Assembly (NCBI GenBank): GCA_963971425.1
Contig: OZ020518.1
Span: forward strand, 28,526,770-28,590,769
Length of the DNA stretch: 64,000 nucleotides
Reading direction: 5' to 3'
Origin: Bryoerythrophyllum caledonicum
Taxonomy: Eukaryota; Streptophyta; Bryopsida; Pottiales; Pottiaceae
Position 1 is the stretch's first letter. Every line of letters begins with the position of its first letter. Position numbers and translations under genes: made by a program. This document shows, piece by piece, positions 1 to 64,000 of the stretch. The notes below the pieces were generated by a model that saw only the letters and a program-made list of their open reading frames with translations, was not told where the DNA came from and ran no database searches.

Positions 1-1610
1 GGGGGCTTGTAGGATCCATCCCAACAGCAGATTATCAACCTTGCCCTCAACCTGATTGCGTAGATCCTTCATAACAGCGAGATAACTCTAGCGGATTTCA
101 ACTAGTCGCAGCCTGAGTTTGCAATGGAAGAGCTGCAAGGAAACTGGTTCGTTGCCGAGCAGCTATCGTTTACCGCTGTAGAGCTGAGGGCCGAAGCTGA
201 GCATGACGTTGAACGAGGAGTAGCGGGGTATCTACCACCAGATCATGGACTCCTGTCAACGCGATGTTGCCGACACGATCTTCTTTGTTGATGGCCCCAG
301 TGGAACTGGCAAGACATACCTTGAGAACCTGATCCTTAAGGCCGTCCGAGGGCACCGCAAGATCGCGTTGGCAGTCGCTTCGTCAGGGATTGCAGTGTTG
401 CTTCTAAAGCTTGGGCAGATGGTGCATTCAAGGTTCAAGATTTCATTTTAGCTCAATTCCACATCTGTCTGCAACTTCAGCAAGCAAGGCGATCTCGTAG
501 ACATGATTTGTTGCACAAAACTCATTCTGTGGGACGAAGCTCCGATGATGAGCAAGTTTGCCTCTGAGGCGGTGGATTGCACGCTGAGAGATATCACCAA
601 TCGTTACAACAAGCCGTTTGGCGGCATCACATTTGTCATGTGCGGTGATTTTCGACAAGTCCTATGGGTGGTGCCCAAGGGCCTCCGACCACATATCATT
701 GCGGCATCCATCAAGGAATCTCATATGTGGAATCGAGTGCACGTCTGCCGACTACGCCGGAACATGCGCGTTACTGGTGAGTGCCGTGTGGATTTGGGCA
801 ACCGTACATTTCCAGAGTGGCTCTTGGCGCTAAGGGAGGACAAGTTGGAGAAGGTAAAGGATGACATGATCTGGTGTCCACATGCAATGATTGTCGGCAA
901 TCACACCTTGAACCGCTTGATCAATGCCGTCTATGGAGGAATTGCTAACGTCGAAGCAAATGCGCGCGAGTACTTCAGCGGTCATGCCATCCTTGCCGCA
1001 CGGAATGACGACGTTTCGCGGATCAACGCAACCGTGCTTGACATGGTACCAGACGATACGTCTGAGTTTCTGAGCGTAGATAAGGTGGAAAACGAGGAAG
1101 GTGCCAACTTGATTCCCGTGGAGTACCTCAACAAGCTTGAAATCAACGGATGGCCACCTCACAAGCTCACGGTCAAAATTGGAACACCGGTCATGCTTTT
1201 ACGGAACCTGGATCCAACCAATGGTCTATGTAATGCACCTTATTGTTCGACGATGTGCATTGCGGGTGGTCGAAGCAAAAGTGTTGACGGGAGATTGTGC
1301 CAGTTACGTTGCTTTTATCCCGCGGATTCCCTTGATCACTGAACAATCTGGGCTTCCATTTCCAGTGCGACGCAAGCAGTTTCCGATCCGAGTTGCGTAT
1401 GCAATGACAATCAACAAGTCTCAAGGGCAGACGCTTCCTAGGGTTGGCATTTGCCTCACAAAGAACGTGTTCTCCCACGGTCAGTTGTATGTTGCTTTCT
1501 CACGTGCCACGGCTCCCGAAAACGTCAGTGTTCTTCTTGAAGCAGAAACCGTTGAACGGGCTGAGGACCAGCTTATGCGTAACATTGTGTACGAGGAGGC
1601 CTTGCGCTGA
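1..1610 (+). pseudogene. Helitron Pif1-like helicase, decayed 3' part
   Basis: C-terminal part of the Rep/helicase of a Helitron, a 5'-3' SF1B DNA helicase used in rolling-circle transposition. Seen in order: a lead-in segment typical of these proteins (1-210), Walker A GPSGTGKT (about 293-316), Walker B LILWDEAPM (about 521-547), the GGITFVMCGDFRQVL block (about 618-665), and the C-terminal helicase motifs INKSQGQTL (about 1410-1436) and LYVAFSRAT (about 1486-1512). The reading frame is broken: TAG at 61-63, 103-105, 221-223 and 449-451, a frameshift near 205-211 and another near 1235-1245. The Rep domain would lie upstream of the window. I could not identify a Helitron 3' terminus (hairpin plus CTRRT) downstream, so the element boundary is open. 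Family assignment is strong; activity is excluded for this copy. Confidence 0.9.
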
Positions 1611-2447
1611 AGGCCATTGATGCCGCACATAAGATCAATGGATCATGTGATGTAAAACGTTGAACTCTTAGGGATGCAAATTGCAAAATATAATACGTCA
1701 AACAAATTTTGTTCTGAGGAGCAATAATAAAAAACCTTCCCCGGTTGGAACGACCGGTACCAAGCCTTGTAAAAATATAAAAAATGCCGCATGTTGCCGC
1801 CTCCTATGGCAAAAGTGTATTTGTATGAAAATAAAATATTCATGTATCACTCTTAGAAATATACAATTATTATGTCATATTGTTGTTTGAAACCTTATCC
1901 ATTACTTCAATCCTTTTTTTTCTCCACTCCTCTTTAAAGTTCACTTACTTCTTTTTACCTCTCTATATATAAATGTAATGGAACATAAAATAGAATATTA
2001 TTATAATATGAAATATCTTAGTTTATAGTAATTATGATTTACTGAAGTAAATTGTTCATTTAAATTTTATAGATTTATTACATTTAGATAATGATTGATT
2101 TTCATATAGGAACAATATTGTTCTTTGGCCAAGGACTCAAGGTTGTTCTTTTCAACCAACTCTCTAATTAGATTCAAGACATTTATAACTAATTAGATTT
2201 AAATGTTTAAAATTTTTTTGAATAAAAATTATCTATCTATTAAATGATACTTGTGGTGCCAACGTAAATAAAATTATAAAATATGCCTAAATTTAATATA
2301 TATTTTTTATTCCTATATAAAATATTTACAACATCCTCTGCTTATCACTTTATTCTTTTTTGCATTCATAATATTAAGTTTGAAATCAATTTTATTTATT
2401 ATTCTTCACCTATAACTTGATTTTTATATTGTGATTATGCATTACAC
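1611..2447. other. AT-rich spacer, no gene seen
   Basis: AT-rich, low-complexity sequence between the Helitron helicase remnant and the GC-rich end of the next element. No coding signature, tRNA or clear repeat was recognised. It may contain the unseen 3' end of the Helitron. Confidence 0.5.
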
Positions 2448-2700
2448 CAGGGTTGTCAGGACGCTCGACGTCCCTGACATCCGAACGTCCGGACGGAGGA
2501 CGTCCTCGGGCCTATGAGGACGTCCGGTGACATAACAAGTTTCGTCAGTTTTACTCGGAGGTAAATAGCCGTCCGCAGCCTCGGCCGACCACCCATTCCG
2601 TTCGCTTGGGCCGACCGCATGGCCGTCCGCTTCGGGCGACCGACGTCCGTCGTCCGCCGCGGCGGACGGCCCTCTCACGACAGCTCCCATGTCCGCTATT
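2448..2700. repeat. GC-rich left subterminal region of hAT-like element
   Basis: An abrupt GC-rich block in AT-rich surroundings, made of many overlapping copies of GACGTCC, CGTCCG/CGGACG and GGCCGACC in both orientations. It starts with CAGGGTTGTCAGGACG, which fits the CAGNG-type terminal inverted repeat of hAT elements. I infer it is the left terminal/subterminal region of the element whose transposase begins about 250 bp downstream. A matching right terminus with the same 8-bp flank (2440-2447) was not found, so the exact boundary is provisional. Confidence 0.55.
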
Positions 2701-2945
2701 AGATTGACATTCTATCGTCTCCCAACGGTCAGAATCACCGTGAGTATAAAGAAAACAGCACAAGGAGCCTCACTTCACTTCTGAACTTTTGTTTCCCAAG
2801 AACTTTGAGCTGTATTATATATCCATTGTTTGGTAATCATCGAGTTCGGAAGTCTTGAATATCAGAGTTTCTTTCGGAACTCCTGATATTTCTTCCACAT
2901 ACTACCTATCACGTTTGTTCATTTCTCGATACTACACCCATCAGA

Positions 2946-5900
2946 ATGGCTACCAAACCTTGGTCTCCTTGGTATATCGAAATCACTGAAGTCCAAGGCA
3001 GGAAGACCAACTCTGTCCGATGTAGTCTTTGTCACCGCATTTTTGCAAGAAGGCTAAAACGACAGCTAAGTCATCTCGGGTACGAAGAACTCCTTGGCAA
3101 GCGCAACAGCGGTGTTGGCCTCTGCACCAAATTGACAACCCGCGTACAGACTTTATTTTAAAATTGTCGTGGCCACTATCCAAAACACAATGGAGAACTT
3201 TTCTCCGAACATTGCCCCGCCCTACCATTGAAATCTGCGCCTGCCTCAGGATATAGCATGCCCAAGTCCACCGGTAAAGATTCTTGTGTAGGGTCCACTC
3301 AAGCCCCCCCCCGTGATTTTACCATCAACCATGGTTGAACCGACCCCCACCTTCCACGACTTCACCGAACAAGGGAGTATAGGTGCCACCTTCCCCAGAT
3401 TGGTGAGGCAATCCGTATTCAAAGAGGGCTTTCAAGAAGTGGAGCGGCAGGAGCTAGACAAAGTGTGGGCGAAGTTTTTCTAAGAAGCAAACTTGCCGTT
3501 TGCTATAGCTCGGAATGTTGCGTTCAAGGAAGCCGTGATGAAGACTGCCTCTTTTAAAAAACCAGATGTCCCACCCTCTTACCATGACATTCGGACAAGG
3601 TTGTTGCGACAAGTGAAGGCTGATTTGGAAGCACAACTTAATAAAAGATTGTTCGAGAGTGTTCGGAAGTTTGGAGGAACTCTAGCCATAGATGGATGGA
3701 CATCTGTGACTAGTCGTCCTTTGTGCAATGCAATGCTCGTGTCTCCCGCTGGAGAGCTCATTCTTGGGAGTTGTAGATACTACAGACAAAGAAAAGAACG
3801 CTACGTACCTCGCATCGATCATGTTCAAGTTCATTGAACAAGTTGGCCCCCACAACATTGTTCAGGTGTGTACTGACAATGCTCCAGTCATGCTCAATGC
3901 CTCAGAATTAGTCGTCAAAAAATATCCACACATATACATTCAAGGATGTCCCACGCATGCCATGGACTTATTGTTGGAGGACTGGGTGAAGGTTACATGG
4001 ATAAAAGAAACTCTCGACAAGGCCAAGTTCTTGGTTAAGTTTGTCAAGAATCGGCAAATGTCCCTTGTCGTGTTTCATAAACACGAGGCCAAGTTCAGCC
4101 TATTGCTACCCAGGCAAACAAGATTTGCATGTAATTTCACAATGATAGATCGCATGTTGAAGGTCAAGGAATCATTGGAGCAAACCGTCGTTGATCGTAA
4201 ATGGCGGGCATACGCCTCTAACAAGTCACTCTCGGCTAGAGATAAAGTAGTCATTGCTCGAGCCATCAAAAGAGTGGTTCTAGATGAGCGTTTCTAGGAG
4301 CAGTGCACGAACTTCCAGGAGATGGTAGCCCCTGTAGTGTATGCGCTTCGGGAATTCGATGCCAAGGAACCTTGCATGTCCAAGGTTTTGTACATCCTTC
4401 GCAACCTCGAGAAGCATGTTCTAGCGTTGCGTAATGAACCATTTTGTCTCGATAGCGATTTAGCGTTCATTGCTGAGGACGAGTTCTACGCACGAAAACA
4501 AATGATAACAACGGATTTACATTCCGTCGGTGCACTTCTCAATCCTTATTTACTCCATGACGAAGAGTTGGCCGATGATCCGGATGTCATCACAACATGC
4601 AAACGAGTACTACAAAAGCTATGTACTCCTAATACTTACCCGGACGTGGTGAACGAGTTCCTAGCATTTTGAAACAAGGATGTACCATTCCATGACATAT
4701 TGGATCCTAAGGACCAAAAATGTTCTCCGTATGCTTGGTGGAATTTTGTAGGTGCTTGTGGAAAGCTCCTTGCACCAATTGCAAAAAGAATACTAGTGCA
4801 GATAGTGTCATCTTCTTTTTGCAAAAGCAATTGGAGTAGCTACTCTTTCGTCCATGACAAGAAACAGAATCAGTTATTACCGGGAAGGGTTGATGACTTG
4901 GTCTTTGTATATACGAACTCAAAGTTGCTCGCGAATGCAAAGTTGACGGATGAAAAGAGGTGGTACGCGGAGAACTTGGATTTAGAGGATCCACAACCAC
5001 GTGAGTCGGATGACCCGGACTACTCTGACAATTCAAGCACCGGTGCCCTTGCCAATAACGATGCAGAGCATCTAGACGATGACATCGACAGCAGCCCTTC
5101 TCAACGTATGGATCATACTCACGATGCCCCAATCACCGAGTATGATTTTGTCGATGACGACGTTCTTGCAAAGAAAGAAAATGACTTCTTGCCCATAGCG
5201 CGGTACTTGACTGGAGATGGCATGGTCAATAGCAATAATATCCTTCGTCGTAGACCGACTCGGCTCCTGGAAGACACGAAGGATAAGGGAGGAGAAGATT
5301 TATCATCCTCACGTGCAACGGCACTACACGGGCAAAAAATGCAAGGGCCCTCAGTGAAGAGTGTTGAGGAAGGCAAGCACCACGGTCTCGCACTTGCGGA
5401 GAACCCCGAGCAAACAACGAAAGAGCTATTCCTAGACAACACAGTTGTTCTTGGGGAGAAAACTATGGAAGGCGGTACTTATAGCGGTACAAGGAGTCCC
5501 ATTCATGTCACGAAGAAGAAGGCATCCTCCTCTAAGGATCAACCGTCCTTGCATGGTCACGCATCGCGGTCTCTATTTGCAACCCCTCTTGCAACGGTCA
5601 CTACAACCAATTTGAAATCCTCCCACGGTTTGGTGTCCCTTTCAAAACATGTGCGACCCCGAACGCCGCAACGCCAATCCGATGGCATACCTAGTGATGG
5701 CGATGTACCTCTATCTAAACTCTTCATACATCACCCCGAGGTTGAAAGAGGTTTAGCGTTACAACCTAGGCGGCCTACAAACGACACGAAGAAACGTAAA
5801 GCTCCCATGTATCCATTTCTTTGCATGCGACCTAATAATCCCACTGATGTCATTGGAACTTGCAAGAGATTCAAAACCATTGAAACATTGTCGATCAGAC

Positions 5901-6013
5901 ACAGAATCAAACAAGAAGCCACCACGGATAATGAAGACGATCCTTTGGGATCTAGTGGAGCTGAAATCAAAGAAGACAGCGATTACAAACTTCCTACCGA
6001 CATGAATGAGTAG
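2946..6013 (+). pseudogene. hAT-family transposase (BED finger, DUF659, hAT C-terminal)
   Basis: Cut-and-paste transposase of the plant DUF659 branch of hAT. The first ORF starts at ATG 2946 and carries a BED-type zinc finger (CSLCHRIF followed by a His and a later Cys). A second segment (3493 on) has the DUF659 signature LAIDGWTSVTSRPL and MLVSPAGELILG. After a frameshift near 3770 comes GVVDTTDKEKNATY and VQVCTDNAPVML. The dimerisation region (about 4775-4915) is seen as APIAKRILVQIVSSSF and NQLLPGRVDDLVFVY. In-frame stops lie at 4295-4297 and 4670-4672; there is also a frame change before 3493. An acidic and basic tail of about 330 residues after the hAT C-terminal domain is unusual. It faces a convergent ORF (6533-9693) within what looks like the same element. 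Family call is strong. Confidence 0.88.
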
Positions 6014-6532
6014 GAAAATTTGGCCCATTTACATAGTATGCGTTCACCGCACTTATTCTTATTGTAAATATTGTAGTTCGAGTTTAGGGTACTTTATAGA
6101 CGTTCCGCGTATGCATTTAAAGCTTCTATTGTCTCAATTGATTCTTGGATTTATTCCAAATATCAATAAAGTTTTTTCATATATGCACAAGTTTTATATC
6201 CATCTCTTTTGCTATTCTATTGTCTTGTGTTTTGTGTATGGATTTGGTCATCCCATACAAAATGACTTAAACATGACATTCTTGTTGTGTAAAAAAATGT
6301 ACTTCGAGTTTGCAAACTTCTATTCATTTCACTGCTTGGCATCCACCTAATGCACCACAACATTTCTAACATCCACATACAATTGAAGAATTAAGAAGTT
6401 GACAATATATCTTACAAATTGCAAACCTTTATTTCAAAAAGTATGCCCCACCACGGCATGTTTGCAACTTCTTGTCACACCATTCCTTAAACAATAACTA
6501 TGCTAAGCTTTACATTCATCTACCCCATACTA
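6014..6532. other. Intergenic segment between convergent transposon ORFs
   Basis: About 520 bp of AT-rich sequence separating the 3' ends of the transposase and the opposite-strand accessory ORF. AATAAA-like stretches (for example 6164-6170) are present, as expected for two converging 3' ends. No further gene is seen. Confidence 0.4.
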
Positions 6533-9500
6533 TTACCTTGAAGAAGAAGGCTCGTCGGTATGATCCGTTCGAGTGCTACAACGAGTCCGCGGTCTCTGGC
6601 TTGGCCTAGCAATCATTCCCCCCTCTTCGTACTCTCGATCCACGGCTGCAATTTTCCTATGCATCTCCGACCACCAACTATCGTCGCTGTCATTGCCATT
6701 ATCCCACTTCCGCTTCCCGCTAGGATTCATCTTCTTTGCCGCAAAGATTTCCATGGCCTTCTTTATTTGTTCTACCACCTTGTTCACAAAAGCGTCATTC
6801 TCTTGGAATGACACCAATAATTCCCCTTCGGATTTCTATAGCACATTATGCCAATAGCCAATGATGTCCCCAATCCTCCGATCAAATGCTTGCACCGCAT
6901 CCCAATAAGAACAGTTTACGTCTGTAGAAGAATCCTCTTCCGTTGAACTCCGTAGCTTTGCGGCCTCTTCCAACTTTGCAAGGACCAGGGCTCTTCCTAC
7001 CAAAGTACGATTATACTTCTTTTCCTCATCTCCCAACTCAATGCCATCGTTTACCTCATGTCACACACCATCTTCTCCCTTCTGAGCTCTCCTTGGAGGA
7101 AATCGGAAGAAACGCTTGTGCTCAGTGCTCCAATTGCCCCCAAAGTTGCGGCAAAACAATTCTTGTTGCTCGCCATCTTTAATCTCTCGTGCCCGTATCT
7201 CCACCTCATAGTCTTGTGTCATCTCAAAGAATAGATCAATTTCCATCTCATATTCCTCGTATAGTTGGTGACAAGAAAACTCACTATTCCACATTAGTGG
7301 TTTTTCCCACTCACGATAATTCAAGGATTTCTTCGGAAGTTGATCTAAGGGGAGATTCCATCGGTTGAACTCGTGCCCTGGTGGCATAACATCTCGTATC
7401 TCCATCACTTTGTAGAATCTTGTGCTAATTGGAAAGCGACACATAGGACACGCCAATTGTATCATAAAACTTGCGGAAATGCAAGTAATATGAAAGTTAT
7501 AGCCACATTGGCCCAACATATATGCTCCTTCCGGACCGAAATGATCTTGGTACAAGCTGCATTTGTCATTGAAGAATGCCGGAACATGGTCGCAAATATG
7601 GATTACTCTTCGCTCCGATTCTACAAAATGTGATGAGAAGGTATTAAAGGGCACCTATCCTTCTTCCACTTCTAAAGCCCAGTCAATACCATAGCTCTTT
7701 CCCTTCCGATGATAATTTGTGCGATCCATCATCTTCGATACATCACCCCAAATAGTAACCTTTGTAGACTCATGTCCACGTTGTTCAACGAATTTCTTCA
7801 ATCTCTCCAATGAGGTATCCACGAGTTCACATGATTCTTGTGATTTCGCCGCAAATTTCTTGAAATCAGGTTGTGCTTTCAAGACCATGGTCTCCCTGTC
7901 CTGAAGGCGATGAACCCAACCCAACCAAGGCATTGTGTTCTCGTTGCATGGTGTGTTGTCCACCGATCTCAATGTCCTCCGGAGTGTCTCTAGTTCCGCT
8001 CGTGCCTCGTCCCTCTCCTTATTTGTCACCTCTAACTTCTGTGACATCGATTCCATCTCCCCCTCACATTCCATTATTGCCTTCCTTTTTCCAGGCGCTT
8101 GTGGCCGTACTTGGCTACTCCCAACTGGTACTGCCAATTGAATAGAAGAAGGCCCGGCGGTTTTGCTAGATTTGACCGGTGTGGCATCCTCTACATCTTT
8201 CCATACAAACTTGGAAAGAGCGAGGTCGTCCGAAGTTCCGTTGCTATCCTCAATGACCACCACATCCACCTCAGGAACCTGCGCATTCATCTTCTCCGAC
8301 ATCTTGTTAAGGAGTCTGTCACTGGCCTCCAGCTCCCGCTTGTTCCCTTCCAATTCCCATTTAAGGTGTCTAGTGAAGGTTTCATTTTTGAAAGCCTCGT
8401 TTTTCAAATCCATCACTTTCTCAATTAGCGCGACCCTTTCTCGAAACATCGGCAGTATACAGGAAGCCAATGTGTCAAAGCCATTAGCGCCTCGTAGCAC
8501 ATCGGAGTGATACTTGAAAACGCATGAGTTATTTTTAGAAGAGAAGGAGCCATTGCTGCAAGAATTTTGGTTCCGTTCTTCAAATAATAAGCCACTCCCA
8601 CTACTCCATGTATTTCGGCCCATTCCCTCAAATCACTTCGCACATCGACTAAGATGACAAAGTTTCTTTACTTCAACGCACGCTTCAGTCCACTTAACAC
8701 TGAAGTCGAGCAAGTCTTTGAACTTATCCTTGTTTGGCATGGTTTGAAGCATTTCTTCAATACTGGAAATCAAAGTACCCTTGTAAATCATCGGGTCATT
8801 GGAATTTGGTTCCAATGTTTCCCATGTTAAAGTGCTTGGCCCGGCATCTATTGTCTCTGGTGCCATGCCTTCCAAAGTTTGAACGTTTGGAACAGCGATT
8901 TCTTCTCCATCCGTATTTTTTCCCCCTCGGTCTGCGTTACCATCGTCTTCACCTCCTACAATCACAATATTCGGAATATCTAATTGTACGGGATCTTCTA
9001 CCGTCGTTACCTCCAAAGTCTCTTTGGGGATTGTGGTTGACAATATATTGTCGACTACAATGTCCAAATGTTTGTCAGACTCCATCACAACGGCAACCTC
9101 CTCCACCGATGGTTGTATTTTCGACATGGTATCCACCGCGCTCATCTGACGAGGCTTTTTCTTCAACTCCAAAATAGCCTTGGTCAAGGTCGATTCAAGA
9201 TTGAATAAATCAAGAATATGCTTCTGATTTCGCTCAATCCTAAGCGGATATTGTTTAGTAGTCGGAAACGTGCTCCAATCCACCTTTCGTTTCAACACGA
9301 CCTCGGTGTATACCATTGATAGTAGGCTGTAATTGAAAAACCCTTTGCTTCTTGGGCGATTCCCAAACAAAGCCCGCCAAACCTCCTCCGCACGATAAAT
9401 GAAGTGGTCATCTTTGCACATCGACGGCTTGCAAGCAAAGTCGTATGACTTATGTGGCAATTTCTTGGCCAAAGTTTATCGATGTGGTACATCTTCACGT

Positions 9501-9693
9501 ATTTCTTGCATGTCTTGGATACCCAGTAATCCTCCATTTCAACCTCCCAACCTTCCTCCGCTTGAATGTCTTCATTGTCCAAAATCTCCCACCGTAGATC
9601 ATGAGTAGCACCTTTCTGTTTGAACCGTTTCTTCTACCCTCCCGTTCCAATTTCACTCACATCCTCCACCACGATCTCCTTCTCCGTCGCCAT
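6533..9693 (-). pseudogene. Transposon accessory ORF with RING-like and coiled-coil regions
   Basis: A long opposite-strand ORF of roughly 1,050 codons starting at ATG 9691-9693 (MATEKEIVVEDV). One frameshift near 9470-9480 and in-frame stops around 9637, 8633, 7655, 7061 and 6836 break it; the main frame is otherwise continuous from 9472 to 6533. Between about 8640 and 8480 a different frame looks more protein-like (LREWAEIHGVVGVAYYLKNG), so a compensating pair of shifts is possible. The N-terminal part (GW, KYVKM, KLWP, then DHF and VDW motifs) is homologous to the ORF at 14641-15651. The middle part is Glu/Lys-rich and probably coiled coil (about 8430-7980). About 7425-7575 encodes a RING-H2-like motif whose second Cys and first His are both Tyr here. 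The C-terminal tail is polar and acidic. I do not recognise a named family. Location between GC-rich ends suggests it is the second gene of the hAT-like element. Confidence 0.65.
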
Positions 9694-9894
9694 GATAACG
9701 CTTGTTTTTAAAAAAACAAGCGCGGACACTCCGGTATTAATTCGTGAATGAATGGTTTGGAAAATTAAGAAACGGTTTATCCGGTCACAATAAAAGGACC
9801 CCCGTCTCCTCACCTAGTAAGAGCAACAACTACAGAAAACTATAAGTGCAGCACATCTCACTCGGCATGAGAGGAGAGGAAGTGAAGAAAAAAT

Positions 9895-10096
9895 AAGTGG
9901 CCGTCCGCATGTATATGCGGATGGCCGCCTAACCTAACCGGGCGGTTGTCCGAACCGGCAAACGGCCAATCAGACGGGCCCACCGGGCTGGCGGTCGGCC
10001 AATGGGCCGGCCATCTGAACCGGTTGTCCACCAAGCCTGGCCGACTGCACCAGCAGGCCGCCCGCCGGGCTCGCGTCCACCAACATCCTCGGACTG
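9895..10096. repeat. GC-rich right subterminal region
   Basis: GC-rich block rich in GGCCGTCCG, GGCCGGCC and CGGTTGTCC, similar in motif vocabulary to 2448-2700 and 14270-14515. It lies about 200 bp upstream of the start of the opposite-strand accessory ORF, mirroring the left block upstream of the transposase. Inferred to be the right end of the element. Confidence 0.5.
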
Positions 10097-10190
10097 TTTT
10101 TTTTTTCCTTTTTTTTTTTCTTTTTTTTACCATTTTTTTCCTTTTTTTTCCTTTTTTTTCCTTTTTTTTCCATTTTTTCTCCTTTTTTTT
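10097..10190. repeat. Polypyrimidine (T-rich) tract
   Basis: Runs of 6-11 T separated by CC, C or ACCA over about 95 bp. The lysine-rich and phenylalanine-rich ORFs read through it are artefacts of composition. Confidence 0.85.
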
Positions 10191-10216
10191 GCCTTCGTTA
10201 AAAGTAATGTAAGGTG

Positions 10217-11167
10217 TTAATTTGGAAGTACCGTGACAGTTTTCCACCAAAAACACTTCAAAAGTATTGGATTATAGTGAAATGAGCAAAGAAGGAAACA
10301 CGAACTTCAATTTCTAATTTTGACCGTAGGATCTAAATTAAGATTTATTAAGTAATGTACTCACAGAATTTCATAAACTTTGAGCACACGGTTTGAAAGT
10401 TTATAGTGTTTGAAGTCAAGCAAATGGTTCATTTTCTTACCTCCACTCAATGGATCACCAGTCTTTGACCCACTTGTTGTCAAATTTTTGCACTACAGAG
10501 GTCTAAATCTATTACCATCTTGTTAAACATGATGATAGTTCCTGATACGCCAATTTTTAGAGGTAAAGGACGAGTGTAGCATATTTAAAACAAATGTGCA
10601 AGTACTGGAGGTTCAAAATTTGCCAATTCACACTTTAATTTGTTGTGAGATAAATATGTTTTTGATTGATAATCTGAATGGTCAATAGGAAGGCTTACAC
10701 CTGATGTTGTTGTGGAAAAAATAAAACGTGAAAATTATGAACATCTCTACATTTTATCTCGAAAAGAAGAATTTATATTTCGTACCTTGCCCAACAATGA
10801 GTGACAATGTGTGAAAATGTTTGACTTGGGTTGGTATAACATTTTTCAATAAAGACAAGACTTGCTTTTTTACAATATCAAGGGAAGCAATATTACTTGC
10901 AAGTATTGAAAATCTCACTTTCAATAGAGTGTCGTAGCAAAAGTGTTTCCACGTTCCCGAGGTGTCCGCTCTCCCCATTGGAAATTCAAAACCCTATAAC
11001 TTTTTCATCAAATGTCCAATTTAAGAAAAAATTGTTTTCCCACTAAGGTATCGGTAATGCCTTTCTATAGTAAAAATTTCAAAGAAGAATGTTGGAAATT
11101 CACACCATAGAAACCTCACCAAACATTCAAAAAGCCCACTTTTGACACTTGATCCTTAAGGAGTTAA
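10217..11167 (-). mobile_element. TTAA-flanked non-autonomous element, long copy
   Basis: Roughly 0.95-kb copy of the repeat family best delimited at 37445-38049. It has TTAA at both edges (10217-10220 and 11164-11167). The right end (CTTGATCCTTAAGGAG before TTAA) is a degenerate version of the CTTGGGCCTTTAGGGG terminus. Internal matches to the other copy include a segment around AAAACCCTATAACTTTT (about 10990), the reverse complement of the 37618-37640 region, and the accACCAAAAACACTTC stretch near the other end. No ORF with recognisable function is inside. Confidence 0.6.
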
Positions 11168-12354
11168 GATGGAGCTATATACCGTAAGATAATAGAGCTA
11201 CATACTCTAAGGAAACCAAAATATAAGAGAGAGACAGCAAATATAAGGGAGAGACAGCAAATAACACAAATATATTTGAAATATATTTGAAATATACTAG
11301 CTAGGGAGAAGCTTTTTCAACTTCGTGGGAGAGTTGCCTTATATACATTATAATTTCCTCCCACCGTAGAAGGTAAAGTAATCTACAAGCTCACTTTACT
11401 TTGAGCAAATACATAAACATAAGTTCATTTTACCTTATGCGGATATAGAATCTACTCATCGTTTCTAAGTTGACTTTCACTTTAACAATAGGCACAAAGG
11501 CTTTCATTTCTTTTTGCCAATTTAACCCCTATTAGCCCAAGTGTCTCCATGGTACAGAAATGCATACTTTAACAAGCAATTAGCTTTCAATCCGTACAAT
11601 CAAAATTCACAAAATTTGACCACATTATCTCATATCAACTTAGAAGGAAATCCTATAGTTACAATTTCAATAAGTTCTTCTTCGTAGTTATTAATCAACA
11701 AAGTAGAGATTAATCTAAAATCGCTTAGACCAGTACGGGTTGAAGGAGTCGGGAGGAATTTAAAATAACCAAAGAAATAGAAAACTAATAAATAAATGAA
11801 GAGGACAAAAGGAAGAGAGTGACAATCTACAAAATTCCAGATCTGAACTAAAATGGAAAGTGAAGGGAGGGAGAGAGAGACGGACATTTATAAATGTAGA
11901 TCTCATTTAATTTAGATGGAGTGAGTGGAGATGGGAGAGATGGACAATCGTTCAAGAATATCCTAGTTAAATTAGAAGAAGAGGATCCAAGGCAAAATAA
12001 TTCCACCTTCTTATTATTGGAAGGAGTGAAGAAGAATGCAAAAAACTATAATAAAAATAAATAAGGTTCTTCAAGAAACAAAAAAAAGGGAGGCAAGAAC
12101 AAGAGATGGACAATAATAAATGAAGTCTTCATTAAATTAGAAGGGAAGGAAGAGGGTTAAGGCTTTAGGGACAATTATTGATTTAGATATTAAGTAATTT
12201 AGAAGGCATGAGTTTGGGAAGGAACATCCCTATTTTATTTTTAAAAGACAAAAGGAAGAGAGGGACAACCAAATAAAAATTAAACTCTCAAGTAAACTAG
12301 AAGGAGAAGAGAACCAAAGAGAGAGAGGGACAATTATAAATGTACACCTTATTA
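11168..12354. other. AT-rich spacer with purine-rich stretches
   Basis: No gene recognised. It contains GAGAGAGA and GGAAGGAG-type purine-rich tracts (about 11820-12330) and, at 11521, TTTAACCCCTATTAGCCC, which resembles one terminus of the TTAA element family but without an identifiable partner end. Confidence 0.4.
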
Positions 12355-12745
12355 AATTTGAAACATCTTGTTTTCTCTCGTACAAGATGTGTTATAAACC
12401 TTCTCATTGATTGTTTGGATAAACATTCTAAAAGATGCCGGGTGCACAAAAAAGTGAAATGTGAATTAGCCATGTTTGAACCTCCACTCCTTGCACAAAT
12501 TTGTTTGAATATGCTACTCCCGTTTCTTACCTTTATAAATTGGTGTATATGGAATTAAAATCATGCTTCACAGAACAATATAAAATTACGAACTTTTGGA
12601 TTGAAACAAGTTTATAAAAAGCAAAGTCAAAGTCTAGAATACCAGTCAACGATGGAAGAAAATGAACAGGTTTTTTTTACTTTACACACTATAATCTATC
12701 AATCCATGCGGTGGATTGCAACCATAAGAGCATGGTGTGTTTATA
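12355..12745 (+). repeat. Partial copy of TTAA-family repeat
   Basis: Shares a diagnostic internal stretch with 32030-32360 and 32820-32940: the TTGAACCTCCACT run, then TTTGAATATGCTAC, then a TTGGTGTATA segment. It also carries the downstream segment matching AAAGTCAAAGTCT and CACTATAATCT...CAATC. No intact termini are visible. Confidence 0.55.
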
Positions 12746-13149
12746 TAGGTGTCTACTTTAGGATCTTACGGTTTAAATTCTAAAGATCACTTGAAAAATG
12801 TGATTGCTATGCCTCTTTTTCAATGTGACGGTTTTGGACTAATTTTTTAGCAAAATTGGCCATGTTCCTTTAGAGTTTCAAACAAGGGTAAAATATTTAG
12901 ACCTTGCATATTACATAAATATGATACGAAGTGTTGTCAAAGTCTCAGTGTCTCATGAATATGGATCAACCCAGGGAAGAGAATGAGTTGTTGTTTGGAT
13001 TGTAAACCCCATGATTTATCTATCCATGCAGTCGATAGGAACCAAATATATGAACACGCCATACTGTATTAGTTGCAATCTATCGCACGAAACGACAGAT
13101 TATAGTGTCTAACGTGAAAAAAATAGTTGAGTTTTCTTCCCGGGTTTGT

Positions 13150-13480
13150 AGACTTTGACTTCACTTTCTATGTAATGTTTGAAGTACAGAAGTTCCAAAT
13201 CTTTTACCATTGTCTTAAAAGTTAAGCATCATGTTGATACCCAATACACCAATTTCTAAAGGTAAAAGAGGGGTGTAGCATCTTCAAAAAAATTCAACAA
13301 GTGGAGGTTCAAGAATGGCCAATTCACGTTACAATCACTTGTAAACTAAATATCTTTTAGAATGCTTATCCATATTCCAATTGATCAATAAAAGGGTGTA
13401 CATCACATCTTTTAGGAGAACAAAAGAAGACGTGAAAAAAATATAAAAATTTGTAAGTTTTATTGAGGAAAAGAAGAAGT
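13150..13480 (-). repeat. Partial copy of TTAA-family repeat, inverted
   Basis: Contains the reverse orientation of the same internal block (ACACCAATTTCTAAAGGTAA, then GTGTAGCATCTTC, then GTGGAGGTTCAAGAATGGCC), paralleling 10540-10640. Termini were not identified. The neighbouring sequence to 14269 is AT-rich and shows no gene. Confidence 0.5.
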
Positions 13481-14269
13481 TTTGTTGCACATTGCACAAA
13501 AAATGGTGAAATTATTTTACTTCAAATAAAATGCGAATTTACAATGAAGACAATCATATTTTTGGGAAATCTTTAAAGAAAAAAATATTCGAGATGAGTA
13601 TGAAAAACCTCAATGAGTCAATGTCAATAGAAAATTCTATTAAAGGATTTTAGATGCCTGTGCTCCCCATTTTTCACTATAGGTGGTACTAAATTTGAAA
13701 CCACAAATCCAAAAAAAAATTAAATTAATATATTCAAATAGCTCTTTCCAGGGACAAACTAACATAAAATTTTCAAAAGTTGTTTCTTCATATTCAAAAT
13801 CTAGAAACCTGCCCAAAATTAAAAACTCACCGCGAAGGAGATTTAGTCATGTAGAGGCCAAAAATCCTCCCATACAAAGTTATGCCTATGCCGTGGGCAA
13901 TGTACCCTTGGCCCTTGGAACATTGTGCCCGTGGGCCATTCCAATTTCCTCCTGGTGAGTCAAACATAAAAAAAGGAAACGAGCATCTCTTACATGTTAT
14001 GTGAGATATTTTAAGTGGAACCATTATTAAGAAACTATATAAATCTGTGCTTCCACGCGCACAATGGAATATCCTTGTGAATGCGCATAAAATCTTCCCG
14101 ACATCCTTCCGACCATTAATGCAGGTGACTGGATCTCCAGATTTGGATTGCACGTGCAATGTCAACCGTCCCAGAAAATGAAATGGAGGATAAGGGAAGG
14201 GGGTTGAGAGGGGAGAGAGTTGGGAGGGGAGGGAGCGTAGAGAAGTGGAGGAGCAAAGAGGGGAGGCCA

Positions 14270-14515
14270 ACCGATCAAGGTCAGCCGCAGACGGATCCGA
14301 TCGGACGGCCGCGACCGACCCCAATGGCCGCGGCTCCAAACGGCCACGGCCATCCGTTCGGACGGCCGCGACCGTCCGTGGCGGCATCGTGGCCGCCCGA
14401 TCAGACAATACGCCGAAGGCCCTCCGCCATCGGACGGCTCGAACGATTCACCGACCGTCCGCCGAGGCCGTCCGCCACCTGCGATCGGCATAAAAGGCGG
14501 GCGGCCGACCATTCT
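14270..14515. repeat. GC-rich subterminal block of a second related element
   Basis: Dense GGCCGCGACCG, CGGACGGCC and GACCGTCCG motifs in both orientations, the same vocabulary as 2448-2700 and 9895-10096. It lies about 125 bp upstream of the accessory-ORF homologue at 14641, the arrangement seen at the right end of the first element. A TATA-like CATAAAAGG (14489-14497) follows the block. Confidence 0.5.
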
Positions 14516-14640
14516 CCCACACTTTAGTAGGCGAGCTGGTCGCTTTGGCATATTCTACCAAATCGCTTGCGCCCCCTCGAGTGGCTCATTATTTTTTAAT
14601 TCCCTTTCATTCATTTAATTGTTTGTTCTACTTATGGAAG

Positions 14641-15651
14641 ATGCCAAGGTCTAACCGGCCCGTTGCTCCAAAGGGGAAAGCCCCCGAGATGGATTGGGAC
14701 GCAACGGAAGATCGAGATGTTGTTGCAAAGTACGGATGGCAGGATGAAGAAGAGAGGCTGTGGACTTGCACCATGTGCAAGAGGTAAGTGAAGATGAAGC
14801 ACCTCATGAAATTGTGGCCCACGGCACAACCCAGGATATCAGGGCCGCAACGCGAAGGTCTAGCGAGCAGTTGTCAAAGCGACCATTTCCGCCATCGATA
14901 TCATGAGGTCACTGCTGCGGTGGGTGTGCGCAACTCCAGGCCGAAGATCATGCTGTATTCAAACATGGCGATGGTTTGGGCGGAAATTGTCCTACACAAG
15001 GATGTGGACTGGCGCACCATGGCGGGTCGTAATGTCAGCCTGATGGATCTAACCGCCCATTTTATACCAACCACTTGGAATCAACCGAGTGATTGTTGGC
15101 CATGTTGGTCAAACCGAAGATCTGGGGACGATCCCGATGCCCTCCAACAACGGCGGACACCTCCACAAGAGTACGGGGGCTATAACTACAACTATGGCAA
15201 TGATATGGGTTCCGCGCCTGTATCATTTGGAGGAAGGAGTGGCAGCCATTACTACGAAGGCGGCCAATGTGGTACAGGGAGCAACACTCTTCAGAGCTAT
15301 ACGCCAATGCATCCAAGGGATACGTACGATTCTGGTCATAATTCCCCCGGAAAAGAGGAAGAATACGACACCCCAAACTCTGCACACGTCTACTACGACG
15401 GATATGGCCGTGCTTACGATGGATATGGCTGGAGCTTAGATGGGAGAGACAACACACCTCCATCAACGTTTCCACCTCGTCAGAACAAAGATGCCGAGTT
15501 TGAAAGACAAATGCATGAAGCCACAATATAGAGCCAAAACGAGTACATCGACAGGCTCGAAGATGAATCTCGCTACATGAACAGGCAATACAATAACTTG
15601 TATGATGTTTATTCAAGCGGGCCGTACTCAAGTGGCGTTGGGCCAAGTTAA
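14641..15651 (+). pseudogene. Short homologue of transposon accessory ORF
   Basis: Reads MPRSNRPVAPKGKAPEMDWD from ATG 14641. It aligns with the N-terminal third of the opposite-strand ORF at 6533-9693: both have an acidic ED segment, GW, a CK pair, VKM, KLWP, DHF, then MV-E-VL and VDW in the same order and similar spacing. An in-frame TAA at 14785-14787 falls where the other copy has Tyr, and TAG at 15529-15531 precedes a further 39 sense codons to TAA 15649-15651. The C-terminal half differs: it is Gly/Tyr-rich (repeated YDGYG) with a short charged helix, and lacks the RING-like part. No transposase is seen next to it. The function is unknown. TAA within AGGTAAGT could instead be a splice donor, but homology continues straight through it. 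Confidence 0.6.
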
Positions 15652-17083
15652 AGTCGTGATACTGACTCAGATTCCGATTAATCATACATGGACACGTTGT
15701 AATGTAATCCATGTGGATAATGTCGTCCTGCGAGAATAATGTTTATTATTTTGTAAACTTAGGAACCACATTATCAAGAGGCTCGTAGAGGGTTCTTTGG
15801 AATGGGTTGCCAAACGAGCTCCGTTTTTTCTGGTGAGGGGGGAGGAAGGAAGGACTTAGTCTCAGAAGCAAGTTTATGGGCGACAAGTGTGGCTGGCCTT
15901 GTCAAGAGCCCCTATAAACTGTAGATCTGAGTAGCAGAGAGGTTCAGGATGTAGTGAATTGTATAGGGAAGAGCTCAATACACAAGATCTGGGGTTAGTT
16001 GATCTCAAATCGTACAGGAAGGTTTAATCTTAGCAAAGTAGATCTGAGAGCGAGGGTTTGGTGTTGGTGCAAAGATCCTTGCCTGGTGGGAGTTAGAAGT
16101 CAGATCTAACCCAGATCCGGTGAGGTAACAACAGATCTGCTACCTCTCAAGTCTCTTCCTCCTTCTTGACCCAGACGCTTCACACACAAGATTGTGCAAG
16201 AGATAGACGCAACAAGGGTAAACGGCAGCAACTTATCACCAACACAGGTTATACTATACTCATCTTATTGTTCTCACACATTATTGATCTCTCTTAATAG
16301 ATGCTCCACACACATTAGCCACAGCACTAAGCACACACATCTTGCTACTAATCCTATAATCCATAGGCACAGCACTAGAAAATTTGTATCTACACGGCGC
16401 ACGCGGAAGCGCTGGAAATTTTTGTACAGAACTACAGGACGAACAAGAGGTGCACATCAAGACAACAACCCGCCCGCAGACTGGAGGCGTAGTACAGCTG
16501 CCCACAAGACTGGAGCTCCAACCGGGAATCACCCCGCGCGCCCCCACAAACAACCTGCGTCACCAACACAATCCCACAATACATCATCAGCAACAAGCGA
16601 CCTGGAAGTGACCTGCAGCAGGAGACCAACGGCCAAGCTACAACAACGCAGCAGCAAGAACAACACGCGCACGAAAAGACAAAACGAACAAAAGAGGTAA
16701 GTGCACTTACACAACCATCAATTCATCTCTCGACCCACCTCCAATCTCTCTACATCCTCTTTTTTCCCGCAACAGATTCTCTCTCCCCACGGCCCTCCAC
16801 CCCTCATCCTTCCCTCTCTCTTCCTCCTCCCTCCTCCCTCTCTCTCCCCCCCCACCTCACCAACCTCAGCTCATCCCCCTCCCAAGACCCCTCCTGTAGC
16901 CCCCCCTCCCTTAAAACCCATCACTGTCGCCCCCTCCAAACTCACCCCCACTCACACACCAAATCCCCTACACAACCCAGCTAGCTCCCCACGCCCCCCA
17001 CATTCCCCAGCCGACCTCCTCACCCCCGACACACTCCTGTAGACTACAAGTAGACCCCAACTTAAACCACAATCCAAAAAAAG

Positions 17084-17420
17084 ATATAAGACCCCGACGA
17101 TTCACCGAGACTCACAAAACTCCTCGGCGTAACATACAGTTCCCCCCGACCCAGACTCATAGGACTCTCCGACGCAGCGAGAAGATCCCCCCGATCCAGA
17201 CTCACAAGCGTAACAAACAGTCTCCCCCGACCTAGACCCACAGAACTCTCCGACGTAGTGAACAGACCCCCCCGACCCAGACTAATAGGACTCTCCTACG
17301 GAGCAAGCAGACCCCCCGGCGTAGCGAACAGACCCCCCCGATCCAGACGCACAAGACTCCCCAACACAGCAATCAGACCCCCCCGATCCAAACCAATAGG
17401 CTCCCCGGAAACAAGAACCC
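17084..17420 (+). repeat. Degenerate tandem repeat in LINE A leader (about 55-bp unit)
   Basis: Five to six imperfect units built on CCCCCCGAYCCAGACTC, then a CAYARGACTCTCC part, then CGACGYAGCGAACAGA. These may be promoter monomers, as in the 5' UTRs of some mammalian L1 families; that role is inference. Confidence 0.7.
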
Positions 17421-17574
17421 ACACCCCCGCTCTAGAACGAGGCTTCCCCTGCAAAGAAAACAAGACCTTCAGACTCACTCCAATGAGGTCCCCGTGAAAA
17501 AGACACACAAGCTAGACTCCCCGCAGCGCAGGTGGCATGAACCAAAATAAAGAGACCGTTATCACCAAAAACAG

Positions 17575-17800
17575 GAGCTCCTCTACGGCGCGCACAAGAC
17601 CGGCGGATCCCACAAGGAAGATAAGACTGACAGGACTCTGCAAATGAACAAAAATAGCACACTCCACGGCGCACGCAAGGCTGGCAAACTCCAAGACATG
17701 CACAGAACCTGCACATCCCACAGCGCGCACAAGCTGGGCGGCCTCGAAGGAGCGTTCGGATTTGGAAAATTCCACGGCGCCTGCAAAATCCTAGGACTTC
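17575..17800 (+). repeat. Second tandem repeat in LINE A leader (about 57-77-bp unit)
   Basis: The core CTCCACGGCGCACGCAAG recurs in variant form near 17582, 17659, 17717 and 17774; a related CTACACGGCGCACGCGG lies at about 16391. It differs from the array just upstream. The ORFs predicted across this leader have no protein-like features. Confidence 0.6.
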
Positions 17801-18507
17801 ACGCGAGAGACCCCTGCAACGGACCTCCCGTAATCAACAGGATCACCCGAAGTGAACAAGATCATCCAGCTGGAACACCGACCCGCACAACACACGCACA
17901 GGCCCACTCCCTGCGACCCAAAACGGTCATAGCTGCAGCCTTCCCCTCAACCCCCCACTGGCCTGAGTCCATGTCCCCCTCTACAACCTCCCTTCTCTCC
18001 AACTCCTCCCCTCTTGTGACCTTCCCCCCTACCCCCCTACGACTCCCCCCTCCCCCAGCAACCTACCATAGAGACCCTAACTCATTCCTAAACCCGCATC
18101 TATCTAAAGTTGAAACCCTCTTTCCCATTTATGACCTCCTTCTCCCCCCATTATTTCCCGAACCTCCTTCCATTACCCTCTCTCTAACTTCCCTCCTATA
18201 TTCAACCCACCTTACTTCAACCTCCATTACCCTCTCCCTAACATCTCTCACTCTTTATCTAATCCTTCCCACCACCAATATCAATAGAACCCGACAAAAC
18301 CGCATGAACACTGGAAACCGGTGCCAATCTACCCCTTGCATAGCTACTACGAAAAAAAATAGCGGAGTAGAAGCACATAGAAGGACCAATAGTGTAGAGT
18401 TCCAAAAAAATCCTAAAAACAACCCACGCCCTAGACAAACCAAATCTACCAACACCTCTAGAACAGAAGCCACACCCGCCAAAACAAGACAGGTGACCTC
18501 AAAATAA

Positions 18508-20418
18508 TTGGCAACCTCATCTCTAGAACGTGATCTCACCCCCAAACCACGAGGTAGGAAGAAGAAGGCACTGGAAACTAACCCCGCCCCACAACAACAA
18601 CCAAAACCCCCAATCCATCTCTCAGACGACCAAGAAGACACCCCTCTCACATTCTCTAGAACGAGCCAAAGGCGTAGGATTATCACTTCTCTCCCCCTAT
18701 TTCCTGACCACACAAATCAACTCTCTCCCGTCAAACCTTGGAACAATATGGAACAACTTCAGAAGGAGCCCAGCAGTACCACCGAAGCCATGGACATAGA
18801 AAATGGAGAAACCATCTCCAAGATGATCTGCAAGGATAAAACCTCTATCCTTGACCCCCTAGAAGTACAACACCCTGCAAAGAAACAAAGAGGTAGCACC
18901 CCAGACCCAAACCCTAGCAGTAGTACCCCAGACAAATCCACATTCCACTTCTGGTTGGGCTTCCTCAATATGGAGAAGCTTGCGAAGGACACAAATCTCG
19001 ACCCACTATTTAGTGGTGAGAGCGTTTCTGACATGATGATCAGAGGAGTCCCCAAGTCAGAGGCAGAGGAAGCCATGAGTGCCACAATATCATACCCAAG
19101 AATCCCACAAATGCTATATCCTAAGGTTAGGGAAGATGGTGTTGAGGGGCAACATTATAACCTCACACAACTCCCATTTGATATTGCCACTAACCCTGAT
19201 ACTGGCCTGTCATATGATTTTCATATAGCCATCATGTTCGAACTACCTAAGACCCCACTATTCCACGATGATGTCAAAAGGCTTGCTAACGAGAGACTCA
19301 TTAAAATGGACATTCCCCTTGGTACTAACCTTTTGGATTCCCTTGCCATCCACTGCAAAGGGATGAAAAAAGAAAGACAAAAATATGTCTTTCCAGGACT
19401 AATCAAGATGCACTTCCTCAACCCAGCAACAGATGCCATCTCTCTACTCAAGGGCACACGTTATTTCATGTTACAACTGGACCCCATAGGACCGTTGTCC
19501 TTGGGAAAAGTTTGCAAGACATGGCATGCGGTGGCACGGCAAGGTCTATCTGTCAACATCAAGAGCGACAACCTATGTGGTATTCCTGCACATACCTTGT
19601 TTCATAATGTGGTTCTTAATGGCTTCACTCGTAACCTTGAGTTTGAAATCACTGATGTCCAGAAACAGGAGAAGGAGCCCTTCGTATGGATTGAGGCATC
19701 CACTCCTACTCAAGCAAAGAAACAAGCAATGCACCAGATTACGACCTTCCACGAGATCATCCCTGCGAAGCCCAGCAACTCTGGAACCTTTACAACCAAT
19801 GATAGGGCCAAGAGGGATGCGTTTACACTCACATTACCTTAGCTACCAATCCTGTTGAGCGTGGTTGAAACCACGGAGGCCATCACGAAAGCTTTGGAGG
19901 CCAAGAGCATTGTCAACATTTGGTTCCACCGGCAGATTAGTGGCAAACACAATGGCTCTGCCAATGTGCAAGTCACTAATCCTATTGTCTATAGACAATA
20001 CCTTAACCAAACCTTCAACATTGGTTGTCACCCAGTTCAGATTAGACCCCACCGCCATAGTCTTGATGGCATTGACCCCCCTTCCACCACCTCGGTAGAG
20101 AAATGGGGATTCAATGACATAAACACCGCCTTGGTGAACACGGTAGCCGCCATCAACCCCACCGCCGTTCCCAACACCAACATACGCGAAGAGATGGCCG
20201 CCATGGTGGCGGATGGCCACGAAAAACTCCGCTTGGAGTTATCCACTCTCAAGAGAGACATCATATGAGAAGCTAGAGAATACACAGACGCCCGCAACGC
20301 CGAGGTACACTCTAAACTTGATGATGTTGAGAAACTAATGAGCGTCGCTTTGTCTGTGATGAAGGATATCAAATCCAGTCGAGAGAAGTCATCCCTCCCC
20401 TCCTCGGATGACCCGTAA
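18508..20418 (+). pseudogene. LINE A ORF1 (nucleic-acid-binding type, family not recognised)
   Basis: First ORF of the LINE, presumably an RNP component. The frame is open upstream of 18508 after a TAA at 18505-18507, so the true start may lie further 5' or at ATG 18748. Stops at 19840-19842 (TAG) and 20266-20268 (TGA) interrupt it before the terminal TAA at 20416-20418. The N-terminal 150 residues are Pro/Lys/Gln-rich. The core (about 18940-20150) is shared with copy B ORF1: WLGF, NLTQLPF, DFHIAIMFEL against DYQVSIHFEL, GKVCKTW against GKVCKTY, FEITDV against FEVTGV, and LDGIDPPST against LDGSNKPST. The C-terminus is charged and heptad-like. No CCHC knuckle or RRM motif is evident to me. The ORF2 frame opens 8 bp after its stop. 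Confidence 0.7.
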
Positions 20419-20426
20419 AACGTGGA

Positions 20427-23400
20427 TTGACCAAAGACCGCCCACGAACTTTTCAACAACATGGTGATCACGAAACTCCTACATACCTAGCTACATCTCC
20501 CTTGTTAGTCACATCTCTTTCCATTACTTCATATATCTACCTCATTACTCCCCTTTTCCCTCTCCACCTGATAGTATTGTTAGTGATATATCTCATTAAA
20601 ATCACTTCTTATTGCTCTCTCCACACACCTAGTACCATCATCACTCTCTCTACACCTTCTACCTCCCTAGAACTTGTAGCTCCCTATAGGTATTTCCTTG
20701 TAAACACATGTCATTGGTATGAGTATAAACCCATGAGAAGGCCACAACCTCCCTCATGGGCTCCTCTAACTTTTATGATAAAGTTACATGATCAATACCA
20801 CCACAAAAATATACACACTTCTTGTCATTGCCAATGGCATTGGCATATTACCAAAATTTCCACTACCACACACATACCACACACCAAAAAACACAAAATA
20901 CCACCACAACCTTGCCAACAACAAAAGCAACTAATCACAAACAACACATATAATTATCCTCACACCTCACTACCAATAAATTACAAAACACTACTATTAC
21001 CTAACACACTCATTCAATTATTGTGCAAAAACAAACACCAACCGCAAACTACGCTACCACATATATTCATCACCCAAAAAGCTAAACACCTCCCCCACTC
21101 ACACACTATCACAAACACATACCTTCCAAAACACCCACATACACATACTATCCACATACAAAATAAAAACACCCACCTACCCCCAAACAAACAAGACTTT
21201 AATAACATAACAAAGCCTCAAAAAATTATACATAAAACAAAAACTTTAAAATACAGCACTAAACATACATATCACAAACTCCTACTACTTCTAGGAGGAG
21301 ACATAGAAACCAACCCGGGACCCATGCCTAACATACTAAAAAGACACCCTACATCACATAAGAAAAACGCCAAAATATACTTCATACCTAATACCATAAA
21401 ATTACAGCCGGAATATAGACACATTGCAAAAGCCTTCGCACCTTTCTTAAAAAACACACATACATTACACCACACACATAACGGGACACATCCAAACATT
21501 GCCCAATACATACAACAAAAAAATACGCATCCACCACCCCACATTCTATATGCCCTAGTAGTCATTACCCATCCACACATAGATGAATGTAACCATCTCC
21601 TAAATCCACAAAATTTGAACACAATTACATGGACCAATACACTTCTACAAACTTTACTAAACTTACAAAACCCGCCAGAACGACACATTCACACTCCGCA
21701 TCCGTATATAAAATTTCTTGAAGACAACCAAAATATTATAAACCATGAGTACTCAATACATAAGGAATTATATGACTTCTTACATAGTCAAGCCATACCC
21801 CCCTCAAGTGAAACAATAAAACTAAAATTCCCTTACCTCCCTAACAACCTCATCAATGAATCACTAAAATGTTTAAACCCTATACCTGAATACATCCACC
21901 CACCTCCACCTCTTCCCTACATCCCTCCACAAAATCACAACATTAGATCAAATCAAGAAAATACACACATAATCACATGGAATGCCTCCTCTCTAAACAC
22001 TGCCCTTCCTAGCCTACAAACACTGGTCACACACACAGACACACCACCGGCCCTCATAGTTATACAAGAAACAAAATTAACCGCTACAAAATCTACAAAA
22101 TATATACAAAATATATTTCAAGACTATAAACTCATCTTTAATAGTACACATACACTTACAAGATGCATTCAACAACGGAGACCATACACACCGGGCCGCG
22201 GTGGCCTCCTTACACTAATACACAAAAAATATGCCTTCCCGGGCAACATCAACAAAATCCCTACCCCAATGCACATATCACCTTACATTCAAATAATCAA
22301 AATCACTAACCACCCACTACAACCCTGGTTAATCTTCCACATGTATATGCCATCTCATCCCGAAGATGCTAGATTTATCATAGACATACAAAACACTATT
22401 ACATCTCAAATAAATAATAACCCCAATCATACATACCTATTATGTGGTGACTTCAACAGAGACATAGCATTAATTGGTCGCCAAAATGAAAATCATAACA
22501 CCCCCCCTCAAAACATTCATTACCAGTGGCGCCGCTTCACAGAAAACCTAAGTTTCACTTACATCAATACCGACACACAATTCTCTAGACAAGGTGGCTT
22601 TAATTATAATGACTGGAGTCTAATAGATGGATTCTATATAAATACAAACAATAATACACAATACACCTCTACAACAAACAAGGATGTTATTCTCAACTCG
22701 GATCATTCACCTATACAATTGCACATCCCAAATAACACATTAATTAATAGAACTCCTACAATCCTAAACAATGACACTATACGCATACTCAACCCCATTC
22801 CAAAAAATAATATAGAAAAATTCAACACAAAATTCTTTGAAGAAAATTCTATACAAATAGACTCCCTCATAAACACTCTTGAAAATAACAATCAACTATC
22901 ACAAGTACAATGGCAAGAAGCATGGCACACCCTAGACAAACTCATCAATAAAATCTCTGATACACTAGAACAAACTTGTAGAGCACATCCAATACCTCAA
23001 ATGACAAATATGACTTCTCAACAAGGCGGGTACTTACCCCGCAAACTTTCTAAAACTTGGAAACAACACCTAACCACATACCATGCTATACGAAAAACCA
23101 TTAGAATTTTAAACAACAACCCTCAATGGTGTAACCACCCTATATGCACTGAACTACTTACTCTACAACACATCCAAATCCCCACCCCGCCATCTCCGGA
23201 CCTTCCCCATGATACATGGATAAAAGATATCGCACTAATTGCAAAAAAAGCCAACATACAAGCCAGGAAAATAATCACAAAATACACCAAAGATAACATT
23301 AAAAAAGCCGTCTCAAAATATAGACAATTATACGAAATCAGCCCCAAAAAATTTAACAAAAAAGTCTTTAAAAACCTTGAATCCCCGCCTATGGACTGTA

Positions 23401-26400
23401 TCAGAGATCAATATAATAATATTCTAACTAGCCCCGAAGACATTGCGAATGAAATATTAAACCAACAAACAATAACCAACAGACCAACAATACCAACATG
23501 CAATTATCAACCACAACATACAAACAAATGTACATGTGCATTATGCCGATACCCATGGCATGACCTGGATGGATATACCCTTGACAAACAAGGCGAATCT
23601 GAAATTCCACTACATAAATACCTTAATAGAGCCACGTATGACACATGCCTTCAAAATCTTGGTAACAATAAAGCCCCAGGTCCAGATCGCATACCAAACT
23701 CAATACTCAAAAACATGCCTCCAAGATTTCATAAACTATTATTCCTATTCTTCTCCCACTGCTATAAACAAAAACAAATACCGGACTCATGGAAATCAAG
23801 TACAACAATCTTACTATACAAAAAAGGCGACCCATCCATACTACCCAACCATAGGCCAATCGCACTAGCTACCACAATATATAAACTCTTTACCAGCACA
23901 CTCACTTCTATACTATCCTCATATGGTGAAAAATTCAAAATCCTACATGATAGTCAAAAAGGATTTAGAGCCAAAAGAAGTGCCGCTCGACAAATTCAAA
24001 CTATAATAGCCGCACTAGAAGACGCAAAATTTACTAACCAAGATATATACATATTATACGTTGACTTCAAAAATGCCTTTGGCTCAATAGATCATGCCCG
24101 ACTACTAGCAATAATGATGGACCTTGGTTACCCAAAAGAGACAACTACACTTGTTGGAAACATCTACTCCCAATCATCCACATACTACATTGGCGCACAC
24201 ATTGGGAAAACAAAACCTATACCTATCCAAAGAGGAACTATACAAGGGGACACTCTAAGCCCATACCTATTCATTATATTTTTAGAACCACTACTCAGAT
24301 GGCTTGAAAGAGGCAACATCGGATACACTTTTGGCACATCACAAGTCACAATAAACTCCGCCGCATACGCAGATGACCTAGCCACCATAACTAACAAAAT
24401 CAAATCAATCCAAATACAACTCAATAAAATTGATAGATATTGTAAATGGGCTGGTATCGATGTAGGTGTCCCAAAATGTGTTGTTACCGGATGCCCAAAC
24501 AAATCCAAATTAAACCCTACCACTTTCAAAGCCCTAATACAAGCCTCCAACATCAATTACAGCAACCAACCAATCCCTACTCTACACCAAAATCTACACT
24601 ACACCAAAATGAACCATACATATACCTAGATACAAATCTTGTTCCCTCACTAAAATGGAAAATCCAAATTCACACTACAACCACGAAACTCATCAAACAA
24701 TGCAAAGAACTAATAGCATGTCCGGCCACCATGAAACAAAAAATAAAAATGGTTGATACCGTACTACGCCCAGGTGTGGCATGCAGTTTCTACGGAGTGC
24801 CATACTCTATGCCAGCCATCAAAAAACTTGATAAAAAAAAATCGCCATACAAAAAACCATGTGTGGATTACCAAAATGTATGTCAAACGCAATAACCCAA
24901 CTCCCACATAACCTATTTGGACTGGAAGCTTTCTCCCTCAAAAACGCATATCTCCGATGTATAGGCGAACAACTACAAAATGCGTTAAACGATAAAGGTA
25001 GACTTGGGAAAATATATAATGGATTAACTCAATATGTCCTTGCCCAATACGGTGGCGCCGAATACATACCCAGAATTAAAAAAAGTGATTGCATAAGATC
25101 ACCAATCACACAAACATTCTTCTTATTAAAACACATAGCTAAAATCCACCTTAAAAGTACACTCCCAAACTTCCCCATCAACCCTACATCACTAGAGATA
25201 CTATGGCGCCAAGAAACACTAAACCACAACACACTCAATGCCCAACTCTCCCAAAAGCTTCTACAAAAACTCCTCTCAAAAATATCTTCGAACTAACCCA
25301 AATTACTTTATCCAACGGCACACACATCATGAACAATGAAGACTTCAAAACCTACCACTTCACCCCATCCAAACTAATAAAAAGTGCCCTATATGTTACT
25401 AAACAACTATTCTGCCATCCAACATGCCCCACTACATGTAATACTCCTTGTAACATACGCCCATACTCTCATATATTCAAAAATTCATTCATCACCCTCA
25501 ACAATAACGTATACCCAAGAAATATCCCCACACCAATCAATCCCCCTAACCCCCCACATACATACCATCCCCATCCCTCAACATACATCCCCAAAAATCC
25601 TACCACATACCCCATTAATAACATCATACGCCATAAACACATCCAAAACACATACACAAATAACATACAAATACCTACACTAAATATTTATGCCAATGGC
25701 AACACAATAATAATACATACAATAAATGGCTTCCCCAAAGAGACCTGTTTCCACAACACGACACCAATACTTCCACACATAATACCGAAAAACTAAAACA
25801 ATACTACCAAAAAATTCAAAACAAAACATACTTGGATATCATCCTAGCCCACCACCCCCAAGAACAATTTTCAGACTCAAGATCAGTAACACCACCCATA
25901 ATTATCCCACTCTTAAACATCTACACAACGGAATGTAACCCCGAAAATGATATCCTTACATCCTCAAACACAATTCAAATAGATAACAACCAAGCACATC
26001 TATACGAAGAAAATGGCCGACATTTACACACCATCCCCGTCACTCGACTCCAATGGTTATGGAACCAATATATACAAAATTACAAACCCCAACAAACATC
26101 GAACCAATGACCCAACCCTTCGAAACCGAACTAATATGGCTATACCAAAGATACAAATACCGAATACCAAAAACTGACCTCCTAAAAAATGCGCAATACA
26201 CAATACCCACTCCCATTTTAGACTCACTAATCTCATCCTTTAACATCGAACAATCATACTTTTCTTCCGAGGTCACATGTTCTACCAAACTAAAAAAATT
26301 CTACGCACCTTATGAAAGAGACAAAATATTCGGATCCCTAGGTAAGGCCTTTGACTATAAATGGATCGGTAATGGTATAGCTCACCTCCACAACGAGAAT

Positions 26401-28284
26401 GACATGGAACAAGCCATACATTGGGCTAGACTTGCCGCCAAACACAATCCAAATAACACAAATACAAACATCATCACACCAAACAACAATTGGTACCAAA
26501 ACAACAATCAACATTTTAACCCATTTCCAGATTCACATATCATTGCAGTATTTGAGGCAGACTCAATACCATACGAAGAACCTACTACTCCACCCGAGCT
26601 AAAAAAAACCCAAATCGAGCCATCTACATTACAAATATTATGCGTCCATCATCAAAATCAAACCCTTGGCTCCCTAGAACAACTTGCTAAACTTACCTTC
26701 ATAACAGACAATTTAAACATACACCGGCTATACACAAAATTGGCCCCACCAACACCTATACAAACCCCTGTAAACAGAAGTAAAAATTGGTCAAAACTAA
26801 ATTATGCCAACAACACATTAAACTACTCCGTCACACCTCCCCCTCTCTCAAACTATCCAACTCATACCACACCAAAATTTAACCCCGCACACAGTTACTA
26901 CACCGATGTCTCCTTTAAACCACCAGAACAAATTAGCCCAGGATCTTGGCGCACAGAAAAAGCTGGCTATGGCATATATTATTCTACCAAGGAAATTAAA
27001 CTAGCCAAAAGGCTCCATGGACTACAAAATATCCTCAGAGCAGAACTCATGGCCATCCACAAAACACTACAAATCATCACAACAAAATATAACAATGAAT
27101 CCGCACATATATTCACCAATTGTATAAATGCACTCTACCTATTAAACACTCAAATAACACACCCTACTCTTCACAATAGCCACCCCGACCAAATCATATT
27201 AACGTCAATGGTCCAAATGTTACAAAACCGTACAAAAATCACAACCCTCCACAAAGTGAGAGCCCATGCCAACATTGATGGCAAAGAACAAGCAGACAAA
27301 TTAGCAAAAGAAGGCCGAGAAAAAACACACAAAAATGCTAAAGACCCACACGAACATGCCCATGCCACCCCATACTACTTTCAAAAAGAAGATTGGCCTT
27401 CCAAAGAAGATACCCCCGACAAAGGCCCGATTAGATTTTTGGGCAAATATCTCAAAAAACAAGACTCCTACAACAACCTTGATACAATCTCAGACAACTT
27501 CCCTAACATAGAAAAGTGGACTAACAACAATGACATAGACAATGAACTCTCTACAAATTTTTGGAAAAACTCCATCATCACCGACTCACACATCACATGC
27601 CTTATCAAATTCCGTACCGGTCAATACATGGGAAATGCCCGTAAACAACTCTTCTTTGGAACAGAAAGATTCCCATCCATAATATGCCCCATATGCCCCC
27701 CAACGGACCCCAACACATGGCTTCATGTTCTACTCAAATGCCAAAACCACCACATACACTCTCTAATTGTTAGAAGACATAATAAAGCGGTATGGGAAGT
27801 CCGAAAACTAATCACCTCCTACAATAAATCAAGATGCTATATACTAATGAACGTTGGCACCTTTAATAACAATCCACAAGAAAATACGGTCCCTCGTTGG
27901 CTACTCCCATACTCATGTCAGACTCAAAGGTGTCACTGCAACGCTAGGCTCAAACCGGACATCCTTTGTGTTAAAGGTTTACCATATAATGATCCACCAC
28001 CAAATAACATCAACCACGACCACACCATTCAATTCATTGAATTCACATATTGCAACGATAGATTTTCCCCAGAAACAATCCAAAATAAAATAGATAAATA
28101 CCAACCCCTTATTGACGATATCATTGCCCTCGGATGGAATGTGGACCCCCTTATTTCCTTCAACAATCAAACCACCTTTAAAAACATTAACACCATCGCT
28201 ACTCAATATGCCATGTCCATTTTACTACATAAACGCAAAATTGAAAACAACCAAACCCTTCCCGATACACAAGACCCCCCTTAA
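20427..28284 (+). pseudogene. LINE A ORF2: 2A, APE, RT, RNase H, CCHC and restriction-like nuclease
   Basis: A very long polyprotein. The first 4.2 kb is one open frame (20427-24629). Domains in order: an N-terminal A/C-rich segment ending in a 2A motif (21297-21323); APE endonuclease (TWNAS 21975, IQETKL 22062, CGDFNRD 22443, SLIDGF about 22617, SDH about 22698); a Cys-rich CTCALC segment (about 23533); reverse transcriptase (YVDFKNAF about 24057, catalytic YADD 24366-24377); a C-x3-C-x3-C-x3-C cluster (about 25411); an unassigned block (26210-26590); RNase H (YYTDVSF about 26896, RAELMAI about 27037; the third acidic residue is Asn here, Asp in copies B and C); a CCHC knuckle (CPIC about 27684); and KPDI (27952) with FIEFTY (28033), as in R2-type nucleases. 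Frameshifts occur near 24600, 24840, 25270, 25800 and 26090. A deletion of about 25 residues near 28148 removes part of the last domain. Confidence 0.88.
21258..21323 (+). other. 2A (CHYSEL) ribosome-skipping motif in LINE A ORF2
   Basis: The in-frame sequence is HKLLLLLGGDIETNPGP followed by Met-Pro. It fits the 2A consensus D-[V/I]-E-x-N-P-G-P with the usual hydrophobic run before it. Skipping would occur between Gly (21318-21320) and Pro (21321-21323), separating about 298 N-terminal residues from the APE-RT protein. Known use of 2A in LINEs: trypanosome L1Tc and several metazoan non-LTR elements. Function here is inference from the motif and its conservation in copy B. Confidence 0.85.
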
Positions 28285-28580
28285 TCTCTTTCCCTCGCTT
28301 TGATTTTTCTTGATTGGTTGGCTCTGTGGTTCTTGGCTGCTTGCTTGCTTGGTTTGTGGTTTTTTGGCTACTTGCTTGGTTAGTTGGATAGTTAGATGGT
28401 TGGATGTTTTGTTTAGTAGGTTTATGGCTACCCGTTACATAGTGTCTACCCTCGAAAGGGGGAAGTAGTTCCAACTTGCTAATTCCTTGTCCGTTGGGCA
28501 TGGTCTTAGTAGTGGAACAAACAGACACTTTATTCACGCCGGTCCCCTTCGGAAACCGGCGTTCTTCTTCTTCTTCTTTA
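28285..28580 (+). other. LINE A 3' UTR with terminal hairpin and (TTC)n tail
   Basis: After the stop comes a TTGG/TTGC-rich stretch (28300-28410), then a block shared with copy B (TACATAGTGTCTACCCTCGA at about 28436). A hairpin at 28537-28561 (stem CGCCGGT/ACCGGCG) is followed directly by TTC repeats (28562-28577). The hairpin and TTC tail recur in copies B and C and are likely the 3' recognition structure for target-primed reverse transcription. Confidence 0.7.
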
Positions 28581-28878
28581 TAAATTTAGAAGGTCATTTT
28601 TTAAGATCTTCAAATTGATGTTTATTAAATATTTCTACGTTGCGGCCATGTCAATGTGGATAATGAATCAACAATGCATGTTACACGTTTCCAAATGAAT
28701 TTTATTGATAATTTTTTGGTATAAGTGGATGTGTGGAATGAGAAATTTTTATACATTTCAACTTTTCATTCACCTCATATAAGTTCAAGAGTATTTCATA
28801 TCATTACATGTTCAACAAATTTCTTTTACAACCTGTACCCCTAAAGTTCCTTGAGTATTTCTCACCCAAAAGTTAAAA
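28581..28878. other. AT-rich spacer between two LINE 3' ends
   Basis: About 300 bp of AT-rich sequence between tail-to-tail LINE copies A and C. No gene or clear repeat seen. Confidence 0.5.
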
Positions 28879-30320
28879 CAAGAAGAAGAACGCCGATCCG
28901 CAAAGGGGCCGGCGTGAATAAAGGGTGTGTTTGTTCCATCACTAAGACCATGCCCACCAGACACCGTGTCGGGGAAGGCTTGGTTGTTTTTCAATTTTGC
29001 GTTGGTGTAGTAGAATGGACATGGCCTGTTGAATGGCAACGGTGTTAATAATATTGAAAGTGTGTGAAATTGTTTCGATGGAGATTTTAAAGGTAACTCA
29101 AAGGGTATTTATAGATGGGATAAAGGTGGTGGCACGAGCACCGGCAGTGATTACAATAAGCGGGTCCATTTTCCATCCTAGGGCAACGATGTCATTAATA
29201 AGGGGTTGCCGGGTTGGTATTCATTTATTTTGTTTTCAATTGTTTCCGGGGAGAATCTGTCATTACAATATGTGAATTCGATGAATTGAATGGTATAGTC
29301 TTGGTTAATGTAGTCGGGTGCAGGGTCATTGTATGGTAGGCCCCAAATGCAAAGTATGTTTGCTTTGAGTCTAGCGTTACAGTGACATGGCTAAGTTGCG
29401 CATGTACATGGGACTCGGGAGTAGCCAAGGGGGGACCGTATTTCCTTGTGGGTTGTAACTTGTTATTAAAGGTGCCGGCATTCATGAGGATAAATCATCG
29501 TGATTTGTTATGGGAGGTAAATAGTTTTCGAATTTCCCATACCGCTTTGTTATGTCTTTTGACAATTAAGGAGTGTATGTGATGGTTTTGGCATTTTGAG
29601 TAGAACATGGAGCCATTTGTCGGGGTTTGAGAAAGTGCATATGGGGCATGTTACATATGGGAATTTTTCTATTCCAAATAAGAGTTGTTTTCGGGCGTTT
29701 CCCATATATCGGCTATTAGCAAATTTGATGACGCATGTTATTTGTGAGTTCGGGATGATGGGATTCTTCCAAGAATTCGTAGAGAGTTCATAGTCTATTT
29801 TGTTGTTGCCAACCCATTATTCTATATGAAGGAAGTTTTCTTCGATTGTGTCAAGGTTGTTATAGAGGTCTTGTTTCTTGAGATATTTGTTCAAGAATAA
29901 AACCGGCCCTTTATCCGGGGTATCCTCTTTAGAAGGCCAATCTTCTTTTTGGAAGTAGTATGGGGTAGCATGTGCATGTTCGTACGAGTCTTTGGCATTT
30001 TCATGCGTTTTTTTGCAGACCTCTTTTCCAAGTTTATTTGTTTGTTCGTTTCCATTGATATTGGCGTGGGCTGTAACTTTGTGAAGGGTTGTTATATGTG
30101 TTCAATTTTGTAACATGTGGACCAACGACATTAAAATAGTTTGGTCAAGATGGCTATTGTAGAGGATAGGGTTTGTTATTTGGATGTTTAGTAGATAAAG
30201 TGCATTGATATAGTCAGTGAATATGTGTGCGGGTTCGTTGTTGTGTTGTGTTGTGTTGTGATGATTTGTAGTGTTTGGGGTATGACCATAAGTTCTGCTC
30301 TAAGGATATTTTAGTGTGTG
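28879..30320 (-). mobile_element. LINE copy C, 5'-truncated
   Basis: Opposite-strand fragment covering RNase H to the 3' end. Reading 30320 down to 28879 gives RAELMVIPQ, IFTDYINALYLLN (keeping the RNase H Asp lost in copy A), a KGPVLFLNKYLKKQD segment, CPICTFSNPDKWLH (CCHC), and IQFIEFTYCNDRFSP of the terminal nuclease. Several stops and shifts are present. The 3' UTR is shortened, but the hairpin (28891-28914) and GAA/TTC tail (28880-28890) remain. Similarity to copy B ends abruptly at about 30315-30320, the usual 5' truncation of LINEs. Confidence 0.85.
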
Positions 30321-30679
30321 GAAATTACTCCATAGAGTACACGAAATAGTAGACCAAATACATTATACAATATCAATGAATACAACAAAATCTTCCTATA
30401 AGCATTTTTTCTATTCATATTTGGATGCCTTTGCATTTTAATGTATGCATGTTTGTATTAATGATTGCATATACTTCATTGCTTAAAATTGTTATGGTTC
30501 TAGATGACCGAGTAAATATGCCGTAGCAACCTATCTACGGAGTTAGGCATTGAACTTCTTTAAAATGCTTTATAAACACTCACAAGAATGTGGTTTTTGA
30601 AAAACCTTCTACGCAATTTATTTTTTCTACTAAATCAAAACCCTACTTAGAGAGCCGATATCCACTATTAATATAATGT
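30321..30679. other. AT-rich spacer
   Basis: No gene or repeat recognised between the truncated LINE copy C and the next inverted-repeat element. Confidence 0.4.
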
Positions 30680-31332
30680 GGCCAAATTACAGTTTCATCC
30701 GCTGCGGATGAAAATAATCAACGGATGGAAAAGCAGTCTGTGGTTGAAAAAACAGTCCTTGGACAAAAAACACTCTCCGGAAGAAAAATCGTCCGCGAAT
30801 GACTATGGCTAAGTGTTAAGAATCATCACGAACACTATTAAGAAACACTTAATGTTTGTAACCCGGTCCTTCTCTATTCTTCCAATTTTTTTTAAGTAAT
30901 TTTGAAATGAATATTTTTCTTAATATTCGGTAACATAGAAAATTCATTAAAATGGTTGTTATAATGCGTTGCAAAACAAGCGCGAACCACTACTAAACTT
31001 CTATAGATGCAAACTAGCGGTTGGTGCTTGCTTTGCAACGCATTAGTCCAACCATTCTAATGTAATTTAATATTATAAATTATTTTTCAAAATTTGATCC
31101 GCAGTCTAATTTTCATCCGCTGCAAATGTTTTCATCCGCGGCAAAAATTCCATCCGCAGTCTGATTTTCATCTGCAGTCTGGATTTTCATCCGCAGTTTG
31201 ATTTTTCATCCGCAATTTGATTTTTCATCCACAACTTGTTTTTCATCCGCTGCGAAAATTTTCATCCACTGCAAGATTTTTCTTCCGCCGCATAGAATTT
31301 CAGCCACAGTGGATGAAACTGTTTTTTTGGCA
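30680..31332. mobile_element. TIR element with TTTTCATCCGC subterminal arrays
   Basis: Terminal inverted repeats: left GGCCAAATTACAGTTTCATCC, right complement TGCCAAAAAAACAGTTTCATC (imperfect). Inside, the right subterminal part (31095-31300) holds about ten copies of a TTTTCATCCGCAGTCTGA-like unit; the left part (30700-30800) has the same motif in the opposite sense (CGGATGAAAA, GGAAAAGCAGTC). Subterminal motif arrays of this kind are typical of hAT and similar non-autonomous DNA elements. Target-site duplication is not clear. There is no ORF. Confidence 0.6.
30941..31068. repeat. Foldback mini-element nested in TIR element
   Basis: About 128 bp forming an almost complete hairpin: the left arm contains AATGCGTTGCAAAACAAGCG and the right arm GCTTGCTTTGCAACGCATTA with CCAACCATT beyond. 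Half of the same sequence recurs at 38939-38990 (GCTTGCTTTGCAATGCATTA). Confidence 0.7.
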
Positions 31333-31899
31333 GAATTAACTTAACAGCGAGCTAATAACTTCCAAAATATTCATTTTTTTGGAATTTTGACTTCGGAGTT
31401 GGGCTTTTTAGGTGCATTTTCAACTAGAAGGTGAGCAAAAAAATTATTACAAAAGTTTTGAAAATTTGACATTTTTGAGTGTATTTAAAAAAAACATTTT
31501 AGGGACTAAACTTTGGACGTAGATTATGGCTAGAGAATATGGTCATCACATTTGATCTCATGCATGTTTTTTGTGTGTTAGTGTTGGTTGTGTTTTCAAA
31601 TTTGCTATATATTGCGATATTCATTTACAAGACATGTAAGGTGTCTCATTTGAAATCTCATTTGAAACAATAATATGATGATGGACACCAAAAGAATACA
31701 ATTGGATGGAAGGGGACGTCGCCGAAGCGTGCATAAACCCTAAACATGCAAAGTTTGAATCAAACTTTTAACTTTTCCATCCACGTGATTCAGGTCTAAA
31801 TATTTAGAAGAATTTACATGACAATGTCCTGGAAAACCTCATGATAAACAATGTTTTTCACCGTTCCCTAGAAAAAACAAGTCTTCTCTTTATTGAAAT

Positions 31900-32530
31900 A
31901 TAGCATACCAACCCAAGTCAAACATTTTCACACATTGTCACTCATTGTCGGGCAAGGTACCAAAAGCTCTCATTAATTTTTACATAAAACCTACATATTT
32001 TTGTATTTGTTACATTATATTTTCTCCACATTAATATGTCGTGTAAACCTTCTTATTGACCATTTGGATTAGTAATCCAAAACACATTAAGTTCACAAAA
32101 AATAAAATGTTTGAATTGGCAAATTTTGAACCTCCACTACTTGCACGGTTGTTTTGAATACGCTACACCTGTCCTCTACCTCAAAAAATTGTTGTGTAAA
32201 GAACTAACATCATGCTTAAGGTAGTGGATTTAGACCTTGTGTAGTTCAAAATTTTGACACCAGGTAAAGTCAAAGTCTGCTGATCCACTAAACGCAGTGA
32301 AGTAAATGAACCATTTGCTTCACTTCAAACACTATAATCTTTCAATCTATGCGGTCAAAGTTTTTGAGATTTTGTAAACATAGTTTTTAATAAGTCTTAA
32401 TTGAGATCCTACGGTCAAAACTAGAAATCAAACTTTTGGTTTCCTTCTATGGTCATTGCACTAGAATCCAACAACTTTGAAGTGTTTTCGGTGCAAAACT
32501 GTCACGATACCTTAGGGGATATAGGAGACA
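31900..32530 (+). repeat. Copy of TTAA-family repeat, degraded
   Basis: Aligns in order with the complement of 10217-11167: AAACATTTTCACACATTGTC, then TTTGAACCTCCACTAC, then TTTGAATACGCTAC, then a CTTTCAATCTATGCGGTC run, then TTGAAGTGTTTTCGGTGC. It ends with GATACCTTAGGGGATA, a decayed terminus. No intact TTAA pair was found. Confidence 0.55.
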
Positions 32531-32619
32531 TGTTGTATGAGTAGGGAGTCGGGACTGAGGAGGTGTTTCAAATGAGGGTAATTTCTAGAAATGCTAAATT
32601 ATATTCAAGAAACATAAAA

Positions 32620-32970
32620 TGGTTGAGGTTATGTATGATTTAGTGCCATGGGCACTATGATCTATTCAAAAAATTTGAACCCAAACTCGTAAAATTTGAT
32701 ATACGTCTTCTCTACATAAAACCTAGAGATCATCATATTTTATACATTTTTCTTTTTCAACAACATGTAGTGAAAACCTTCCTAAACCTAGGTTTGGATT
32801 ATCATTTGAAATCAAATTTAGTTTACAAAAAAATAAAACGTGGAATGGCAATTTTTAAACTCCAGTATTTGAGCACTTGATTTGAATATGCTACAGTTCT
32901 TCTCTACCTCTAAAACTTGGTGTGTAGGGAAATATCATCATAAGGTTGGATTTGGATATTTTGAGGTGAT
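32620..32970 (+). repeat. Second partial copy of TTAA-family repeat
   Basis: Contains AAACTCCAGTATTTGAGC and TTTGAATATGCTACAG followed by CTCTACCTCTAAAACTTGGT, matching the internal block of the neighbouring copy. Boundaries are uncertain. Confidence 0.5.
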
Positions 32971-33240
32971 TTAAAAAAAAAATCTACAAGAATTTTGAAA
33001 TAGAACACATTGATAAGTTAAAAAATCGTAACTATGCCACAAGCAAAACCATATAAAATACAAAAAAAGTCGGTCTTTGCACGGCTATATGGAAAAAGGT
33101 TTTTTTACTTCTCGTGCCTAAATTTCAAAGGCATGCAGTACATATTAATCTAAGACTATTGCTATAGTCACTTTAAAACGTGCATGCTATCTAGTACAGT
33201 CTAATAATGCCGGAAGGAATAAAGTAAAACCTATGTATTA

Positions 33241-34723
33241 CTAATACGTTGACCGAAAATGCTCATGAGGCGTGGGCCAATTGTACGTGTCGCTAAAGCG
33301 TGTAATGATATGAAACAACCCTCCAGCGCCCTCCCGGTTTTCATTGTAGACTCTCTCCATGAACATATGAAATGCATCCGCAAATTCTTGATTTGAGAAT
33401 ACTACGGAACTCCGAGATTCGCGTTGCAAATTCTCGTAGTCTATGGACATTGTCCGCCCGTTGATTTGTTGCGCTATTCGGGCCGTAGCAAACTCCTCCG
33501 AAGCCATCGATAACTTCGGAATCATTTGCACATCCGCATCTGATTTGTGCAAATACGCAACCCGCGGATCCACCCACCATCACTTTCGCAGAGTCTCGGC
33601 CATGTCTTCACGATTCGTGAACATATAAAGAGACTGCATTGGTTCGTTAACCTTCGTGGTCATGCCCCAATCGCATACTCCAATATACACTCGCGGTTCA
33701 TCTGGAGGGAAGTGGAGGAGGATATTGTCCGGAGACAAGTCGTTGTGGAGATTGTTGCTCTTGTGGACCTCGTTCATGATGCGCAACAACGCCTACGCAA
33801 GCTCCGTCCAATTTTTGCGAAAACTAATCAACTGATGAACTCGAATAACCTCATCATCGGGGAATCTCCTATAGTTCAAATGTACAAAGAGATCGTCACC
33901 AAAGTCGATATCCCGCTTCAACATCTCTCGAATTGTCCCGCCATTTCCACAATAAGCATAGCCTTCGTACCTGTCCGGATGAATGGCCACAAAACGGATG
34001 AGTCATGAATGTAGAATCCTCACCGCCATCGACTCGTTCTGTTGCTCCACTTTTGCCAAGTCCGGCCGTATCTCTCATTGGTTGGACAATTTCGTTGCAA
34101 ATTTCCTGAATGGTTCAATGCCCGGAGCACCCTCAATGCGGACTTTGCGAATGGTGGCTTATCCACCTCTCCTGTTAACATTGTCCATTCGTATACTTGC
34201 GGCTGTTGGCGGAATGGCAGACATGGGCTTTTCGCAGCAAGTCTTCTTGGTGCCTCTCTATCGAGTTCCACCATCCCACGGAGCCACCTCTGTTTCGATT
34301 CTTGGCAAATGGCTTCATTTGGGCCACAAACAAATCAGCCTTCGACAGCACGTCATTCAAATCTCCATCCGCCGCGCGATTGAACCTCCCAAACTTGGTC
34401 AACAAGTTCTTGGCATTCAAGAGTGAATCGTACACTCTGACATCCAAGAACTTCAAAAACCCCCGCTTCTGGGTCTCCGTATTCCACATCGGGGCTTGAA
34501 GCGCGTCCATCATGTGCTACCGCATGTCCGTCCGGAACTTCTCGGGGCCTTCATCCCGGTATCTGACGTACTTGCTCTCCAATGATCAAAGAGTATTTGC
34601 CTCATAGAACCTAACAGTCAGTTTTATGAGGAAATTCTTGCAAGCCTCAGATGGAACGTCATGGATTGAATGAAGCTTTACTCCGGAGTCCGTAACCTTC
34701 TACTTCTTCTTGTCCTTCGGCAT
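33241..34723 (-). pseudogene. Protein-kinase-like pseudogene
   Basis: A single ancestral ORF of about 490 codons can be followed from ATG 34721-34723 (MPKDKKK) to the stop at 33241-33243. It has in-frame stops in the N-terminal 70 codons (three), at 33790-33792 and at 33577-33579, plus frameshifts near 34190-34250 and 34000-34030. The catalytic-loop-like motif HNDLSPDNILL (about 33711-33750) is followed by VYIGVCDWGM (about 33660-33695), which corresponds to HxDxxxxN and a D-x-G motif. Upstream GYAYCGNGGTIREML fits the hinge and N-lobe area. The N-terminal ~250 residues match nothing I can name. The C-terminal tail (FADAFHMFMERVY) is helical. Whether it came from a host kinase or is cargo of a decayed element is unknown. 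Confidence 0.6.
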
Positions 34724-37239
34724 CTTCTTAAAACCGCCGCCGTTCGAAGTTTTAAAAAAAACTTTTTAGAACAAGTTTTTAGAAAAACTTTCCAAAAAAT
34801 GGCAAAAAACCTTCCCCTCCAATGTAAATCAATTTTTCCCTCCCAAAGATGTGGAGCCAATGGATGGAAAAATGCCAGCCAAAGCCACTCTGCATCCACT
34901 CAAAAATATATTCTTGAGAGGGGAAGGAAAAAGTCAGACAGATGAGGGCGGACGACCTTTTAAAGGGTGGCGGACTTTGATAGGGTGACGAATAAGTCAT
35001 AATAATACTATCCACCGTTTGAGATTTAGATCCAACAATTAGTTCTCTATATGAAAAATAAATTTGTTTCTTAAGTAAAGGGCCACTTTCTATACCCCTA
35101 GTCATTGCAAGTCCATTTTGTTATCTAAAATATACTAACAACGTAGATGAGGAAAATTTTCCTACCCATGATCATTAATCTAAGACCCCTACGGGACCAA
35201 GGCATTTTAGAGGAGTATCTACTCCATTAATTAATTCTTTAAAGCTTTCAAAATAAGGGCTTTTAATACTAGAATTTTGCCTCTTTGTTTAGTTATAGAT
35301 GGCCCATATTACTAGAAAATTCCTACAATTTTTTTGGTTGGACACAATTATTATTGTAAGTTGTTTATTTTCTGTAGTGATTCTTTTTGCTACGTAAGTT
35401 TCTCATCCATCTGCCTATATGGATCATCATCCTCCGAGGATGATGGTGTAGCTATTGACATGGATTTTTGTATGACGTGGAATTTGAGGTGGCAGTTGGC
35501 GTGGATGATGAAGTGATTGCCACGCTGACCTGTAGTCCTCTGTGTCATCTTCTCATTTGTAATAAACGTCTCTTCTAGGACCTACTTATTATTCCAAAGC
35601 AACATGTCATTGGACAAAGTTATTAAGCGTACTTTGTAGTTATTTTACAAATATTATACCGTCTCGCTATAGTTATTTTTGAAGCTATTTTGTAGAGAAA
35701 CTTTAATTTTTATAGATGACATGGACATGTGTAGCGATTTTATAGTTTTTGAGTAGGTGTTGTACAATTGCTGTATAGTTATTGTGTAGTTATTGTGTAA
35801 TTATCGTCTAGTTGTTGTTCAATTATCAAATAATTGTTTTCTATGTATATGGTTATGTTGTAATGTGGTTATTATCAATTATTAGTTTAATAGTTATTAT
35901 TCAATTATTAGGATCTAATGTTTAGTTATAATCTCAGTGCTTAAGTAATTAGTTGTTGGTTCTTATGTAGTGATTAGAAAGTTATTATGTAATGAGTTTG
36001 CTTGGTCACTGTAGTAATACATTTAGTTATTACGTGGTCATATTTGATGAGTGCGTAAGCAATATGCAAGAAAAAGCTCTAAATCCTTAGTGATTAATTT
36101 TTAACTAATATAATGAATTGACAATGATATACTATCTCATTCAACAAATCCTCTGAAATAGTTGCCTAAACAGATGATCCCAACATTTGCTCCGAAAGCC
36201 TTGCGCAATCCCACAATATAGTATGTGTACGGAAGTCACTATCTACCTCTTAATACATGGCAAAATACAATTCAACCTCACTCATTACTTAGCTTGACAT
36301 ACTAGGAGTTTCAAAGTGCAATTCTACCAACACTATTATCAATCTTGTACTAATAGACATCCGACATTGCGTACATGAGGTCCACTTTGGAGTGAACGCA
36401 CCCTAGACGTCCTCCTTGAAGCATGACTTGGAGATGTCATGAAAATGCCATTTGTGTTTCCTTGATATACCACTAATCTTGCCCCAAGCCAGCATCTACC
36501 GCTTGTTTCTAGGATTCATCAATATCATTGAATCCCCCATCTTGAAGTGCGAGGCTTATACACAACTATAAAGTAATAGTGCATGCAAAGGTATTATTAT
36601 GCGATGACTAAATAAATAGTAAACCATAATCATAGAACTACTTTGAAACAACTACAAGATGACAAAACAATGAAAAAATTTATAAAAAAATTACATGGAA
36701 GTGGCCGACCTTTTCAAAGTCCTCCAAGTCTCATTTGTTAATATTGACTTTTTGGTGCTTTGTTTCTATTTCTTTGTACAATATTACACCAAAGGTACAT
36801 GTTCCTCCATGTAAGGTCTCTAGTTCTTCTCTACAAATAAGCTCAAGCAAAATACCTAGCACGTCAAATAACTAGATTTAGCTAGAGAAGAACTAGATAA
36901 TAACTAGAGATTTTCTAGGAAAACTACTACAGAAGAACTACTAGAAGACCATGATAGAAACCTCAACCCTAACTACAACTCTTACCTTAATTTCTAAGAA
37001 CTTTGAAGAAGATGGTTCCTCATCAAACTCTAGGATTATGAATCCGGCACATAGAAGAATGCTGGTAGTTATGTTTGTAGAAGAGATCGGGTTTAAAAAA
37101 TGAATTTGGAACAAATTGTGATAATTTGCACCATGATTACAACACTCAAGAATAACTACAATATTACTCCTTCCATCATTGTATTACAAGAGAATGAGGG
37201 AAGAAAACCTCGTGGAAATTTCTTAGTCTCGAGTGATTT
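34724..37239. other. AT-rich region, no gene recognised
   Basis: Low-complexity, AT-rich sequence with degenerate runs of TTATTGTGTAG-like units (35750-35960) and scattered CTAG-containing stretches (36800-36950). No protein-like ORF, tRNA or defined element was identified. Confidence 0.4.
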
Positions 37240-38350
37240 TTTAGTTATTATATATATATTACTACTTGTTAGTTTTTATATCCAGTGACACATAAATTTT
37301 TCTCCAATGTATTACTAATGAATTACTAAGACAACAATCCATGTCATCCATCTACTTGCCACATCAATACTTCCACACAAAAATGGGCATCTATCCACGT
37401 CAACAATATTTTTAAAATATCAACAAGTTATTCTTTTGTTTTAACCCCTAAAGGCCCAAGAGTCTCGCCGCGGGACTCTTGAAGGTTTGGGCAGGAGCCT
37501 GTGGTGTCAATTTGTAACATTCCTTTTTGAAATATACACTGTAGTCTGTAGATGGGCACTGCTCAAATCATTGTGTGAGTCCAATTTTTTTCCTAAATCC
37601 GACATTCTATGCAAAAGTTATAGGGTTTTGAATTTCAAATGGAGAGACCGGGGACGTTGGTCAACTCCAAAAACTTTTGACAGGACAATCTATTGGATGT
37701 GAGATTTTCAATACTGGCAAATAACATTATTTCCTTTCATATTGTAGTGCAAAAATTGTGTAGTGCAAAAATGTGTAGTGCAAAAATTGACACCAAGTGA
37801 AGTCAAAGTCTGCTGATCTGCTCAATGCAGGGAAAAAAAAGAACGGTTTTTTCTACTTCAAACATTATAATCTTTCAATCGTGCGGTCAAAGTTTATGAA
37901 ATTTTGTGAGGGCATCAATGAATAAGTCTTAATTTAGATCCTAGTATTAGATGTAGAAATAAAATGTTTCGATCACCTCATTACTCATTGCACTAGACTG
38001 AGGAGTTTCGAAGTGTTTTTGGTGTGAAAATGCCTTGGGCCTTTAGGGGTTAAAATATACTATTGCAATTGGTTTCTATCTAGTCACACATAAATCCTTC
38101 TTGAATGTATTACTAATGAATTAATGTCATCCATCTACTTGCCACATTAGTACTACCGGACGGAAATCAACATTCATCCATGTCAACAATTTTTAAAAAA
38201 TATCCACAAATTATTCTTTAGTTCTAAAATATGTTATTGCACTTATTATTTTTATCAAGTGACACAATGATTCTTCTTACTTGTACTACTAATGAATTAC
38301 TAGAAAACAATCCATGTCACCCGCTTACTTGCCACATCAACACTACCGGA
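37240..38350 (+). repeat. Three tandem units of about 190 bp, first junction split by a TTAA element
   Basis: Units begin near 37250, 38054 and 38240 (the last incomplete). Shared landmarks are TGTATTACTAATGAATTA, a CCATCTACTTGCCACAT run, and a CCATGTCAACAAT run. The 605-bp element at 37445-38049 sits exactly between units 1 and 2, so the unit 2-3 junction serves as its empty site. Confidence 0.75.
37445..38049. mobile_element. 605-bp TTAA-flanked TIR element
   Basis: Perfect 16-bp terminal inverted repeats CCCCTAAAGGCCCAAG and CTTGGGCCTTTAGGGG, flanked on both sides by TTAA (37441-37444 and 38050-38053). Removing the element and one TTAA restores the junction seen between tandem units 2 and 3. 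TTAA duplication with CCC-initiated ends is the hallmark of piggyBac-type elements; a 2-bp TA duplication is formally also possible, but TTAA is present at every terminus of the family examined. It has no coding capacity and is non-autonomous. Confidence 0.8.
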
Positions 38351-38799
38351 CAAAACTTGGATGAAAATGTAGGGAACACAATGTAGATGATGTTGGCTGT
38401 TACATGGATTTTGGCACCTATATCATGTACGTCCGCAAAAAAATCAACTACTGCAGAATTACTAGGGCAGCCGTGCAGCCCAAGAATGGTCAGCCTCGGC
38501 GGGTCCCAAGTGATGATGGGAGGGTCAATTTTTGTGTCCGGATGTTGTAGTTTTTTCACGATTGGCCGTCGTCATTGCAGTCTTTACAATGCACTTAGCT
38601 CTTCAAGAGCTATCAACACATCTTTCTGATCTTTAATTAATGCATGCATTGGCAAACTACACTCATTTCCTTGAAGTGGGGTCGCAATGAAATGTATCCG
38701 TTCTGAAGATGATGTTCTATCATTCTCATAGATTCTCCAAGGGCCTCAAGGTCCACTTAGATGTTAAAGGGTTAAATATTGCCAAGATTAACTTTTGAG

Positions 38800-38995
38800 A
38801 ATGAAATCATAGGATGATCTTCTAAACATATATGAGATGATTTGGTAAAAATGTTGTGAATTTGACCGTACAGATTGAAAGATGATTGCAATGATCAAAG
38901 TTTGTCCCCGAAACCTACACTTGGTCCTTTAGGGGTTAACTAGCAATTGGCGCTTGCTTTGCAATGCATTAGTCCAACCATTTTAATGCACTTTT
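38800..38995. repeat. Fragments of two repeat families
   Basis: 38800-38938 resembles the end of the TTAA family in reverse (TTTGACCGTACAGATTGAAA, then CTTGGTCCTTTAGGGG and TTAA at 38934-38937). It is followed immediately by half of the foldback element described at 30941-31068. Confidence 0.5.
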
Positions 38996-39025
38996 TATAT
39001 CACAAACTATTAAAAAAAAGGTAAG

Positions 39026-39140
39026 ATGATTCACTACGCAGTTGACTGTACGGTTGACTGCAGCTTTTCTATAGTTCACTGCACAGTTGACTGCGTGGTT
39101 GATCGCTGCGTGGTTGATCGCTGCGTGGTTCACAACGTAG
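39026..39140. repeat. Short GTTGACTGC / GCGTGGTTGATC repeats
   Basis: Degenerate short tandem repeats; the clearest is a 16-bp unit GTGGTTGATCGCTGC repeated twice at about 39093-39128. A CAC/CAT microsatellite follows at about 39316-39347. No function inferred. Confidence 0.6.
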
Positions 39141-41190
39141 ATAATGATTTTAGTAGTATGATTGAAGCTGCTCACCAAACAGCTAGACTAACACATCAAG
39201 GGGACTCTTCTCCTCTGGTTCTGGACATCTCTCCTACAAAGCCCTGTAGTTCTGTCTTATCACCCTCCGCAACTGGTTGTTGATTTTTCAACGTGACTAC
39301 CTCGCATTGGCCACTCATCATCACCGTCACCATCACCATCACCATCATGAGTCCGAGCTCATACCCATCTCTCCTTCCAATGCACATCCTACAAGCTTGG
39401 ATCACACCCTACATGGTTGGATCGTGAAGATCAAGGGTTGGGAATGAACACCTGGTCATGTATTCGATAACCTACTGGGCGGTTATCTAACACAGAACCA
39501 GTCAAGTAACGGATGGAACTCACCCTCTTGTGGGCCTCAAGACCATATCAACTAATTTGACCTTGCACCTCACTCCACGCCATGACTCCCCCATTCTATG
39601 TCCCCCGTTGTATCTCCACCTCTGCATTTGACATTTTCATCCGAATGGCCGTCGTTCGACGTGGTGAATGCATATTTAAATAATGAGCTTTCAGTGTCCA
39701 TTGAAAGGCTCTTCTTTTTGGACTACATCCATATCTGTGGAGAATGATGAAAGGGCCCGTGTTGTGGTACTGGTATCAGATGGAGTGGCACTAGTACTGG
39801 GAATTTTTCAGGGGCCAGGTAGTGAATGTTCAGGGCCTTTTGTTTTACAGAAGGCTACCGGTTGTGGTCCTTTCTTTTAAAAAACAATAAAAGGGCTGTA
39901 TTTGTCGTTTTTCACATACTCATTGATTTCCTGTTTACTCATGTGATCATCTGTACCTGCCCCTACCACACAATGGACCACGCTTAGAATGTGACATCAG
40001 AAAACTTAAATATCTTGGTTTTACTACAGCATGCGTCTAACAAGTTTGGTAACCAAAGACTATCATCAGAGCCATCATAGTTAATGGGTTAGACACTAGT
40101 TCATCTTGGTATTACAGAACTATAAGCTAGATATGACTCTAAAACAACAAACATCATTTGGATCATAGTCATATATATAGAGCTTTGATCGGATCATAGT
40201 CGTACATTTAGAACTTTGAGCAGTCAACTACGTACTAAGTCGGCATCAATTACCCAGACGCTATGAATCCAGTGTGAACAGCAACGAAGTGGTACGCACC
40301 GATTGACACCCAGCGCGCAGATACCCGTAGGTGCAACCACTGTACCCCAGCACCAGTGCCATGGCAAGGACACAAGGACCACAGCAGCTGTCACAACCAA
40401 CAAGGAGCGCACAGTGGCCCCACAATATGAGTCACATCAACTAGTACATCTCCACCCTAACACTGCTGCTCAGCTGCCTGAGGGCTGGTTGCTCACCCAC
40501 CCGCTCACAACACCACAAAGGGTCTATTTGCACTTGGTGTTAGAAGTGTTAGCAAATGAACCAAGTCTAAAGTTGCACCTAACACCACTCTAACACCAAG
40601 TGCAAACTGACTCTTACTAGGTCCATAACGCAATAATGATTCACCCTTTAATGCCTAAGTGGGCCACGGGGGCCTAGATGAATGCACGAGCGTAATAAAA
40701 TATGCATTTACACGATGGAAACATTTCATTGCAACCCCACTTCACCGAAATCACTCTAGTTTGCCAAAGCCTGCATAGATTGGAGATCATGATTATCCAT
40801 AATTTGGGTGAAAATTTTAATGTTGGCTGCTCACCCACCCACTTCCAACATCAATAACCGGTTGTACGCAATAGCAAGAACTTTACCGTAAAGAATAAAC
40901 TCAAGAATCCATTCTTCTTGTGTTCAACTTGAGCTGAAGATGAATTAAATCTAGGGAATTGGTATTGCGCCACCGTTACAAAGCCTGAGAAGGTATTCTC
41001 CAGCTACTGGATGTGATGGCGGTCAGGAGTCCTAGCCACCTCCATTGGCCTTATCACCATCACGCTCTGGAATCGGTCAATCAACCAACGGTCCGTGGGC
41101 CACCCCAGCTCCTCATGATCAAGACCATATCAACCTTGGTCTTGCACCCCACTCCACTCCGAAACTCCACTTACTTTTCCATGAGGAGCC
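39141..41190. other. Upstream region of the HMA locus, no complete gene seen
   Basis: More balanced composition than its surroundings. Two segments resemble each other (about 39535-39600 and 41110-41175, sharing CAAGACCATATCAAC and TTGCACCYCACTCCAC), each followed by a TATA-like sequence (39671 and 41193). This suggests a duplicated promoter region accompanying the duplicated HMA genes. A 93-bp foldback MITE lies at 40521-40613. Confidence 0.4.
40521..40613. mobile_element. 93-bp foldback MITE
   Basis: Nearly perfect hairpin with arms around TTTGCACTTGGTGTTAGA (from about 40527) and TCTAACACCAAGTGCAAA (to about 40607), outer bases GGTCTA against GACTC. Non-coding; upstream of the HMA genes. 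Confidence 0.75.
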
Positions 41191-41192
41191 TC

Positions 41193-41199
41193 TATAAAG
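41193..41199 (+). promoter_or_regulatory. Candidate TATA box for the HMA locus
   Basis: CTATAAAG in a GC-richer context, about 760 bp upstream of the first recognisable HMA exon. Position is compatible with a promoter followed by a 5' UTR exon and intron, but no transcript evidence is available. Confidence 0.3.
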
Positions 41200-41954
41200 A
41201 GAATGGCAACACCGCGGTGAACATATCATTAAAGCCTTGCAAGCGTTGTTGGTAGTGGTTGGACTAAATAAGATCATTGCTAGCACTGTTGAGAAGGGCT
41301 GGAATCATTGAGGAGAACTTGATTCTAGAGGCCGCTTTTGGTTCTAAAAGTGCATGCCCCAGGTCTTGGGGGCGTTATATTTTTCTCATCCCTTGAGTGA
41401 GGAAGGGGTGTTGCTGATCTGGTACTATCTCAGGGTGTGGGCTTTAAGCAGCCTTTTTGGGAGACTTGGTCCGAGCCTGGGAGGAGTTTAACAACCATTT
41501 TTAGCAAGATGCCAGAGGTATGTTATTACTTAAGCAAGTGCATCCGAATATGAGCCAGTTTAGAGTATGGTTTTGCTGAATCTCCACGGAATTTTTGTCG
41601 AACTAGTGGTTACATGCTGAGGATCAGCTCCAATTGTGGTTCCTGATCATGACGTCCACGTTTCAGTACTTGTGCCCGTCTTCGTTGTGTATGTTGAAGT
41701 TCATGTGCTTGGGCTGCTGCTGCTGTAGTAGTGCCCATGTCTTTCTCTTCATGTGCTTGTCCCCTCCTTTTGTGTGTAATGTGGGTCACCGATGAGTGAA
41801 TTAACCGTCATGGCAACGTGAGTGTATTGATTGATCGATCAGACACACTTGGATCCTTCAGAACCCAACCTATCTTCATTGCTCTTGTCTGCGTGGGTGG
41901 TTCCATTCTGAGTTTAGGCGGCTTTTTCAAAACCGTGCTCACTTTGGTGCTTTG

Positions 41955-43024
41955 GTGCAGACGGTGATCCTTCGGGTGTTGATGCACTGTGAAGGTTGTG
42001 CAAGCACGGTCAAACGAGCATGTGCTCGCATTCCTGGTATGTAGTTCTATTCTGTCGACCCTTTCCCCTTCAATTCTAATAGGTTGGTACCGTGGAAAGG
42101 TAAGGAAGGAACACGAAATGGATATGCTTTTGAGAAACAGACTTGAGCGTCTCTCTGGATATCCTTGTGGCTGATGCTATTCACAGTAAGCACAAGCACT
42201 TCGGATGAGCCGATGCTTCCACTTCAATCTAGACTACGTGTGCTGCTAATGAAGCTGCTTGAGCGTTAACGTGGTGCAGGCACATGATCATTGGACCGGT
42301 CTGAGCCTTTGGGGAATTAAACATATGATCAGTACTGATTGATGACCTGATCGCTAGAAAGGTTAATTTCTACTACCCCAATGGTGAAGGACTGGCTGAT
42401 GAAATCATCTCTTTCATGTGCTGTTACCCCTCTTCTGCTTCAGGTTTGCTATGTGTCTCGTTACTAGATTGGAAACACCTCAATCTCTTCAGGTGAGGAT
42501 ATGATGCCTTGTCCGTGTTTTTTTTCCTCATAACTGACGATTGGGTGGCTCTTTACAGGGGTCGCAAACTATTCTGTTGACTATGCTGCACAGAAGGTCA
42601 CAGTGGCAGGAGAAGTCAACCGTGAGCAAGTTTTGAAGCGTATCCTCAAGACAGGAAAACACGCAGAGTTGGAGCCTGCGACAGCCTACGCGCAAGAGGT
42701 AATAATATTAGTGAATCTGTTAGCCTCCTCCCCCCCCCCCCCTTTTCTGTCATGAGATTCAACTGTTCCCTGACCCTTGAACCTTTAACTCATCATTTCA
42801 CATGCTGACAACAGGAACCAAAGGCGCAGGTAAAGAAAGAGGAACAGAAGCAAGAAGTCCACAAGGCTGAGGTTGATCCCACCAAATACCCATTATATCC
42901 TGTAACTTTCTTTCTCGGCCACGAATTGATGCATAAATACCATCCTCTGTTGATAGTTGTAGCTAGATTATTTGTAGACTCTGAGAAGGTTTTAATACTC
43001 ATCGTGAAGGTAAGTTATGTGTGA
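41955..43024 (+). CDS. Heavy-metal-associated (HMA) protein, upstream copy, start unresolved
   Basis: Cytosolic metallochaperone-like HMA protein of the plant HPP/HIPP type. Exon 1 (visible from about 41955 to 42036) encodes VQTVILRVLMHCEGCASTV with the metal-binding CxxC. A phase-1 intron (42037-42559, GTATGT to TTTACAG) leads to exon 2 (42560-42698), GVANYSVDYAAQKVTVAGEV, completing the ferredoxin-like fold. An intron at 42699-42814 leads to exon 3 (42815-43024), a Lys/Glu linker and YPLYPVTFFLG. No in-frame ATG occurs in the open frame around exon 1; the homologous Met codons of the downstream copy seem lost or lie in an unseen exon. The 3' end reads into LLIVVARLF up to TGA 43022-43024; the AAG/GTAAGT at 43009-43010 is a possible donor. 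It is a tandem duplicate of the next gene, perhaps decaying. Confidence 0.65.
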
Positions 43025-43302
43025 AGGTGTAGAAAACAGTGGATAATTCTATACATATAATGTATCTAAACTCAAGCCACCAAGTATTGAATCAAAAGAA
43101 TAAGAATAAGAAGATGCCGTAAAGATATTAGCAATGGCTCAACTCGAGTGAGTTGCAAATTTCCTCATCATGAAACGACATGGGCTAACTATGAAAGAGC
43201 AGTTTGTGATATACTCTTTCTCCTGGTCTTACACACAGCTTTGAATTATGTTGTACATGGAAACGTTGACAGTGAGCAAATTTGGCGTGAATGCAGGTCA
43301 CC

Positions 43303-44717
43303 ATGGCTCAAGTGGAGACGATGGTGGTTCAAACAGTGATCCTGAAGGTGGTCTTGCATTGCGAAGGATGTGCTCGGACGGTGAAGAAGGCTGTCAAGCG
43401 AATTCCAGGTTCATCAATGTTTCCCTCTTCTAAGCTGCTTTTAAGAGACACTGTAATTTTCCATCACATAATGTATTAGCATGAATATTGAGCCAAGGTT
43501 GAAATTTACTCGAGTGCCCGAATCAACCATACTTGACTCTTCTGTTTGCATTTCGAGTCGATCCAGATCAGGTGGCAGGCAACTATCGGTTGGGAAGGAC
43601 AAGGCATCATGCCCTTCTTTTGTGATCCTTGCCCTTGTCCAAATGGGGCTGTTTTTCACACTAACAGCGCTGAAAATATTGACAAAAAAAATGTGCACAA
43701 TGTGGAAGTGTCAAAATTAGAGTGTTGAAAAACAGCCCCATTTGTACTAGTGATTGGTTGACCACTAGTTATGTCTTATAGTGTAACTGCAAGCAGACCC
43801 TGATTACGGAGATATATGCTTTCTGTAGCTGGATGTGAGTATTTCTCATAACCAGGGCCTGCTTGCACTTCATAGTTTACTAGAAAGTAGCTGTAAGTTT
43901 GGGTGCCTATGCATTAATCAGGTTGCTCACCTTTAGAAGTCGACTGTGGTAATTAGATACGATACAAATATTCGTCCTGAGTGTGGCGTCCTGAGTTTAG
44001 CTTGCTAGTCTCACATGTACAATGAAATTGCTCCTACTTGTGAATCACACAAATTATCTTGGAAGGCGTCTTGCACCCATGAGTGCGACGACTGCAGCTT
44101 CCATGATCTAACGAGGTGCTGGTGGCGTGATGCAACCAGGTGTGACGGCCTACAACGTGGATTTTTCGGGGCAGAAGGTGACAGTCACGGGCGTGGTGAC
44201 TCCGGAGGACGTGTACCGGCACGTCTCACGCACGGGCAAGATCACGGTGCTGGTGCCCCCTCCGCCCCCGCCACCGCCGCCCCCCGAGGAGCCCGCCAAG
44301 CCAGCGGAGGAGGCTAAGCCAGCTGAAGAGGCCAAGCCAGCAGAAGAGGCCAAGCTAGCGGAGGAGGCCAAGCCAGCGGAGGAGGCTAAGCCAGCTGAGG
44401 AGGCCAAGCCAGCAGAAGAGGCCAAGCCAACCGAAGAGGCTAAGCCAGCTGAAGAGGCGAAGCCAGCTGAAGAGGCCAAGCCAGTTGAGGAGGCTAAGCC
44501 AGTTGAGGAGGCGAAGCCAGCTGAAGAGGCCAAGCCAGCTGAAGAGGCTAAGCCAGCTGAAGAGGCCAAGCCAGCTGAAGACGCCAAGCCAGCAGAGGAG
44601 GCCAAACCAGCGGAGGAGCCGCCGCCTGCCCCAGCGCCCCCTCCTCCCACACTGGAAGAGCTCTATCCAGTCACTTTTGTCCTGGGGCCTGACTACACTA
44701 GATACTACTATTACTAA
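43303..44717 (+). CDS. HMA-domain protein with KPAEEA repeats (HPP type)
   Basis: Two exons: 43303-43408 and 44140-44717, joined by a phase-1 intron (43409-44139, GT...AG), giving 227 residues. The start ATG is in a good context (GTCACCATGG). Residues 1-75 form one HMA domain: TVILKVVLHCEGCARTV with metal-binding CxxC, then GVTAYNVDFSGQKVTVTGVV split by the intron at the same place as the upstream copy. Next comes a polyproline run of about 10 residues, 18 copies of KPAEEA (44298-44621), a second Pro-rich stretch, and a tail YPVTFVLGPDYTRYYYY. There is no CaaX box, so it is not predicted to be prenylated (HPP rather than HIPP). Family members bind or buffer Cu, Zn or Cd and take part in stress responses; substrate here is unknown. 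The intron carries a small MITE. Confidence 0.88.
43640..43744. mobile_element. 105-bp MITE inside the HMA gene intron
   Basis: Inverted ends CAAATGGGGCTGTTTTTCA and TGAAAAACAGCCCCATTTG, with the match continuing into CACT/AGTGT. The spacer is about 60 bp. It is non-coding and would be removed by splicing. No clear target duplication. Confidence 0.75.
44298..44621 (+). repeat. 18-bp coding minisatellite (18 units, KPAEEA)
   Basis: Eighteen in-frame 18-bp units, unit AAGCCAGCGGAGGAGGCT with synonymous GCT/GCG/GCA and GAA/GAG variation. Variants are KLAEEA, KPTEEA, KPVEEA (two) and KPAEDA. Copy number is probably polymorphic. The long antisense Ala/Ser/Leu/Gly ORFs over this stretch are compositional shadows. 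Confidence 0.9.
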
Positions 44718-45968
44718 GTTCAAATGCCTCATCTTTCTTTGTTGTTTTCCACTTACTATTAGCGAGTGAAGAGCAGTAAAAAAAATCAAGGGAAAATGGA
44801 CCTTTTTGGAGCTTTTAGTGACTCTTTTGAATGAGAAGTGACACGGTTGCTAGTAGTAAATTAGTTGGGTAGTATCATCAGCTAGTAGCAAACTTACTAA
44901 TTATTTTTACTTGCTATTTTGAGTTTTTGTGAGGAGGGTGAATGAAAAGTGACATTAACAACAACAAGAAGTTACATTTTTGTACTTTTAGTGAGCGAAG
45001 AGCGATGCTTCTTGAGTGAGAAGCAACAAAATTGTTCGTAGTGTGTATCAATTGAATAATATCATTGGGTGGATTCAAACTTTGTTTTTTAACTTATTTT
45101 CAGCATGGATAGTATTACCAACTACTATTTAGTCCAAATGGTTGACTTTCCCTTAGTATGATCAATTAGTAGCAAATAACTTATTTGTTGGATGAGTGTA
45201 GAAGATTGGACTGTAGTGGTTATTCTACACTTTTCTTTGTTATGTTGGCTGCAATAGAGTTATTTATTGCCCGAATGATTGTATTGCTCAATTTTAGTTA
45301 ATGAATAATTTTTTATGATAAAAATACTCAAAGAAAGTATTTGGTTAATGAAGGAGCTAAACCTCGTTTTATTTCAAATAATCAAATCAACTATAAGTCA
45401 TTTTTTTAATATAAAATTAGCTCAAAGGAGATAAAGTCGGCAAATATTCATGGGATCTCACATAATTTATATTCAATTTTGAAGAAAATCAAAATAGTTA
45501 TGATTTGACTTTAGAGACTAAAAAGATTCTTTTATACCTAAGTAGTGTAATCACCCATTGTCCTCAATGAGGCAAGAATAGTCCCATGAGACCTTGTCCC
45601 AGCATGTGACCTTGTCCCTGTACAATCTTGTCCCTACGAGACCACAAGTCTACATCATTCACCAATGCCAAAAACTCAAATCATCAATGTGGATGGTCAT
45701 AGAGGATTAAATTTGAATAAATGCTTTAGGATGGGAAGAAGACCTTTCATGGGAATAAGGTCTTCTTCCCATGAAATAAGGTCTTCTTCCCATGAAATAA
45801 GGATGTATTGAACAACTCTTGCATGGGCTTTGAACATGCAATGTCCACAGAAAGCTTGTTGAGAGCCAAAGAGTTGGTCGACGTTGCAGCTGCTATTGAA
45901 AAAACACTCCGCTCTCAACGGATGATAAAGAAGCCATTTAATTCATCCAATCTTTGTTGGATGTATAG
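44718..45968. other. Spacer downstream of HMA gene
   Basis: AT-rich. Two loosely similar segments (44800-44920 and 44985-45070, sharing a CTTTTAGTGA stretch followed by GTGAGAAG) and a 21-24-bp tandem repeat AAGGTCTTCTTCCCATGAAA (45749-45800). No gene recognised. Confidence 0.4.
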
Positions 45969-47204
45969 TACAGTGACATTCAAATTGGCGTTTGGGCAAT
46001 ATCAGGGATGGTGTCCCACACTGCTGCCAACTTTGACACCCTCCACAGGGCTTAAAAATTGTTACTGTACCCTAAAAGTTTGGAGACAACATCATCTCTA
46101 TGTTGAAAGCATGCATACCAAATTTCAAGTCTAGGGCACTCATAAAACAAAAGATATTAAAGATTAACCACCATGGGGTAGCTATGAGAAAAGTTTCACA
46201 GCTGCCAACTTTGACACCCTCCCAAGGATTGAGGAATTTTTTTGCCCGTGGAATTTTTGGAGTGAAAACAAATTTATGTTGATTACATGTGTGGAAATTT
46301 TCAAGTCCAAAAAATTCACGAAAAAAATCACATCCCAAAATCTACCAACATGTATAGTTGTGAGAAACAAAGGGAAAAACCATTTTACTACTTCCAACTT
46401 TGACACCCTTCCTAGGGCTGAGAGTTTGTTATTTTCAACATGAAATTTTTGGCACACACTTATCTTCATGTTGATAACATGTGGGAAAATTTTCAAGGCC
46501 AGAAAATGTATTCAAAAGAAGATATTCAAAATCTACTAACATGGAGGTTAGCTGTGAGAAAAGTTTCACAGCTGCCCACTTTGACACCCTCCCAAGAATT
46601 AAAAAAAAACTATTTGTCCATGAAATTTTGGGTATGAAGTCATATTTATGTCAAATACAAGTGTGGAAAATTTCAAATCCAAAAGATCTACACAAAAAAA
46701 CGTATACCAAGTCTACCAATATGTGTTGTTGTGAGAAATAAAGGGGAAAACTTACCACTACTTCCAACTTCAACACCCTTCCTAGGATTGAGTTTTTGTT
46801 GATACATAATGAAATTTTGGCCACAAGATCATCTCTATGTTGGTAACATGTGAGATAGATTTCAAAGCCAAAAGATGTATATACAAAAAAAATTATTTCA
46901 TATCTACCTATGTTTGTAACAATGAAAAGCTCTATTAAAGGGGCATATTGAGAATGTTGAAATATCTTTGACACCTCGTGCTCATCATTGATTTTATTCA
47001 TGTGACTAAGCAACCAAAGAAGAAGACATATAGTGTTTTCATATACTTTGGAGACCGGTGTGAATATAGTGTTTGTTCATTCTCTTCACTGAGCATATGG
47101 CCACGGGACATAGGCTAGTGTTATAGAACTACTCCCCCCTCTCGAGGATAAACATTTTTCTACAATATGTGCTTCCCTACGCTAATTGCCTTAGAGACAA
47201 CCGA

Positions 47205-47385
47205 CATGTCATCTCCCCCAAGGGCTTTGTGGATCCCATACAACAAGGCCTTGGGACCCCCACCAAAATCGGGTGGACTATGGTGGTAGGCACCACGCCG
47301 ACAATAGGATTTGAACTAACAACCACCTCACTGGTGTACCATGATCCAAACCACTACACCAAGGTTGTGGTGCCTGTCTAAGCAA
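47205..47385 (-). mobile_element. tRNA-related SINE-like sequence
   Basis: On the minus strand it begins GGCACCACAACC, followed by an A-box-like TTGGTGTAGTGGTTTGG, then about 35 bp later a B-box-like TTAGTTCAAATCCTATT, and GTGGTGCC complementary to the start. About 100 bp of unrelated body follows. The arms are too imperfect for a functional tRNA, so a tRNA-derived SINE or decayed tRNA pseudogene is the better reading. Confidence 0.5.
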
Positions 47386-48021
47386 CCAAACATAAATGCT
47401 TCTCAAAAAGATCAATAAAATCTACATGTAGAAATGAAGAGGTGTTTCATGTAGAAGAATCCACTTGGTCATAAGGTGTGCATTATATACGTATGACGAG
47501 TTTTCTCCTCCAAATATCTATTGAGAAATATGAAAAGGAAATGTTGTGTGTTTTGTTATGTGATTTGTGATAGACTGTATGTTGAGATTGTATTGAGAGC
47601 AAAGAATGTCATATTGTGATGCATGAGTGTTAATTTAGATGTAGGGCATATGGGTTGAGTGGACATATTACATATGGGCTAATTCATTGAGTGGACATTT
47701 CATTTTTTTGGTTGAGTGTTGTTGACTGGTTACTGAGTGTGGACAAATCACATGTGGCATGAGTATGTCCAAGAGTAGTTTCTGGTTCTCTCAATTGATG
47801 CACATGCCATGGTGATCACCTAATGCACATGCCAGTGTGAGTATTATGTTGTTGATTGATTTACTTAGTGCACATGCCATGGGCTTAGTTCTTTGTGTTC
47901 ATTGATCCATATAATCAAAATGCCATAGGTTGAGTGTTATGTTGACTACTTTTTGATGAGCGTTTAGTATCGTATCAACATTATAAAATAGTTCAAAATG
48001 GCAATTTGAGATGAAATTTGT

Positions 48022-48975
48022 ACTCGCATTATAGATTTGAGGGAGGGAGGAAATATAGGAGTTCAAATTGCAATAATTACCGGAGTTTCAGTAAGAACAG
48101 TTTCAAAGGTTAGTAAAAACGTTTAAAGAAGATTGAACTTACAAGCGCAAACCTTGCGGTGGAAGTCACGCTAAAAAACTTAGTGAGAGAGATGTGCATA
48201 GTATTGTGCATTACGCAAAAACTCATCGTCACTCCTCGGTCTCAGAGATTACTAGTATATGCCGTACTCAAGTGTGAAAACGTACTATTCAAAGGATATT
48301 ACATAAAAGTGGTATTTTTAGTCGAATAGCAGTCATGAAACCTTTCTTGACACCCCGTCACATGTCTTAGTGGATAGATTTTGCTCAGAAGTACGGCGGA
48401 TGAAGTCCAGAAGAGTGGGAGCATATTGTTTGGACAGATGAATCTACTTTTGAGATTGGAAAAAGTTCTCGGCAAATTCATGTTTGGAGAAGTCCATATG
48501 AGCGCTATTCATTAAATTGTATAGTTCCTACTTTTAAAAGTGGACGGAAATCTTTGATGATTTGAGGTGCATTTGCTGGAGGAGAGAAGTCACAACTTGT
48601 CTTTATGCCTCAAAATCGACCTTCTACTAAGGATTTTGTGGAAGTGGTCTACGATGGCAAAATTGATTTATTTCTTGGACAGAGTTCTCGAAGGAGTGCT
48701 TATAGAAGATGGCGCACTTGTCCATCATAGCAAAACATGTGAAGAATGGAGAGAAACCCACCAACTCGAAAAGCTCAATTGGCCCGCAAACTCACTCGAT
48801 CTCAATCCAATCAAGAATGTCTAGAGGATGCTAAAAGATGTTGTGCAATATGGCAAAGAATGCCCTAGAAACTTAGAAGTGTTGAAGTTGGTTCTTGAAA
48901 GAGACTGGAATTTGGTGAGTGGTACAAAGCTCCTTCAACTATGTCATTCTCAGCCTTCAAGGTTACAAGCAGTGA
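48022..48975 (+). pseudogene. Tc1-like DDE transposase, decayed
   Basis: Cut-and-paste transposase of the IS630/Tc1/mariner superfamily. The N-terminal helix-turn-helix reads TRIIDLREGGNIGVQIAI then TGVSVRTVSKV. The first catalytic Asp is in HIVWTDESTFEIG (48437-48439). The second lies in LIEDGALVHHSK (48708-48710). The third motif is LNWPANSLDLNPIKNV, where the catalytic Glu is replaced by Lys (48813-48815). Exactly 34 residues separate the second and third positions, so the type is DD34E rather than the DD39D usual in plant mariners. Stops are frequent and there is at least one frameshift between the first two Asp residues. Inactive. Confidence 0.85.
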
Positions 48976-50178
48976 TTGACACTAAATTTTTTTGTACACA
49001 CATCTTTTGGCTTTGAAATCTATCTCACATGTTACCAACATAGAGATGATCTTGTGGCCAAAATTTCATTATGTATCAACAAAAACTCAATCCTAGGAAG
49101 GGTGTTGAAGTTGGAAGTAGTGGTAAGTTTTCCCCTATATTTCTCACAACAACACATATCGGTAGACTTGGTATACGTTTTTTTGTGTAGATCTTTTGGA
49201 TTTGAAATTTTCCACACTTGTATTTGACATAAATATGACTTCATACCCAAAATTTCATGGACAAATAGTTTTTTTTTAATTCTTGGGAGGGTGTCAAAGT
49301 GGGCAGCTGTGAAACTTTTCTCACAGCTAACCTCCATGTTAGTAGATTTTGAATATCTTCTTTTGAATACATTTTTTGGCCTCGAAAATTTTCCCACATG
49401 TTATCAACATGAAGATAAGTGTGTGCCAAAAATTTCATGTTGAAAATAACAAACTCTCAGCCCTAGGAAGGGTGTCAAAGTTGGAAGTAGTAAAATGGTT
49501 TTTCCCTTTGTTTCTCACAACTATACATGTTGGTAGATTTTGGATGTGATTTTTTTCGTGAATTTTTTGGACTTGAAAATTTCCACACATGTAATCAACA
49601 TAAATTTGTTTTCACTCCAAAAATTCCATGGGCAAAAAAATTCCTCAATCCTTGGGAGGGTGTCAAAGTTGGCAGCTGTGAAACTTTTCTCACAGCTACC
49701 CCGAGTGCCTTGGAATTGAAATTTGGTACGCATGCTTTCAACATAGAGGTGATGTTGTCTCCAAAATTTCGCGGTAGAATAACAATTTTTACGCCCTGTG
49801 GAGGGTGTCAAAGTTGGCAGCAGTGTGGGACACCATCCCTGATATTGCCCAAATGCCAATTTGAATGTCACCCTACTGTACATTCATGCAACACACTGGC
49901 GCTTCCTTTCATGTATGCTGGAAATACATCTTACAGGTACTCACTTACCGAGTATCATCTCCGAGATGCAAACAAATCGTGAGATTGTTCAGCTCTTCGT
50001 GCTAACATGTTTCAACTGTAGAGTGGCGGTGATAAGAAGGTGGCTGTGATGGGCAGGACTACCTTAAAAAGTAACTTTTGGTAGCAACGTCTTCTTCACA
50101 AAGATATGTCTAAGTTGTCCATTCTGGTGATGGATGAATGAGAACATTAGTCACTACTTGTTTGTCCTGCCCCTTTTA

Positions 50179-50569
50179 GAGCATCTCCACCCCAAGACGG
50201 AGAACCACCAAATTGGAGTTTTGTGAGGTCAAAAAGTTGCACCCATCACCTCAAAACGGGGAAACTTTATAAAATTTTAGAAGTTTTGGTGCATGGCACA
50301 CCAAAAGCTCCTTGGATGGGGGGAGTGCGCCATTTTTTGATGTTGGTGACACACCCATACCCTCGCGACACGTGGCGCCATGTCATTGATGTCGACACGG
50401 GGTGCCGTGTCATTGGTGGCGGGAGGTAAAAGGTCAAAGCATGTTTTTGGGTAAAATTTTTTGGAGCTTGGGGTGGAGCCAAGCAAGCACCAAACTCCAA
50501 ACCACTCCTGGCGTGAAATTTTTTTTCTGTCCTAGCGTGGAAAATTCCACGCCAGGAGTGGAGATGCTC
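50179..50569. mobile_element. Tourist-like MITE (PIF/Harbinger type)
   Basis: 391 bp with terminal inverted repeats GAGCATCTCCAC and GTGGAGATGCTC, flanked by the TTA duplication (50176-50178 and 50570-50572) typical of PIF/Harbinger-derived MITEs. An internal palindrome (CTCCTGGCGTG against CACGCCAGGAG) lies near the right end. No ORF of note. Confidence 0.85.
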
Positions 50570-50572
50570 TTA

Positions 50573-52825
50573 TGCCTGTACACTGTTTGAGTGGTTCATC
50601 TTTGTTGTCTTGAGTTGCCAGCGTAGCTAGACGAAGTAGTGAGTTGGAGTAGACTGTACAAGGCAAAAGGTTAAGGGAATGCTTACATGCACAGCATATG
50701 TACAAAACTTTAATTATCACAGAATCACATTCAATATCAATTAGTTTCCAATTTGGCTCATGTTCACAAAATACAACAGGTTATGGATGGAGAGAAGCTT
50801 GTGCTTTTCCTTCGAACCACGCATCCAGGTCTCAACCAACAGCCGGCCATCTGTGATATTATATTCAAAACTGACTGCAAAAAACAACTAACCAGATACA
50901 AGATGGCCTCTGAAAAAAACAGGAAATAAAACCAATCGCATCTGAATGGAAGAACAAAACACATCAATAGTATCAGAAACATGCCCTTAAATCATAACTG
51001 AAACACCAGTCAGAGATGATTGCATCCAAATGCGGGTTCGCTCAAAGAAGTATTAGATTCTTACCGAAATCCAACGTCGCCACTAGAACGTTGGGAAAAC
51101 TTCGAACCGATTCAGTCACATTGTCGAATTGCACAGATGATATCACCATCTTCAGGCTTTGATTGGTGGTGAAAGTCGTAGCTTTCAATCTAAAATCTGA
51201 CTCTGAAGACGAGGAAACTTATTACTTTCACTGAGCTGACATACTCAGGAAGAGCATGAACTGAGAAAGATACGAATCTTCACAACATCTTCACAACTCT
51301 GATGGAAATCCAGCAAATGAGAGTGAATACACATGGGGTAGAAACACAGGAGATACCAGATACTTGTCCACTAATATAAGTGTGGAGTACATGATATGTT
51401 GGTGTCGGTCCCTTCTTCCCAGAGTAGTGCTGTATTGTTGCTTGTTTGTAGGTCATAGACCTCATATTCGCCACTCTTCGGCACTGAATTTCAATGTATC
51501 TTACACTAAAGCTGCCTCCCATAGGTCCTGCGAAGGCATCAGCGCATTAAGGATCAATTAACCAGTTACAGTTTCACAAACTACACAAATTACCGGGTAA
51601 TCGACAGAACATGTTACAAAATGTGGTCAATTGAAACCAGCACGCAAAGTACACTGAGATACCACCAAAAAATAAAAATAAATAAATCGGAATGAATAGG
51701 AAGTAATTGTCTATTGTGCCAAAGGATGATGGTTGGTAAGGAGAGCGTACCAACTCCTGTTTGTTGCTGCAGCTATGGACATATGGTATCACCCTTGGCT
51801 TCGAAGAAACGGCAGAAATGTTGGAAAGCGTACCGTAGTCATTCGAGACACATCTTCTGAATGAAACTCAAGCGAGATGAATTGAGATTCCAGTGACTGA
51901 GATACTTTCACTTAAAATCTGATTTTACCAATGAAACTGAAGTTCCACAGTTCAAGAGGCAAACGCCATCATAACCTCTTACGGAACATTTAAACAAGAA
52001 CAAAAACAAGGGAATTCATCTAGGAAAAATGAATTTGTCATAAATTCCAGGTAACATCAAAGAAAAAGACTGCAAAACCCTAATGAAGCACAGGGTAATA
52101 GCCGATTCTGCAAGATGAAACAGCACATTACCAATGCTCTCTTACCAAGTTTCGGATACAGGTGTTGGTATTGATGAGACAATCCTGAACGGAAAACCAG
52201 TCCAAGGGTGATATCCAAGAACCTACAAACCGGATTGGCCACCTCTCATAGAGATCTTTAAAACAAAAACCACCAAACATCCATAACCCGACAGCTTCCA
52301 CAGCCAATCACTACGACATCTACCAAGGTAATTAACCGGTTCCATGATTTATTCAAATAAAAGTTGCACATCGGTATCACATCTGTTGTGTTAGAGAGGT
52401 CACTCCAACCTAGGTAGCCTAGAATATCCCACCCCCAAATGTGTACTTGGCTTTCACACCTGAAAAGGCTTGAACCTCTAGTGACAACAACACGTCACTG
52501 CGAGTGCTTGCCATCATCTGCAAGAACACCTTTCAATTCTGGTTCTCCATTTTCATTTGTCCCCTAAATAATTTTTAAAAGTACACTATAAACACAATTA
52601 GGTCAAACCAGATCCCTGTCGGAACGTACTATTCATATGCCCTCCGCATTCAACTTCAAAGATTACCTTGAATGCAATTCTAATGTGGAAAACCTATCCT
52701 ACGAAAGGAATTCAGTGCACTAAACGCAATTCTAATGTAAAAAACCGATCCTACAACGCGCTGTCCAGGAAAAGACCAGGGCATGAATCGGAGCGCGCTT
52801 GAGACATTCACCTGAGCAATCATCA
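50573..52825. other. Region between MITE and DUF3511 gene, no ORF recognised
   Basis: Moderate complexity, not obviously transposon-derived. It lies downstream of the minus-strand DUF3511 gene and could contain its 3' UTR or unrelated non-coding exons. I found no protein-like ORF or RNA gene. Confidence 0.35.
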
Positions 52826-53101
52826 CTAGAACCAGCCGTAACGAACCTCCAGGTACTTCTCCTTGATCCAGCGGCAGCCGTTCCGCACCGTCTGCTTCAC
52901 CTTGCCCTCCACCGTGAACACCTTATACTTGGCCACGCGCTTCTTGCGCCTCATCTCGGGATCCGTCTGCAACCACGACGAGGACCGGTACTTGGCGTTG
53001 CTCTTAATCCTGCTCGCGTTCGCGCGATCGGCGTTCGAAACGCTGTTGCTGCGGTAGACGTCACTGCGATGCTCCACCCCCATCCCTCCCTCCCCCACCA
53101 A
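52826..53101 (-). CDS. DUF3511-domain protein
   Basis: A 91-residue intron-less ORF on the minus strand, ATG 53099-53101 to TAG 52826-52828. The C-terminal half is the plant DUF3511 signature: MRRKKRVAKYKVFTVEGKVK followed by VRNGCRWIKEKYLEVRYGWF, with a basic RRKKR cluster, an amphipathic strand and the conserved RWIK. The N-terminal half is Ser/Asn/Arg-rich and variable in the family. The molecular function of DUF3511 proteins is not established; they are short plant-specific proteins. No signal peptide or membrane segment is visible. Codon use is GC-richer than the surrounding transposons, and the ORF is intact, which supports a real host gene. Confidence 0.88.
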   Translation of the reverse strand: MVGEGGMGVEHRSDVYRSNSVSNADRANASRIKSNAKYRSSSWLQTDPEMRRKKRVAKYKVFTVEGKVKQTVRNGCRWIKEKYLEVRYGWF

Positions 53102-54012
53102 TGGCTCCCAAACACACCAACCACTCTAGCAAAACCCCAAGCCCTTGTCTTCTCTGCTCTCACATAGCGTCCAAACTCCGAAGCTCCAAGAACCTATCCC
53201 TCCCGACAAACCTCGCATTCAAACCACAACTGCAACGCGACGCATCCGCATAAATGCAAAGGAAAGTGCAACAAATGTTAGGTCGAGCTCTGCAGACTGC
53301 CAAAAGTAGGACGAACCAGGAAAAAGTTTGGAGAAAGTTTGAGGAAAAGTATGGTGGAGGATGAGGACCAAAATCCGCTGCTAATCTGATCCCTGTATTC
53401 TTTTCTGAAGAGAATATAACAAATGCGTAGATTGGGTGCGGTTTTGGGTACCCGGTTAACGAGGCGTTTCCGTTGCTGGAGCCGCCAAAAATGGATTGAT
53501 TCATCATTCATTCGTTTTCGACCATTTATCATCCGGTTGGAAGTTTTCATCTACCTCAACCACACTGATTTTGGTATCTAGTGTTCCACTACATTGAATG
53601 TTATAACCTCTCTTCACCACAGAGTGCTAACTACGTTTCTCAAGAAAATTAGTGTTAGGATTTGTTTCAATCACTTCTTGTTCACTTTGGATTATTTTGT
53701 TATTTCTCAATTTCTACAAACTATTTCTTCATTAACAACACATGATGTAAAGGTAGTAAAACTCCAAAGTTGCAATTCTCTGCATTTAGTGTTCATGTTG
53801 ACATTTTGTGTTGTAAGATTATCGACGTTATTGGCATACAGTGTCAGAGTTAGTAATTAGTGTTCAACAACTAAATACCAAAATCAATGTACTTTCACGT
53901 ATTTCATCTATATACATGATTCGTTTATTGCATCCCCATTTAAATTCACCTTACATAAGACCTTTTTGGAATCTTTCTATTTTTTAGACTTTTTCATTGA
54001 AATACCTTGGCA
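53102..54012. other. Upstream region of DUF3511 gene
   Basis: Presumed 5' UTR and promoter of the minus-strand gene in the first few hundred bases; AT-rich beyond about 53550 up to the LINE B 3' end. No clear TATA box was assigned and no gene is seen. Confidence 0.4.
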
Positions 54013-55472
54013 ACAAGAAGAAGAAGAACGCCGGTCCCCAGAGGGGGCCGGCGTGAATAAAGTGTCCGTTCATTCCACCACTAAGTCCATGCCCACCGGG
54101 CATGGGTTAGTAGTATGGAACTACTTCCTCCTTTCGAGGGTAGACACTATGTACCCAGTAACAAGTAGCCAAGAACAAAGGACCATAGGTCCCAAAAGTC
54201 TACATAAGAGGGAGGGCGTGAACGGTGAAATGCAAATGTTAGTCTATAGAGGGGGGCCCAAAGTGTCAGGAAGGGGTTGGTTGTTTTCAAGTTTTCGTTT
54301 ATGTAGGAGGCTCGACATAGCATGTTGAATTGCAATAACGTTAATATTTGAAAAGGTGGTTTTGATTGAAATGATGGGGATTTTAAATGTTTCTTCAAGG
54401 GTTGTTATTGAGGGAGTGAAGGTGGTGGCTCTAGCACCCGCGGTGATGACAATGAGGGGGTCTACTTTCCATCCTTGTGCTTGAATATCGTCCAGTAGTG
54501 GTTGATATTTATTTGTTTTGTTTGCAATAGTGTCCGGAGAGAATCTATCATTGCAATATGTGAATTCAATAAACTGAATAGTGAGACTAGGGTCTATGTG
54601 GTTTGGTGGGGGATCTTTGTATGATAGTCCTCTAACACATAGTAGGTCCGGTTTGAATCTTGCATTACAGTGACATCTTTGAGTGCGACATATGCATGGT
54701 AGTAGCTAGGGAGGGACTGTATTTTCTTGTGGGTTGTCATTAAAGGTTCCAGCATTCATGAGAATGAAGCAACGGGATTTGGTTTATTGTATAAGTAGTT
54801 TACGAATAGCCCATACGGCTTTGTTGTGTCTTTTGACAATTAGTGAGTGTATATGGGGGTTTTGGCATTTGAGTAAGACATGAAGCCATGTGTCCGGGTC
54901 CGTGGAGTTGCAAATTGGACATGTTATTGTAGGAAATCTTTCTATTCCACAGAAGAGTTGTTTGCGGGCATTTCCCATGTATTGTCCGGTGCGGAATTTG
55001 ATTAGACATGTGATTTGTGGATCCGTAATTATGGGGTTTTTCCAAAAATTGTTGGACAATTCATTGTGAATGTTTGGGTTGCCGGTCCATTTATCAATAT
55101 TGGGGAAATTTTCTGTAAGTTTTTCCAGGTTATTTACAAGATCATGTTTTTTAAGGTATTTGTCCAAGAATCGTATGGGGCCTTTATCGGGAGTTTCGCC
55201 CATAGAGGGCCATTCATATCTATGAAAGTAATATGGGGTGGCATGGGCGTGTTCGTATGGGTGTTCGGCATCCTTGTGGATTTTTTCTCTTCCTTCCTTT
55301 GCTAGTTTGTCAGCTTGTTCATTGCCGGCGATATTAGCATGAGCTCGGACTTTGTGGAGTGTAGTAATTTGTGTGCGATTTTGGATCATTGCAACCATAG
55401 ATGTAAGGATAGTTTTGTCCGGGTGGCTGTTGTGTAAAGTGGAGTGTTTAATGTGTGTATTAAGAAGATGTA

Positions 55473-55840
55473 CCGTAGGTGAACCTCTAGTCCGGCATAA
55501 ATTAATTAGAAAAGCCCATGCCGAATTAAGTGAAAAATGTTTTTTTGAAAATGCCGAAATTGTAAAAATTGCATATTTACAAATTTTGGCACATGTAGAG
55601 ACATCAAAGGGGATTAAGGCTTGGAAAAGTCTTCATCCAAGGCAATCATGCATAAGCACTTGAGTTTGGAATCCCAAGGTCTTGAGTTCAATTCCCATGG
55701 GTGCCAAAACATGCCAATATATAGTAGTATTTGATTTTTTGCCGAAAATAACATTATTGTAATTTTGAATGCCGAATGTCATTTTTTCACTTTAATTAAT
55801 TATTCGGCATTAAGGTGCCGAACTAGAGGTTCACCTACGG
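55473..55840. mobile_element. 368-bp TA-flanked MITE inserted in LINE B
   Basis: Inverted ends CCGTAGGTGAACCTCTAGT and, complemented, the same (one mismatch within the following bases). TA is duplicated at 55471-55472 and 55841-55842. Removing the element and one TA restores the RNase H reading frame across the site (IFTDCINV then LHLLNT), matching copy A, so the ends are exact. TA duplication fits a Tc1/mariner (Stowaway-like) MITE. Inside is a B-box-like GAGTTCAATTCCC (about 55684). Confidence 0.9.
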
Positions 55841-58800
55841 TAATACATTTATGCAATCTGTAAAAATGTGAGCCGCTTCATTTGGGTATTGAGTGGTGAT
55901 TATCTTAAGGGTTTTGTGTATAGCCATCATTTCGGCTCTTAGAATATTTTGGAGTCCATGTAGTCTTTTGCCTAATTTTATTTGTTTGGTTGAATTGTAT
56001 ATCCCATAACCGGCTTTTTCTCGGTGCGAATGTCCCGGGCTTACTTCGGTTGGTTCTTTAAAGGAGCCGTCAGTGTAATAGCTAAAGTTGGGGTCAAATT
56101 TAAGGTCGATATTAATTTGGTAATAGGGGAGGGGGAGGCTCAATTTGATAATTGGTAGTGCGGAGATGATTGTGTGGGGGGGTTTAGACCATTTTTTGTT
56201 ACGGTTTACATGGGTTGAAATAGGTGTGGGAGTGTGTAAGGTGGGGCGTGAGTGGTGCAAGGGTTCGGGCATGTAGGGAGGCATGGAGGTTAACAAAATA
56301 ATTGTTTAGAAATATTGAGTGCACTTTTTATTAATTTGTGAGGGGTACCGTAAAATATTTTGTAGCTGTTGTCGTCCATAAGTTGTGTTCCATTTGGAAG
56401 TGTAATTTGTTTTAGATCGGTAATGTTTGCAGAAAAAAGTTTTTGTAAGAGTTTGGCGGATAATTGTTGGTCAAGTCTAGGGAGGTTATGTATTTCATTT
56501 GTCCAATTTTGTTCAAGCGGCGCGGGGCCTAGTAGGAAATCTTCTAGTGTGCTTTTTAGAAATGTTTGGCCTTCTGTTTTGAGTAGAAATAGTGTGCGGG
56601 TAATGGGAGACCGAAGGCAATCAGATTTTTAAAGCCTTTTGAGGTATTGTGCTCCTCCATAAATGGCAAGATGTGCCGAAGGAGTCCGCTATAAATTAGT
56701 CCTAATCGTCCCTTGTCGTTAAGTGCATTTTGGAGTTGTTCTCCAATGCGGCGTAGATAGGCATTTTTGAGGGAGAAAGCTTCTAATCCGAATAGTTCGT
56801 GGGGGAGTTGTGTTATGACATTGGGCGTACATCTAGGGAGTCCGCATACTTTCTTTTGAATGGCTATGATTTTTTTATCAAGTTTGTTGATGGAGGGTAT
56901 GGAATAAGGGACCGCATAGAAACTATATGAGATACCCAAACGTATGACGATATCAAACATTTTAATTTTTTGTTGCAATGTGGCCGGATATAGTGTAAGT
57001 TCATTGCATTGTTTAATAAGTTTTGTAGTAGTAGCATGAATTTGAATTTTCCATTTTAACGATGGGACTAGGTTTATTCCAAGGTATGTGTAGGGTTGGT
57101 TTTGGTTGAGAACTGGAATTGGTTGGTTGCGATAGTGGATATTGGTAGCTTGAATAAGGGCTTTGAAGGCGATCGGATTTGTTTTGGATTTGTTTGGGCA
57201 TCCAGTTACGGCACATTTTTGGACCCCAAGTTCCATCCCGGTCCATAGACAAAATTTGTCTATTTTGTCTAATTGAATTTGGAGTGATTTAAGACGTCCA
57301 GAGATGGCCGCTAGATTGTCGGCATATGCGGCTGAATTTACCGTGACTTTTGAGGTGCCAAATGTGTAGCCATTATTTCTTCTTTGAAGCCATCTCAATA
57401 GAGGTTCTAGAAAAATAATAAAGAGGTATGGGCTCAATGTATCGCCTTGGATGGTACCACGTTGGATGGGGATAGGGCGTGTGTTACCAAAGAATTCTCC
57501 AATGTATGTAGTGGTAGATTGGGAGTATATATTGCCAACCAGTGTGACTGCGTCTACCGGGTACCCAAGATCGCTCATAATGGCTAGGATGGTCAATGGA
57601 GCCGAATGCATTTTTTAAGTCGATGTATAGTATGTAAATGTCTTTATTAGTGAATTTTGCATCCTCAAGGGCGGCAGTGAGGGTTAAAAGTTGTCGTGTG
57701 GTACTTCTCTTGGCTCTAACCCTTCTTGGCTTTCGTGTAGTATTTGGTGTTTTTCCCCGTAGGCCGATAATATTGATGTTAGTGTGCTTGTATATAATTT
57801 GTAAACGGTGTTAGCTAAGGCAATAGGTTGGTGGTTAGGTAGCACGGATGGGTTGCCTTTTTTGTATAATAGGATTGTTAAACTTGTTTTCCAAGATGCG
57901 GGAATGGATTTTTGTTTGTAACAATGAAGGAAGAATAGTGATAGAAGGTCATGGAATCTTGGGGGCATGTTTTTTAGAATTGAGTTAGGTATATGGTCTG
58001 GGCCGGGAGCTTCGTTGGTTCCTAAATTTTTTAGGCACATGTTGTATGTGTCTCTGTTGTAATATGTGTGGAGGGGTGTTGTTGGTTTGCCTCTTTTATC
58101 CATGGTAAATCCGTCCAAATCATGCCACGGGTATTGCCTGACTCCACACGTGCATGTTGGTGCATGTTGTGGTTGGAAGTGACATTGGGGGGTGGATGGT
58201 CTATTGTTTATGGATTGCTGAAGATGTATTTCGTTTGCGATGTCATCTAGGCTGGTTAGAATGTTATTGTTTTGATCTAAAATACAGTCTAGTGGCAGGT
58301 TTGTGTTATTTTTAAAGATTTTTCTATTAATCCTTTTTGGGCTGGTTTCGTATAATTGATGATACTTAGAGATGGTTAGTTTTGGCAATATAAATTGTTT
58401 TCCAAATAGTGTGGTATATGGCAAGATGTTGTTTCCACTTTTTTGCTAGTTTTCTCGGGAGATACCCCCCTTGTTTCGAGGTTCTAGGTGTGAGTTGTGA
58501 AATTGGGGGTGCTTTACAAACCTTAATATTGTAGAAATTTCATTAATAAGTTTGTCAAAAGTCGTGCAAGCTTCTTCCCATTGTATGTGTGTGAGGTGTT
58601 GGTGGTTAGAAAAAATATCTATAAGGGAGTCTATTTGTAGTGAGTTTTTTTCAAAGAATATTGTGTTAAAGTTATCAAGGTTTTCTTTTGGGATGGGGTT
58701 TAGTATTTTAATACCATTTGAATTACTGATTGTGGGAGGTCTATTTATAAGGGTGTTGTGTGGTATATTGAGTTGGATTGGGAAGTGGTCCGAGTTTAAG

Positions 58801-60158
58801 TTGGTTGTGGTATTGGTGATAGTTGTATATCGGGTATGGTTAGGTGTTTTAATGTAGAATCCATCAATTAGGCTAGTGTGTGTGTAATTAAGTCCGCCTT
58901 GGCGAGAGTATTGTGTATTGGTTGGGATTAGATATAATTCGAGGTCAACCGTGGAATTTTGCCATTGATAATCTATGTCTAGTGGGGGGGAAGAAACCGC
59001 TCCGTTTTGTCGTCCAATGAGGGCGATATCTTGGTTAAAGTCTCCGCAAAGTATTATTGTATGGTTAGTGTGTGTATTTATTTGTAAAGGGATGGAATTT
59101 TGGATCTAAAAATATGTCTAGAGTCTTCTGTGTGCGAGGGCATGTAGAGATGAAGAATGAGCCATGGTTGGAGGGGTCGGTTAATAATTTCAATTAGCCG
59201 GGGTAGAGATTTATTAGTAATATTCCTGGGGAATATTATATGATTGGTATATGAGCATGAATAGGGCTCCTCTTACCGGTGTATATGACCTTCGTTGTTG
59301 GATGCATCATGTGAGAGAATGAGTGTTGTTAAATGTAAGTTTATAATCAGGGAATGTTTTTTGGATGTAGTTTGTGGATTTAGTAGCGGTTAGTTTAGTT
59401 TCCTGTATGGCAATTATGGCGGGTGGTGTGTTGGTATGGGTGGTTAGATTGTGGATGCATGGTAAAGGAGTGTTTAACGTTGAGGCGTTCCATGTAGTTA
59501 TATATGTGTTTCTATTGTCTATAGTGTCATGGTTACAAAGTGGAGGGGGAATGTAGTCGGGTATTGGAGTGGGGTGTGTGTAATCATGAATTGGTTCAAA
59601 GCATCTAAAAGCTTCAAGGATGAGATTGTGCGGGAAGTAGGGAAATTTTAGTTGTAGTTCATCGGGGGAAGGGGGTGGGGTTTGGCTATGAATGACGTTA
59701 CATAGGTCATTGTGTACTAGAGAGGTTTTGTGTTCAAAGAGGTGTTGGTTTTCCTCTAGGAATTTAGTGTATGGGTGGAGTGTATCTATATGTCTTTCAG
59801 GGGGATTATGTAGAGAGGATAGGGTGTTTAGTAATATATTTGTCCAATGTCTTGGGTTTGTGTTGTTAGAGTGTTGGTTGGTGATATTGTTGCATTCCTC
59901 TATTGAAGGGTGGAGTGTGGTAATTATGGCAAATAAGATACGTGTGGGAGGGTGGTTGTTTTTTTGATGTATGTAGCGGGAAATGTTGGGGTAGAGGGTG
60001 GAATAAGTTTGGTGAAGTATGTGATTATTTTTTAAGAGAGGTGCAAACGTAGATGCTAGGTGTTGATATTCGGGGTGGAATTTTATGGTATTTGAGATGA
60101 AATATATTTTTGGTAATCTTTTGTGTGTTTTTGGGTGGTTGTGGAAGATATTTGGCAT

Positions 60159-60185
60159 TGGGCCGGGGTTGGTTTCTATGTCTCC
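60159..60185 (-). other. 2A (CHYSEL) motif in LINE B ORF2
   Basis: Encodes GDIETNPGP preceded by CKLLIILC and followed by Met-Pro. It uses different codons from copy A (CCC GGC CCA against CCG GGA CCC), so the peptide rather than the DNA is conserved. Same position, just before the APE domain. Confidence 0.85.
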
Positions 60186-60239
60186 GCACAATATTATTAA
60201 TAGTTTGCAATGAGTAATATTTATGGCTATTAGTGGGAG

Positions 60240-60814
<575 letters not shown>

Positions 60815-60917
60815 TGTTTATTAGTATATATATATACTCTAAGAAAAAATTATGTTTCAAGATGGATCTATGCATGATGTATCTGATTGGATAAGAAATC
60901 AAAGAAAAAATCAACAT

Positions 60918-61371
60918 TGAGTCCTATTTTAGGAGCCTTGAAGAAATATCTCGTTTTTCAGCAATAAAAGTGAGAATTAGTTTCTGATCTAGAATTTTCA
61001 ATTATAATATATGAACACATTATGGCGTGAATGTGTCCCAAAACTTTTGAAGTATTTAACTTCCTAGAACTCTTAAAATAAGTATATTTGGCAAATGTCA
61101 TATACTTGTGACAAGTATATACTGATGAAAGATATACCTATAATGGCCAAACCATAAGTCAGAACTCAACATTTTTGAGGTTCCTAGACTTTAAATCAAG
61201 GCAATTATCACATTCTATCAATAGAATTCCAAGATCGATCCCACATTCGCACTATGCAGCAAAAGAAGGTTCGTGATTCTTTCCAAAACCACTTGTGACA
61301 CTATAAATATACCACCTTAGTGGACTTTCACCCTATATTATTTTTTCTAGTTGTACCGTTGTTTGACGCTA
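60918..61371. other. LINE B segment between ORF1 and ORF2
   Basis: About 450 bp between the ORF1 stop and the long ORF2 frame. AT-rich, less A/C-biased than the flanks. Copy A has almost no gap here, so an insertion in B or a decayed ORF2 start is likely. Confidence 0.4.
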
Positions 61372-62957
61372 TTAGTTTGTCGTATCCATTTTGTTCTCAA
61401 TGGCACGTTGCTCTCGTTCTGTTGCTTGTGTTTCTGCCGCCATGATGGTTGCGATGAGTTGGGACCGGAGAGTTGACATTTCTCTCCTTAGGGATTTGAC
61501 CGTGTTCGCTTGTACCATATCCGCATATTGCCTTGCTTCTTCTACAATCTCTCCTTTCATGGTCTTCATTTCTCTACGGAGTTGTTGTAGGGTGACTCCA
61601 TTACCTTTGGCTGGTCCATTCTCCATGGCAATCACCGCGTTTGCTAGTGCCGCATTTACATCCGTAAAACCTAGTCTTGGTAGTTCTTCCGTGCTCGGTT
61701 TGTTGCTGCCGTCTAGGCTCTTAGGGTGAGGGGTGAACATAATGTATTTTCCATGTAGTTTTTTACTTTGTTTAACAATTTTTTTGTAAACGGCCGCATT
61801 TAGGCATTCAATATTGCAAGTTCTTACATGTCGACTATATTCAAGTTTGAAAAATGTGTCCACCACATTTTCCTCACCAAGTATCGACTTTATTCCCTCC
61901 ACAAGTGCTTTTTCGTTTTTTGTTTTGTTAAGGTTTTTTGCAATAAGGATCAGTCAGTTCTTTTTTGCGATCTCATCCTCATCCATTTTCCGGGTTGCGA
62001 AAACGGACACAAAAATCTCATTATAAAATGAGATTTTATAGTCCTTTATTTTAGCAGCTTGTTCCGGGGAGGGAGTTTTGATCCATGCAAATTCTGAAGA
62101 AGTCTTTTTTTCCACTCCTGTTACTTCAAAATCATAACTTCTTGCGAAACTATCTTTCACAATCTCCGCATGCAGGTGGAATGGTTCTATATTGACAAGG
62201 CTAGGACTTGTTATTTTTCCGAAAGGAGATGTGAGAAGGCCAAGGAGTCGTATGTTTTGCATACTTTTCCTTGGTGTGGAATCCCTTCATTCAAAATGAG
62301 GATGAAGGGCCTAAGCCCTTGCAATAAGCCTTTTGCATCGATATCCGGGTTTTTTAGATGGAGTTTCACCACACCAGTCCAATTGTCGGATTTGTGGTGG
62401 CAAAAAATAGCTATTGGTTCACCAATGTGTGACCCTGTAGGTATCCCCATATCTTTAAGTCTTATTTTTACGATGTCTAGTACCACGTGCTTTGTCCATA
62501 TTTGATTCCCCAATTCAAAGTGAATAGAGACTTGATAGTCCAAGGCAAAGCCATCTTCATCCACCTCAACTTCACTTGGAAGTTGGGTGAGATTAAAGTG
62601 GTTTCCTTCCTTTCCATCGGCCCTTTTAGAGGGCTATTCCTCTTGGAGGATAAATGGGAATGTTGGCATTGCCTCAAAACTCTCACATGCTTCCTTCTCG
62701 TTAAAACCTCTCTTTACCATCTCTTCTATGGTAACTATAGGCACCTTTTCTTCCCCATTTTTCTTTGCAATGATATTCATTGCTTGGAAGCCTAACCAGT
62801 ATTTGGTGGAAGGCAAACTGGTTGCCTTCACCTTTTTCTGGGTGGAGCTTGTAATAATCAAGGCATTTTTAGTTACATTCAAAAGATTGGGGTTTTCATC
62901 AAGCACTTCGACAAATAAACGTTTGGAGGGCGTGGCGCTAGTTTGTTGTTGAGACAT
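61372..62957 (-). pseudogene. LINE B ORF1
   Basis: Starts at ATG 62955-62957 (MSQQQTSATPSKRLFVEVL) and ends at 61372-61374. In-frame stops at 62634-62636 and 61954-61956 and a frameshift near 62220 interrupt it. Shared with copy A ORF1: KYWLGFQAM, NLTQLPS, DYQVSIHFEL, MGIPTGSHIGEPIAIFC, GVVKLHLKNPDIDAKGLLQG, GKVCKTYDSLAF, FEVTGVEKK, FAWIKTPSPEQA and LDGSNKPST. The last 100 residues (LRREMKTMKGEIVEEARQYA onward) are strongly coiled-coil-like. The two ORF1s are clearly homologous but much more diverged than the ORF2s. The fold is not recognised. Confidence 0.75.
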
Positions 62958-63009
62958 GCTGTAGAGAAAGAAGAGAGTGTTACTAGATGATCTGTAGATT
63001 GTTACTTCA

Positions 63010-63095
63010 ACTTTCCTCCTACCCTTCTTGTTCTTAACATCTCCCCTCAACATGCATTGAGGGCTTGTTGATGTTAAGGTTTTTAAGAAGGGGTA
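63010..63095. repeat. Imperfect palindrome in LINE B leader
   Basis: CCTCCTACCCTTCTTGTTC (from about 63015) is complemented by a stretch ending AAGAAGGGGTAGGAGG (about 63087). A small inner hairpin CCCTCAACATGCATTGAGGG lies at 63044-63063. Located just upstream of ORF1, so it could fold in the RNA. Confidence 0.6.
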
Positions 63096-63544
63096 GGAGG
63101 TAACAATATAGAAAACATGCAAGTGATAGAATCGACAACTACTACCTAAGGTTTGAAGATAGGAGCGATTAGAGTTGTGATGTTTAATTACTACATAGAC
63201 ACACACACGAGAGGTGCCAGAAAGTTGGTCACCCCCCAAGATAAAAAGTTTGATATTAAAATTAGTATGGTGTCCAATGGTTTTCAGAATAAACCAATAG
63301 ACAACAAATAGCATAAGATTGTAACAAAAGTGAGAGGGGAGTATGACCTGAGTATCTAGTAACCACCTGGGAGTTGGTGGTTGTTGCCCGTTGAACTCCT
63401 TCTGCGAGTAGCCTCTGTGTAGTGTTCGTTTCTCTTGCTGGCTGACTTCACTAGCTAGTTGGGCTTGTTCTCGGTTGTGGACTCTCGCTGGTAGTTCGTC
63501 TTCTTTCGTCGGGCAGGGTTGCTTCTTGTGCTGTCAGTCTCTTG

Positions 63545-63990
63545 TCTTGATACTGTCTTCGTCTCTCTCCTTTCCCTTCGGCATTGCCTTCACCTTTCTC
63601 CACCGCCCTGCCTTCGACTTTCCCCTTGGTGTTGCCTTCGCCTTTCCTCTCCGTACTCCCTCCGTCTTTTTCCTCGGCACGGCCTTCGCCCTTCCTCTCG
63701 GCAATGCCTTCGCTTCATTCTCCACTGTGCCGCGATCTTGGTTGGAAGGATTTCAGTACTCCTTGTGCGGTCAGTGATAGGATTCTAGGGTTTCTATGTT
63801 CTTGTGGTTTCGGTGCTTGTCCAGTGTTGGGGTCGGCTCTCCTTACGCGTCCAGTGCTCTCCCTACGTGGTTTTGGTGCTGGTCTAGTGTTGGGGTCTCG
63901 CACGAGAGTACCTCCTCTTGATGTGGTGCCAGTATTTCTTCCTCCTTTTGATGTAGTACCGGTGAACCTGTCGGCAGATCTCGAGAGTTT
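63545..63990 (-). repeat. Tandem repeats in LINE B leader
   Basis: A 33-bp-period repeat (63555-63735; plus-strand core TTGCCTTCGCCTTTCCTC) is followed by a roughly 65-bp unit repeated twice (63803 and 63867; core GTGTTGGGGTC) and a short GATGTRGTRCC repeat (63918, 63950). It parallels the tandem arrays in the copy A leader but with unrelated units. Confidence 0.6.
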
Positions 63991-64000
63991 CGACTTGAGA

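Follow-up and report, generated by a model that had tools for sequence, protein, structure and literature searches.

A probable Dualen/RandI-type LINE with two endonuclease domains and a PCIF1-like domain in a moss

The window, by which we mean the whole stretch of 64,000 nucleotides of the moss Bryoerythrophyllum caledonicum that was analysed, holds copies A, B and C of a LINE family, with the following features:

18508–19842 (+): ORF1-like frame of copy A, upstream of ORF2
20427–28284 (+): ORF2 region of copy A, holding all motifs listed in a preliminary description of the locus
21273–21323 (+): putative 2A-like peptide HKLLLLLGGDIETNPGP near the ORF2 start of copy A
21975–22724 (+): APE-type (exonuclease III/EEP) endonuclease domain of copy A
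23829–24488 (+): reverse transcriptase (RT) core (RVT_1) of copy A; Pfam PF00078, E 3.2e-27
26107–26784 (+): PCIF1-like domain (cap-adenosine methyltransferase fold) of copy A
26899–27318 (+): RNase H domain of copy A; Pfam PF00075, E 5.8e-9
27580–28281 (+): predicted R2-type restriction-like endonuclease with CCHC knuckle of copy A; fold seen on copy B
28562–28576 (+): 3' (TTC)n tail of copy A
28965–30310 (−): copy C, a 3' piece with part of RNase H and the decayed nuclease of the C-terminus, in tail-to-tail orientation to copy A
54250–60206 (−): decayed ORF2 of copy B (tblastn)
54250–55026 (−): restriction-like endonuclease of copy B, in one frame with two stops
62011–62801 (−): ORF1-like region of copy B

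The APE motifs TWNAS, IQETKL, CGDFNRD and SDH, which the preliminary description had placed before the RT, lie within 21975–22724 of copy A, and the layout described after RNase H, a CCHC knuckle followed by KPDILC (27952), IEFTY (28036) and K-x2-KY, is likewise present. What does not hold is the single ORF proposed for 20427–28284: copy A is broken by five frame changes between 24.59 and 26.11 kb (at about 24.60, 24.84, 25.28, 25.79 and 26.11 kb), and 25 residues are missing from its C-terminal nuclease. The longer RT region extends across the frame changes to about 25.4 kb. The APE domain is matched by Pfam PF03372 in 20412–24626 at E 3e-5 (24.3 bits against a cut-off of 24.5) and by the NCBIfam family xth at E 2.9e-5, far below the xth cut-off, and the PCIF1-like domain by PCIF1_WW (PF12237) in 25987–28281 at E 2.6e-7, just below the cut-off. 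The ORF1-like frame of copy A matched zero Pfam families at E 1; it is homologous to the reverse-strand frame 62801–62011 of copy B (34–36%) and to positions 2363–3469 of the genomic copy L052 (44%). Copy B has two in-frame stops (TAA, TAG) in the 259 codons of its nuclease, its ORF2 is interrupted between about 55829 and 55473, and tblastn shows a gap between 56296 and 56260 in place of the PCIF1-like segment, which we read as a deletion because relatives carry this domain. A long three-base repeat array occupies 60190–60800, at the start of the copy B ORF2 frame. Copies B and C had both been credited with the C-terminal nuclease; this stands for copy B (KPDLLC, IEFTY, KYQ) and by half for copy C, which is frameshifted and keeps IEFTY, with KPD changed to KAN and K-x2-KY to K-x2-EY. 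No target duplication was found for copies A and B of the window.

The host assembly (437 Mb in 894 contigs) was searched with PF12237, and the 150 of 2614 candidates that were scored all lay above the cut-off. A 3087-codon open frame is present in at least 33 copies (33 of these 150), so that the intact copies sought in the parent genome were found. One young copy read whole, L039, carries all domains within one frame that is open through both nucleases, with the 2A-like peptide at residues 740–747, APE from 965, YADD near 1761, the PCIF1-like domain from 2338, RNase H from 2602, CCHC at 2864, KPD at 2953 and IEFTY at 2981, and it is identical over 8409 bp to a copy on another chromosome. The family is abundant and recently mobile in the moss. 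Judged by its sequence, the host is likely a land plant, as had been supposed, and more narrowly a moss or other bryophyte. Six of 12 fetched contig ends carry TTTAGGG arrays (two read N and four are without an array), and the genome holds 58 chlorophyll-binding matches. One host LHCII scores best, apart from the multi-domain fusion chain 9vfj, with 8htu (470.5 bits) and 7xqp (468.6 bits), which we take to be chains of the moss Physcomitrium, followed by chains near 440 bits, presumably of seed plants, and by 6kac (398.9 bits), presumably of Chlamydomonas; its scores with land-plant chains are above those with green-algal ones.

A search with the RT matched 194 proteins. Among the 120 of these that were listed, all named organisms are green algae (Haematococcus lacustris, Parachlorella kessleri, Pleodorina starrii), and most rows have no species name (metagenome); no relatives were found in the viral contigs scanned. 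Profiles grown from L039 and run over 122 proteins recognised the RT in 122, the PCIF1-like domain in 98, RNase H in 90, APE in 89 and the restriction-like endonuclease in 86. All five domains occur together in 66 of the 122, always in the order APE, RT, PCIF1-like, RNase H and restriction-like endonuclease. The 24 proteins that do not show the PCIF1-like domain stop no more than 467 residues past the RT match, and most of the 33 without an APE match are cut short (P0062 has 1618 residues before the RT). A restriction-like endonuclease is missing from four of the 90 proteins with RNase H; three of these end within 152 residues, and P0120 has 773 left. P0062 and P0120 thus speak against a layout that is uniform throughout the group. 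Accessory domains vary in the precomputed Pfam annotation of the 120 listed relatives, with Josephin in 15, OTU in one and PHD or C5 methylase in others; in P0025 and P0085 a cytosine-5 DNA methylase domain (PF00145) lies in the same LINE protein.

By sequence, the C-terminal domain matched nothing in Pfam or the PDB, and its R2 identity therefore rests on the fold: the structure search proposed for this domain returned the R2 endonuclease fold for the model of copy B (pLDDT 89.9). The domain shares this fold, the CCHC knuckle and the PD and E positions with R2 (PDB 9nl3, 9nl2, 9dou, 8gh6), from which the moss LINE differs in having a second, APE-type nuclease in the same protein. Of the 86 group members with the domain, 85, 86, 86 and 86 keep the four knuckle residues, and the other positions are kept by 81 (R), 86 (H), 77 (P), 83 (D) and 79 (E). 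CCHC, RH, PD, E/D and the modelled fold together place it with R2-type endonucleases, whose nicking activity it may share, and the fold match and the conservation among the 86 members rule out a chance motif. KPD and IEFTY, whose conservation had been in question, are kept in most genome copies and lost in decayed ones (KPN in L005, KRD in L010, IEFAY in L048). Nei–Gojobori dN/dS was calculated between genome copies, dropping pairs outside 0.1 < pS < 0.65 and using matches that cover 95% of the query, which omitted partial matches at four PCIF1-like and 30 nuclease loci; the comparisons include dead copies and are not independent of one another. The median for the R2-type nuclease is 0.08 (0.05–0.44; 72 pairs from 15 sequences, the broken copies A, B and C included), following a first run of ten hand-picked sequences with a median of 0.07 (31 pairs). 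Values for APE are 0.09–0.11 (three pairs of genome copies). For the PCIF1-like domain the median is 0.19 (0.11–0.39; 366 pairs from 32 sequences, none at 1 or above), and a first run on hand-picked sequences (19 of the 30 loci L009–L038 together with L039 and copy A) gave 0.18 over 147 pairs. Both nucleases and the PCIF1-like domain are kept by purifying selection in the spreading lineages.

The PCIF1-like domain, which lies between the RT and RNase H of copy A and was absent from the preliminary description, is the most unusual part of the moss LINE. Structure comparison gives the PCIF1 methyltransferase fold (the model for copy A has a mean pLDDT of 73.7), and PF12237 scores above its cut-off in a young copy. 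The fold is that of PCIF1/CAPAM, the cap-specific adenosine N6-methyltransferase (PDB 6irv, 6irx); a two-row profile of the domain had no match in the PDB, and the domain of a single relative did match, with FASPLN shared and NPEY aligned on NPPF, features thus common to PCIF1/CAPAM and relatives of the moss LINE. In contrast to PCIF1/CAPAM, the domain sits within a LINE protein, and the NPPF-type catalytic motif was not found in the moss family, which has H-P-H-N at that place (AHLH in copy A, AHPH in most other copies). Canonical catalysis is therefore unlikely in the moss family, and judged by its motif the domain would hardly class as an active PCIF1. It might still methylate adenine in RNA or DNA and thereby mark the transcript or the insertion of the element itself, and the relatives speak for this in part, as 30 of the 98 PCIF1-like domains keep [DNSH]-P-x-[YFW], four of them the full [DNSH]-P-P-[YFW], and 31 have FASPLN; with H-P-H-N in the moss family, however, we regard such an activity as unlikely.

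A different reading is that the segment is a captured piece of a host gene without a role in the element. Its absence from copy B, its degenerate catalytic motif and the precomputed Pfam annotation, which sees PF12237 in fewer than half of the listed relatives (49 of 120, and none of the named algal proteins), would fit a capture. Yet each of the 90 relatives with a recognised RNase H has the domain, the purifying selection on it is hard to reconcile with a passenger, and all 30 of the PF12237 loci returned (L009–L038, of the 150 scored) belong to the moss LINE family, which makes a capture without function very improbable. The locus C2:2883363, considered as a possible host PCIF1 gene, turned out to be the same LINE. 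As a guard against profile drift, a further profile was built from the 49 Pfam-annotated relatives alone, with domain borders taken from the profiles grown from L039; in one pass it recovered the domain in all 49 of the other PCIF-carrying relatives, with E-values from 1e-13 to 4e-26 for the 13 proteins of Haematococcus type. In the named algal proteins the domain is seen by profiles built here only. No report of a PCIF1-like domain in LINEs was found among the open-access papers listed in literature searches, to which the founding Dualen paper does not belong, and an earlier report is possible.

That founding paper is reportedly Kojima and Fujiwara 2005, on LINEs of green algae. A cysteine protease domain has been reported for Dualen, and in a full LINE tree the Dualen/RandI RT reportedly stands midway between early-branching and APE-only clades. 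Dualen/RandI elements are described as coding for both nucleases (PMC3636483; PMC4640811), and a 2015 table lists them from green algae only (PMC4438587). The moss LINE shares with Dualen/RandI an APE domain N-terminal to the RT and an RNase H domain between the RT and a terminal R2-type nuclease. Its microsatellite-like 3' tail is also shared in kind, (TTC)n in the moss as against (ATT)n and (CTATTT)n in green-algal RandI (PMC3747384). It differs from Dualen/RandI in its land-plant host. No Josephin or OTU cysteine protease was found in it by Pfam searches of copy A and the young copy, the latter a search of low sensitivity that missed RNase H and APE of the same protein as well; such a protease is an accessory and not a defining domain. 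The PCIF1-like domain was recognised in the moss LINE and is seen also in relatives including Haematococcus.

The preliminary description had left the choice between a relative of Dualen/RandI and a convergent case, in which an APE-only LINE of L1 or I type would have acquired an R2-type nuclease on its own. The occurrence of APE and RNase H in L1- and I-type LINEs too counts for convergence, as does the RT of silkworm R2, which outscores L1 in one PDB comparison and falls below it in the other. RNase H is also given for other LINE types in a published list (PMC4640811). Against this, the RTs of turtle and zebra finch R2 outscore L1 in both comparisons (for copy A, R2 at 5.9e-30 and L1 at 9.3e-19), and the same domain order recurs in the 66 proteins mentioned above. 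The RT phylogeny that had been proposed as a check points the same way: the moss family sits among metagenome rows inside a clade of 44 rows (97/96) that includes five named algal rows (Pleodorina, Parachlorella, Haematococcus) and stands apart from R2 and L1, in a tree of 42 hand-picked relatives out of 121 whose outside rows are three of R2 and one of L1, where Dualen of C. reinhardtii is absent, L1 is on a long branch and the bootstrap is not fully settled. Because of the R2 fold, the RT clade and the conserved KPD and IEFTY, we read the moss LINE as a relative of Dualen/RandI, and convergence as extremely improbable. A chimeric copy A, formed by the nesting of an APE LINE and an R2-like LINE, would suit its frame changes and the frequent lodging of young copies inside older ones; this reading deserves practically no credence and is refuted by the single open frame of L039, and relatives from other sources also hold all domains.

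The 2A-like peptide reads GGDIETNPGP in copy A (within 21273–21323) and CGDIETNPGP in copy B. 2A peptides are known from non-LTR elements, with which the moss LINE shares D-x-E-x-NPGP after a hydrophobic run; on this motif it qualifies as 2A-like, and cleavage is putative. The 2A had been described as an addition; the motif is there, and it is not special to the moss element, since ten of the 121 fetched relatives have it, eight of them named Haematococcus. In L039 (143–9403) a second, decayed stretch, GGDINTRPNTT, lies upstream of the good 2A, and in the first frame of L040 (3–6267) GGDMETNPRSM lies ahead of GGDIETNPGP, so that the region seems duplicated in both.

Insertion was studied in the flanks of 22 young copies with an identical PF12237 score and a fixed offset, a sample that favours full-length copies (the frame has 3087 codons in 21 of them and 3484 in one) and represents at most 21 events, as z0 and z1 have a flank in common and could stem from a single insertion. 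Target duplications of at least 10 bp were found in 19 of the 22, with lengths of 12 bp in twelve, 13 bp in five and 11 and 15 bp in one each; the remaining three have only 6, 9 and 7 bp. In 18 of the 19 the duplication starts with T, and the tail is (TTC)n. Unlike R2, the moss LINE uses many unrelated target sites with duplications of mostly 12–13 bp. Older copies (A, B and L052) carry the ORF1-like frame, and young copies begin downstream of it, adjoining the target duplication, and spread without an ORF1 of their own. Both flanks are antisense and collinear inside another family copy in eight of the 22 and sense in one. Of the others, five match the family in antisense on one or both sides (in one of these five a sense match is present as well), one matches it in sense on a single side, and seven have no family match. 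C and A are strongly enriched on the element strand, and the antisense strand is accordingly T/G-rich; a T/G-rich target would place new copies often antisense in older ones, and we infer that such a local base preference explains the nesting. Examples of young copies within older ones of the family, often antisense, are seen at C8:15549000–15571999 (L052, L039, L040) and C3:31671000–31688999 (L041, L042). The nesting is reminiscent of the self-nesting Zepp elements. Dualen/RandI has been reported near Chlamydomonas centromeres (PMC8226300).

We conclude that the family is very probably a Dualen/RandI-type non-LTR retrotransposon with an ORF2 of 2A-like peptide, APE, RT, PCIF1-like domain, RNase H and R2-type nuclease, which would work as follows. 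The ORF2 protein would copy its own RNA by target-primed reverse transcription, one nuclease making the first nick and the other the second, about 12–13 bp away on the opposite strand, and RNase H would clear the RNA. A single nuclease could also make both nicks, and the fixed stagger does not assign strands. With its altered catalytic motif, the PCIF1-like domain might hold the capped 5' end of the RNA and not methylate it; this cap-binding role is a guess from the modelled fold. More broadly, and as a tentative idea that we think possible rather than probable, Dualen-type LINEs may be cap-handling two-nuclease machines, in which a PCIF1-derived domain between RT and RNase H reads the RNA cap (in members with NPEY or HPPF it may also methylate the first adenosine). 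This would select complete RNAs and allow the 5' junction to form, with one strand nicked by the APE and one by the R2-type nuclease at the fixed 12–13 bp spacing. Dualen/RandI has been read as a stage at which LINEs replaced one type of nuclease by the other (PMC4640811). Since a land plant holds many open copies that are nearly identical, with selection on both nucleases, the task of each nuclease becomes testable in a plant, and the PCIF1-like domain would link a group of LINEs with the biology of mRNA caps.

The window holds further features beside the LINE copies. A PIF1-like helicase piece, possibly from a Helitron, lies at 503–1610 (PF05970 and PF21530 in 503–1339), followed by possible hAT transposon remains at 3728–6013 (PF05699 in 4700–6010) and, at 7061–9472 (−), by a coding stretch of about 800 codons in one frame with two inner stops and a RING-like match at its end. 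A long inverted-repeat element occupies 45958–49886; its inner arms (46335–46895 and 48983–49543) are 99% complementary over 561 nt and its outer arms (45958–46141 and 49703–49886) 91%, and it is therefore probably young.
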